Shown here piece after piece: positions 1-36,976 of a DNA stretch of 36,976 nucleotides. How positions within the stretch are numbered: the first letter of the stretch is position 1; each line of letters opens with the position of its first letter. Both the position numbers and the translations under genes were made by a program. Source of the DNA: Deltaproteobacteria bacterium (GTDB lineage Bacteria > Myxococcota_A > Polyangia > Polyangiales > JADJMO01). Location of the stretch: positions 1-36,976 of the forward strand of contig JALHOE010000076.1 in assembly GCA_022843175.1 (NCBI GenBank), in the 5' to 3' direction. The notes below the pieces were generated by a model. The model did no database searches. It saw only the letters and a program-made list of their open reading frames with translations, and had not been told where the DNA came from.

Positions 1-609
1 GGCCGCGATCCGTGGATCGGCAAGCTCGCGAGCGAGCTCGCGGTCGGCGTCCTCGACGTCGGCGGCCGTCGTGACGGCGCGCTCTCGGGCGAGCTGTCGT
101 GGACCACCCGTCGCGCGAGCGGCGGCTCGACGTTGCTCGGCCTGCAGGGCGCGGCGACGCGCGCGATCGACACCCGCGCCGGCTACGGTTGGCTGCTCGC
201 GGGGCGCACCCGCTGGGAGTATTCGCGCGGTGGATTCGGCGCCGAGCTGCGCGGCGCCGCGCGCGGCGATTTGTCGGTGCTCGCGGGTTGGGCGCTCCTC
301 GGCGCCGAGCTCGCCCCGCGGCTCACGACCGCGACCGGCCTCTATGCGCCCGGCGCGACGGTCGGCGTCGGCACCGGCTTTCCCATCGGCTTCGGGTTTC
401 GGATCGGCGGCGATGTCGACGTGTACGCCAAGACCTGGTCGGAGCGGCCGTCGCTCCTCGATGTGCGCGGCACGCTGCGCTATCGCCACCCGTGCGGGTG
501 CTTTCGCCTCGCCGTGCGCGGCGGACGCGTCGTCGGCCGCGAGGGCATCGACATCTTCGCGAGCTTCGAGCTCGCCCGCACCGAACCCAACGACCCCCGG
601 GATTTCTAG
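1..609 (+). CDS. C-terminal part of an outer-membrane beta-barrel protein, LptD-like (5' end outside window)
   Basis: The frame is open from base 1, so the gene starts upstream of the window; about 202 codons are visible. The segment is made of short alternating polar/nonpolar strands rich in Gly, Arg and aromatic residues, and it ends in Phe (PRDF), as outer-membrane barrels do. Near the end, YRHPCGCF places two Cys almost together, followed by a strand with GREGIDIF. This recalls the C-terminal strands of LptD, which carries lipopolysaccharide to the outer leaflet and has an adjacent Cys pair there. The LptD assignment is inference from this short region; another large barrel protein is possible. 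It converges on the minus-strand gene ending at 702. Confidence 0.5.
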   Translation, partial: GRDPWIGKLASELAVGVLDVGGRRDGALSGELSWTTRRASGGSTLLGLQGAATRAIDTRAGYGWLLAGRTRWEYSRGGFGAELRGAARGDLSVLAGWALLGAELAPRLTTATGLYAPGATVGVGTGFPIGFGFRIGGDVDVYAKTWSERPSLLDVRGTLRYRHPCGCFRLAVRGGRVVGREGIDIFASFELARTEPNDPRDF

Positions 610-610
610 G

Positions 611-688
611 GAGCCGCGACGTGGAGCCGCGACCGTCAGGGAGCGGGTTACCCGGACCGACAACCTGCTCGCTCACGCTCGCGGCTCC
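611..688. repeat. Inverted repeat between convergent genes, possible bidirectional terminator
   Basis: GAGCCGCGA occurs twice (611-619 and 624-632). The second copy with its flanking base (623-632) is perfectly complementary to 679-688, giving a 10-bp stem with a 46-nt loop. It lies between two convergent genes and is followed on the plus strand by a T-rich stretch (GTTTGGTTTC). The long loop makes a classical intrinsic terminator uncertain. Confidence 0.4.
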
Positions 689-701
689 GTCGTTTGGTTT
701 C

Positions 702-1748
702 TCAGCGGCGCACGAGCTCGAGCTTCTTGATCATTCGGGCTTCGAATCGCTTCTGATCGACGCCCAATTGCTCGCGCAGCGCGCCCGTGCGCAGCAGCTT
801 CCGTTGCCGGGCGGGCACCGCGTCCTCCACGGCGCCGAGGCCTCCCTTGAACGCGCGGTCGAAGCCCGCGAGCGCGCGCAGGCAGCCGAGCTGCTGCGGG
901 TTGCGCGTGTGGGTCTCGACCAGCGCCGCGACGATCTCGCCGCGCTCGGCCTCGTCGAGGAGCTCCGTCCGGCCGAGCAGCTCGCCCCACGCGTCGAGGA
1001 ACGGCGCGATCGGCAGGAGCAGCTTTCGGCTCTTGCGCAGCGAACGCGCGGGCCGCAGCGCGAGGAAGCGGTCGTTCTCCGGCGCCATGATCGGTTTGTT
1101 GATCGCGCCCGGCACCGCGAAGCGCCCGCCCTCGTGCCCGAGCCGCGTGAGCCGCGACCGCAGCTCGCCGGCCTGCACGTGACGCGGCCACGCCTCGACC
1201 ACGCGCGAGAGATCGCCGAGGTTGTGCGCGAGCACCGTCGCACACCGGAGGATCTCCAACGGATCGCGGCACACGCCGAAGATCTTCTCCTCGCGATCGA
1301 GCTCGCCGTCGATCCGCGACAGCGCCCGCTCGCGCGCCTGCTCGGCGCCGAGCGCGATCGCGCGACCGAGCGCGCCGGCCCACACCGAGAGCCACTCGCC
1401 CTGATGGCCGCTCACGTCCCCCGCGCTCGTGCCGACGACGCGCTCCGACACCAGACGCGGCTCCCAGCTCGCCGCTTCGTCGACCACGTCGAGCGCCGCG
1501 AGCAGCTGATCCTCGGTCTCGAGCGACCACCACAGGTGATGGCGGATGCGGGTGTCTACGTCGGTCGGGACGAAGGTGGCGACGGTGGTGAAGTGCGCGG
1601 CGAGGAGCAGCCGGAGGTACGGGATGAGGTTCGCGGGGTTGACGCTCTCGTCGAGCGCGTCGCGAAAGCCGCTCGGCTCCTCCAGCGCCCAGGCGGCGGT
1701 GCTCTTCACCTGCGAAATCAACAGCGCCGGCGCGATCCCCTGCTTCAT
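702..1748 (-). CDS. Conserved-looking hypothetical protein (348 aa)
   Basis: I do not recognise the family. ATG at 1748 overlaps the stop of the upstream methyltransferase gene (ATGA), so the two are translationally coupled. The protein is mostly helical with no signal peptide or membrane segment: an N-terminal half rich in hydrophobic helices (ALLISQVKSTAAWALEEPSG), a middle with ERALSRIDGELDREEKIFGV, and a basic C-terminus (ARQRKLLRTGALREQLG ... MIKKLELVRR). The frame stays open far upstream of 1748, but that part is low-complexity Arg-rich shadow translation over the methyltransferase, so the start at 1748 is preferred. A cytoplasmic role together with the methyltransferase is inference from coupling only. 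Confidence 0.7.
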   Translation of the reverse strand: MKQGIAPALLISQVKSTAAWALEEPSGFRDALDESVNPANLIPYLRLLLAAHFTTVATFVPTDVDTRIRHHLWWSLETEDQLLAALDVVDEAASWEPRLVSERVVGTSAGDVSGHQGEWLSVWAGALGRAIALGAEQARERALSRIDGELDREEKIFGVCRDPLEILRCATVLAHNLGDLSRVVEAWPRHVQAGELRSRLTRLGHEGGRFAVPGAINKPIMAPENDRFLALRPARSLRKSRKLLLPIAPFLDAWGELLGRTELLDEAERGEIVAALVETHTRNPQQLGCLRALAGFDRAFKGGLGAVEDAVPARQRKLLRTGALREQLGVDQKRFEARMIKKLELVRR

Positions 1749-2395
1749 GCGAACCGGTGGGCGATCGTCCAATGACGATCGCTGGTGCGGAGGACCGAGG
1801 TGGAGGGAATACCGAGGGGCGAGACCATGGCGACGACCTCGTCGAGGGTGAGCGCGGCGCGGAGCGAGTCGGCGAAGAGGCCACGGGCGCGCTCGGTCTC
1901 GTCGGCGGCGTAGGTGGCGAGGAGCTGCTGCACCGCCTCTTCGGAAGCGGGGCGCTCGAGATCGCGCACGAAGAGCAGCCCGCGCGACAGGCGCACGAGC
2001 TCTTGGAGCAGCCTCTCCGGCGCGGGGATGTGGTGGACGATCGAGTTGGACATCACGACGTCGAACTCGCCCTCGACGTTCATGCCCTTGGCGTCGGCGC
2101 GCACCAGGGTGATGCGGCCGTCGAGGCCCGCCTCGGCGACGTTGCGCCGCGCGACCGCGAGCATGTGCTCGGCGAGATCGGTCGCCACGACCGAGCAGGT
2201 GGCGTGCAGGCGGCAGAGCTCGATCGGGATCCGCGCGGTGCCGGTGCCCACGTCGAGCACGCGCTTCGGGTCGGGCACGAGGGCGAGGAGGTCCTCGCAG
2301 AAGGCGCGGTTGACCTCGCGATGGTCCATCGCGTCGTACTCCGCGGCCTCCTCGGCGGTGTCCATCACCTCGGGCTCGAGCGTGCGATTCAGCAT
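1745..2395 (-). CDS. Class I SAM-dependent methyltransferase
   Basis: The 216-aa protein has the Rossmann-type SAM site: motif I VLDVGTGTARIPIEL (about residues 46-60), an acidic residue after the second strand (VVATDLAEHML), an acidic/Ala segment (LVRADAKGM) and motif IV FDVVMSNSIVHHI. This is the Methyltransf_25/11 type that methylates small molecules; the substrate cannot be told. It is the first gene of a two-gene minus-strand unit with the hypothetical protein ending at 702 (4-nt overlap). It diverges from the TPR gene at 2446, with 50 bp between the starts. Confidence 0.85.
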   Translation of the reverse strand: MLNRTLEPEVMDTAEEAAEYDAMDHREVNRAFCEDLLALVPDPKRVLDVGTGTARIPIELCRLHATCSVVATDLAEHMLAVARRNVAEAGLDGRITLVRADAKGMNVEGEFDVVMSNSIVHHIPAPERLLQELVRLSRGLLFVRDLERPASEEAVQQLLATYAADETERARGLFADSLRAALTLDEVVAMVSPLGIPSTSVLRTSDRHWTIAHRFA

Positions 2396-2445
2396 GAAAA
2401 CGCCAGGGTAGTGCCCGCGGAATCCGTCGGGTATCCTTTCTCGCG

Positions 2446-3096
2446 ATGCGTCGCTCCCTCTCGGTGCTCATGCTCGGTTCGGTCGTGGCGATCTCTGCGG
2501 TCGCGTTCGCGGCCAAGGACGACAAGGCCAAGGAGTCCCCTGGCGCCAAGGCGATCAGCGAGTACGACAAGACCATCGTCGACGCGCACAAGGCCTTCGC
2601 GGCCGGCGTCGCCGGCGGCGCGCTCGACGACGCCGTCGCAGGCTACCGCAAGGCGATCGGGCTCGACCCGAACCGCCCCGAGGGCCACCTCTATCTCGGC
2701 GGCGCGCTCTACCAGAAGGGCGACTACGCCGCCGCCGAAGAGGCCCTCACCTCCGCGCAGAACCGCGCGAAGTCGGGCGGCGCCTACGCCAACTACCTCG
2801 GCAAGGCGATGTTCCTGATCGCCACCGTCAAAGAGGTCCAGGGCAAAGCCGACGAGGCGAAGACGGCGTGGAAGGCCTACGAGGACTTCGCCAAGGCCAA
2901 CCCCGACAAGACCTACCCCGAGGGCTCGGGCGACGCGCCGCCGATGCTCCTCAAGGTCTACCCGGGGAGCGCCGTCGAGCGGCAGAACAAGATCGAGACC
3001 TACGCGAAGTCGGTCACCGAATACGCCAAGGTCAAAGAGGCGATCCTGAAGCGGCAGAAGGAGCTCGGCATCGAGCCGAGCATCCCGAAGAAGTAG
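2446..3096 (+). CDS. Secreted tetratricopeptide-repeat protein
   Basis: The 216-aa protein starts with a clear signal peptide: MRRS, a hydrophobic core (VLMLGSVVAISAVAFA) and an AFA-A cleavage-like site near residue 22. Residues about 40-130 contain TPR-like helix pairs (DDAVAGYRKAIGLDPNRPEG then HLYLGGALYQKGDYAAAEEAL), which normally act as protein-protein scaffolds. The C-terminus is Lys-rich (ILKRQKELGIEPSIPKK). The likely location is periplasm. The short gap to the divergent methyltransferase holds a TATCCT hexamer at about 2432-2437 that could be a -10 element. The partner is unknown. Confidence 0.8.
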   Translation: MRRSLSVLMLGSVVAISAVAFAAKDDKAKESPGAKAISEYDKTIVDAHKAFAAGVAGGALDDAVAGYRKAIGLDPNRPEGHLYLGGALYQKGDYAAAEEALTSAQNRAKSGGAYANYLGKAMFLIATVKEVQGKADEAKTAWKAYEDFAKANPDKTYPEGSGDAPPMLLKVYPGSAVERQNKIETYAKSVTEYAKVKEAILKRQKELGIEPSIPKK

Positions 3097-3108
3097 CCGC
3101 CGATCGCG

Positions 3109-3693
3109 TCAGTTGTTGCAGCCGACCGCGGCGAGCACGGTGTCGAAGCAGTCGCGGATCTCGGCGCACGAGCGCTCGACGCACGACTTCATCTTCGCGC
3201 GCACGTCGTCGTTCATGACGCCGTGATCGAAGCCGCAATAGTCGTCGGAGAACGTGCTCATTCCCCCCGCGCTGCACGCGGTGCGCTTCTCGTTGCAGGT
3301 CTTTACGTAGGCCTGCACCACCGGATCGCTGATGTAGTTCATCGCCCGCTTGGCGATGCAGTCGTCGTCCTTCACGCCGCACTCGCGCGTGGAGAGGCAG
3401 GTGAGTAGCGGGCTGAGGTCTGCCGGGCGAGCGACGTTCTTGAAGCAACGCAGCTGTTGCTCGCACTGCACGGCGCTGAACGTGCCCGTCTCGCACCGCA
3501 CTGCGCGCTCGGCGGCGGCGGCGCAGAAGTCGAGCGGCGCGCCGTCGGGCAACGTGACCGGCGTGGTGTCGGTGACGGTGCTGCCATCGCCCGAGGCCGT
3601 GGTGTCGGTCGCGGCGTCGGTCGTCGTCGACGTGTCGTCGGTCTTGCCGCCGCAGCCCACGACCAAAGCGCTCAAGATGAGGAAGCGAGTCAT
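3109..3693 (-). CDS. Cys-rich lipoprotein of unknown function
   Basis: The 194-aa protein has a lipoprotein signal peptide, MTRFLILSALVVGCGG, with Cys14 as the lipidation site. A Thr/Asp/Ser-rich linker (residues about 17-50) follows, then a domain with about 13 Cys residues in spaced pairs (CAAAAERAVRC, CEQQLRC, CLSTREC, CIAKR, CNEKRTAC, CVERSC, CFDTV). The pattern suggests a disulfide-bonded outer-membrane or periplasmic domain. Such Thr-rich Cys-rich lipoproteins are common in Polyangia, but their function is unknown. The gene ends 12 bp from the convergent TPR gene, and its start is only 14 bp from the stop of the kinase gene upstream on the same strand. Confidence 0.75.
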   Translation of the reverse strand: MTRFLILSALVVGCGGKTDDTSTTTDAATDTTASGDGSTVTDTTPVTLPDGAPLDFCAAAAERAVRCETGTFSAVQCEQQLRCFKNVARPADLSPLLTCLSTRECGVKDDDCIAKRAMNYISDPVVQAYVKTCNEKRTACSAGGMSTFSDDYCGFDHGVMNDDVRAKMKSCVERSCAEIRDCFDTVLAAVGCNN

Positions 3694-3707
3694 GCCCGCA
3701 GCGTAAC

Positions 3708-5432
3708 TCACTTGTATTTGGCGGCCATTAGCCCGACCAGCACAGCGAGGACGATGACCGCGACGAGCATCAGGGCCACGCTCGTGCGGCTCCGCGGCTC
3801 CGGCTCGGCCTCTGGGGGCGGCGCCACGGCGCGCTGGCCCGAGGCCGGCGGGATCGAGGGTGGCGAGAACTGCTGCTGGTAGTTCACCTGCGTCGACGGC
3901 ACCGGTCGCGAGGGCGGCACCTCGGCCGCGGAGACCGGCGGCGGGAACCGCAAGAGCATCGCGTTCATGTCGCCGCGCGCGAGGGTGGGCGCGTCGAGGT
4001 CGACGTCGCTCGTGCGGTCCTCGATCCGCGGCGATGGCGCCGACTGGATGAGCGGACGCGGTGCCGTCCCGGTCTGCGCGGTGGTCCCGCCCATCACCGG
4101 CCGCTGCGGCACGGGCACGTTGGGGATGCGCGCGAAGGCCTGCGCTGCGGCGAGCCCCCACACCATCTCGCCCGCGGCGGCCGAGCGCTCCGGCGACGCA
4201 CCGGGCGGCATCGACGGGCTGCGGCGCGGCGCAGGGATGCCGGGGGGCGCGCGACGCTTCGCGGCGGTGGCCTCGGCGAGCGCGAGGGGACGTGAGCCGA
4301 GGATCATGTCGCGCGGCGAGCCGACCAGCGTCGGCATGTTCTCGTCTTCTTCTTCTTCGTCTCCCTCGCTGTCGAACGCGACGGTGAACGCGTCGGGCTT
4401 GCGGGCGAGCTCGCGCGCGCGCTGCCGATGCGACTCCGCCATCTCGGCGACCTCGTCGCGCCCGGGCTCTCCGCCGGAGGTCGTGCTCGCCTGACGTTTG
4501 CGCGGTGCAAGCGGCGGCATCGCCGGCACCGGGCCGGGCTCGGGCAGCGGCTGCGATGCGATCGGCGGCGGCACGCCCTTTTGGAGGGCGGACACGTCGC
4601 GCTGCATGTCCTCGGCGCTCTCGTAGCGACGCTCGGGCTCGAACTCGAGCGCGCGATCGATCATCGCGCACACGCCGTCGGGGAGCTGGGGCGCGACGCT
4701 CTTCAGCTTCGGCGCGCGCTGCGTGGCGACCTGCGCGATCTGCTCGGCGCCGCGCCCGACGTGCACGTGCCGCCCGGCGAGGAGACGGAAGAGCGTGGCG
4801 CCGAGCGCGTAGATGTCGGACCGCGCGTCGGCGTCGCGTCCGAGCCCGCGCGCTTGCTCGGGCGCCATGTACGCGGGGGTGCCGAGCGGCACGCCGGTGC
4901 GGGTGAGGCGCGCGGCCGAGGTGTCGAGCACACGCGCGATCCCGAAGTCGAGGACCTTCACCTGACCGCTGCGACAGAGGAAGAGGTTCGCGGGCTTGAG
5001 ATCGCGGTGAACGATGCCCCGCTTGTGAGCAACCGTGAGCACGTCGAGCGCCTGCGCGGCGATGTCGAGCACCGCCGGCACGTCGAAGGTGACGCCGGTG
5101 TCGAGGAGCTCGAGGAGCGAGGAGCCGTCGAGCAGCTCCATCACGAGGAACGGGCCGAGCTTCGGATCGGCGTCGTCGTCGAACACGTGGACGGTGCCCA
5201 TGTGCTCGAGCGAGTTCGCGAGGTAGGCCTCGCGGAGGAATCGCTCGCGGGCGATCTGGTCCTCGCTCAGCGGACCGTGCAGCAGCTTGATCGCCGCGCG
5301 CGCGCCGTTGCGATGCCGCGCCGAGTACACCGCGGCCATCCCGCCGACCCCGAGGACGTCCTCGAGGACCCACCGTTCCTTCAGGACGTGCCCCAGCCGC
5401 TCCCGCGCTTGGGAAAGGTGGGGATCGGACAC
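3708..5432 (-). CDS. Hanks-type serine/threonine protein kinase with C-terminal membrane anchor
   Basis: The 574-aa protein has an N-terminal kinase domain (residues about 20-290): Gly-rich loop GVGGMAAVYSARH, catalytic Lys49 in AAIKLL, HRDLKPAN with Asp144, DFG at 162-164 followed by IAR, and activation/P+1 segment GTPAYMAPEQ. All catalytic residues are present, so it should be an active kinase. A long Pro/Ala/Ser-rich linker with an acidic patch (EEEEDENMPT) leads to one hydrophobic helix (ALMLVAVIVLAVLVGLMAA) ending just three residues before the stop. The kinase would therefore be tail-anchored with essentially no extracytoplasmic sensor. It diverges from the M61 peptidase gene (105 bp between starts). 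The substrate is unknown. Confidence 0.92.
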   Translation of the reverse strand: MSDPHLSQARERLGHVLKERWVLEDVLGVGGMAAVYSARHRNGARAAIKLLHGPLSEDQIARERFLREAYLANSLEHMGTVHVFDDDADPKLGPFLVMELLDGSSLLELLDTGVTFDVPAVLDIAAQALDVLTVAHKRGIVHRDLKPANLFLCRSGQVKVLDFGIARVLDTSAARLTRTGVPLGTPAYMAPEQARGLGRDADARSDIYALGATLFRLLAGRHVHVGRGAEQIAQVATQRAPKLKSVAPQLPDGVCAMIDRALEFEPERRYESAEDMQRDVSALQKGVPPPIASQPLPEPGPVPAMPPLAPRKRQASTTSGGEPGRDEVAEMAESHRQRARELARKPDAFTVAFDSEGDEEEEDENMPTLVGSPRDMILGSRPLALAEATAAKRRAPPGIPAPRRSPSMPPGASPERSAAAGEMVWGLAAAQAFARIPNVPVPQRPVMGGTTAQTGTAPRPLIQSAPSPRIEDRTSDVDLDAPTLARGDMNAMLLRFPPPVSAAEVPPSRPVPSTQVNYQQQFSPPSIPPASGQRAVAPPPEAEPEPRSRTSVALMLVAVIVLAVLVGLMAAKYK

Positions 5433-5537
5433 CGAGGGAGTCTACCCCATGCGGAGAATCAGAAGCGAAATGCCCGAGGCGTACAGTCTCCGCCTGGCAG
5501 GTCGATGCCGCGGGCTCTAGCCTGGGCAGACGCTCGC

Positions 5538-7277
5538 ATGGCAGTCCGACACAAGGTTTCGCTCTCCGATCCCAACGCGCATCTGATCACGGTGAGCAGC
5601 ACCTTTACGGCCGAGCCGGGGCAAGTTCTCCCCGAGCCGCTCGAGGTGGCGATGCCGGTGTGGACGCCCGGCAGCTACCTCGTCCGCGAGTATGCGCGCT
5701 GCGTGGAGAGCCCGCGCGCTTCTGCCTCCGCCGAGATCCGCAAGATCCGCAAGAACGCCTGGCAGATCAAGCACGGCGGCGCCGCGGAGGTCACGTTTAC
5801 CTACGAGCTCTACTGCAACGACCTGTCGGTCCGCACCAACCACGTCGACAGCTCGCACCTCTTCCTCAACGGGGCGGCCGCCTTCGTCTTCGCCACCCAC
5901 GCCCCCCAAGAGGGCGCGGAGCTCACGCTCGACCTGCCGGACCACTGGAAGATCGCCACGTCGCTCCCGCGGGCCGGCATCAACCCGCGCGTGCTGGTCG
6001 CCAAAACCTTCGACGAGCTCGTCGATGCGCCGATCCACGCCGGTCACGAGCAGTCGCGCTCGTTCGACGTGGGGGGCAAGCCGCACGAGTTCGCCATCTG
6101 GGGCGAGGCCAAGGCCGCCAACTGGGACGAGATCGTCCGCGACACCAAGACGATCATCGAGACCGAGTCGCAGATGCTCGGCGGGCTCCCCTACGACAAC
6201 TACACCTTCATCTGGCTGCTCTCGCCGAAGAACCGGGGCGGGCTCGAGCACGAGTCCTCCACGGCGCTCACCATTCCGCCCGCGTCGTTCGACGACCGCC
6301 GCGGCTACCTCGACGTGATGTCGCTCGTCGCGCACGAGTTCCTCCACCTGTGGAACGTGAAGCGCATCCGCCCCGCGGGCCTGACGCCCTACCGCTACGA
6401 GGAAGAGAACTACACGCGACAGCTGTGGTGGTTCGAGGGCGGCACGTCGTACTTCGACTGGCGCATCCTGCGGCTCGCCGGGCTGTGCACGGTCGAGGAG
6501 TACCTCGAGCACCTGGGCGACGAGCTCGCCCGTCTCGAGGACACCCCCGGCCGCGCCGCGCAGGCGGCGAGCGAGGCCTCGTTCGACGCGTGGATCAAGC
6601 TCTATCGCGCCGACGAGAACACCATCAACAGCACCGTCAGCTACTACCTCAAGGGCGAGATCGTCTGCGCCCTGCTCGACGTCGAGCTGCGCGTCCGCAC
6701 CAAGGGCGAGCGCGGCCTCGACCACGTGCTCGCCGAGCTGTGGCGCGCGTTCGGGAGAGAGGGCCGCCCGGTCCCCGAGGACGGGCTGTTCGAGGTGTTC
6801 GATCGCGTCGCCGGCGTGTCGATGACCGACGTGCTCGCGCCGTGGGTCGACGGGCGCGACGAGCTCCCGGTCGACACCGTGCTCGCGAAGATGGGCCTCG
6901 AGGTGCGTCGCGACAGCAACGGTCGGCGCGGGCGTGGCTCGCTCGGCGTGCGCCTCCGCACCACCGAGGGCCGCGCGGTCATCGCGTCGGTGCTCCGCGG
7001 TCGCGCGGCGCAGCGGGCCGGCATCGACGCGGGCGACGAGATCGTCGCGATCGGCGGTCGCCGCGTGGAGAGCGGCAAGATCGAGCCGGCGCTCAACGGC
7101 AACGGCCCGGGCAGCACCCTCGAGTTCGTGGTCAGCCGCGACGGCGCCATGCGCACGATGCAGGTAACGCTGGACACGCCGGTGCAAGATCGGATCAAGA
7201 TCGGGCTCGCCGAGGGCGCGACGCCGGCGCAGCGCACCTTGCTGCAGGCGTGGCTCCACGGCCTGCCCGCCCGATGA
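5538..7277 (+). CDS. M61-family metallopeptidase (glycyl aminopeptidase type) with PDZ domain
   Basis: The 579-aa protein has the M61 layout: an N-terminal beta domain (VWTPGSYLVREYAR), a GGLEHESS substrate-site motif (about 234-241), the zinc site HEFLH (His266, Glu267, His270) with LWNVKRIRP, and downstream Glu300 in QLWWFEG as third ligand. A C-terminal PDZ domain follows (about 455-550; GSLGVRL, RGRAAQRAGIDAGDEIVAIGG). M61 enzymes release N-terminal Gly/Ala residues from peptides. No signal peptide is seen, so it is probably cytoplasmic. ATG at 5538 is chosen because the open frame upstream is only shadow over the kinase gene. Its stop overlaps the thioesterase start (ATGA), starting a three-gene operon. 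Confidence 0.92.
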   Translation: MAVRHKVSLSDPNAHLITVSSTFTAEPGQVLPEPLEVAMPVWTPGSYLVREYARCVESPRASASAEIRKIRKNAWQIKHGGAAEVTFTYELYCNDLSVRTNHVDSSHLFLNGAAAFVFATHAPQEGAELTLDLPDHWKIATSLPRAGINPRVLVAKTFDELVDAPIHAGHEQSRSFDVGGKPHEFAIWGEAKAANWDEIVRDTKTIIETESQMLGGLPYDNYTFIWLLSPKNRGGLEHESSTALTIPPASFDDRRGYLDVMSLVAHEFLHLWNVKRIRPAGLTPYRYEEENYTRQLWWFEGGTSYFDWRILRLAGLCTVEEYLEHLGDELARLEDTPGRAAQAASEASFDAWIKLYRADENTINSTVSYYLKGEIVCALLDVELRVRTKGERGLDHVLAELWRAFGREGRPVPEDGLFEVFDRVAGVSMTDVLAPWVDGRDELPVDTVLAKMGLEVRRDSNGRRGRGSLGVRLRTTEGRAVIASVLRGRAAQRAGIDAGDEIVAIGGRRVESGKIEPALNGNGPGSTLEFVVSRDGAMRTMQVTLDTPVQDRIKIGLAEGATPAQRTLLQAWLHGLPAR

Positions 7278-7747
7278 CAGAGCCCCGTTCCCACAAGCTG
7301 TCGGTCACCACCATGACCGAGCACGTCCTGCCGAGCCACGCCAACGCGCTCGGCACCGTGTTCGGTGGCCAGATCATGAGCTGGATCGACGTGTGCGCGG
7401 CGGTCTGCGCGCAGCGTCACGCCAAGAAGCTCGTCGTCACCGCGTTCATCGACGACCTGGTGTTCGAGGGACCGGTGCAGGTCGGCGAGGTCGTCAAGCT
7501 CACCGCGCGCGTCACCGCCACCTTCCGCACCAGCATGGAGATCGAGGTCATCGTCGAGGGCGAGAACCCGCGGCTCGAGAAGAGCTGGCCGTGCGTCCGG
7601 GCGATGCTCACCTTCGTCGCGATCGACGAGCACACGCGCAAGCCGGTGCCGATCCCGCCGCTCCTCCTCGACACCGACGACGATCGTCAGCGTCAGGCCG
7701 AGGCCGAGGAGCGTCGCGCGCATCGCCTCGCGCGAGCCCGCAAATGA
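7274..7747 (+). CDS. Hotdog-fold acyl-CoA thioesterase (YciA/BACH type)
   Basis: The 157-aa protein has the signature of the cytosolic acyl-CoA hydrolase family: SHANALGTVFGGQIMSWID (residues about 21-39), with the conserved Asn-x-x-Gly and the catalytic Asp39, followed by the second strand region VVTAFIDDLVFEGPVQVGE. It should hydrolyse acyl-CoA to free acid and CoA in the cytoplasm. The C-terminus is a charged helical tail (DRQRQAEAEERRAHRLA). It is coupled on both sides by 4-nt ATGA overlaps, to the M61 peptidase upstream and the hydrolase downstream, so the three are surely co-transcribed. A shared pathway is not evident. Confidence 0.9.
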   Translation: MTEPRSHKLSVTTMTEHVLPSHANALGTVFGGQIMSWIDVCAAVCAQRHAKKLVVTAFIDDLVFEGPVQVGEVVKLTARVTATFRTSMEIEVIVEGENPRLEKSWPCVRAMLTFVAIDEHTRKPVPIPPLLLDTDDDRQRQAEAEERRAHRLARARK

Positions 7748-8604
7748 GCCCCCAATCGCTGCGCGTGCCGGGCATGGGCATCGAGCTGCACGTGCTCGAG
7801 TGGACGCCGCCGGAGCTCGCGCGCGGCACGTGCGTCCTGTTGCACGGCTTCCAGGACGTCGCGTGGTCGTGGGACCTCGTCGCGCCGCACCTCGCGGCGC
7901 TCGGCTACCGCGTGCTCGCCCCCGACCAGCGCGGCTTCGGCGACTCGGGCCGCGTGCCCGACGGCGGCTATTACTACTTCCCCGACTACCTGTTCGATCT
8001 CACCGAGCTGTGCGACGCGCTCGCGCCGTCGGCCTCGATCGCGCTCGTCGGGCACTCGATGGGCGGCAACGTCGCGACGATGTTCGCCGGGCTGTTCCCC
8101 GAGCGGGTGCACAAGCTCGCGCTGCTCGAGGGCGTCGGCCCGCCGGCGTTCGGCGAGGACATGGTGATCGACCGCGAGCGCGCCTGGATCGAGGGCGTAC
8201 GCAAGACGCGGGCGCGCGCCGAGAAGCCGATGACGATGGACGAGGTGATCCGCCGCCTCGCCATCGGACACCCCGGTGTGCGCGACGAGGTGATCCGCGC
8301 GCGCGCCAAGCAGCTCTCGCGCGCCGTGGGCAACGAGCAGTACGTGTGGGCGTTCGATCCGCTCCACCGCACGCGGAGCCCGATCCCCTTCTCGATCGAG
8401 CGCTGGCGCGTGCACGCCGCGCGCGTCACCGCCGAGACGCTGTGCGTCGGCGGCGGCACCACCGGCTTTCACCCCGAGGACGAGGGCGACCGCGTCGCGA
8501 CGTTCCCCCGCGCACGCTTCACCGAGATCGAGGACGCCGGCCACATGATGCACTGGACGAAGCCCGAAGAAGTCGCCCGCCTCCTCGCCGAGTTCCTGCG
8601 CTAG
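7744..8604 (+). CDS. Alpha/beta-fold hydrolase
   Basis: The 286-aa protein has the alpha/beta-hydrolase core: oxyanion segment LLHGFQDVAWSWD (about 32-44), APDQRGFGDSG after strand 4, nucleophile elbow GHSMGG with Ser105, and a C-terminal His in EDAGHMMHW. Epoxide hydrolases and haloalkane dehalogenases share this arrangement, but the nucleophile here is Ser, so an esterase/lipase-type activity is more likely. No signal peptide. It is the last gene of the operon with the M61 peptidase and thioesterase (ATGA overlap) and is followed by a GC-rich repeat patch that may end transcription. Confidence 0.9.
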   Translation: MSPQSLRVPGMGIELHVLEWTPPELARGTCVLLHGFQDVAWSWDLVAPHLAALGYRVLAPDQRGFGDSGRVPDGGYYYFPDYLFDLTELCDALAPSASIALVGHSMGGNVATMFAGLFPERVHKLALLEGVGPPAFGEDMVIDRERAWIEGVRKTRARAEKPMTMDEVIRRLAIGHPGVRDEVIRARAKQLSRAVGNEQYVWAFDPLHRTRSPIPFSIERWRVHAARVTAETLCVGGGTTGFHPEDEGDRVATFPRARFTEIEDAGHMMHWTKPEEVARLLAEFLR

Positions 8605-8807
8605 GCGAGCGCCTCCGCAGACAGGCGCGCGCCTCCGCGACGGCCTCCGCAGACAGGCGCGCGCGTCAGCGAGCGCCTTACGTTTGCACGGGTTGCAGGT
8701 TCGAAGCCGAGCCCACACAGGCTAGGCGCTCGCTTACGCGCGCGCCTGTCGCGACGCGCGCGCCTGTCGCGACGCGCGCGACGTCAGCGAGCGCCGCGCG
8801 ACGCGGG
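8605..8807. repeat. GC-rich intergenic repeat patch with direct and inverted copies
   Basis: This gap between convergent genes has no coding sequence but several repeats. A 21-bp direct repeat beginning GCCTCCGCAGACAGG lies at 8611-8631 and 8643-8663. An 18-bp tandem repeat (CGCGCCTGTCGCGACGCG) lies at 8741-8758 and 8759-8776. CGTCAGCGAGCGCC occurs at 8664-8677 and 8782-8795. The ACAGGCGCGCG cores on the left are complementary to the CGCGCGCCTGT cores on the right, so the transcript could fold into competing long hairpins. It may act as a bidirectional terminator or be a dispersed extragenic repeat. Confidence 0.75.
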
Positions 8808-9677
8808 TTAGCGGCCGCGGCCCCGTTTGCCGGGGAGTCGGTCCCAGCGCGGATCGCGCGAGGGCTTCTTGGTGGCCTTGAGCGCGATCTCGATCGCCTC
8901 GGCCCGGTCGTGCGCGCGGCTCTTGCGGATGGCGGGGAGGACCTCCTCGATCGCGATCCGCACGTCCTCGTCCTTGGTGCGGGTGTGCCCCTCGATCACG
9001 TCGGCGAGCTGGGGGTAGCGCGAGACGATCTGCGCCGGCAGCACCGCGAGCGCCCGCATCAGCCGGTTGAACGACTCGCTCCGCCGCCCGCTCCGCGACT
9101 CGTTGGCGACGCGTTTGTAGGCGGCGTCGAGGATGAAGCCGGCGTGCTCGGCGCCCAGCTTGGGCAGCAGATCCGGGTGCGCCGCGGCCTCGAGCGCGGC
9201 CTGCACGAGGTAGGCGTCCTCGTCCTCGGCCCAGACCCGGAGGGTGTGGCCGAAGGGCTCGCCCTCGACCTGACCGATCGAGATCATCGCGCTCGTGACC
9301 TCGACGCGGATGCGCGAGCGGACGTCGCGCGCGGCGTCGGCGAGCGGCTCCATCAGCTTCTTGCGGGCCTTCTCGTCGCTCGCGGCCCGGGCGCCGGTGC
9401 CGGCGATGCCGAGGATGGCGAGGAACTCGTCGACGTGACCGAACGGCGCGATGTCGTCGTGGAACGCGCGCAGCGCAGCGAGGAGCGCGTCGGCCCCGGC
9501 CCCGCGCTCGACGACCTCACCGGCGAACGCCTTGACCAGGCTCTGGTTGAAGCGCGGGCCGGGCATCCCCGAGCCGCGGCGCATCTTGTCGTAGAACGGC
9601 GCACGGTTGCCGGCGATGGCTTCGTCGAGCGCTTTGCTCAGGGCCTCGTCGCGAAACCGGTCGGGGGGAGTCTTCAC
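8808..9677 (-). CDS. Hypothetical protein, all-helical (289 aa)
   Basis: I do not recognise the family. The protein is helix-rich with Ala/Leu repeats (DAYLVQAALEAAAHPDLLPKL, FNRLMRALAVLPAQIV, VRIAIEEVLPAIRKS) that could form a HEAT-like solenoid. Its N-terminal part (NRAPFYDKMRRGSGMPGPRF) is basic, and it ends in a strongly basic tail (DRLPGKRGRGR) that could bind nucleic acid. No signal peptide or membrane segment. It lies 18 bp downstream of the beta-helix lipoprotein gene on the same strand and may be co-transcribed. Confidence 0.7.
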   Translation of the reverse strand: MKTPPDRFRDEALSKALDEAIAGNRAPFYDKMRRGSGMPGPRFNQSLVKAFAGEVVERGAGADALLAALRAFHDDIAPFGHVDEFLAILGIAGTGARAASDEKARKKLMEPLADAARDVRSRIRVEVTSAMISIGQVEGEPFGHTLRVWAEDEDAYLVQAALEAAAHPDLLPKLGAEHAGFILDAAYKRVANESRSGRRSESFNRLMRALAVLPAQIVSRYPQLADVIEGHTRTKDEDVRIAIEEVLPAIRKSRAHDRAEAIEIALKATKKPSRDPRWDRLPGKRGRGR

Positions 9678-9695
9678 GAGAAGAGTTGTAGATGA

Positions 9696-11465
9696 TCACG
9701 GCGCGAAGGACACGGGCTCGATCGCGCTCTGGGTGGCGCGGCACGCCTCTTTCGCCGGGCAGCCGCACACGTTTCCGCCGCGATCGTCGAGGGTGAAGTC
9801 GAGCTCGCCGAGCGTGCCGTCGCCCCGGCGGAACGAGCGGCCGACGGCGAGGTCGAGCGTCGTACAGCCGAGCGAGGCTTTCTCGACGACGCCGCTCGAC
9901 GCGAGGACGGCGAGCCCGGCGCGCGCGGCGTCACGCACGACGGTCTCCGACACCGAGAGCTCGGCGCCGATCGGGGCGTCCTCGACGGTGCCCCACAACA
10001 CCGCCGCCTCGATGCCGTCGCCGAAGAGGCCGGTGCCCGGCTCGGGCTTCACGTCGCGCACGAGCGAGCGGAGGACGTCGACCTTGGCGGCGGCGGCGTA
10101 GACGCCAACGGTCGAGGCATGCAGCACGGCGCAGTCGGTGACCGTGGCGCTCGTCTGCTCGGTGATCTTGTATTTGGCGATCGCGATCCCGATGCCGCCG
10201 GTGTCGCGCACGATCGTGCGTTCGATCGAGGCGGTGCCGCCGGAGACCTGGATGCCCACGAGCGGCATGGTGCTGACGAACGAGTCGCGTACCGTGAGCG
10301 CGCCGCGGACCACCAGGAGGCCAAGACCCTTGGCAACGGGGTGCGGCTTCGAGTCGCGAATCACCGAGCGATCGACGCTCAGCGTGCCGACGACGAGGTT
10401 GACGCCGGTGCCGGTGCAGCGCTCGAGGAGCGAGGTGCCGATCGTGATCTGCGGCAGGCGGTCCGAGACGCTCCCCTTCTGGGCGTGCACGCAGCTCGCG
10501 ACGTCGTCGCGTCCAACAACGTCGCGCAAGAGCGAGCCCTCGACCGTGACGTCGCTGCCGTAGTTGAGGATCGCCGACGCGACCGCCCGCTCCACGATCG
10601 TCCCCGCGACGGCGACGGTGGAGGGCTTTCCGTCGCGGCCGATCTGCGCCTGCACGCCGTTGCCGCCACGACCATCCGCCGCGCTCGAGACGTCACGGAT
10701 CACGCTCGACTCGATGCGGAGCGCGGCCCCCTCGACGTACGCGCCCGTCGTCCGCACCTTCTCGACGAGCGAGCGCGAGAGGACCACACCCGCGGCCGGC
10801 GACTGCACGAAGACGCCGCTCCCCGCGGTGTCGTGCACCCAGAGCTGGTCGAGCTTCACGTTGGAGCCGTCGATGGTGACGCCCTGCCCGGCCCCGGTGA
10901 CCGCGACGCCGCGGATCTCGGCGGTCGACCGCACCGCGATCGCGCGCGCGCCGGTGCCGCGGATCTCGACCTTCGAGGGGCAGCGCCCGCGCAGGACGAC
11001 GGGCGCGAGGAGGGTGACGCTCTCGTTGTAGACGCCGTCGGCGACGGCGATCGTCGCGTCGCGCGGGGCGGCCGTGACGGCGGCCTGGATGGTGGTGAAG
11101 GGCTTGTCCCTCGTGCCGTCGCTCGCGCCGGTGAACGCGCCGTTGACGAACACGACCGCGCCGCTCGGCACCTCGCCGTAGGGAGCGGGGCCGCACTCCA
11201 TGACCTCGTGGCACGCAGCCTCGCCGAGGGCGGCGAAGGTGCCGACCGCGCACGCGGGGACGTTGGCGGCGCAGCCGCCCTTGCCGTCCGCGGTGAAGCC
11301 CTTGCCGCACTCGCGGACGCCGATCGCCTTGCAGCCACCGCCGAGGATCGGGACGCTGTCCTCGGCGCAGTCGTCGAACCGGGTGCCGGTGGCGGCAGCC
11401 GGCGGCGGTGGGTCTGCCGTGGCCGCGCTGCAACCGGCGATCGTGATGACGGCAGCCCAGCGCAT
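9696..11465 (-). CDS. Lipoprotein with right-handed parallel beta-helix domain
   Basis: The 589-aa protein begins MRWAAVITIAGCSA, with an I-A-G-C lipobox and Cys12 as the lipidation site. The signal peptide is unusually short, but an in-frame stop directly precedes the ATG, so no longer start exists. After a Cys-rich segment (about 30-95), DGTRDKPFTTIQAAV opens a DUF1565/NosD-like parallel beta-helix (about 110-560). It has many coils of the type VVLRGRCPSKVEIRG, GVAVTGAGQGVTIDG and ASIERTIVRDTGGIGIAI. Such proteins are outer-surface or periplasmic and often bind polysaccharide; no catalytic site is obvious. Its start codon is only 6 bp from that of the divergent acyltransferase. Confidence 0.85.
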   Translation of the reverse strand: MRWAAVITIAGCSAATADPPPPAAATGTRFDDCAEDSVPILGGGCKAIGVRECGKGFTADGKGGCAANVPACAVGTFAALGEAACHEVMECGPAPYGEVPSGAVVFVNGAFTGASDGTRDKPFTTIQAAVTAAPRDATIAVADGVYNESVTLLAPVVLRGRCPSKVEIRGTGARAIAVRSTAEIRGVAVTGAGQGVTIDGSNVKLDQLWVHDTAGSGVFVQSPAAGVVLSRSLVEKVRTTGAYVEGAALRIESSVIRDVSSAADGRGGNGVQAQIGRDGKPSTVAVAGTIVERAVASAILNYGSDVTVEGSLLRDVVGRDDVASCVHAQKGSVSDRLPQITIGTSLLERCTGTGVNLVVGTLSVDRSVIRDSKPHPVAKGLGLLVVRGALTVRDSFVSTMPLVGIQVSGGTASIERTIVRDTGGIGIAIAKYKITEQTSATVTDCAVLHASTVGVYAAAAKVDVLRSLVRDVKPEPGTGLFGDGIEAAVLWGTVEDAPIGAELSVSETVVRDAARAGLAVLASSGVVEKASLGCTTLDLAVGRSFRRGDGTLGELDFTLDDRGGNVCGCPAKEACRATQSAIEPVSFAP

Positions 11466-11471
11466 TCACGC

Positions 11472-12215
11472 ATGCTACTAAAGAAGTCGGTGCTCAAACA
11501 CGAACGGGTGAAAGCCCTCGGTCAAACGGCGGTCGGCCGCGCGCTCCGCGACCTGCCGATCGACTACTTCCACGCCCGCATCGAGGGCGCACAGCAGATC
11601 CCCCGCGAGGGCGGCGCGCTGCTCGTCGGCAACCACGCCATGATGGGGCTCGACGGCTTCGTCCTCGGCGCGCTCGTCATGCGCGAGGCCGGCCGCTACG
11701 TGCGGTTCCTCGGCGAGCGCAACCTGTGGCGCATCCCGGTGGTGCGCACGCTGCTCGACGCGGTCGGCGCGGTGCCCGGCGCGCCGGAGCGCGCGATCGA
11801 GCTGCTCGAGGGCGGCGAGGTCGTCGGCGTGTACCCCGGCGGCATCGACGACAGCTGGAAGCTCACGACGACCGATCGCTACCGACTGCAGTGGGGCAAC
11901 CGCGCGGGGTTCGCGCGCGTGGCGATGCGGGCGCGCGTGCCGATCGTGCCGGTCGCTGCCCTCGGCATCGACGAGATGTACGACGTGGTCGCGCGCGAGC
12001 CGCTGGTCGGTCGCAAGATCCTCGGCTCGGCCCGCTACGACTTCCCGATCGCGCTCGGGGTGCTCGGCACGCCGATCCCAAGGCGAGTGCCGCAGCGCTA
12101 CCTGGTGCAGTCGCCGATCGATACGAGCGGCGATCCCGACAACGCGGCCGACGTCGAGCGCGTGCGCGCCGCCACGTTCGAGGCCATCGAGAGTGTGTTG
12201 CAGCACGCGCGGTAG
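11472..12215 (+). CDS. Lysophospholipid/diacylglycerol-type acyltransferase
   Basis: The 247-aa protein has the acyltransferase active-site block NHAMMGLD (His55 to Asp61, spacing HX5D rather than the PlsC-type HX4D), matching the DGAT/MGAT-like branch of the family. GVYPGGIDDSWK is the glycerophosphate/acyl-site block, and VPIVPVAALGIDEMY follows. It should transfer acyl groups onto a glycerolipid or alcohol at the membrane face. No strong ribosome site precedes ATG 11472. GTG at 11491 is an alternative start, which would also relieve the 6-bp squeeze against the divergent lipoprotein gene. Confidence 0.85.
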   Translation: MLLKKSVLKHERVKALGQTAVGRALRDLPIDYFHARIEGAQQIPREGGALLVGNHAMMGLDGFVLGALVMREAGRYVRFLGERNLWRIPVVRTLLDAVGAVPGAPERAIELLEGGEVVGVYPGGIDDSWKLTTTDRYRLQWGNRAGFARVAMRARVPIVPVAALGIDEMYDVVAREPLVGRKILGSARYDFPIALGVLGTPIPRRVPQRYLVQSPIDTSGDPDNAADVERVRAATFEAIESVLQHAR

Positions 12216-12231
12216 CGATATCCTCGCCCGC

Positions 12232-12669
12232 ATGATGCGAACCACGATTGCGCTCGCCTCCCTGGTCATCGGCTGCGGCGGCAACGGCACCACGCCGCCC
12301 GTCACACCCGCTGCGCCCAACGCGGCGATCGTCAACGACTGCAACGGCGGCGACTACAGCGACCACACCGCCGAGGCCGACGCGCAGGGCACCCACCTCA
12401 AGTGGGACGAGAGCATCGCCAAGAGCAACGACCGCTGCATCAAGGTGAAGCTCGGGAGCACCGTCACGTTCGAGGGCAACTTCAAGGAGCACCCGCTCGA
12501 GGCGGCTGGCGGCGAGAAGAACAATCCTTTCGCCGGCATCGCCGAGCGCGTCGCCAACCCCGGCACCCCCGAGGAGTACGCGCCCACGCCGTTCAAGGCC
12601 ACGGGCGTGTACGGCTACAAGTGCCCGAAGCACCCGGAGATGAAGGGCGCGGTGCTGGTGGTGCCGTGA
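12232..12669 (+). CDS. Cupredoxin (plastocyanin-like) lipoprotein
   Basis: The 145-aa protein starts with two Met and a lipoprotein signal (TIALASLVIGCGG, Cys15). The mature part is a small beta-sandwich with type 1 copper ligands: His87 in FKEHPLEA, and Cys131, His134 and Met137 in YKCPKHPEMKG. It would be an extracytoplasmic membrane-tethered electron carrier. ATG 12232 and ATG 12235 are both possible starts. It follows the acyltransferase gene by 16 bp and converges directly with the glycosylase gene (stops adjacent at 12669/12670). Confidence 0.88.
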   Translation: MMRTTIALASLVIGCGGNGTTPPVTPAAPNAAIVNDCNGGDYSDHTAEADAQGTHLKWDESIAKSNDRCIKVKLGSTVTFEGNFKEHPLEAAGGEKNNPFAGIAERVANPGTPEEYAPTPFKATGVYGYKCPKHPEMKGAVLVVP

Positions 12670-13254
12670 TCAGCTCGAGCGGCCGCTCCGCTCGGGAGTG
12701 CTCGCGCCCTTGAAGCAGCTCGTGAGGTGGTCGTTCACCACGCCGACGGCCTGCAGGTAGGCGTAGACGATCGTCGGGCCGACGAAGGAGAAGCCGCGCT
12801 TCTTGAGCTCCTTCGAGATCGCGAGCGCGAGCGGGCTCTCGGACGGCACCTGCGCCTGCGCGCGGAAGCGGTTCTGCACCGGCTTGCCGTCGACGAAGCG
12901 CCACAGCCACTTGGCGAACGAGCCCTCGGCGGCGGCGAGCTCGAGGAACGCGTTGGCGTTGCGGATCGACGACTCGACCTTCGCCCGGTTGCGCACGATG
13001 CCCTCGTTGGCGAGGAGGCGCTTGACGTCCCGCGCGCCGAAGCGGGCGACGACCTTCGGGTCGAAGCCCTTGTAGGCCTCGCGATAGGACTCGCGCTTGC
13101 GGAGCACCGTGATCCACGAGAGGCCTGCTTGGGCGCCCTCGAGGATGAGGAGCTCGAAGAGGCGCGTGTCGTCGCGCACGGGGACGCCCCACTCGGTGTC
13201 GTGGTAGCGGATGTAGAGCGGATCGGTGCCCGCCCAGGCGCAGCGCTGCTTCAT
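12670..13254 (-). CDS. tag: DNA-3-methyladenine glycosylase I
   Basis: The protein opens MKQRCAWAG and continues YHDTEWGVP and LFELLILEGAQAGLSW, the family signature. Cys5 and His18 at the N-terminus and the C-terminal NDHLTSCF supply the Cys/His zinc-snap ligands of Tag. It removes 3-methyladenine from alkylated DNA. ATG 13254 is preferred because it lies 6 nt from a GGAG ribosome site and gives the usual N-terminus; the frame extends to 13317 with an alternative ATG at 13287. The length, 194 aa, is normal. It diverges from the WYL regulator, which might control it (inference from position only). Confidence 0.93.
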   Translation of the reverse strand: MKQRCAWAGTDPLYIRYHDTEWGVPVRDDTRLFELLILEGAQAGLSWITVLRKRESYREAYKGFDPKVVARFGARDVKRLLANEGIVRNRAKVESSIRNANAFLELAAAEGSFAKWLWRFVDGKPVQNRFRAQAQVPSESPLALAISKELKKRGFSFVGPTIVYAYLQAVGVVNDHLTSCFKGASTPERSGRSS

Positions 13255-13320
13255 GGGTCGCTCCGGGTGGGCCGTGGTGATCGGCATGCCGGGGAACGTA
13301 GAATCTAACACTGCCAATAC

Positions 13321-14064
13321 ATGTCAGTGAATCGCGTCGACCGCCTCGACCGCTTGGAGCGGCTCCTCCGCGTGCGCGGCAACACCACCGCGTCGGCGCT
13401 GGCCGCGGAGCTCGAGGTCAGCGTACGCAGCGTCTATCGCGATCTCGACATGCTCCGCGCGCGCGGGCTCGTCATCGAGGGCGAGGCCGGGCGTGGGGGC
13501 GGCGTGCGGCTCGATCCGTCGTCGGCGCCGGCGGCGGTGCAGTTCAGGAACGACGAGGTGGTGTCGCTGTGGCTCGCGACCGAGCTCGCGCGTCGCGTCG
13601 GCGCGATGCCCTGGAGCCGCACCGTGAGCGGCGCGCTCGATCGCGTGCTCGCCGCCCTGCCCGACGCGCGACGCCGCGAGCTACGCGCGACGATGAAGCG
13701 GGTGATCGTCGCGGAGCCCGCAACGGAGAAGATGCGCGAGAGCGCCGGCCCGCCGGATCCCGAGCTGCTCGTGTGCTTCGAGGAGGCGTTCTCCGCGCGC
13801 GTCGGGCTGCGCTTCGACTACGTCGATCGCCACGGTCAGCCGTCGCGCCGCACGGTGGAGCCGCACGGCCTGCTCGTACACCCGCCCGTGTTCTACGTGC
13901 TCGCCATCGACCGCGACAAGCGCGAGCCGCGGATGTTTCGTATGGACCGCGTGCGAAGGGCGCGCGTCGCGCGCGACGTCGCGTTCACGCCCGACCAGGA
14001 GATCGTCGAGGCGCTGCGGAGCCCGGAGGCGTACGAGGCGTGGCGCGCCCGCCGCCGACTGTGA
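13321..14064 (+). CDS. HTH/WYL-domain transcriptional regulator
   Basis: The 247-aa protein has an N-terminal DeoR-like winged helix (about 5-65; TTASALAAELEVSVRSVYRD and LDMLRARGLVIEGEAGRGGG) and a C-terminal WYL-type ligand/nucleotide-sensing region (about 145-225; LRFDYVDRHGQPSRRTVEPHGL, VFYVLAIDRDKREPRMFRMD). WYL regulators often answer to DNA damage or nucleic-acid ligands, which would suit its divergent position next to tag. A TAGAATC block lies about 20 bp upstream. Its stop (14062-14064) lies 21 bp before the native 5' end of selC, so this is the last intact chromosomal gene on the left side. Confidence 0.88.
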   Translation: MSVNRVDRLDRLERLLRVRGNTTASALAAELEVSVRSVYRDLDMLRARGLVIEGEAGRGGGVRLDPSSAPAAVQFRNDEVVSLWLATELARRVGAMPWSRTVSGALDRVLAALPDARRRELRATMKRVIVAEPATEKMRESAGPPDPELLVCFEEAFSARVGLRFDYVDRHGQPSRRTVEPHGLLVHPPVFYVLAIDRDKREPRMFRMDRVRRARVARDVAFTPDQEIVEALRSPEAYEAWRARRRL

Positions 14065-14065
14065 C

Positions 14066-14419
14066 GTGCTAAGATCGCCGCCTCTGGAAGTGCGCGCGGG
14101 ACTGGTGCTCACGCCCGGCGCGGAAATCGAGGTAGATCGCGATGACTCGCGCGTGGGGGAGGGCCCGCGAGTCGACGTAAGTCAGCGATCTCCGGTCGAG
14201 GCTGGGCCAACGAAAACAGTTCGGCCCGATACGCATAGCGAGTCTGCGCAGCGCCCGCCGGCTCCTCCGGATCTCGTTTCCGCGCTGCGCGCTGCGGCCG
14301 CGGACCTCGTGCTCGCGGGCCGCCTCGAGGATGCGCGCAGGGTGCTCGACGCGCTCGACGCGATGAGTCCACGTGCCGACGTTGTGGACCTCGCGAGCGA
14401 GCGCGCCAAGCGTGGGTGA
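14066..14419 (+). CDS. Displaced C-terminal segment of the element's integrase gene
   Basis: From 14087 the codons are in the same phase as the integrase at 27908 when the two 24-bp repeats are superposed. The frame then stays open for 104 codons to a TGA at 14417-14419. The product looks like real protein: a Pro/Thr-rich linker, then an amphipathic helix (LVSALRAAAADLVLAGRLED) and ARRVLDALDAMSPRADVV. In an excised circle the integrase would thus be 551 aa (448 from the right end plus 103 from here). In the integrated state a GTG at 14066, one base after the WYL stop, could start a 117-aa product, but no ribosome site supports it. It may simply be silent until excision. Confidence 0.6.
   Translation: MLRSPPLEVRAGLVLTPGAEIEVDRDDSRVGEGPRVDVSQRSPVEAGPTKTVRPDTHSESAQRPPAPPDLVSALRAAAADLVLAGRLEDARRVLDALDAMSPRADVVDLASERAKRG
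14070..14075 (+). promoter_or_regulatory. -10-like element of the original selC promoter
   Basis: TAAGAT ends 10 bp before the first base of the selC fragment at 14086, the spacing expected for a tRNA promoter. No clear -35 hexamer is visible in the GC-rich end of the WYL gene. In the present arrangement this promoter can no longer make tRNA. It would instead read the left end of the inserted element. Confidence 0.45.
14085..14108 (+). repeat. Left attachment site (attL): duplicated 5' end of selC
   Basis: These 24 bp are identical to 29229-29252 and correspond to tRNA-Sec positions 1-23 (5' acceptor strand, D-stem 5' strand, D-loop) plus the T before it. The identity stops at 14109 (T against C). 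The left flank keeps the native selC -10 element. The fragment cannot form a tRNA. Confidence 0.9.
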
Positions 14420-14487
14420 CCTCAAGCCGTTGCGCGTGCCCGCAAACGGGCTTGCGGTCGATCGATCCTCTGATAACGTCGAAGTCC

Positions 14488-15390
14488 GTGGGAGCAGGCG
14501 CGACGACCACGGAGATCGCAGCGCTGTGGCGAGCCCACGCGCGGATCGACTACGAGTGGCGCGCCTGTGCAAACCAGGCCGGCGTCCTCGGTGCACCCGT
14601 CGCAGGGGAGGCCGGCGGACTCTTCGTTGAGTGCGACGCGCTCGGTCGTCGTGCGTACATGAAGCCGATCAGGTCCGACGCCCAGGTGTGCCGCGCCGCA
14701 CGCGAAAAGATCGCGTCTGACCTTGCCCACGATCTCGGCCTAGCGGTGCCTCCGGTGATACTTGCGGAACGTGGCGCCGACGCAGGCGCCGCGGAGCGCT
14801 TGGTCTGCGTGTCGCTCGTCCTGTTCCCTCGCCAGTGGTCCTGGGGACACGTGAAGACTTTCTTGGAGGATGAAGAGAGTCCGACGACGGTCGCTATGCA
14901 GAACGGTCTCTCTGAGATTGCCGCTCTGGCTCTCGCGTTCGATACGTGGGTCGGCCAGGCCGATCACAACGACCATCCCCATAACATCGTCTTCGGCTAC
15001 GACTGTCGCGGTCAGCAGATCACCGAGTCGTCCTGGGTGTTTCTCGACTACGCGTGCTCGCTCGGGATGGAATCGGTCGACAGCGTCGATGGTTGCCGGT
15101 CGACGTGGGCTGACCCCACCGTGGTATGCCAGCGTGCCGGCTTCCCCAAGAAGCTCGCTGCACAGATTGGCACAGAGGCGCTGCAACAAGCGGTCGAGCG
15201 AATAGCCGCGTTCGACATCCAAGAAATCGGTCGCATTGTAGATAGAATCCCCGACGCATACTTGCCCGAGACCGAAAAGGCCGTGATAGCTCGCGGCCTG
15301 TCCGAACGGCGAACCTTGGTTCGCGAAGTGTTTTTCCCCACCCCCGCAGGAGCAGCGCCATGCAGCTCGACTACCAGCAGGCCGTTGTAA
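14488..15390 (+). CDS. HipA-like kinase-fold protein
   Basis: About 300 aa. The segment FDTWVGQADHNDHPHNIVF (residues 151-169) matches the catalytic loop of HipA-type kinases (D159, N166), and VFLDYACS with D187 fits the metal-binding Asp. A Lys59 in AYMKP may be the ATP-contacting lysine. HipA proteins phosphorylate cytoplasmic targets such as glutamyl-tRNA synthetase; this short form resembles the stand-alone HipA_2 type. The frame is open from GTG 14416, which overlaps the stop of the integrase tail (GTGA). GTG 14488, just after a GATAAC -10-like block, is an alternative and is used here. It overlaps the next gene by 31 bp. It may be cargo (toxin or defence) of the element. Confidence 0.7.
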   Translation: MGAGATTTEIAALWRAHARIDYEWRACANQAGVLGAPVAGEAGGLFVECDALGRRAYMKPIRSDAQVCRAAREKIASDLAHDLGLAVPPVILAERGADAGAAERLVCVSLVLFPRQWSWGHVKTFLEDEESPTTVAMQNGLSEIAALALAFDTWVGQADHNDHPHNIVFGYDCRGQQITESSWVFLDYACSLGMESVDSVDGCRSTWADPTVVCQRAGFPKKLAAQIGTEALQQAVERIAAFDIQEIGRIVDRIPDAYLPETEKAVIARGLSERRTLVREVFFPTPAGAAPCSSTTSRPL

Positions 15391-15905
15391 GCTTCTGCTA
15401 CGACCTGACCGATCCGTCGGCGCGTAGCGTCCCGATCGGTATTCTCGTGGTCGGTGAGCTGAAGGGCAGCCGCACTCGGCTCTGCATCGCCGGCGTTGCG
15501 AGTCGCACGTCGTTTCCGGCTGACCTCGATCCGGTAACTCGCGACATGCTTCGCGCCGTGCCCCGGCTCCTCAAGGCACACGTCAGCGAGGCGTTTGGCT
15601 CGATGCCGCCCGCGACACCCCTCGAGACCATTCTCCATCGGCTGTACGACGGCCTTCGCAACAGTCTTCACGTCGCTGAGATTGGCACGGTTCGGCACAT
15701 GGATCTCGGTGCCCACGATGATGAGGCCGCCGAGGTCGAGGCCGTCACCTGGGCAATGCCGCGTGTCATCAGCGAGGCGTTCAAGGCGATCGGCGTGCAA
15801 GCCAAGGTTCACGTCCCACGCCCGAGCATGCCCCCGCCCTCGCCGGAGCTGTCGGTGTGGCCCATCCGCCGCCCACCGTCATCGTCGCGCGAGATGCACG
15901 CGTAG
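15360..15905 (+). CDS. DUF3037-like partner protein of the HipA-like kinase
   Basis: The 181-aa protein opens with LDYQQAVVSFCYDL and SVPIGILVVGE, which resembles the start of DUF3037 proteins (a YDYAVV-type strand, then V-N/P-V/I-G-V/I-L). DUF3037 genes are known to sit beside HipA-like kinases. It has a central helical part (RDMLRAVPRLLKAHVSEAF) and a Pro-rich tail. ATG 15360 has an AGGAG site 8 nt upstream, inside the kinase gene, so the two are co-translated. It may be an antidote or co-factor of the kinase; this is inference from neighbourhood. The family match is by eye only. Confidence 0.6.
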   Translation: MQLDYQQAVVSFCYDLTDPSARSVPIGILVVGELKGSRTRLCIAGVASRTSFPADLDPVTRDMLRAVPRLLKAHVSEAFGSMPPATPLETILHRLYDGLRNSLHVAEIGTVRHMDLGAHDDEAAEVEAVTWAMPRVISEAFKAIGVQAKVHVPRPSMPPPSPELSVWPIRRPPSSSREMHA

Positions 15906-16388
15906 GGGCACCACCGCAACGTCAGCAGCGCCTCGCCCCCTCACCGGGTGCGGGGCGCTTCTCGTTGGCGACGACGGCGCTTGTTTCGTCTACTCGTACG
16001 TCGCGCCGCGCGCGCGCCTCGTGTTGGGGATCGACTGGGTGTCGACGCAGATCTTGTGTCTGAGCTCGCTCGCGTTCCAGATGATGTGCTCGACGTGCGC
16101 GAAGCGTGACGCGGTCTCCGCGCTCGACGCCGGTCCGGCCACGCGCCGTCGAATGCAAGAGCACGACGCAAAGGTCACGAAGTTGAGCGCCCCACGCCAG
16201 CAACACACGCGTCACTTGGGGCAGCAGTGACCAGACGGGTCACTCGGACGGCGCGCTCGCCGCGCGACTCCGGGATGGTGCGGCTAGCAGCCCCTGCGAG
16301 GAGCGCACTGCGAGTGACGAGATAGGTCCCTGCGAACGCAATCCGTGGTTGATCCAATTTTCGTTCGTCGTACCGCTCCAGGGAACGC
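15906..16388. other. 483-bp gap without a confident gene
   Basis: Apart from the hairpin at 15934-15957 I see no convincing gene. A minus-strand frame at 15990-16208 (72 codons, including AETASRFAHVEHIIWNASEL) and a plus-strand frame ending at 16230 both look moderately protein-like, but neither has a ribosome site or a recognisable family. The stretch just before 16389 is locally AT-richer (ATCCAATTTTCGTTCG, about 16351-16366) and probably holds the promoter of the following small-gene operon. Confidence 0.4.
15934..15957 (+). terminator. Possible intrinsic terminator after the HipA/DUF3037 pair
   Basis: CGCCCC at 15934-15939 pairs with GGGGCG at 15952-15957, and inside the loop CAC/GTG can add three pairs. 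It is followed by CTTCTCGTT, a weak T-tract. It lies 29 bp after the stop of the DUF3037-like gene. Confidence 0.45.
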
Positions 16389-16649
16389 ATGGATGCACTC
16401 ACTCGCGAGTGCGCCATCTACCTCCGGGGTGCCGCCATGAGTGCAGACGCGACAAGCAAACGAAGGAACGCCAAGCCGAAGCTGACGCCGCACAACCTCC
16501 GCGCGATCTCTGTGACCGCGGGCGTCGACCCGAGAACGGTGCTGCGCTACCTCGCCGGCGTCGCGGGCACGTCGACGTCGGACGCGAGGATCGCGAGCGC
16601 GCTCCGCGCCGCGGGTCGCGATGACCTCGTGCGGGGTGTCGCAGCGTGA
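16389..16649 (+). CDS. Small helix-turn-helix protein
   Basis: The 86-aa product (50-70 if the inner ATG 16437 is used) has a basic N-terminus (ATSKRRNAKPKL) and an HTH-like core, LRAISVTAGVDPRTVLRYLAG, followed by ARIASALRAAG, reminiscent of LacI-type or Cro-like DNA-binding helices. It is the first gene of a left-to-right chain, and its stop overlaps the next start (GTGA). It probably regulates the element's early genes. It shares its core layout with the small protein at 17084-17281. Confidence 0.6.
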   Translation: MDALTRECAIYLRGAAMSADATSKRRNAKPKLTPHNLRAISVTAGVDPRTVLRYLAGVAGTSTSDARIASALRAAGRDDLVRGVAA

Positions 16650-16972
16650 CCCGCTCCCCGAAGGAGATCGCGGACGCGATCGCGCCGCACGTGGCGGCGA
16701 TCGTCGCCGTGCTCGCTGCCCCGCAGCCGGTGTCCGATCCGCTGCTGCCACTCGCGGACGCCGCGCGTGAAGCGGCCACGTCGGTCCGCGTGCTGCGCGA
16801 TGCGGTCCGCGCGAGGGAGCTCCCCGCGTTCGGTCGCGAGCGCGATCGATCGGTTCGCCGCTCCGACCTCGAGCGATGGATCGAGAGCCGGCGCGTGGTG
16901 CACGCCGCGATCGATGACGATGACATCGAGCGTCGTGTTCGTCGCATCGGCGCGCAGCGGAAAGCCGGCTGA
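16646..16972 (+). CDS. Excisionase-family (MerR-like HTH) protein
   Basis: The 108-aa protein starts at GTG 16646, overlapping the preceding stop. Residues about 35-85 read LLPLADAAREAATSVRVLRD, then ARELPAFGRERDRSVRRSDL and ERWIESRR. This is the HTH_17 pattern (Ala-Ala helix, recognition helix, wing, then a final RRSDLExW helix) of phage excisionases and terminase-associated DNA binders. It is a good candidate for the element's recombination directionality factor or an early regulator. A basic tail follows. Confidence 0.65.
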   Translation: MTRSPKEIADAIAPHVAAIVAVLAAPQPVSDPLLPLADAAREAATSVRVLRDAVRARELPAFGRERDRSVRRSDLERWIESRRVVHAAIDDDDIERRVRRIGAQRKAG

Positions 16973-17083
16973 TGGTCGTGACGAGAGATGTGTCGTTGTT
17001 GTCGTGGTTAACCGCGATGTGTCGCGGTGCGCCGCGTGGACCAGCGCGCGCGGGACGCGCATGGTGGTCATGAGGTGATTGCA

Positions 17084-17281
17084 ATGACGACCATGCATGC
17101 CAGCTTCGATTTGCTCGCGATCCGTGCTGCCGCCGCCCTCGAGGGGGTCGACGTGCGCAGCGTGTTGAAGCGCCTCTGCGGTGGGGTTGTTCGCGGCGTC
17201 GCCGGCGTCCGCGCCGACCGCGCGATCGCGCGACTCCGCAATCCCGACCGGCCCGCGAGCTCGCCGCTCAGCGCGGCATGA
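17084..17281 (+). CDS. Small helical protein, possible HTH
   Basis: The 65-aa product from ATG 17084 is preceded by GAGGTGAT about 8 nt upstream. The core LLAIRAAAALEGVDVRSVLK then RLCGG resembles the LRAIS..GVDPRTVLRYLAG core of the gene at 16389, so the two may be diverged duplicates of a DNA-binding unit. No other domain is visible. The frame opens earlier (17027) but lacks a ribosome site there. Confidence 0.45.
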   Translation: MTTMHASFDLLAIRAAAALEGVDVRSVLKRLCGGVVRGVAGVRADRAIARLRNPDRPASSPLSAA

Positions 17282-17291
17282 GACGACCCGG

Positions 17292-17498
17292 ATGCCCCTG
17301 ACACCCCCCACCCGAAACACCATGTGTTGCGCATGCGCGCGCCGCACGGCCGTGATCTGCATGCTCGCGCACGTGTTGTGCGGGCTTTGCCTCGAGCGGC
17401 TCCGCGCGTCGCTGCTCGGCCCCGGCCGGGCCGGCTACGACGACCGCGTCGTGGATCTTTCCGATGAGGGCCTGGGCCTCCGCAAGGGGGCTGCGTAA
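17292..17498 (+). CDS. Small zinc-ribbon-like protein
   Basis: The 68-aa product has two CxxC knuckles (C12-A-C pattern with Cys12/Cys15 and Cys30/Cys33 in TMCCACARRT and LCGLCLERL), a likely zinc-binding ribbon. Its TAA stop shares one base with the ATG of the replication-type gene, so the two are coupled. ATG 17322 is an alternative start. Function unknown; similar small ribbons are common in phage early regions. Confidence 0.5.
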   Translation: MPLTPPTRNTMCCACARRTAVICMLAHVLCGLCLERLRASLLGPGRAGYDDRVVDLSDEGLGLRKGAA

Positions 17499-18559
17499 TG
17501 GCCGGACGGAAGGCTGCGGGCAAACGTCGCGAAGTTCTCGCGTCGGGTTGGGACCAAGTCCGAGGGTGCTCCACGCTCGCACAGTTGCTGTTCGCCTACG
17601 CGCGCACGGGACATCAAAGCCCGATCGTCCCCGGCATCGGCCGCTGGTCGATGGCGTTGGCCGCCGAGCACCTTGGCTGTGATGTCGCGGAGATCCGTTC
17701 CGCGATCGCGGAGCTCGCCGTGCGCGACGTGATGTTCGTCGACGAGGCGATGGGCGTCGTCTTCATCCCCTTCGGCTGTCGCGAGGGCACACCGGCGACG
17801 AAGCACTACGTGACGTCGTGGGTCCATCCCCTCGCCGACATTCCGGCTTGTGAGCTGAAGACGCGCGCACTCCGCATCCTCGCGACGATCTGCGCCGAGA
17901 AGGGGCCGGAGTTCGCCGCCGAGCTCGTCGCGATCGGTGGTGCACCCCCTATCGACCCCCCATCCACCCCCCCCGTCCACCCCCCGTCCACGCATGGTGC
18001 ATCGGGGGTCGATCATCATGTCACCGGTCTCGGGTCACCGGGTGCAGGAGACCGGGTGCAGGGTTCCGCGCGCACCGCGCCGCCACTGCCCGTCGTCCCC
18101 GACGACGTCCTCCCGGTGCTCGCCGAGCTCGAGACCGGTCGCGATCTGTATCCCGACGTTGAGCAGGCGGCGCTGAACGCGATGGCGACGCGCATCCACC
18201 GTCTCGTCGGTGAATGCGTGGAGGCGAAGCGCGATGGCGTCACCCCGGCGATCGCGACGGCTGAAGGCGTTGCGTACGCGCGCAGTTTCAGGGCCGAGAA
18301 GACGCTCGCGACCGGCGCGCTGGTGCTCTCGAAGGTCGAGGCGAAGGTCACGTGGGTGCTGAACGACTGTCGTGTGGGTAAGCGCCGCAAGGTGCCGCAC
18401 AGGGGCATGGAGGGGCCTGGCACCGGGGGCGACGACTTCGTCGCGCACGAGCTCGCGGAGATGGAGCGCACGCTACGCGGCGCCGCGCCACCACCACCAC
18501 GAGGGGTCGCCACCGGCTCGACTCTCTTTGCCGCCCAGAAGGAGGCGGTGGGTGCATGA
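17498..18559 (+). CDS. Phage replication-type protein with winged helix
   Basis: The 353-aa protein has an N-terminal winged-helix region (about 25-85): LLFAYARTGHQSPI, WSMALAAEHLGCDVAEIRSA, IAELAVRDVMFVDEAMGVVF. This is the arrangement of phage replisome-organiser or DnaD/O-like proteins. A Pro/His-rich low-complexity linker (about 148-165; PPSTPPVHPPST) separates it from a helical C-terminal part (AALNAMATRIHRLVGECVEA). No nuclease or ATPase motif is seen. The position after early regulators and before packaging genes fits replication. It overlaps the next gene by ATGA. Confidence 0.5.
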   Translation: MAGRKAAGKRREVLASGWDQVRGCSTLAQLLFAYARTGHQSPIVPGIGRWSMALAAEHLGCDVAEIRSAIAELAVRDVMFVDEAMGVVFIPFGCREGTPATKHYVTSWVHPLADIPACELKTRALRILATICAEKGPEFAAELVAIGGAPPIDPPSTPPVHPPSTHGASGVDHHVTGLGSPGAGDRVQGSARTAPPLPVVPDDVLPVLAELETGRDLYPDVEQAALNAMATRIHRLVGECVEAKRDGVTPAIATAEGVAYARSFRAEKTLATGALVLSKVEAKVTWVLNDCRVGKRRKVPHRGMEGPGTGGDDFVAHELAEMERTLRGAAPPPPRGVATGSTLFAAQKEAVGA

Positions 18560-19632
18560 TGAGCGGCCGACACGCTCTCCTTCATGCGCACCCGGAACGG
18601 TTCGAAAGTTCCGAGTGCGACTGCCGCAGCTCGGCCTGCCGTTTTTGCGACCCGCTCGTGGGCGCGCGCGCGCCCGTTTCTATCGATGGGTCGCCTCGCG
18701 CGCGGGAAGTTGAGCGGCGCTCGCCCGGGGCGCTCGAGGGCGTCGCGATCGACCCGTCGGCGGGCGACGCTCCCGCACACGAAGCCGCCAATTCGCGGGC
18801 GAAACGAGCGTTCAATGCTGCTTGGCCCGATGGGATGGCCCGCGAGCTCACGTTGGCCCCCGTCGACGTGCTCGCCGAAGCTCGCGCCATCCTCTCGCGT
18901 CTTGAGGCTTCGGCGGGGCCCGTTCGCCCCTGGGCCTCGCTCCGAGCCGAGCTCGTCACCCGCTCGTTCCGCGATGACTTGCTCGCGCTTGCGGGCGTGG
19001 TCCGCGCTGGTGAGGCCCTCCTCGGCCACTCCGTCGACGATGTGACCGGCGTTCGGTCGCCGCGGCATGTCCCGGCGGGTCGCGACCGCCGCCGCGTTCT
19101 AGACGCGGTTGTGCGGGCCCGCTGGACCCTCTCGATGTTGCCCTCAACGGCGGCCGATGCCGCACGGAGTCCTAACCCGATGCCCTCGATCTACGCGCCC
19201 ACGTGGCAAGTCGCCTCGCCGTTGTCATTCCAAAACGTCGGCGACGTCGACATTCCGCCCTGCACCGTTGTCTCGTTCAAGTTCGGCGAGCCGAGCGGGA
19301 TCTACATCCTCCCGGCCGGACTCGTGCCGCCCTTCGCCCTGGTGACGCCGTCGGACCCCATCACCTATCGGGTTGCTGGAGTCACGATGCAGTCGATTCG
19401 AGCGGGTCAGCTTGGCCCGGTCGCCGGCCGGCCCGGTGACATCGTCGTGGTTCAGCTATCAGGCGATCCGGTCACCGCCGGACAGCACGTCTCCCCCTAC
19501 TCCAGCGCGCCGGGCTTGGTGAAGCTCGAGAGCCTCACCGAGGCACACCAGTTCGGCCCGAGGATGATCGCGCCGACCTCTGGCGTGGCTGGCGAGTACA
19601 TCGAGGCTCAGATCACCTCGAGCGGGTACTGA
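18556..19632 (+). CDS. Two-part protein: helical N-terminal half and capsid-decoration-like C-terminal half
   Basis: 358 aa in one uninterrupted frame, but with two dissimilar halves. Residues 1-208 are charged and helical, with an early CDCRSSACRFC cluster that could bind zinc. Residues 209-358, starting at an inner ATG at 19180 with GGAG 10 nt upstream, are beta-rich (APTWQVASPLSFQNVGDVD, IPPCTVVSFKF, RPGDIVVVQLSGDPVTAGQH). They look like the small DUF2190-type head-decoration proteins. The inner start might make the second half separately. Both readings are inference; no family is certain. Confidence 0.5.
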   Translation: MMSGRHALLHAHPERFESSECDCRSSACRFCDPLVGARAPVSIDGSPRAREVERRSPGALEGVAIDPSAGDAPAHEAANSRAKRAFNAAWPDGMARELTLAPVDVLAEARAILSRLEASAGPVRPWASLRAELVTRSFRDDLLALAGVVRAGEALLGHSVDDVTGVRSPRHVPAGRDRRRVLDAVVRARWTLSMLPSTAADAARSPNPMPSIYAPTWQVASPLSFQNVGDVDIPPCTVVSFKFGEPSGIYILPAGLVPPFALVTPSDPITYRVAGVTMQSIRAGQLGPVAGRPGDIVVVQLSGDPVTAGQHVSPYSSAPGLVKLESLTEAHQFGPRMIAPTSGVAGEYIEAQITSSGY

Positions 19633-19638
19633 AGCGAG

Positions 19639-20013
19639 ATGGCTGACGTCCGCCCCAAGACTTCGCCCGTGTCATTTGCCATGGGTCCGCACGGGCTCGA
19701 GGGCCAAGCGCTCGAGGGCGCCCCGTCGTCTCCTAACCTGAGCCGCGACGGGGCTCCCTCGGGACGCGAGGCGACGTCGAAGCGGCGGCGATCGGTGTTC
19801 GAGCGCGCGATCACCGATGCGCCGGGCGGGCGGTACTTCGTCGAAGTGACCGAAACCAGCGATGTCGGGCGTCTGACCATCGTGCTCGTCCACGAGCTCC
19901 CATGTGGCCGGCAGTTTCGGAGTCGGCTCCCGCTGCGCGCCATCGACGCGACGATCGCCGCGCTCAGCGCCGCGCGTGACGAGGTCTACCGCCGCATCGG
20001 GGGTCGCCGGTGA
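19639..20013 (+). CDS. Hypothetical protein (124 aa)
   Basis: Not recognised. After a disordered N-terminus there is a compact alpha/beta part (RYFVEVTETSDVGRLTIVLV, AIDATIAALSAARDEVYRRI). It lies 6 bp after the previous stop and its own stop overlaps the GTG of the next gene, so it belongs to the packaging operon. Its position just before the terminase pair suggests a DNA-packaging or head-related accessory. Confidence 0.55.
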   Translation: MADVRPKTSPVSFAMGPHGLEGQALEGAPSSPNLSRDGAPSGREATSKRRRSVFERAITDAPGGRYFVEVTETSDVGRLTIVLVHELPCGRQFRSRLPLRAIDATIAALSAARDEVYRRIGGRR

Positions 20014-20606
20014 GCGGCCGGTCAATGGTGAACCCCGGACACGGCAACGGCGCGGGTGTGCCGCGCGTCGAGGTCCCTCCGCCCGACGAGCTCTCGTACG
20101 GGGTGCAGGCGCCCGAGCAGGCCGATGCAGGCCGTGAGCGCAGGGCGAACGGCACGTGGGTCAGAGGTGCCAAGCAGGACCAGTCCAAGGGCGGGAAGAC
20201 GCGAGCGGGGACCATCCGGCTTGCGAACGGTCTCGGTCTCGGTCCGCTCGTCACGCTCGAGGCCTTCCGGCCGTTCCTCGAGATGGCCGAGGACTTCCGC
20301 CGGACCCATTCGCTCAACGTCGCGATGCACGTCGGGGGCGGCGAGTGCGGCACCGGGCCCTCGTCGCTCATCGCGTCGGCGGCGCTCCAGCTCGCTGCGT
20401 CGCGCTACTGGTACGCACGGGGCGCGGAGGCGGCCGACGCCGATCTCTTCACCCTCGCGTCCAAGCTCGCGAACGACTCGAGGCAGAATCTGCTCGCGGC
20501 GCACGAGCTCGCGGTACGGGAGTGCAAGAGCCGCGGGGCGAAGACCTCGGGGGCGGAGCGGTCGGCGGCGGCGCTGGCTGCCCTCAACGCTGGGGTGCCG
20601 CGATGA
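20010..20606 (+). CDS. Probable small terminase subunit
   Basis: The 198-aa protein sits directly before the large terminase and overlaps it by ATGA, the standard position of TerS. It is basic at the N-terminus (VRGAKQDQSKGGKTRAG) and helical after residue 70 (LEAFRPFLEMAEDFRRTHSL, LIASAALQLAASRYWYARGA, LASKLANDSRQNLLAAHELA), as oligomeric DNA-recognising small subunits are. A canonical HTH is not obvious, so the call rests on position and composition. It starts at GTG 20010 overlapping the previous stop; ATG 20025 is an alternative. Confidence 0.55.
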   Translation: MSGRSMVNPGHGNGAGVPRVEVPPPDELSYGVQAPEQADAGRERRANGTWVRGAKQDQSKGGKTRAGTIRLANGLGLGPLVTLEAFRPFLEMAEDFRRTHSLNVAMHVGGGECGTGPSSLIASAALQLAASRYWYARGAEAADADLFTLASKLANDSRQNLLAAHELAVRECKSRGAKTSGAERSAAALAALNAGVPR

Positions 20607-22237
20607 TCACCCTCGAGAACCTCCTGACCGCGGGCTTCGGGCTCGTGACGGCGTCGCCGCTTCAACGCGCGATCTGTCGTGCGGCAGACGGTCTCCCCCT
20701 CGCGGACGTACTGCCCGTGGGCGACGTCTCGGCGTGCTTCGGGTGCACGGAGGAAACGATCCCGGTGGGCGCTGCGCCCTCGCTGGTCGTGCTCGTCGCC
20801 GGCGTCCGCGGTGGCAAGACCCTGCTCGCGGTCGCGGCGGCGCTGAAGTCTGCGCTCACGGCGGACCTTTCGAGCCTGCGGCCATACGAGGTCCCGCGCG
20901 TCGCGATCGTTGCCCCGACCGTCGACAACGCGACGGCGGCGTTCTCCATGCTCACCGGCGCGCTGCAGTCGTCGCCGATGCTCCGGCAGCTCGTCGTGCC
21001 CGGGCGCGCACGCGACGAAGACGACTCACTCGGGGCCGGGCCAGTCATCATTCAGCGGCCGGACGGTCGCCGCGTCGAGATCGTGGTGGTCGCGGCGCAC
21101 CGCGGCGGCGTCACCCTGCGCTCGCGATGGCTCGCCGGCTTCGTGCTGGACGAGGTCGCCCTCTTCGGCACGGAGACCACGGGCGCGGCCGTCAACGCGG
21201 AGGAGCTCCTGCGCGCGGCGGAGGGGCGGCTACTCCCGGGCGGTCAGGGCTGGGTAATCTCGTCGCCGTTCGGTCCGAGCGGCCTCCTGCACTCGCTCTA
21301 CAAGACGCATTTCGGGCACCCCTCGAGCTCGGTCGTCGTCGTCCACGCGCCGACTCGTGCCCTCAACCCCGCCTATCCCGCGGAGAAAATCGAGGCGCTG
21401 CGCGCGCGAGAGCCGGACACGGCGGCGCGCGAGTTTGATGCCGAATGGGTCGACGCGGACGCCGCGCTCTTCGACGGCGCCTTGATCGACGGTGCGCGTC
21501 GTGATGGGCCGGAGATCCTCCCGCACGTGAGCGGCGCCCTTTACGCCGCGGCGATCGACCCTGCGACGCGCTCGAACGGCTGGACGCTCGTTGTCATGCG
21601 CGTGGACTACCGCGACGAGCGCGCGTGGTTCCGCGTTGCCCTCGCGCGCGAGTGGCGCGGCTCGAAGTCGAAGCCGCTCGATCCCGAGCAGGTGCTCGGG
21701 GAGATCGCGATCGATCTCGATCGCTACGGCATCAGGCGCGTGGGCACCGATCGCTGGGCATCGGACGCGCTCGCGGCACTTGCGCGGCAGCGCGGGATCG
21801 AGCTCCTCGAGGACGGCGAGTTCGATCGGCCCGCGGAGAAGTACGCGAGCTACGGCACGGTGCGCGCGCTCTTGCAGACGGGCGATCTCGAGCTCGCGCC
21901 CTCGGCGCTGCTCGTGTCCGATCTCAAGTCGGTTCGGCGGCGCGGTTCGGCGAACGGTGTGACGATCGTCCTGCCGAAGACGTCGGACGGACGGCACGCG
22001 GACTTCGCGCCGGCGCTCGTGTTGGCGATGCGCTCGATCGCGCATCGCTCGTACCGCGAGAAGCAGCGACCGCTCCGCGTCGAGGACATCGTCGGCGGAC
22101 GACGCGAGACATTCGGAATGCAGGCATGGGGCGGCAGCGCCTCGATCAACCACGCGGAGCGTGCGCGTAACCCGGCCGTCTACGACGCGGTGCACGGGAC
22201 GAGCGGATCCGATCGCGACAAGTGGGGTGACTGGTGA
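20603..22237 (+). CDS. Phage terminase large subunit
   Basis: 544 aa from ATG 20603. The ATPase half has Walker A GVRGGKT (67-73, Lys72), a conserved AIVAPTVDNA segment, Walker B FVLDEVALFG (Asp183, Glu184) and coupling motif VISSPFGPSG (about 218-226). The nuclease half has an acidic triad: Asp319 in AAIDPATRSNGW, Asp383 in GTDRWASDAL and Asp467 in HADFAPALVLA. All catalytic residues are present, so this DNA-packaging motor should be functional. Upstream open frame is shadow over TerS. Its stop overlaps the next gene (GTGATG). Confidence 0.9.
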   Translation: MITLENLLTAGFGLVTASPLQRAICRAADGLPLADVLPVGDVSACFGCTEETIPVGAAPSLVVLVAGVRGGKTLLAVAAALKSALTADLSSLRPYEVPRVAIVAPTVDNATAAFSMLTGALQSSPMLRQLVVPGRARDEDDSLGAGPVIIQRPDGRRVEIVVVAAHRGGVTLRSRWLAGFVLDEVALFGTETTGAAVNAEELLRAAEGRLLPGGQGWVISSPFGPSGLLHSLYKTHFGHPSSSVVVVHAPTRALNPAYPAEKIEALRAREPDTAAREFDAEWVDADAALFDGALIDGARRDGPEILPHVSGALYAAAIDPATRSNGWTLVVMRVDYRDERAWFRVALAREWRGSKSKPLDPEQVLGEIAIDLDRYGIRRVGTDRWASDALAALARQRGIELLEDGEFDRPAEKYASYGTVRALLQTGDLELAPSALLVSDLKSVRRRGSANGVTIVLPKTSDGRHADFAPALVLAMRSIAHRSYREKQRPLRVEDIVGGRRETFGMQAWGGSASINHAERARNPAVYDAVHGTSGSDRDKWGDW

Positions 22238-23031
22238 TGGAGGCAAGCACGATGAAGGCAGCGAAGACGACGCCGACGCCGGAGACGGCGACCGACGAGA
22301 AGCAAGTCGACCTCATGGCGCGCGCGATCGTGCGTGCACGTGAGATCATCGCCGAGCCCACGCGGCTCGCGCGCGAGGGTTTGGCCGCAGCGGAGCGCGC
22401 CGCACAGGAGCGCAACCGGCGCATCCGCGAGCAACAGGCGGCGAGCTCCTACGAGTTCGATCCGGCGGATCTCACCCACGCGGAGATTGAGCGCGAGCGG
22501 CTCTCGTGGGCGTGGGTCGACACCCGCTTCGAGGACGACGACCGGTTCGCACAAGCGAATGGCCACTGGCTCGTCGCGAACGCGCGCACCGATCGGCGCA
22601 TCGTATTCGGCGATCCGGACTACGGGCACGCCGTGCGCACGTCGGGCCAGCAAGACGACCTCACTGCCCGCGCGTGGTGGTGGGCCGGTTCGCACTCGGC
22701 GTGGGCGTGGCTCGAGGAACGGCTCCCCAAGCCCGTCGCGGAGGGGATGGGCGACTTCACGTCTCGGCTGATCCTTCTCAGCGAAGATGGCTTCGAGATC
22801 TACGTGCGGCAGCCGCATGGGTGGGGTCGGTGGGACTGGCGCCACGATCTCGAGAAGCACAACAGCGCGCGCGCTGTCGAAGCAGCGAAGCGCGCCGAGA
22901 GGGTCGCGCACGACCGCCGTCGCGAGCTGGGCCGGCAACTGCTCGACCAGCATCCCGATCTCGTCATTGCGATGGCCGAGAAGCTCGGCTTCGTCGACGC
23001 GAACGGCCACATCAAGAAAGGAGGTATGTGA
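22234..23031 (+). CDS. Uncharacterised phage protein (265 aa) in the usual portal position
   Basis: Not recognised. The GTG/ATG pair at 22234/22237 overlaps the terminase stop. It has a helical N-terminus (VDLMARAIVRAREIIAEPTR, GLAAAERAAQERNRRIREQQ), a Trp-rich middle (RLSWAWVDTRF, ARAWWWAGSHSAWAWLEERL, GWGRWDW) and a basic helical end. In tailed phages the gene between terminase and prohead protease is normally the portal (about 400-500 aa); this one is too short and has no portal features. It may be a replacement or an unrelated insertion. Confidence 0.6.
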   Translation: MMEASTMKAAKTTPTPETATDEKQVDLMARAIVRAREIIAEPTRLAREGLAAAERAAQERNRRIREQQAASSYEFDPADLTHAEIERERLSWAWVDTRFEDDDRFAQANGHWLVANARTDRRIVFGDPDYGHAVRTSGQQDDLTARAWWWAGSHSAWAWLEERLPKPVAEGMGDFTSRLILLSEDGFEIYVRQPHGWGRWDWRHDLEKHNSARAVEAAKRAERVAHDRRRELGRQLLDQHPDLVIAMAEKLGFVDANGHIKKGGM

Positions 23032-23033
23032 GC

Positions 23034-23837
23034 ATGGAGCAGGAGAACCTCGTTCGTTCGTTCGGAACCCTCGAACGCGCCGCGGATGCCGCGCGTTCGG
23101 TCAACATCATCGCGTCGACCGAAGCCGTCGACGATCACGGCACGATCATCGATCAAGCGTCGTGGAAGCTCGAGCGGTTCATCGGTAACCCCGTCGTGCT
23201 CCTCGAGCACGGAGTCGCCGCGCTATTCGGCGGCGACCCCGCGGATCGTCTGCCGATCGCGCACGCCGAGAACGTCCGCGTCACCGGCGGCAAGCTGCGG
23301 GCGCGCGTCGTGTTCCCCGCGGCGGGTCGCGACGCGCTCGCCGACAAGGTTTGGACCGCGGTAGAGGACGGGCGCCTTCGCGGCGTCTCGGTCGGCTTCC
23401 GACCCGGGCGCGCCGTGCGCGAGGAGGCGAACGGTCGCGACGTCCTGCGGCTGCTCGACTGCTCGCTCCATGAGCTCTCGTTGTGCGCGATTCCCAGCAA
23501 CTCGGAGGCGCTCGTTCAGCGCTCGGTCGCGTCGCTCGACGCGTACGTTCGCGAGCTTCGCGTCGAGAGTAGGCGGTTCGACCAGCGCGTGAGCGAGTAC
23601 CGCCGCAAGCGCTACGCCGAGCTCGGCGAGCAGGTGAGCGACCTCGACGCGATCGACGCCGTCCTTCGTAACGCCGATCTCGCGGACAACGACGTGGCGG
23701 AGAAGACGCCCGCGATGCGTGCGCGCGAGGAGTTCGATTGCCGCGTCGCGAGCCTTCGCGCGCGTGAGCCCGCGTTGCTCGCCTCTGAGGCGATCGACCG
23801 TGTGCTCCGCGGTCTCGACGGGGAGCACGCCGCCTGA
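23034..23837 (+). CDS. HK97-type prohead protease
   Basis: 267 aa. A perfect AAAGGAGGT site (23017-23025) places the start at ATG 23034. The N-terminal half carries the serine protease pattern: His59 in NPVVLLEHG, then PIAHAENVRV, Ser119 in LRGVSVGF and the closing LHELSLCAIPSN. These enzymes cleave scaffold and capsid precursors during head maturation. The C-terminal 100 residues are charged helix (RRFDQRVSEYRRKRYAELGE) and may serve as scaffold. The gene that normally follows, the major capsid protein, is absent. Its stop shares one base with the next ATG. Confidence 0.85.
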   Translation: MEQENLVRSFGTLERAADAARSVNIIASTEAVDDHGTIIDQASWKLERFIGNPVVLLEHGVAALFGGDPADRLPIAHAENVRVTGGKLRARVVFPAAGRDALADKVWTAVEDGRLRGVSVGFRPGRAVREEANGRDVLRLLDCSLHELSLCAIPSNSEALVQRSVASLDAYVRELRVESRRFDQRVSEYRRKRYAELGEQVSDLDAIDAVLRNADLADNDVAEKTPAMRAREEFDCRVASLRAREPALLASEAIDRVLRGLDGEHAA

Positions 23838-24400
23838 TGGCCCGTCACACGAGCCCGCTCGAGGTGGTCGAGATCTGCCTGAGCCACGACGGCACGTACA
23901 TGGCGCGCCTGTGCCCCTACGGGAGCGACGGCGGCGCCGCGATCGCGGTTGGCGCCGATCTCGCCGACGTCGAGGCGCGCGCGACCACCGTCGCGCAGGC
24001 GTACTCGGCGCTGTTGAGCAATTACGAGAAGAGCGTGTCGGTGCACCGGCGCTTCTACGCGCACGCCGTGTACGGCGCGAGCCGGTGGGGCGCAACGGTG
24101 CACCCGCGCAACATGGACAGGCCCCCCGTCTACAACCCCTACCGCGCGTTCATGCTGCCGGTGACGCCGAATGACAGCGTCAACCTCGATAGGCCACGCG
24201 CGTGCAAGTTGTGGGCGGTGTACGGCGGCAATGCCGAAGTCGTTTACGAGACCGGCGCGACAGCGACGCTCGTGATTCCAAGCGGCACGACGGCGCTCGA
24301 CGTTGCGCCGGTCAATCGCATCCGCGCGACGGGCACGACGGCGCGCGGGATCGTCGCGATCTACGACGGCATCCCGTTCCCACAGCCGCAGTGGCCATGA
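23837..24400 (+). CDS. Uncharacterised protein (187 aa) in the major-capsid position
   Basis: Not recognised. ATG 23837 overlaps the protease stop by one base. The N-terminal part is mixed alpha/beta (SPLEVVEICLSHDGTYMARL, ATTVAQAYSALLSNYEK). The C-terminal 70 residues are strand-rich (RACKLWAVYGGNAEVVYETG, ATATLVIPSGTTALDVAPV), suggesting a small beta-sandwich. It is far shorter than an HK97-fold capsid protein (about 300-400 aa). It could be a head decoration, neck or tail component. Kept as unknown. Confidence 0.6.
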   Translation: MARHTSPLEVVEICLSHDGTYMARLCPYGSDGGAAIAVGADLADVEARATTVAQAYSALLSNYEKSVSVHRRFYAHAVYGASRWGATVHPRNMDRPPVYNPYRAFMLPVTPNDSVNLDRPRACKLWAVYGGNAEVVYETGATATLVIPSGTTALDVAPVNRIRATGTTARGIVAIYDGIPFPQPQWP

Positions 24401-24419
24401 GCCACGCGAGGTGCACACC

Positions 24420-27071
24420 ATGAGTGACAGAGAGCTCGTATACCGCGTCACGATCGTTGGGCAGGCTCAGTTCGCGTCGACGCTCAAGAGCCTGACCGAC
24501 ATCACGAAGAAGGCGGCGCAGGAGCAGATCGCAATCGATGACGCGGTCGCGAAGAAGCGGCGCGCGGTGCAGGACGGAAGCGCCAAGCACCACGCATCGC
24601 TGCTCAAGACGCAGATCGCGCTCGAGAAGGCACGGGCCCGCGAGAGCGTTCGCGAGTCCGAGCGGGCCGAACGCGAGGCGATCAAGAACAAGACGCGTGC
24701 AGAGCGCGACAAGACGACCGCGCTCAGCCGCGAGATGAAGGCGCGCGAGCGGCTCGCCGCGCAGGCGCAGCGGGAGACGATCCGCCAGCAACAGGCCGAG
24801 CTCCGCGCATTCGAGCGGACCGAGCGCGAGAAGACGCGCATCGCACAGCGCGAGGCGATGGAGACGCAGCGCTTCGTGATGCGATCGCAGGCCGCGACCG
24901 CGCGCGAGATCATGCGCCAGCGGCAGCAAGCCGCAAACCAGATGGCCCGCGAAGATCGCGATCGGATGTTCGATCGCAAGCGCTTCTACCGCGGCGTCGG
25001 GCAGGGCTTCGTCGAGGGCGGCGCTGGTGCCGCGCGCGCTCTCTATGGCGTCGCCTCGCGCGGCGTGCGCTCGATCGCGCAGGCGAGCGGGTTCGATCGC
25101 TCGTGGGACATCGCAGACATCGCGCAAGAGCAGATGTCGGTCGACGCGACGCTGCGCTCTGCTTCGATCGAGGCGCGACTCGCGGGCAAGTCCGGGTCGT
25201 TCGATGAGAAGGGCGCCGGAAAGAAGATCCGCTTCGCGGCGCTGAAGTACGGCCTCAAGCAGAGCGACCTCGCCGGCGCGATCGACGCCTACTCCGAGAA
25301 GGGTTCGGCCGCGACCGCCGTCACGAACATCGACCGCATCGCGTCGCAGGCGACCGCGCTCGGCACCTCCGCGAGCGTCATTGCGAAGCTGCGTGCGCAG
25401 ATGGGTCTCTCGTCCGCCGTCTCCGGAAAGGAGCTCACCGAGGACGAGAAGGATCAACTCGTCGCGAAAATGCACTTCATCGGCAAGACCGGCGTGTTCC
25501 GCGCTGAGGACGTCGCGCAGGAATCCGAGTCGCTCTTCTCGCAGTTCGCGAAGGGCGGAGGCGACTTCAAGCAGGGCTTCGAGCGCTACCTCTCGTTCGC
25601 GAACCAGGCGCGTGTGGCCACCGGCTCCGGCGCGATGGCCCGCACCTCGATCAACGCGGTGCAGGACGCGATCGCGAAGAAGGAAGGCAAACTCAACGCC
25701 CTCGGCGTCAAGACGCGCGATGCGGACGGCAGCAATCGCGACTTCATCGAGGTCGTGATGGACGCGATCGTCAAGACCGACGGCAAGGGTAAGGCGTTCA
25801 CGCAGATCTTCGACCCGTCGCGATCCGGCAAGGCGATCTCGACGATGATGTCCGCCTACAACGACGCGAGCGGCTACGGAAAGAACAAGGGCGCGGGCCG
25901 CGCGGCGATGGAGAAGCTCCTCAGCGGAGACGCGTCACTGAAGCACGCGACCGTCGCTGAGATGAACAAGGACGCCGCGAGCCGGCTCGACACGCCGGCG
26001 GTGAAGATCGCGCAAGCGACCGAGACCATCCGGCAGTCGTTGGCGGGCGAGCTCGCGCCGGTCCTCGAGGCCTTCGCGAAGAAGGCCCCCGCTATCGCGG
26101 CGAGCATCGCCAAGGCGCTCGACTTCGTGGTGAAGCACCCGATGCTCACGCTCGGCGGCATCGTCGGCGCAGGCGCGATGCAGGGCGCGGCCAAGCCCAT
26201 GGCCGGCGCGCTCGCGCGCTTTGCCGGCGATGTCGTCGGCGGCATCGGCTCACGGTTCGGCGGCATGGGAGGGGCGCTCACGGTCGCCGCTGGCGGAGCG
26301 CTGAAGAGCGCAGGCGCGCAGCCCGTCTACGTGACCGGCGCGGCGCCCGGGGTGTTCCCCGTTGGCGGCGGTGGCGGCCTCTCTCTCCCCGGTGGTGGTG
26401 GTGGCGGTGGTGCTGGCGCCGGTGGCGTCATCGGTCGTGCGGTGATGTCGACCGCAGGGATGGGGGTCGCGCTCGCCGCGATGGTCGGAATTATGGCGAC
26501 ATCTTCCGATCAGCACGGCGAGGGCACCGCCGACAAGGCGGTGGAGGCGGCGAAGAAGCAGCGCGTCTACAACGAGCTGCGCAAGCGTGGCATGTCCCCC
26601 GATCAGATCAACAAGCACCTCGCGGGCGCGAACGGCAACCTCCTCCCCGAGGAGCAGATCGCACGCGACGCGCTCGCGTCGCCGTACGCGAACGACAATG
26701 AGGCGGCTCACATCGCAAAGGTCCTCAACCCGGATGCGCTTGCGTCACCGTACGCGTCGCCCGACGACTACGATTTCGATAAGGGTGGTACGAGCACGTT
26801 CCGCTTCGACAAGAACCCGACGGCGAAGGGCGCGTTTCGTATGCCCGTCACCAAGGGCGAGAAGGGGTACGGCGTTCTCAAACCGGTGGCTACGACGTGG
26901 GACGACCCCGAGGCGCGCAGCGCTGAAGGAAAGTCGGGCGCCACGCTCGCCACCGATAGCGCGAACAAGTCACTCGATTCGTTCGGCAAGGCCGTCGACG
27001 ACGTGACTGCCAAGCTCCGGTCCTTCGAGGCCAACTCTTCCGCGCTCAAACAAGCGTTCGGGAGGATGTGA
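24420..27071 (+). CDS. Tape-measure-like phage tail protein
   Basis: 883 aa from ATG 24420, the largest gene of the element. Residues about 1-170 are a long highly charged coiled coil (ARARESVRESERAEREAIKN, RETIRQQQAELRAFERTERE). A helical TP901-type core follows (about 210-560; LKYGLKQSDLAGAIDAYSEK, SINAVQDAIAKKEGKLNALG). Two hydrophobic Gly/Ala segments (about 570-620 and 680-705, with a run of Gly between) and an Ala/Asp-rich end complete it. This organisation is that of tail length regulators. The assembly chaperones that usually precede it are missing. Its stop overlaps the next gene. Confidence 0.75.
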   Translation: MSDRELVYRVTIVGQAQFASTLKSLTDITKKAAQEQIAIDDAVAKKRRAVQDGSAKHHASLLKTQIALEKARARESVRESERAEREAIKNKTRAERDKTTALSREMKARERLAAQAQRETIRQQQAELRAFERTEREKTRIAQREAMETQRFVMRSQAATAREIMRQRQQAANQMAREDRDRMFDRKRFYRGVGQGFVEGGAGAARALYGVASRGVRSIAQASGFDRSWDIADIAQEQMSVDATLRSASIEARLAGKSGSFDEKGAGKKIRFAALKYGLKQSDLAGAIDAYSEKGSAATAVTNIDRIASQATALGTSASVIAKLRAQMGLSSAVSGKELTEDEKDQLVAKMHFIGKTGVFRAEDVAQESESLFSQFAKGGGDFKQGFERYLSFANQARVATGSGAMARTSINAVQDAIAKKEGKLNALGVKTRDADGSNRDFIEVVMDAIVKTDGKGKAFTQIFDPSRSGKAISTMMSAYNDASGYGKNKGAGRAAMEKLLSGDASLKHATVAEMNKDAASRLDTPAVKIAQATETIRQSLAGELAPVLEAFAKKAPAIAASIAKALDFVVKHPMLTLGGIVGAGAMQGAAKPMAGALARFAGDVVGGIGSRFGGMGGALTVAAGGALKSAGAQPVYVTGAAPGVFPVGGGGGLSLPGGGGGGGAGAGGVIGRAVMSTAGMGVALAAMVGIMATSSDQHGEGTADKAVEAAKKQRVYNELRKRGMSPDQINKHLAGANGNLLPEEQIARDALASPYANDNEAAHIAKVLNPDALASPYASPDDYDFDKGGTSTFRFDKNPTAKGAFRMPVTKGEKGYGVLKPVATTWDDPEARSAEGKSGATLATDSANKSLDSFGKAVDDVTAKLRSFEANSSALKQAFGRM

Positions 27072-27307
27072 TGAGCACCGGCCGCCTCGAAGAAGTGACC
27101 AGTGAGATCGTCCGTCGGATCAAGATGCTGTCCGACGATCCGACAACGGCAGCGCGTGAGTGCCGCGCGATGCGTAGCTACCTCGCGGCGCAGGACGACG
27201 TGCCCGACGAGTGGAAGCGCGGGATCGGCCACATGATCGATCAGGCGTCGGAGCTGTACGACGACGCCGCGATCATGCGGGCGGGCCGCGAGCAATGGCA
27301 TCGGTAA
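27071..27307 (+). CDS. Hypothetical protein (78 aa)
   Basis: Not recognised. A GGAGG (27061-27065) five nt upstream marks ATG 27071; an in-frame GTG at 27068 is closer and less likely. The product is a compact helical protein (LEEVTSEIVRRIKMLSDDPT, WKRGIGHMIDQASELYDDAA). It is the last gene of the packaging/tail operon. Confidence 0.55.
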   Translation: MSTGRLEEVTSEIVRRIKMLSDDPTTAARECRAMRSYLAAQDDVPDEWKRGIGHMIDQASELYDDAAIMRAGREQWHR

Positions 27308-27346
27308 GGGCGGGCGGGCGTAAATAGCGCGCGTGCGAGCGTCGAC

Positions 27347-27388
27347 TTGCATGTCGTTCGCTGTTGACGCACAATGGGTGCACAATGG
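27347..27388 (+). promoter_or_regulatory. Promoter with direct-repeat operator before the RHH gene
   Basis: TTGCAT (27347-27352) and CACAAT (27370-27375) are separated by 17 bp. The -10 box lies in a direct repeat of GCACAATGG (27369-27377 and 27380-27388, 11-bp period, one helical turn). The second repeat contains the ATG of the RHH gene, so the mRNA would be nearly leaderless. RHH proteins typically bind such helical-phase direct repeats, so autoregulation is likely (inference). Confidence 0.45.
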
Positions 27389-27555
27389 TAGACAAGGACA
27401 AGAGGTTGCACGTTCGCGTCACGAGCGAGGAGCTGCGGATGCTGGACGAGATCGCGGAGCGCGAGGAGCGGACTGCGGCTGACGTCGTCCGTCGGTTGAT
27501 TCGGCAGGCCCACGCCGAGGCATTCGGCTCGCCGAAGAAGGCGAGGAAGAAGTGA
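27385..27555 (+). CDS. Ribbon-helix-helix (CopG/Arc-type) regulator
   Basis: The 56-aa protein has a beta-strand KRLHVRVTSEELRMLDEIAE then EERTAADVVRRLIRQAHAE, the strand-helix-turn-helix pattern of RHH dimers, and a Lys/Arg-rich tail. It heads a three-gene unit with the ImmA/IrrE protease (GTGA overlap) and the integrase. It is a likely repressor of this operon acting at the direct repeats over its own start. An upstream TTG (27364) is an alternative start but would run through the operator. Confidence 0.75.
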   Translation: MVDKDKRLHVRVTSEELRMLDEIAEREERTAADVVRRLIRQAHAEAFGSPKKARKK

Positions 27556-27905
27556 CCGCCGCTGAGGTCGCAGATCGCGCCGCCGGCGTTGCTGGGCACG
27601 GCGACCCCGATGCAGGCGAGATCGCGGTCGCGATGGGTATCGCGCTCTACGCGGTCCCCGCGCGACGCCTTCACGGCTGCCGGGCGCAGTACGTCCGCGT
27701 CGGCGAGCAACCAGTCATCCACGTCGACGAGGACCTCTGCGGCGAGGACCTGGCTTTCACCGTGGGTCATGAGCTCGCGCATCACCTCGTATGGCTGTGG
27801 GGCGTCGACGTAGTCGGCGATGCGGAGGAGGCCTTCTGCGATGCGATCGCTAATCACTGGCTTACTGCGCGCCGGCGTCGGTCGCCGCAGTTGGGGTCGG
27901 TCTAG
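27552..27905 (+). CDS. ImmA/IrrE-family metallopeptidase
   Basis: 117 aa from GTG 27552. The zinc motif HExxH is present in TVGHELAHHLVWLWG, and a downstream Glu-containing helix (EEAFCDAIANHWL) supplies the usual third ligand. Family members such as ImmA of ICEBs1 cleave a partner repressor to trigger element excision. Here the gene sits between an RHH regulator and the integrase, so cleavage of the RHH protein (or of another small HTH protein) to induce excision is a reasonable inference. No N-terminal HTH is fused. Confidence 0.8.
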   Translation: MTAAEVADRAAGVAGHGDPDAGEIAVAMGIALYAVPARRLHGCRAQYVRVGEQPVIHVDEDLCGEDLAFTVGHELAHHLVWLWGVDVVGDAEEAFCDAIANHWLTARRRRSPQLGSV

Positions 27906-27907
27906 TC

Positions 27908-29437
27908 ATGGCACCGCGAGCGACGGGATCCGTCGAGACGTACACTCGCGCCGACGGCACGAGGTACTACCGCGCGCGCATCCGGCTGAAGGACGGCACG
28001 CGCGAGCGCGTCGACATCCCCGCGAAGTACACAATCGATGAACGCCGCGCGCTCTACGCCGCCGCGATGCAGGAGCGCGAGGACGAGCGCGGCGAGCTGT
28101 TCGCGAAGAAGCAGGCGAGGATCGCCGCAAAGCAACCGACCGCTCCGACCGCCGCCGAGACGCTCGCGAAGTACCGCGAGCGACTCAACACGCACCGCGG
28201 CGAGCTCGGCCAGGGACACGGCGACCCGAGCGCGTGGAAGGCGTGGATCATTCCACATCTCGGCGGCCTCCCCGTCGCCACCGTGACGCGCGAGCAGATC
28301 GAGACGTTCCGAGACACGCTCGACGCCGCGATCTCACTCCACAAGCGCACCGAGGGGGCGGAGGGCATCAGCGCGAAGCGCGCGCTGAACATCTGGTCGG
28401 AGGTGACCACCACGTTCAAGGCTGCGGTGAACGCGAAGCGCCGCGATCTCCGCGTGCGCGCGGACAACCCCTGTAGCGGTGTTCTGCCGCCGGAGCGCGG
28501 CGACTCGCGCCGCAAGACATTCATCTACCCGAGCGAGCTCGCCGCGGTGCTGGCGGGCGACGCGCCCCTCGAGTGGCGCGAGGTCTACGCGGTCGCCGCG
28601 TACCTTTACCTCCGCCCGGGCGAGCTCCGCGTGCTGACGTGGGGGGACATCGATCTCGGCGCCGCGATCGTCCACGTCACCAAGGCCTTCGACGAGCGGG
28701 CTCAGGAGACGAAGACGCCGAAGACGGAGAACGGCGTGCGCGACGTACCGATTCCCGCGACGCTCGCGCCGCTGCTCGCGCGCATGCGCAAGGGCCGCGA
28801 GCCGCATGAACTCGTTGTCCCCGTGCTCGCGACGCTCACGGAGAACCGCCGCGCGCTGAACCTGCGCGCCGATCTCGAGCGCGCGGGATGCACGCGGCCG
28901 CGCCTCTTCGAGAACACGGCGACGACGATGAGCGTCAACTTTAGAAGTTTGCGCGACAGCGGAATCACGTGGCTCGCGATCACCGGCGTGGACATCGTGA
29001 AGACCCAGCGCAGGGCAGGCCATGACTCGATCGAGACAACGCTGTCTTATACGAAGGCGGCCGAAGACCTCACCGGCTCGATCGGCGAGCCGTTCGGCCC
29101 CCTACCCGCGGACCTCGTTGCCGGTGTAGAACCCATCGGCGGAAGCGGTGGATCTCGGCAGCGTCGGGCCAAGCAACGGGCCAAGTTCACCAAAACCGTC
29201 GCCGATGGGCTAGAATCCGAGGCGTTCTTGGAAGTGCGCGCGGGACTGGTGCCCGCCCCCGTCTTCAAAACGGGTGGGCTCGTCCTTCACGGGGCGGCCG
29301 GTGGGTTCGATTCCCATGCGCTTCCGCCACTTTCCGAAACGATATCGATGGGTTGCGCTGATCGACGGCGAGCCTTGGACGTTTCGTTGGACGATTCGAG
29401 CAGCGACGCAGGGAGTTTGGGGAACACCTCGCCGTAG
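27908..29437 (+). CDS. int: Tyrosine recombinase (integrase) whose frame runs through selC
   Basis: 509 aa as integrated. An N-terminal DNA-binding domain (DGTRYYRARIRLKDGTRER), a core-binding helix bundle (about 85-195) and a catalytic domain are present: Arg236 in LYLRPGEL, Arg349, His372 in RRAGHDSIETT and Tyr381 in LSYT. The usual His of the HxxR box is Arg346 (FRSLR). Catalysis ends near residue 390. From Glu442 the codons are the tRNA-Sec gene (to about 474), and the last 35 come from antisense of the neighbouring integrase. At residue 448/449 the frame crosses the end of the 24-bp core. On a circle it would continue into 14108-14419, giving 551 aa. It starts 2 bp after the ImmA stop. 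Confidence 0.9.
   Translation: MAPRATGSVETYTRADGTRYYRARIRLKDGTRERVDIPAKYTIDERRALYAAAMQEREDERGELFAKKQARIAAKQPTAPTAAETLAKYRERLNTHRGELGQGHGDPSAWKAWIIPHLGGLPVATVTREQIETFRDTLDAAISLHKRTEGAEGISAKRALNIWSEVTTTFKAAVNAKRRDLRVRADNPCSGVLPPERGDSRRKTFIYPSELAAVLAGDAPLEWREVYAVAAYLYLRPGELRVLTWGDIDLGAAIVHVTKAFDERAQETKTPKTENGVRDVPIPATLAPLLARMRKGREPHELVVPVLATLTENRRALNLRADLERAGCTRPRLFENTATTMSVNFRSLRDSGITWLAITGVDIVKTQRRAGHDSIETTLSYTKAAEDLTGSIGEPFGPLPADLVAGVEPIGGSGGSRQRRAKQRAKFTKTVADGLESEAFLEVRAGLVPAPVFKTGGLVLHGAAGGFDSHALPPLSETISMGCADRRRALDVSLDDSSSDAGSLGNTSP
29186..29216 (+). promoter_or_regulatory. Element-supplied promoter for selC
   Basis: TTCACC (29186-29191) and TAGAAT (29211-29216), 19 bp apart, lie inside the 3' part of the integrase gene. 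The -10 ends 13 bp before the tRNA start. Since the native promoter was left behind at 14070, this is the best candidate to transcribe selC now. The spacing is longer than ideal. Confidence 0.45.
29229..29252 (+). repeat. Right attachment site (attR) within selC
   Basis: Identical in 24 of 24 bases to 14085-14108. It covers the 5' acceptor strand, D-stem 5' strand and D-loop of the intact tRNA-Sec. Strand exchange must occur within these bases. The downstream 77 nt of the tRNA are chromosomal, while everything upstream is from the element. Confidence 0.9.
29230..29329 (+). tRNA. selC: tRNA-Sec (anticodon UCA)
   Basis: The 100-nt gene has all marks of bacterial selenocysteine tRNA. The acceptor stem is 8 bp (29230-29237 with 29318-29325, one G-U), the T-arm 5 bp (29301-29305/29313-29317, loop TTCGATT), the D-stem about 5-6 bp, and the anticodon stem CCCGT/ACGGG with loop CTTCAAA and anticodon TCA at 29265-29267. 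A long variable arm (29275-29300) can form a stem at 280-285/292-297. Discriminator G and an encoded CCA (29327-29329) end it. It is charged with serine, converted by SelA and used at UGA with SelB. No selB/selA or SECIS-bearing gene is seen in the window. Confidence 0.95.
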
Positions 29438-30552
29438 CCCGTGCGCACGAGCGCGGCCGTGTTGATGTACCCCATCGTCGTCTTCACATCGGAGTGCCCC
29501 GCGCGCGCCATCACCACGAACGGTTCGTCTCCACGCACGGCCATCCACGTGATGCCCGTCGTGCGGAGGTCGTGCATGCGTAGCCATTCGCGCGGCGGAT
29601 CGTCGCACCGCTCGTGCAGTTCCTTGCGCGTAACACCCGCGCGCAGCAGATCGGCGCGGAGACGCTCGGCGAGCGTGCGTTCGTCGCCGAGATCCTCGAA
29701 CAGTCGGCCGGTGCCGTCGGTCTCGCGCCGCATCGCCTCGAGCAGTGGGACAATCTCGGGCTCCATTTCGAAGGGCGAGCGCGCACGACCGGCCTTCGGG
29801 CTCTTCTCCTCGCCGCGCGAGCGATCGATGCCGCGCTGGACCTGGATGATCTTGCGGTCGAGATCGACGTCCTCCCAACGCAGCGTCTCGAGCTCGCCGG
29901 GCCGCAGGTAGTTGTAGACGGCGACCGCGTAGTAGCGGCGGCGGAGCTGAGGAACGGCGGTGCAAGCGAGCAGCTTCGCCAGCTCGTCCGGGTACAGGTG
30001 GACCTTCGCGGTGCCGACGCCGCGATCGGGGGCGCGGACGTCGCGCGCGGGGTTGTCGTCACGAACACGGAGAGAGAGCACCTTCGTGCGACTCGCGTCG
30101 TCGAACATCTTCGTAACGGCGCCCCACGCGTTCTGCGCGCTCTTCCACTTGAGGGTCCTACCCGTCACGCGTTGGTCGAGGCGCTCGACGATCCGCTCGA
30201 GCTCGCGCCGCGACACCGTGCTGATCGGCAGATCCCCGATCACCGGAAGGATGTGGTTTTCGAGGAGGGAACGGGTGGCGGGGACCGAGGTGTGGCCCCT
30301 GCGCTCCTTGTCGGCGAGCCAGCGCTCGCACCACGCGCGCACGGTCTCGGTGCGGCTGCGCGCTCGGCCGACGGCCACGCCGCCCTCGTCGCGCGCGATC
30401 TCGGAGACCGAGGCCGCGAAGGCACGCGCTTGGTTCGGGGTCGCTCCCTTGGGAACGTCGACCCAGGGCCGTTTCCCGTTGGCGACGGTGATGCGCGCAC
30501 GGTGCGATCCATCCGCGCGGCGCACCAGGGTTCCGGTCCGCGGGCGCGGCAT
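29287..30552 (-). CDS. int: Tyrosine recombinase (integrase) of the second element, ending inside selC
   Basis: 421 aa. An N-terminal DNA-binding part (RRADGSHRARITVANGKRPW), a core-binding domain (about 70-160) and a full catalytic set are present: Arg217 in YNYLRPGEL, His327 and Arg330 in MHDLRTTGITW, His353 in ARAGHSDVKTT, Tyr362 in GYINT. It is clearly related to the integrase at 27908, including the shared GITW block. Residues 409-421 (GGSAWESNPPAAP) and the TGA stop are encoded by the antisense strand of selC, with the stop in the variable-arm loop. It thus overlaps the opposing integrase by 151 bp. It starts by ATGA overlap with the excisionase-like gene. Confidence 0.92.
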   Translation of the reverse strand: MPRPRTGTLVRRADGSHRARITVANGKRPWVDVPKGATPNQARAFAASVSEIARDEGGVAVGRARSRTETVRAWCERWLADKERRGHTSVPATRSLLENHILPVIGDLPISTVSRRELERIVERLDQRVTGRTLKWKSAQNAWGAVTKMFDDASRTKVLSLRVRDDNPARDVRAPDRGVGTAKVHLYPDELAKLLACTAVPQLRRRYYAVAVYNYLRPGELETLRWEDVDLDRKIIQVQRGIDRSRGEEKSPKAGRARSPFEMEPEIVPLLEAMRRETDGTGRLFEDLGDERTLAERLRADLLRAGVTRKELHERCDDPPREWLRMHDLRTTGITWMAVRGDEPFVVMARAGHSDVKTTMGYINTAALVRTGYGEVFPKLPASLLESSNETSKARRRSAQPIDIVSESGGSAWESNPPAAP

Positions 30553-30941
30553 CAGCGGGTCCCCGTCTTGTCGGTCAGGACGACGCCAGCCTTCGAGAGC
30601 GCCGCGCGCTCCGACGACTGCGCGACCGACGCGGGTGCATGCCGCGCCCGCACCGGGCGACGGCGGCGCTCGGCCTTGAGGGATACGTACGCCGCGAGCG
30701 CTTCAGCGGTGAAGCGAAGCCCGCCGGGCGTACGAGTCCCGTCGAGATCGCCCCTACGCACGGCATCGGCCAGCTCGCGATAGGTGTGTCCGGGCGGCGG
30801 CGCGGTGTCGCGAGCCACGAGCCAATGCTCGGGCGCCCCGGGATCCGCGCTCACCGCCCGCGCGCGGACGGCTCCGAGGACCTGACGCGCCTCCTCGGGA
30901 GTGAGGTCGTGCATAACGATGGAGACACGAGGAGAAGCCAT
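30552..30941 (-). CDS. Excisionase-like HTH protein
   Basis: 129 aa from ATG 30941. Residues about 50-95 read HTYRELADAVRRGDLDGTRT, PGGLRFTAEALAAYVSLK, a MerR/excisionase-type winged HTH in which the wing GGLRFTAEAL follows the recognition helix. A basic tail (AERRRRPVRARHAP) suits DNA binding. The stop overlaps the integrase start (ATGA), so it is a good candidate for the directionality factor of the second element. The frame is open up to 31103, but the upstream part crosses the divergent gene's start region. Confidence 0.65.
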   Translation of the reverse strand: MASPRVSIVMHDLTPEEARQVLGAVRARAVSADPGAPEHWLVARDTAPPPGHTYRELADAVRRGDLDGTRTPGGLRFTAEALAAYVSLKAERRRRPVRARHAPASVAQSSERAALSKAGVVLTDKTGTR

Positions 30942-31041
30942 CGGGTACGAGGGCCAGAATACCCTTGAAAAACCCGCCGTCCAGCGAGATATCTTGACGA
31001 CCACGCCCAATCCATGGCTAGTCCACGATTTCTCAACATCT

Positions 31042-31051
31042 TGTCTAGACA
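31042..31051. promoter_or_regulatory. Palindromic operator candidate in the divergent control region
   Basis: TGTCTAGACA is a perfect 10-bp palindrome, 24 bp before the ATG of the plus-strand regulator (31076) and about 100 bp from the start of the excisionase-like gene. It is a plausible binding site for a dimeric regulator that controls both directions. No protein is tied to it by evidence. Confidence 0.4.
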
Positions 31052-31075
31052 TGCCTGGGATGACATCCTGACAGC

Positions 31076-31822
31076 ATGCCGAAGCGACAGGCAAAGGCCT
31101 CACGCCGTGAAGCGCGCGTGCATGATGCTGAACTTATTGAGACAAGTGGCGATTCCAAGGGCTCTGAAGAGGCGTCTGGGAGCAGCTCTCCCAACCAGAC
31201 CTCCCTGTCCAGAGGGCTCGTGGGAAGGACTCAGATAGCGAGACTCCTGGGCATCTCGCCGTCGACGTTCATCCGTCACGTCGAGGGGCACCTCATCAAG
31301 CCCATCGTCGACGATCGAGGCTGGCACAGGTTCAGTCTCGACGACATCGAGACCGTCCGTCAGTCCGTGGAGATCACGCGGTTCCGTCGTGCGCCAGCAA
31401 CCGCAGTCTTCAACCGCCAAGCCGACGATCACGACACCGGTCCCGACCGCGACACGCACGTGGCGATCCTCGAGCTGCTCGACGCCGGGCAATCGCCCGT
31501 CGAGATCGCGAAGAAGCTCAGACTGCTCCCGCGCGAGCTCGACCCCGTCGTCAGGTGGTGGGCGCAGACGAAGGGCGGCTACTTCCTCACCGCGGATCAG
31601 GCCGACGAGGTGTTCTTCGTGCTCCGCGAATGGGGCAAGGCGCGCGGCCCCTCGACGAAGCCCAAGGAGGGCGCGGCGCTCGTGCAGCTCGCGATCGAAG
31701 TCGGGGAGAAGTGCAACGCGATGGACGACGATCGGCGCACGAAGAAGCGGTGCAAGGGGTGTCGCGAGGAGGAGGCGATGTACTGCCCGATCTGCGCGAG
31801 GAAGAAGTTCTCGAAGTCGTGA
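31076..31822 (+). CDS. DNA-binding regulator with MerR-like HTH and C-terminal zinc finger
   Basis: 248 aa. After a charged disordered N-terminus (1-45) comes an HTH of MerR type (RTQIARLLGISPSTFIRHVE, then a wing DDRGWHRFSLDDIETVRQ). A second helical part (LELLDAGQSPVEIAKKLRLL, about 130-150) looks like another HTH, and the C-terminal zinc knuckle has two CxxC pairs (CKGCREE, CPICARKK). It is divergent from the xis-int pair of the second element and probably regulates it. No strong ribosome site is visible. Confidence 0.65.
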   Translation: MPKRQAKASRREARVHDAELIETSGDSKGSEEASGSSSPNQTSLSRGLVGRTQIARLLGISPSTFIRHVEGHLIKPIVDDRGWHRFSLDDIETVRQSVEITRFRRAPATAVFNRQADDHDTGPDRDTHVAILELLDAGQSPVEIAKKLRLLPRELDPVVRWWAQTKGGYFLTADQADEVFFVLREWGKARGPSTKPKEGAALVQLAIEVGEKCNAMDDDRRTKKRCKGCREEEAMYCPICARKKFSKS

Positions 31823-31962
31823 CGGGTCGCCGAACTAGCGAACCCGACGTTTGGCCATGCCTGCAGCGCGCGGAGGCGTTCGGACACGCTCGCGAACGGC
31901 AGCTGCAGTTCACCACGATCAGCGCCATTGCCTGAGCCCGCGGCAGTGCGTATGCCAATTCG

Positions 31963-32367
31963 ATGGGCAATGCCTTGGTGATGATGGCTGTCCCCGAGGA
32001 GAGCCTGCGGTTCTCGAACCTCTACGTGCTCGACGAGGAGACCCACAAGCCCGTGCGCCTCGTGCAGAGCCGCGGCCACCTCACCGGGAAGCAGCGCGAC
32101 GCGCTCCTCGAGAAGCACCCCGACGCGTTCTGGATGCTGGCCGTCCCGAGGAGCGCCGTCTGGGAGCCGCCGCCCGAGCCCTACGGCCTGGGAGAGAAGC
32201 CAGCCCTTCGCGCGGAGCATACGAAGAAGGTGCGCGCATCCCTGACACGCTTCCTGAACTCCCAGCTCGCGAGCCTCGACCGAATGGTTCGAACCGGGTG
32301 GTGGATCCTCCAGCGGGCGCGCGTGAGGATGACGACCTTCGAGGGCGTCCCGGGTGAGGCCGACTGA
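31963..32367 (+). CDS. Hypothetical protein (134 aa)
   Basis: Not recognised. The product starts with strands (SLRFSNLYVLDEETHKPVRL) and has a helical, basic C-terminal half (KKVRASLTRFLNSQLASLDR). In-frame ATGs at 31981 and 31984 are alternative starts; no clear ribosome site is present. The 140 bp before it (31823-31962) hold nothing I can name. Confidence 0.5.
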   Translation: MGNALVMMAVPEESLRFSNLYVLDEETHKPVRLVQSRGHLTGKQRDALLEKHPDAFWMLAVPRSAVWEPPPEPYGLGEKPALRAEHTKKVRASLTRFLNSQLASLDRMVRTGWWILQRARVRMTTFEGVPGEAD

Positions 32368-32486
32368 ACTTCACCGCCGTGGGAGACGACACTCCATCAT
32401 CCCTGGATACGCTTCGCGAGCTCTCGCACCAGCCGGCGGAATCAGGGGGCGCTGTCGGCGCGCCGGGGCATCACGAGGCGTGGCCC

Positions 32487-32672
32487 TCATCCGGCGTCCT
32501 CGTCGCTGATGTGGCGACCGACCTCGATGAGGGCTTGGACGAGCAAGCAGTAGGTGCCGCGCAGCTTGTTGTGCTTGGGGTAGGGCACGCGTTCGAGGGT
32601 CTCCAACGCCGCGTTGATCGCGACGGAGACGTCGACGGCGCTGGCGGGGTGCTCGATGCGAGTTCGGAACAT
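32487..32672 (-). CDS. Small protein (61 aa)
   Basis: Not recognised, but a GGAGG four bases upstream of ATG 32672 (on the minus strand) is among the best ribosome sites of this region. The product is one or two helices: VDVSVAINAALETLERVPYP, LRGTYCLLVQALIEVGRHIS. It is the only minus-strand gene in this part of the element and diverges from the gene at 32841 (168-bp gap). Confidence 0.6.
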   Translation of the reverse strand: MFRTRIEHPASAVDVSVAINAALETLERVPYPKHNKLRGTYCLLVQALIEVGRHISDEDAG

Positions 32673-32840
32673 GGGGCCTCCATAAGAAGCGTGGGACGGC
32701 CGCCTGGCATGCGCTGGGGAGGCTAATAGGGGAATCCTCACGGCGGGCGCGCTGCGGTCTCTGATCCCCGCCGGACATTCTCGCGACCGCGCCCGCCGCC
32801 CCCGCTGTGCGATCGTCGCCGCTCGACCGTCTAACGCCCC

Positions 32841-33215
32841 ATGCAGCCCTCCCCCGCATGGTCCACCGCCTTCCGCCGCCTCGTCAGCGAGCAGAAGACC
32901 GACCCACCCCACCTTTGCGACACCGGCGAGTGGCACGTCCCGCTCGTCGGCGCCGGGCGACCCGCAGCCATCCTCGCGCTCCTGCCCGGCACCTGGGAGC
33001 TCGTGGGCGCCCGCGACGACGAAGACCTCACGACCACCGTCTGGTCCTCCGTCGACGAGCGCGGCGTTGTCACCTGCCTCGATCACTTTCAGGCCGGCCT
33101 CTTCGGCTCGGTCGTCGTCTACCCGTCTCCCCGCACGTTCGAGCGCGGGCTCGTCCAGGCGCTCGGGAAGTGCACGCGCGAATTTGCGTACGAGGAGTGG
33201 GCATTAGCCAAGTGA
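32841..33215 (+). CDS. Hypothetical protein (124 aa)
   Basis: Not recognised. The mixed alpha/beta protein has a strand-rich middle (RPAAILALLPGTWELVGARD, LTTTVWSSVDERGVVTC) and a helical end (FERGLVQALGKCTREFAYEE). Its stop overlaps the GTG of the next small gene by the GTGA arrangement, which supports both as real. Confidence 0.55.
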   Translation: MQPSPAWSTAFRRLVSEQKTDPPHLCDTGEWHVPLVGAGRPAAILALLPGTWELVGARDDEDLTTTVWSSVDERGVVTCLDHFQAGLFGSVVVYPSPRTFERGLVQALGKCTREFAYEEWALAK

Positions 33216-33364
33216 GACACCACCACCACGGGATCGACGACGCGCGCAACATCGCGCGGCTGCTCCCGTGGGTCCTCGGCCGCCGCATCGACTTGGTCGC
33301 CGACGACCCGCCAAAGCGAAACACCAAGCGAAGGGCGGGCAGTGAGCTCGCCCCCGAAGAGTGA
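33212..33364 (+). CDS. Small basic protein (50 aa)
   Basis: It starts at GTG 33212, overlapping the stop of the preceding gene. It has a His cluster at the N-terminus (RHHHHGIDDARN), a short hydrophobic stretch (IARLLPWVLGRRIDLV) and a basic tail (PPKRNTKRRAG). Not recognised; supported only by coupling and by the lack of an alternative gene here. Confidence 0.4.
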   Translation: MRHHHHGIDDARNIARLLPWVLGRRIDLVADDPPKRNTKRRAGSELAPEE

Positions 33365-33368
33365 ACGA

Positions 33369-33704
33369 ATGCCCACGCCCACCAGGGACTATCTCTGTGG
33401 CTACGACTGCCCCGAGGGTTGGCGGGCCATCGTCGAGCCCGTCCTCGACAAGCTCGAAGCGATGCCCGACGTCACCATCGCGCAGGTCAAACAGAAGTTT
33501 GGCGGTCTGCGCATCTACGTCGGCCTCGCCCGGCGCGACTGGAAAAGCCATCCGGCGATGAAGCTGATCGCCGAAGCGGTTGAGCTGTGCGCGCGAACCT
33601 GCGAGAGCTGCGGCGGCGCGGGCCGCAGCGAGCAGACTACGTGGGGCGGGCTGCGCACGCTCTGCGCCAACTGCCACGCGAAGCTCGCGAGGGAACGGGC
33701 GTGA
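33369..33704 (+). CDS. Uncharacterised phage-type zinc-binding protein (QVKxKFGGLR family)
   Basis: 111 aa. The blocks CGYDCPEGWRAIVEPVLD, VTIAQVKQKFGGLRIYV and TCESCGGAGR with LCANCHAKL form a pattern I recognise from widespread small phage and prophage proteins: an N-terminal CxxGW, a KFGGLR strand and a C-terminal four-Cys zinc ribbon. The function is unknown. ATG 33369 is preferred; an upstream GTG (33342) overlapping the previous gene is possible. It supports a phage or plasmid origin of this region. Confidence 0.7.
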   Translation: MPTPTRDYLCGYDCPEGWRAIVEPVLDKLEAMPDVTIAQVKQKFGGLRIYVGLARRDWKSHPAMKLIAEAVELCARTCESCGGAGRSEQTTWGGLRTLCANCHAKLARERA

Positions 33705-33838
33705 TGGCGCGCCCGGGACACATCGGGCGCGACGAGCCGTTGATGTCGGAGGACGCGATCGCGATCGACGTGCGCGGCAGCCTGACGGCGGTGCTCCTGC
33801 CGGAACTGCGCTTCATCAGCGTGCGAGATCCGCGTTAG
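33704..33838 (+). CDS. Very small protein (44 aa)
   Basis: ATG 33704 shares a base with the preceding stop (TGATG). The product has a strand-like core (EDAIAIDVRGSLTAVLLPEL, RFISVRDPR). Not recognised; support is the coupling only. The 279 bp after it (33839-34117) contain several Arg-rich open frames in different phases that look like shadow, and no gene I would defend. Confidence 0.35.
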   Translation: MARPGHIGRDEPLMSEDAIAIDVRGSLTAVLLPELRFISVRDPR

Positions 33839-34117
33839 TCACACGACGACGCTCGCGCGCGTGGCCGAGGACGCCCCCTCACGACGCGTTCGAGAGCTCG
33901 GGCGGCTGATCGACGCGGCCCCTGGCGAGCGGGTGCGTGCGACGCAGGTTGTCGCATCCGCGCGGGAACGGCGGCGGCGGGGGTTGCGCGGTGGTCCTCG
34001 GGGCGGACATTCTGTGACCGCCGGCGGCAATGGCCATCGAATCGCACCCAGGTGCGAACCGTCTCACGGGGCGCCGCGCGGTCGCGACGCATCGGCAGCG
34101 GCCGAGGGGGAGGATCG

Positions 34118-34360
34118 ATGGCGATGCACGAGAGCAAGGTTGCGGTGGTGCCGGAAGAACCGCCGGTCCTCGTGATGTCGGTCGGGTTCGAGGGCGGGAG
34201 CCTGCACGTCGGGCACGATCCGGCCGCGGGCAACTACTGGTTCACGGTCTGGCCGATGCCGCCGTCGTTCCGGGGACGCTTCGCGTTGCTCTCATTCGCC
34301 GCACCGGGAATGATCGGATTGAAAGTGTCGTCGCATCCGTGGCCGGTGACGGTCCTGTGA
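34118..34360 (+). CDS. Small beta-rich protein (80 aa)
   Basis: A GGGGGAGG site (34106-34113) lies 4 nt before ATG 34118. The product is strand-rich with aromatic residues (PPVLVMSVGFEGGSLHVGHD, NYWFTVWPMPPSFRGRFALL), suggesting a small beta-barrel or OB/SH3-like fold. Not recognised. It precedes the large 653-aa gene by 27 bp and is probably in its operon. Confidence 0.55.
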   Translation: MAMHESKVAVVPEEPPVLVMSVGFEGGSLHVGHDPAAGNYWFTVWPMPPSFRGRFALLSFAAPGMIGLKVSSHPWPVTVL

Positions 34361-34387
34361 GAGAATCCGTGCGAGGAGGAAGAAGAA

Positions 34388-36349
34388 ATGGCCGTCGCTG
34401 CAGAGCCGAGGGTGGTCTTCGCGGAGAAGAGCACGAACGAGAGGGCGGTACTGAAACGACTCGCGTCGTGGAAGGAAGGGAAGCACGCAATTGTCGGGAA
34501 GGGCGGAGTCCTGTTCCGACAGCGCTATGATCTCATCGTCGCGGACGTGCGCTGGGCACTTCAGAACTTCGCCCGCATGCGAGCTGTCTTTCCGAAGACC
34601 AAGAAGGGCGAATTCGTCAAGAACCGCGTCGTGCTGGTCGCGTCGTATGGCGTGTGCAAGCACGGTCGCGGGTTCGGCCCGTTTTCCATGGGATCACCCG
34701 GTTCGGAGTTCGAGCTGGTGTTCGCGAGTCGTGACGGGAAGCTCGCATGTGTACTCGGCGAGTTCATGGATCGTGCGTATCACCCCGACCAAGCGCGCGA
34801 GCTTCTGGCCGAGCCGCCGGGGACGGCCGAATTGCGCGAGGCCCGAACGCCCGACGAGGGGCGCGCTCACACGAGCGCAACGGCGATTCCTCCCGCACAG
34901 ACGACTGCGATCTCCCGCGCGCCAGGCGACTTCATCTACCGCGCCCCGCCGACCGAGGCCCGGCCCGGGCCCGATCCGCGCAATCTGAACGTCGTGCATC
35001 GTGGGGTCTACTTCTTTGTCGCCGCACTTCGAACGACCACGGGGCGCGAGCTCACGACGCCCTACCCCGACCTGGCACAGCTGATCGCCAACGAGCTCGC
35101 CGCTGACGCACGGGCGATGAGCAAGCCCAACACGGTCACGGCGCTGCACGCCACAACACTGGACGTTCTGGCGCCCTGGAGTGACCACGATTTCGTGGCG
35201 GCGCTCGAGGCGGAAATCCACGCTGCCAAGGAACTCACCGGTCTCTCGGAGGAGGTCGCTCGCGTCATCCGTGACGCAGTCGATTTCTATGAGGCGTCGC
35301 GCGAGCTCGGACGAACGAAGTGGCTGGAGCGCGCCGCGCTCTCCAACGCCGGCAAGCGGTCGTTGTCGTACGCCGCGGCCCTCCACGCGCACCGGCATGG
35401 TTGGCCCATGATCCCCGCCCTGGTCGGCCGAGGTCACGCTCGGTCAGCGATACGCGAGGCGATGCTCGCGCTCTGGCCCGCCGTCGGCAGCAGAGCAGCG
35501 CCCCTCGCGGATCGCGATAGCGCGGCCGAGGTAGTCGCGGACTACCTTCACGCATTGGTGCCGGGGTCAAATAGAACGATCTCGCCGGCCACCCCTTTTG
35601 CGAATGTGGTCGTTCGAGAGCCGCCCGCTCCGCGTCCTCCAACGCCGGAGCCCCCGCCGAGCGCCGGGATCTACATCAGCGCCACAGCGGCCGAGAGCTT
35701 ACGCGAAGGCCGGTTCATGCTCCGTGCAGGCGCCGGGGCCGGCGAAGACAAGTTCGAGGTCGTCCGAATCGAAGATCCCGATCGCTTGGCGGAACCGTTC
35801 ACCGTGATGTTCAGCGAAGCGGAGGACATCGAACTGCTGGTGGTTCCCGCGGCGCTCGCGTTCCGACCGGTGGTCGTGGCGTGCAGTGACGGCCGCATCA
35901 CGGCGTGCGTCGCGACCGCAGCGGGAGACGCGCAAGGGACCCAGCGGCTGATCTCCGCGCGGAAGCGCGGTTTCGCGATGCCCGAGATCTACGATCTCCC
36001 GGACCGTCGAAAGGACTCGGAACACGCGCCATGGTGGGCGTTGGACATGCTCGGGCGGCCGCTGTCTCGGTATCGCGCCATCGTGACGGGCTGGGAGCAA
36101 GAGGGACCACGCCGCTGGTCACTGTCGGTCGGGCCCGGGGGCGACGGTTGCAGGCACACGCTGATGCTCGAAGCGACGTTCACGAAAGCGGGGCTTGCGA
36201 AGGTGAAGTGCGACGTCGAGGTCGTGGCGTTCAGTCCTCCGAACGTCCATGTGCGCCGGCTGCGCAAGCCTGAGCTCAAGCCCGAAGATGCGCGGACGGC
36301 GCGCTACCTCGTGGAGAAGATGTTGGGCCCAGCGGAAATCGAGGCGTGA
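34388..36349 (+). CDS. Large protein of unknown family (653 aa)
   Basis: A GAGGAGGAAG ribosome site (about 34372-34381) precedes ATG 34388. I see no known catalytic motif, signal peptide or membrane segment. Layout: an alpha/beta domain (about 1-150; VLLFRQ-like strands, QNFARMRAVFPKTKKGEF), a Pro/Ala linker, an all-helical middle (about 240-400; FVAALEAEIHAAKELTGLSE, LHAHRHGWPMIPALVGRGHA), a Pro-rich linker near 425-445, and a beta-rich C-terminal half (450-650; RFMLRAGAGAGEDKFEVVRI, RRWSLSVGPGGDG). The separate domains joined by Pro-rich linkers suggest a multi-domain cytoplasmic protein. It is a candidate for the element's main cargo. Confidence 0.6.
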   Translation: MAVAAEPRVVFAEKSTNERAVLKRLASWKEGKHAIVGKGGVLFRQRYDLIVADVRWALQNFARMRAVFPKTKKGEFVKNRVVLVASYGVCKHGRGFGPFSMGSPGSEFELVFASRDGKLACVLGEFMDRAYHPDQARELLAEPPGTAELREARTPDEGRAHTSATAIPPAQTTAISRAPGDFIYRAPPTEARPGPDPRNLNVVHRGVYFFVAALRTTTGRELTTPYPDLAQLIANELAADARAMSKPNTVTALHATTLDVLAPWSDHDFVAALEAEIHAAKELTGLSEEVARVIRDAVDFYEASRELGRTKWLERAALSNAGKRSLSYAAALHAHRHGWPMIPALVGRGHARSAIREAMLALWPAVGSRAAPLADRDSAAEVVADYLHALVPGSNRTISPATPFANVVVREPPAPRPPTPEPPPSAGIYISATAAESLREGRFMLRAGAGAGEDKFEVVRIEDPDRLAEPFTVMFSEAEDIELLVVPAALAFRPVVVACSDGRITACVATAAGDAQGTQRLISARKRGFAMPEIYDLPDRRKDSEHAPWWALDMLGRPLSRYRAIVTGWEQEGPRRWSLSVGPGGDGCRHTLMLEATFTKAGLAKVKCDVEVVAFSPPNVHVRRLRKPELKPEDARTARYLVEKMLGPAEIEA

Positions 36350-36635
36350 CCGGATGGCGCACTGGGCGCGATCTCCGTTCGGAAGGGCGCGACGCGACGC
36401 GGTGGGATGCGATCCGATCAGAACGAGTGCCTCGAAGGCGTTCGCACAGCCGGGACATCTCGTGCAATTGGGCGCGGGCACCCCTTGGGTCATCGCAGTC
36501 GCGGGCAGATGGGGCCAGCGGAACGCGTCGCGGACGGGGGCTCGCGCTGGCCGCTTGAAGACTTCGCCAGTAGCCTTCGGGAACGGATTCCCGCATCCTC
36601 CTGCGGCCGGGCGGTCAGAGGATCCACTATGCATC
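36350..36635. other. Stretch without a confident gene
   Basis: Overlapping frames run through here on both strands. A minus-strand frame contains NCTRCPGCANAFEALVLIG with clustered Cys and looks mildly protein-like, but it has no clear start and no family. The stretch may be degenerating sequence next to the HTH remnant at 36636. Confidence 0.35.
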
Positions 36636-36798
36636 ACCATGCGCGAGGTGGCGGACCATGGGAAGGTCACTGAGCCGACGGTTGGCAACGCTCCCAGGAT
36701 CAAAGTCGGCACATTGCTGGCGGTTCCATCGCGAGGACGTGGAGCGGTGGGTCTCCGAGCAATCGCGCGGAAGTCACGAGAACCGCGACGACGACTGA
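36636..36798 (+). pseudogene. Frameshifted excisionase-type (HTH_17) DNA-binding gene
   Basis: Frame one reads TMREVADHGKVTEPTV and then IKVGT. From 36718 a frame shifted by one base reads WRFHREDVERWVSEQSR to a TGA at 36796-36798. Together they match the HTH_17 pattern (eVAexLkVsepTV ... KvGxxWRFxREDVERWv). Removing one T in ATTG at 36713-36716 would join them. About six residues between the recognition helix and IKVG are also missing, so the gene has two lesions. Confidence 0.6.
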
Positions 36799-36927
36799 TT
36801 TGAGGGCGCGACTGCTGAACGGAGCCAAACGATGCTTGGACTGACACTGCGTGAGGAGTAAGCCATCGGCGAACGGCGTCGGTCCGCCCCTGTCGGCGTC
36901 GCGCAGCATGTGCTCGAGGAGACGAGC

Positions 36928-36976
36928 ATGGCAAGGCGAACAGGAGCGACGGCCCGAGGTTGGAAGCGGTGGACGG
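36928..36976 (+). CDS. Start of a gene cut by the window end
   Basis: GAGGAG 6 nt before ATG 36928 and an open frame MARRTGATARGWKRWT to the last base. The MARRTG-type basic opening, right after an excisionase-type remnant, recalls integrase N-termini, but 16 codons are too few to decide. Confidence 0.3.
   Translation, partial: MARRTGATARGWKRWT

Follow-up and report, generated by a model that had tools for sequence, protein, structure and literature searches.

An attP within the integrase gene of a phage-like selC element and the predicted exchange of the integrase C-terminus upon integration

What becomes of an integrase whose own gene holds the site at which it recombines? This question is raised by a stretch of 36,976 nucleotides (hereafter the window), one whole contig of a 9.75-Mb genome of the order Polyangiales, in which the reading frame of an integrase gene, int, crosses an attachment core and runs on into selC, the gene for tRNA-Sec. 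Two identical copies of a 24-bp core were found in the window, with identity ending at both edges and not extending by a single further base, and the genome held no other copies. The position of the tRNA-Sec gene (Table 1) means that the core corresponds to the selC 5' end plus one base. As predicted for an integration, the 22-mer at the 5' end of selC occurred twice in the source genome and once in each of the relatives G051 and G052. The cores enclose genes for a terminase, a head protein/protease, a possible tape measure protein and an ImmA-like protease, and the element is therefore a small phage-like one, perhaps a satellite or a reduced prophage; no match to its DNA was found in known phages. 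Taken together, the sequence comparisons indicate a 15.1-kb phage-like element integrated at the 5' end of selC. The product of the gene at the left end of the element (14416-15390) also weakly matched HipA-like kinases, and integration would separate this gene from the int promoter and place the displaced selC upstream region before it.

Table 1 Features of the selC element and its surroundings (positions in the window)
Feature	Position	Strand	Details
attL core	14085-14108	+	left end of element; displaced 5' end of selC; identical to 29229-29252
Native integrase C-terminal tail	14109-14419	+	linker and predicted helical hairpin; severed from int by integration; in phase, no stop
Gene after tail	14416-15390	+	weak matches: phrog_3162, candidate defence family PDC-M03A
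Terminase large subunit of element	20156-22237	+	phrog_2, E 8e-18
Major head protein / prohead protease	22506-23837	+	phrog_617, E 5e-25; Pfam Peptidase_S78
Possible tape-measure protein	24303-27071	+	PhageMin_Tail, E 1e-4, under Pfam cut-off
ImmA-like metalloprotease	27552-27905	+	immediately 5' of int; weak matches to phrog_87 and capP
int, integrated form	27908-29437	+	509 aa; crosses core in phase
Integrase body	27908-29228	+	all catalytic residues (R236, K272, R349, H372, Y381); Pfam PF00589, E 1.5e-9
attR core	29229-29252	+	right end of element; inside int and at selC 5' end
selC (tRNA-Sec)	29230-29329	+	ARAGORN; Rfam RF01852 (tRNA-Sec, 65.1 bits)
Host-encoded C-terminus of integrated integrase	29253-29437	+	61 aa and stop
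P0002, integrase of neighbouring element	29287-30552	-	antisense into selC 3' end; 34% identical to int

The int product carries a PF00589 domain with the catalytic Arg, Lys, Arg, His and Tyr of a tyrosine recombinase, although the first His of the HxxR motif is replaced by Arg. The five catalytic residues occupy invariant alignment columns and all precede the core, which is reached at residue 440. In the integrated state, residues 449-509 are read from selC and then from the antisense strand of a second integrase gene, whereas joining 29252 to 14109 yields a frame of 551 aa without a stop until the TGA at 14417-14419, so that integration swaps the native C-terminus in frame for a host-encoded one. 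Both cores, the in-phase crossing, the two protein lengths and the TGA are where an initial annotation of the window had placed them, and its assignment of residues 449-509 to selC and the antisense of a neighbouring gene was confirmed. The prophage integrase would accordingly be expected to keep all catalytic residues and to lack the tail domain. Relatives of int came from Polyangiaceae, Labilithrix and unclassified Myxococcales; plasmid homologues numbered two, both weak, and the joined form of the window's own element was not found in IMG/VR, including by a junction search within the same species.

The initial annotation had likened this arrangement to SSV-type archaeal viruses. Like their (suicidal) integrases, int has its recombination site inside the integrase gene and at a tRNA gene (PMC8371274). 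In SSV, however, integration parts the N-terminal from the catalytic portion and inactivates the gene (PMC8371274), whereas in the window only a C-terminal domain is exchanged. Because all catalytic residues lie before the core, int is not split into inactive parts, and an SSV-type partition was rejected.

The open frame beyond the left core had also been called protein-like. Its length does not speak for this: long open runs are ordinary in the GC-rich window, where 37% of positions start one as long as the tail frame (P about 0.14 by base composition), and we therefore rejected any claim of significance from frame length alone. The frame gains significance because related elements carry homologous, in-phase tails. 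When 184 genomes of the order were searched with the tail, hits fell at the far end of elements that had been recognised independently through their int body, and in elements with both ends a repeat of 16-50 bp inside int recurred 6-18 kb upstream, the frame continuing in phase from there through the tail. Comparison of the window with 18 other Polyangiales elements (L090, L168 and L169 had no usable core) placed the attP core inside the int coding sequence in every case. All 19 joined frames were in phase and free of stops, with open runs past the far core of 78-159 codons (median 102), compared with medians of 23 and 10 codons in the two other frames and of 12 codons (range 0 to 128) for the host-encoded ends on the chromosome side. 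In a leave-one-out tail model, left-out tails scored 19.7-59.7 bits and shuffles at most 13.1 (window tail, 35.2 versus 8.1 bits). The stops or non-conservation beyond the core that would have spoken against the proposal were absent from these elements, and the proposal that attP lies inside int and that the C-terminus is exchanged on integration was borne out by the cores, the phase and these 18 elements.

In a search with the tail alignment, 64 of the 184 genomes gave a match, and among 30 pairs of tail and int on one contig within 60 kb the tail lay upstream of int on the same strand in 23, about ten of which had also contributed to the model. Across 379 sampled genomes of the phylum, tail matches were confined to Polyangiales. 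The next gene begins on the stop codon of the tail in four elements (the window, with GTGA, L080, L082 and L095), as would be the case if a genuine gene ended there within an operon. For the pair L162/L166, a simple Nei-Gojobori count gave a tail dN/dS of about 0.38 and a body value of 0.17, indicating purifying selection on the tail in this pair and a tail that evolves faster than the body. A contiguous body and tail in G144:C459 (L156) proved to be frameshifted, probably a tandem remnant, and was not counted as a joined form. A further tail-like match was observed immediately 3' of a tRNA-Sec gene in another genus (L170, G069:C260, 8591-8902), where no integrase was found.

Homologues in the joined form, which the initial annotation had proposed to look for, were found in viral relatives, albeit none for the window's own element. 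Single-sequence searches of viral contigs with int, the tail and P0002 gave no close relatives, whereas alignment searches gave matches: in the IMG/VR contigs L226, L227 and L228 an integrase body, an antisense-tRNA-like core and a tail matching the model (25.6, 30.4 and 37.7 bits, respectively) form one uninterrupted ORF, and no tRNA gene was found in the examined stretches. Over 21 bp, the L227 and L228 cores agree exactly with the antisense 3' ends of tRNA-Glu and tRNA-Met, compared with 12 bp reached by reversed controls; the core of L226 matched a tRNA over 10 bp only, not above its control. Exact tRNA 3' ends of 21-28 bp inside the ORF were seen in L227, L228, L223 and L201. Some related viral integrases lack a tail matching the model, and L217, L220 and L223 carry long native tails after an antisense-tRNA-like motif that do not match it; several tail families may exist.

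Joined and integrated forms can also be compared at a single tRNA gene. The second integrase of the window, P0002, stops soon after its core (ending in AWESNPPAAP) and is integrated at the same selC 3' end that forms the core of L201, a viral relative whose integrase is 50% identical to P0002. Within the L201 ORF, a 28-bp stretch identical to the antisense selC 3' end precedes about 87 native residues; no second copy of its core was found in the 40 kb read. selC is thus flanked by two different integrases, one in sense at its 5' end and one antisense at its 3' end. The far end of the P0002 element lies beyond the contig, and a P0002-like integrase was also seen at selC in G052 (L036).

AlphaFold2 modelled the tail as a disordered linker followed by three helices (63-76, 80-93 and 102-109), with high confidence over the last 50 tail residues. 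A fold search with this model gave no significant match, only weak TPR-like hairpins, and a Pfam search returned only a sub-threshold TPR. On the favoured reading, attP lies between the catalytic domain and a predicted C-terminal domain of disordered linker and helical hairpin. Body and tail identities were only weakly correlated (Mantel r 0.23, p 0.015). The tail nearest to that of the window belongs to a tRNA-Leu element of the same genome (L171, G000:C15:50000-69900; tails 51%, bodies 27% identical), the second-nearest to a same-genus element (47% and 34%), whereas the element with the nearest body (56%) has a tail only 33% identical. This discordance suggests, as a lead from few cases, that tails have been exchanged between integrases, for which recombination between tandem elements sharing a core would be a natural route. 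Loci with two integrases or two tails, suggestive of tandem elements on a shared core, were observed in L157 (G118:C61), in L156 and at G118:C4:94024 and 100626.

An exchange of this kind has a precedent, contrary to the initial annotation, which knew of no bacterial case. The int gene of Myxococcus phage Mx8 contains attP and acquires a new 3' end in the prophage, a tail swap known since 1996 (reviewed in PMC6070905, citing Tojo 1996 and Magrini 1999) and for which a switch role has been proposed; Islander likewise makes an exception for Mx8 and SSV (PMC4383910). The window element resembles Mx8 in its tyrosine integrase with attP in its own gene, its host-encoded C-terminus once integrated, its myxobacterial host and the long native tail of its free form. 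It differs in size, at 15.1 kb compared with the 49.5 kb of the complete phage, and in its site: Mx8 uses the 3' end of a tRNA-Asp gene, the window element the selC 5' end on the sense strand. Homology between the tails was not detected (the Polyangiales tail model scored -0.6 bits on Mx8 Int), and Mx8 int matched tRNA-Asp genes of Polyangiales over 9-10 bp only, in a comparison confined to the genes of that order. The sequence data argue for a tail exchange that is real and more general than initially supposed, though not without precedent; what appears new is a conserved tail domain of wide occurrence, with no detectable relation to that of Mx8 and apparently exchanged between integrases, together with the entry in sense at the selC 5' end. 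A related principle is known from mycobacteriophages with attP inside the repressor gene, which have integration-dependent immunity: there, too, a regulatory protein is given a new C-terminus by recombination and a switch results, the altered protein being the repressor rather than the integrase itself.

We favour a reading, with a probability of about 0.7, in which integration of the selC element swaps the integrase tail and thereby turns down the enzyme and stabilises the prophage. The circular element would encode a 551-aa integrase with its tail attached. As read from the sequence, integration relocates the codons for the final ~103 aa to the opposite end of the element, and the C-terminus of the enzyme becomes host-encoded. 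If integration depends on the tail or is stimulated by it, the reaction would turn down its own enzyme and stabilise the integrated state, and excision would restore the int gene, as described for Mx8. A role of the tail as an integration switch is plausible, and since the Polyangiales tail model does not match the Mx8 tail, function is transferred from Mx8 by analogy. The original Mx8 papers are said to have found the prophage form of its integrase less active.

An unlikely alternative to this self-limiting integrase is a real exchange without regulatory meaning, in which tight linkage of attP to int is favoured, the gene has to end somewhere and both forms behave alike. The poor conservation of the tail, under weaker selection than the body, and the variable length of the host-encoded ends would fit such neutrality, but the helical hairpin is kept although the elements occupy many different tRNA genes and their integrase bodies have diverged, and a neutral end would be lost through stop mutations. 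That the tail is instead a separate small gene, such as an excisionase or regulator, lying at the left end and only by chance in phase with int is very improbable and largely refuted. Its position at the end of the element and a GTG-started 117-aa frame (14066-14419) present in the integrated state would suit a gene of its own, but phase is kept throughout the 19 elements, no shared start codon or ribosome-binding site was found among the elements compared, and body and tail form one ORF in the viral contigs. A chance open frame in GC-rich DNA, which the window by itself would allow, is refuted by the homologous tails at the same place and phase elsewhere and by the joined viral forms.

The entry of the element at the selC 5' end on the sense strand is unusual. 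Among the 3,919 islands of Islander, the tRNA fragment left was 3' in 3,760 and 5' in 159, and a 5' site is therefore uncommon but known (PMC4383910); of the 19 elements examined, only that of the window has a 5' tRNA end as its core. Once the element is integrated, the int reading frame takes in all of selC in the sense orientation, and the integrated int message would therefore contain the entire tRNA-Sec. RNase P, which cuts at the 5' end of tRNAs, would then cleave this message no more than one base from the core start and remove the int stop codon, and the unfinished integrase would go to tmRNA tagging. We regard silencing by this path as distinctly unlikely; if true, the integrase would be silenced via tRNA maturation in addition to losing its conserved tail domain. 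Near the tRNA start, a -10-like hexamer was observed both in the displaced left flank (14066-14084, TAAGAT) and at the right end of the element (29205-29228, TAGAAT at attR), and the element may therefore carry, within the int frame, a selC promoter of its own. Replacement of the selC promoter by that of the element is thus possible, although a scan for Sigma-70 promoters in the region preceding selC at attR found none.

The principle is seen in 19 elements of one bacterial order, in which the tail swap is common and a conserved helical domain, which the joined form has and the prophage protein lacks, is removed each time and is apparently exchangeable. These elements provide natural pairs of tailed and tailless integrases for testing integration direction, and how this direction is set and locked becomes testable with one small helical domain that can be added or taken away.

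Follow-up and report, generated by a model that had tools for sequence, protein, structure and literature searches.

Evidence for separate 5' and 3' insertions into one tRNA-Sec gene by related myxobacterial tyrosine integrases with attP inside int

Known crossover places in tRNA genes are the anticodon loop, the T-loop and the 3' junction. The crossover classes of the Islander collection comprise the anticodon and the T-stem/junction only, with no D-arm class, and use of the 5' part of a tRNA gene is rare in bacteria (159 of 3919 islands; PMC4383910). For Mx8, attP has been described as lying inside int (Tojo et al. 1996, as given in PMC6070905 and cited in PMC4383910), and PMC6070905 reports that integration changes both the C-terminus and the specificity of the integrase. 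The pTN3-like archaeal integrases use the 5' half of a tRNA gene and have their att site inside int, and it is the element side that then drives expression of the recombinant tRNA (PMC8371274).

The locus described here is a selC gene flanked by a plus-strand integrase (int+, of a left element) and a minus-strand integrase (int-, of a right element). As in Mx8 Int/IntP, which is likewise a myxobacterial tyrosine integrase, a single frame runs from the catalytic part over the core into a C-terminal extension, and integration gives int a new 3' end. In contrast to that likeness in layout, the catalytic parts are only 24-27% identical to Mx8, and over the aligning parts only, while the Mx8 extension gives no real match to the tail profile described below. 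Like the pTN3-like integrases, the left element uses the 5' half of a tRNA gene with att inside int; unlike them, its crossover appears to lie in the D-arm, and whereas those enzymes are cut in two when they integrate ('suicidal'), int+ keeps its catalytic part whole and loses only the tail. As in Islander islands with a 5' fragment, the left element displaces the 5' fragment and has the intact tRNA at its other end. The right integrase, together with nearly all family members, resembles ordinary 3'-end integrases, whose frame runs antisense into the tRNA; int+ differs from these in running sense, from the 5' side. Use of a 5' part, attP within int and antisense overlap with a tRNA gene are thus each already known. 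The searchable literature, with key older papers outside that scope, yielded neither a D-arm crossover nor a tRNA-Sec gene with one element in its 5' and another in its 3' part, and these two features look new with that reserve.

The selC locus and its two pairs of att sites

The window, meaning the whole stretch of 36,976 nucleotides that was analysed, is the entire contig C76 of the G000 assembly (9.75 Mb in 470 contigs). Its tRNA-Sec(tca) gene was called by ARAGORN at 29230-29329 on the plus strand, scored 65.1 bits against Rfam RF01852 (gathering score 47) and is 100% identical over 99 bp to the selC of the same-genus genome G001. The gene is likely in use, because the host has a SelB gene that scores above the curated cut-off; it is the sole selC found in G000, with mobile DNA at both ends and its upstream region replaced. 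An earlier note made from the sequence alone had placed selC between two convergent integrase genes, and its coordinates proved exact, with ARAGORN, Rfam and the ORF positions in agreement. As it described, int+ reads sense through selC, int- ends inside it with a stop codon at 29287-29289 in the variable arm, and the two genes overlap by 151 bp through the tRNA (29287-29437). Both proteins contain the Phage_integrase domain PF00589 above cut-off (int+ 1.5e-9, int- 3.6e-10), and at 34% identity over 398 aa and in two well-separated clades of the tree they are indeed related yet distinct.

Table 1. Features of the window and of contig C96 that bear on the two insertions
Feature	Position	Strand	Basis
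Candidate native selC -10 TAAGAT, left 15 kb off by the left element, at its far end	14070-14075	+	hexamer match
Left element, prophage-like, 15.1 kb, integrated in the selC 5' part	14085-29229	+	24-bp direct repeats at ends; phage genes
att site, left end of left element; displaced host fragment, selC -1 to +23	14085-14108	+	24/24 vs 29229-29252
Detached int+ C-terminal tail (joined form 551 aa); tail domain 14246-14416	14109-14419	+	in-frame join; similarity to other tails
Excisionase-like gene, left element	16646-16972	+	phrog_66, 1.3e-6
Terminase large subunit, left element; start approximate	20603-22237	+	phrog_2, 8e-18
Prohead protease, left element	23028-23837	+	PF04586, 5.6e-5
Tape-measure-like tail protein, left element	24303-27071	+	PF10145, 9.8e-5, below curated cut-off
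int+, left-element integrase, integrated form 509 aa; catalytic part ends ~29120	27908-29437	+	PF00589, phrog_1
Candidate -10 TAGAAT inside int+, 13 nt 5' of selC, element-supplied	29211-29216	+	5/6 match
att site, right end of left element; 5' part of intact selC, element-supplied	29229-29252	+	24/24 vs 14085-14108
selC, tRNA-Sec(UCA), intact, target common to both elements	29230-29329	+	ARAGORN, Rfam
selC D-arm inverted repeat GCGGG-ACTGGTG-CCCGC; proposed attB core of left element, 7-bp overlap	29240-29256	+	5-7-5 symmetry
int-, right-element integrase, integrated form 421 aa, ends in selC variable arm	29287-30552	-	PF00589, phrog_1
att site of right element; selC 3' part, T-arm to CCA, last 26 bp	29304-29329	+	26/26 vs G000:C96:28671-28696
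Right element, near end up to contig end; far end on contig C96	29330-36976	.	att pair; int- tail on C96
Helix-turn-helix gene of right element, weakly excisionase-like	31076-31822	+	phrog_66, 0.0013; HTH families
int- tail	C96 28438-28563		tail profile

The att repeats, which the earlier note did not contain, were found for both elements, and its claim that one element uses the 5' part and the other the 3' part of the same tRNA gene is thereby upheld. The left repeat matches selC with an E value of 6e-8 within the window, and the identity spans selC -1 to the D-loop and then stops. Since the last 26 bp of selC recur on C96, the far end of the right element is placed there; the assembly is fragmented (470 contigs), and the joining of this element, split between contigs, was not achieved. 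Both elements fit the tDNA-integrated type, with direct repeats of a tRNA part at their ends and the intact tRNA at one end. The left element fits the 5' type of tDNA island, in which the 5' fragment is displaced upstream and the 5' part and the DNA upstream of it are supplied by the element.

The sequence shows that the right element replaced the 3' part of selC by recombining at the T-arm, and that the left element replaced the 5' part by recombining there, most likely in the D-arm. Each carries the exact piece of selC that it displaced, leaving the tRNA intact, and in silico removal of either element alone restored selC letter for letter. The two pairs of att repeats show that the overlap of int+ and int- is the product of two integrations. 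Beyond 29252 the int+ ORF crosses selC and enters DNA of the right element, from which the last ~35 residues of the integrated frame come; the protein, now 509 aa, would have 511 aa with the right element absent (in silico). Directly 5' of int+, a small protein (27552-27905) has weak similarity to IrrE/M78-type metallopeptidases (phrog_87) and is possibly part of the lysogeny control of the left element.

The earlier note raised the possibility that read-through of either int might disturb selC, in sense or through antisense RNA. Antisense overlap with a tRNA gene is the ordinary state of this integrase family: in all of the ~29 other members whose 3' end meets a tRNA or tmRNA, int lies antisense to that gene and on its 3' side, and int+ is the only sense case. 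Its sister in the tree (support 100/99; 58% identical) is an integrase that uses the 3' end of tmRNA, and int- falls within a clade of selC-3' integrases (support 100/100). The named int+ relatives come from Polyangiaceae assemblies; no relative was found among viral contigs, and matches in phage records reached 22-30% only. A second convergent pair of family integrases, 289 bp apart, was seen at G004:C544:9633-12308, with no tRNA found between them. In the sister integrase on G002:C1146, a hairpin followed by a T-run lies within the 3' coding region, in the direction of tmRNA, so that in a 3'-type element the terminator of tmRNA may come from within int.

The probable D-arm site and a candidate selC promoter

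The identity block of the left element stops 1-2 bases into the second arm of the D-arm inverted repeat, as do the 3' elements at selC in theirs. With the crossover position judged from the end of identity and from symmetry, the left element probably crosses over in the D-arm, with the exchange within ACTGGTG. Among 69 tRNA sequences, a perfect 5-7-5 repeat was found on the D side in three, all of them selC of this host family, and on the T side in 29. The T-arm site of the int+ sister in tmRNA, read in the int direction, is GCGGG-AGTCGAA-CCCGC; its arms and codon frame are identical to those of the selC D-arm site. Because the D-arm of host-family selC has the same inverted-repeat arms, the left integrase would have switched to it from a T-arm site, for example the tmRNA site of its sister, and we infer a target switch by mimicry.

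Use of the 5' part means that the left element takes over the DNA that must carry the selC promoter. The gene would now be transcribed from left-element DNA, either from a promoter inside int (TAGAAT) or by read-through from int. Just 0.08% of element positions have a match as good as TAGAAT in the right interval, and the int stretch tested contains no other. No -35 box for a selC promoter was found inside int+, and a scan of 28900-29500 for promoters and terminators found neither. That the left element provides the selC promoter is probable but is the weakest step of the argument, the case for a promoter inside int+ resting on one hexamer.

A conserved integrase tail severed by integration

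When the ends of the left element are joined, the int+ frame stays open across the core and encodes 551 aa instead of 509; joining the right element with C96 likewise keeps the int- frame open, giving 496 aa instead of 421. Judged from these joined frames, attP is inside int in both elements, and integration deprives int of a C-terminal tail conserved in many elements. Each insertion detaches this tail from the catalytic part, the new end of int being read from the tRNA gene. The element in G003 has the same layout as the two in the window, with its frame open across attP. A tail profile was built from the tails of int+, int- and the G003 element, so the match of the int+ tail to it is that of one of its own rows. 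Pairwise scores among the three tails were equalled by 1, 11 and 15 of 1000 shuffles, the int- tail being the most divergent.

At an E value of 1e-5, the tail was present in 36 of the 183 genomes of the order. Copies mostly lie at the far ends of other elements, 85-170 nt past a tRNA or tmRNA fragment; where the contig permits (tmRNA in G001, tRNA-Leu in G006), the integrase and the intact gene are at the opposite end, with direct repeats between the tail-side fragment and the int-side gene of 25 bp and 54 bp, respectively. Some 20 of the tails inspected stand behind an antisense 3' fragment and three behind a sense 5' fragment, namely selC of the window and tRNA-Leu in G002 and in G481. The second of these 5'-type cases (G002:C79) matches the first 40 nt of tRNA-Leu at 40/40 positions; the third, in G481, looks un-integrated, with the order int-core-tail, a sense 5' piece of tRNA-Leu and an apparent frameshift. 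Both tRNA-Leu pieces end near the anticodon (38-40 nt), and the selC piece alone ends in the D-loop. In the order-level relatives G480, G481 and G482 the tail domain is expanded, with up to 17 copies per genome and several beside tmRNA 3' fragments.

An integrase tail at G000:C15:52308-52529 stands behind an intact tRNA-Leu(tag) and a 5' piece of tRNA-Leu 14 nt long, and possibly marks another 5'-type insertion in the same genome. It was not counted as such: no partner was found, and the 14-mer has one further copy only, outside a tRNA.

selC in related genomes and the weight of other readings

In G001, no family integrase was found up to 10 kb from selC; an ORF that looks hemerythrin-like by its sequence ends just 5' of the gene. 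Two more selC 3' fragments (G001:C179:30963-30985 and 32204-32226), separated by an IS21-like gene pair, lie 17-18 kb downstream of the gene; they resemble tandem or decayed 3' islands, and the 3' side of selC therefore seems to have been used there too. G003 has an integrase 48% identical to int- at the 3' side of selC, with its far fragment on C48, and no family integrase was found at the 5' side. Two contigs of G002 carry an integrase of the int- clade followed by the selC 3' piece only, as expected of attP, and one of them has a tail behind the selC piece, out of frame. From these loci, the 3' end of selC is a regular target of one integrase clade in this host family. Genes further upstream of selC are partly conserved among the window genome, G001 and G003; the left element is absent at selC in the latter two, whose immediate selC flanks are non-collinear with the window.

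The single occupants that the earlier note had suggested looking for were thus found in part: G003 has a 3' occupant only, whereas no 5'-only occupant was found in the selC survey, a 5' occupant being found in G000 alone. That int- might belong to the same element as int+, or be a fixed chromosomal gene, was the objection which that note had named against two elements. The gene has its own far att site, is absent beside selC in G001 and is 48% identical in G003; a fixed chromosomal gene is ruled out on the latter two grounds. The suggestion that the two integrations might depend on each other is not supported, as the cores are 51 bp apart, each excision alone restores selC, and G003 has an occupant at the 3' side but none at the 5' side. 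A single, trivial coupling was found, in that the end of int+ is encoded by right-element DNA.

Two separate insertions by members of one myxobacterial tyrosine integrase family, with attP inside the integrase gene, are very likely the correct reading of the locus. A single composite element with an integrase on each side of selC would fit the head-to-head arrangement of two members of one broad family, but the two integrases have separate att pairs, lying in different parts of selC, the outer ends differ in sequence and are on two contigs, and the proteins, 34% identical, belong to distant clades. With two att pairs a single element is ruled out, and this origin is extremely improbable. It is also very unlikely, though less so, that only the right side was truly inserted, int+ merely adjoining selC and the match at 14085 having arisen by chance or from an old duplication of selC. 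In favour of this are the shortness of the repeat (24 bp) and the low frequency of 5' use in Islander given above (PMC4383910); against it stand an identity that runs from selC -1 to the D-loop and stops there (E 6e-8), an int+ frame that continues, exactly there, over the joined core into a tail like those of other elements, and an interval filled with phage genes. A chance match in particular is ruled out by its extent, its position and the in-frame tail.

A further reading, which accepts all the sequence facts, concerns function: the split tail and the promoter might do nothing, the tail being whatever lay behind attP and selC being transcribed by ordinary read-through. Members such as G002:C179 that have no such tail after the core, the unrelated tail of Mx8 and the missing -35 box all agree with it. 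The tail is, however, conserved in distantly related members and at different targets, and the joined cases have it in frame, and a -10 hexamer correctly spaced from selC is unusual in the element; a functionless tail and promoter are on this evidence unlikely, if far from negligible. Under the reading with two separate insertions, loss and regain of the tail would help to control which way recombination runs or at what level, an idea put forward for Mx8. A fuller proposal can be offered only tentatively, at somewhat less than even chances: that the D-arm of tRNA-Sec is a further crossover site for tyrosine integrases, reached by a T-arm integrase through the T-arm-like repeat of host-family selC; that the element therefore carries the selC promoter inside int; and that integration in this Polyangiales integrase family detaches a conserved tail and so switches integrase behaviour.

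The 3' element is accordingly the ordinary half of the locus. The unusual half is the 5' element, probably a D-arm and promoter-replacing one, together with the conserved tail that is detached. The locus can serve as a natural experiment in how integrase targeting shifts inside a tRNA gene, from the 3' T-arm in antisense to the 5' D-arm in sense, with the arms and the codon frame kept. As the ends of selC are owned by mobile DNA and its upstream region has been replaced, control of the selenocysteine supply may have passed to a mobile element. With a conserved tail severed in many elements, the integration-coupled control of the integrase proposed for Mx8 becomes testable across the whole order.
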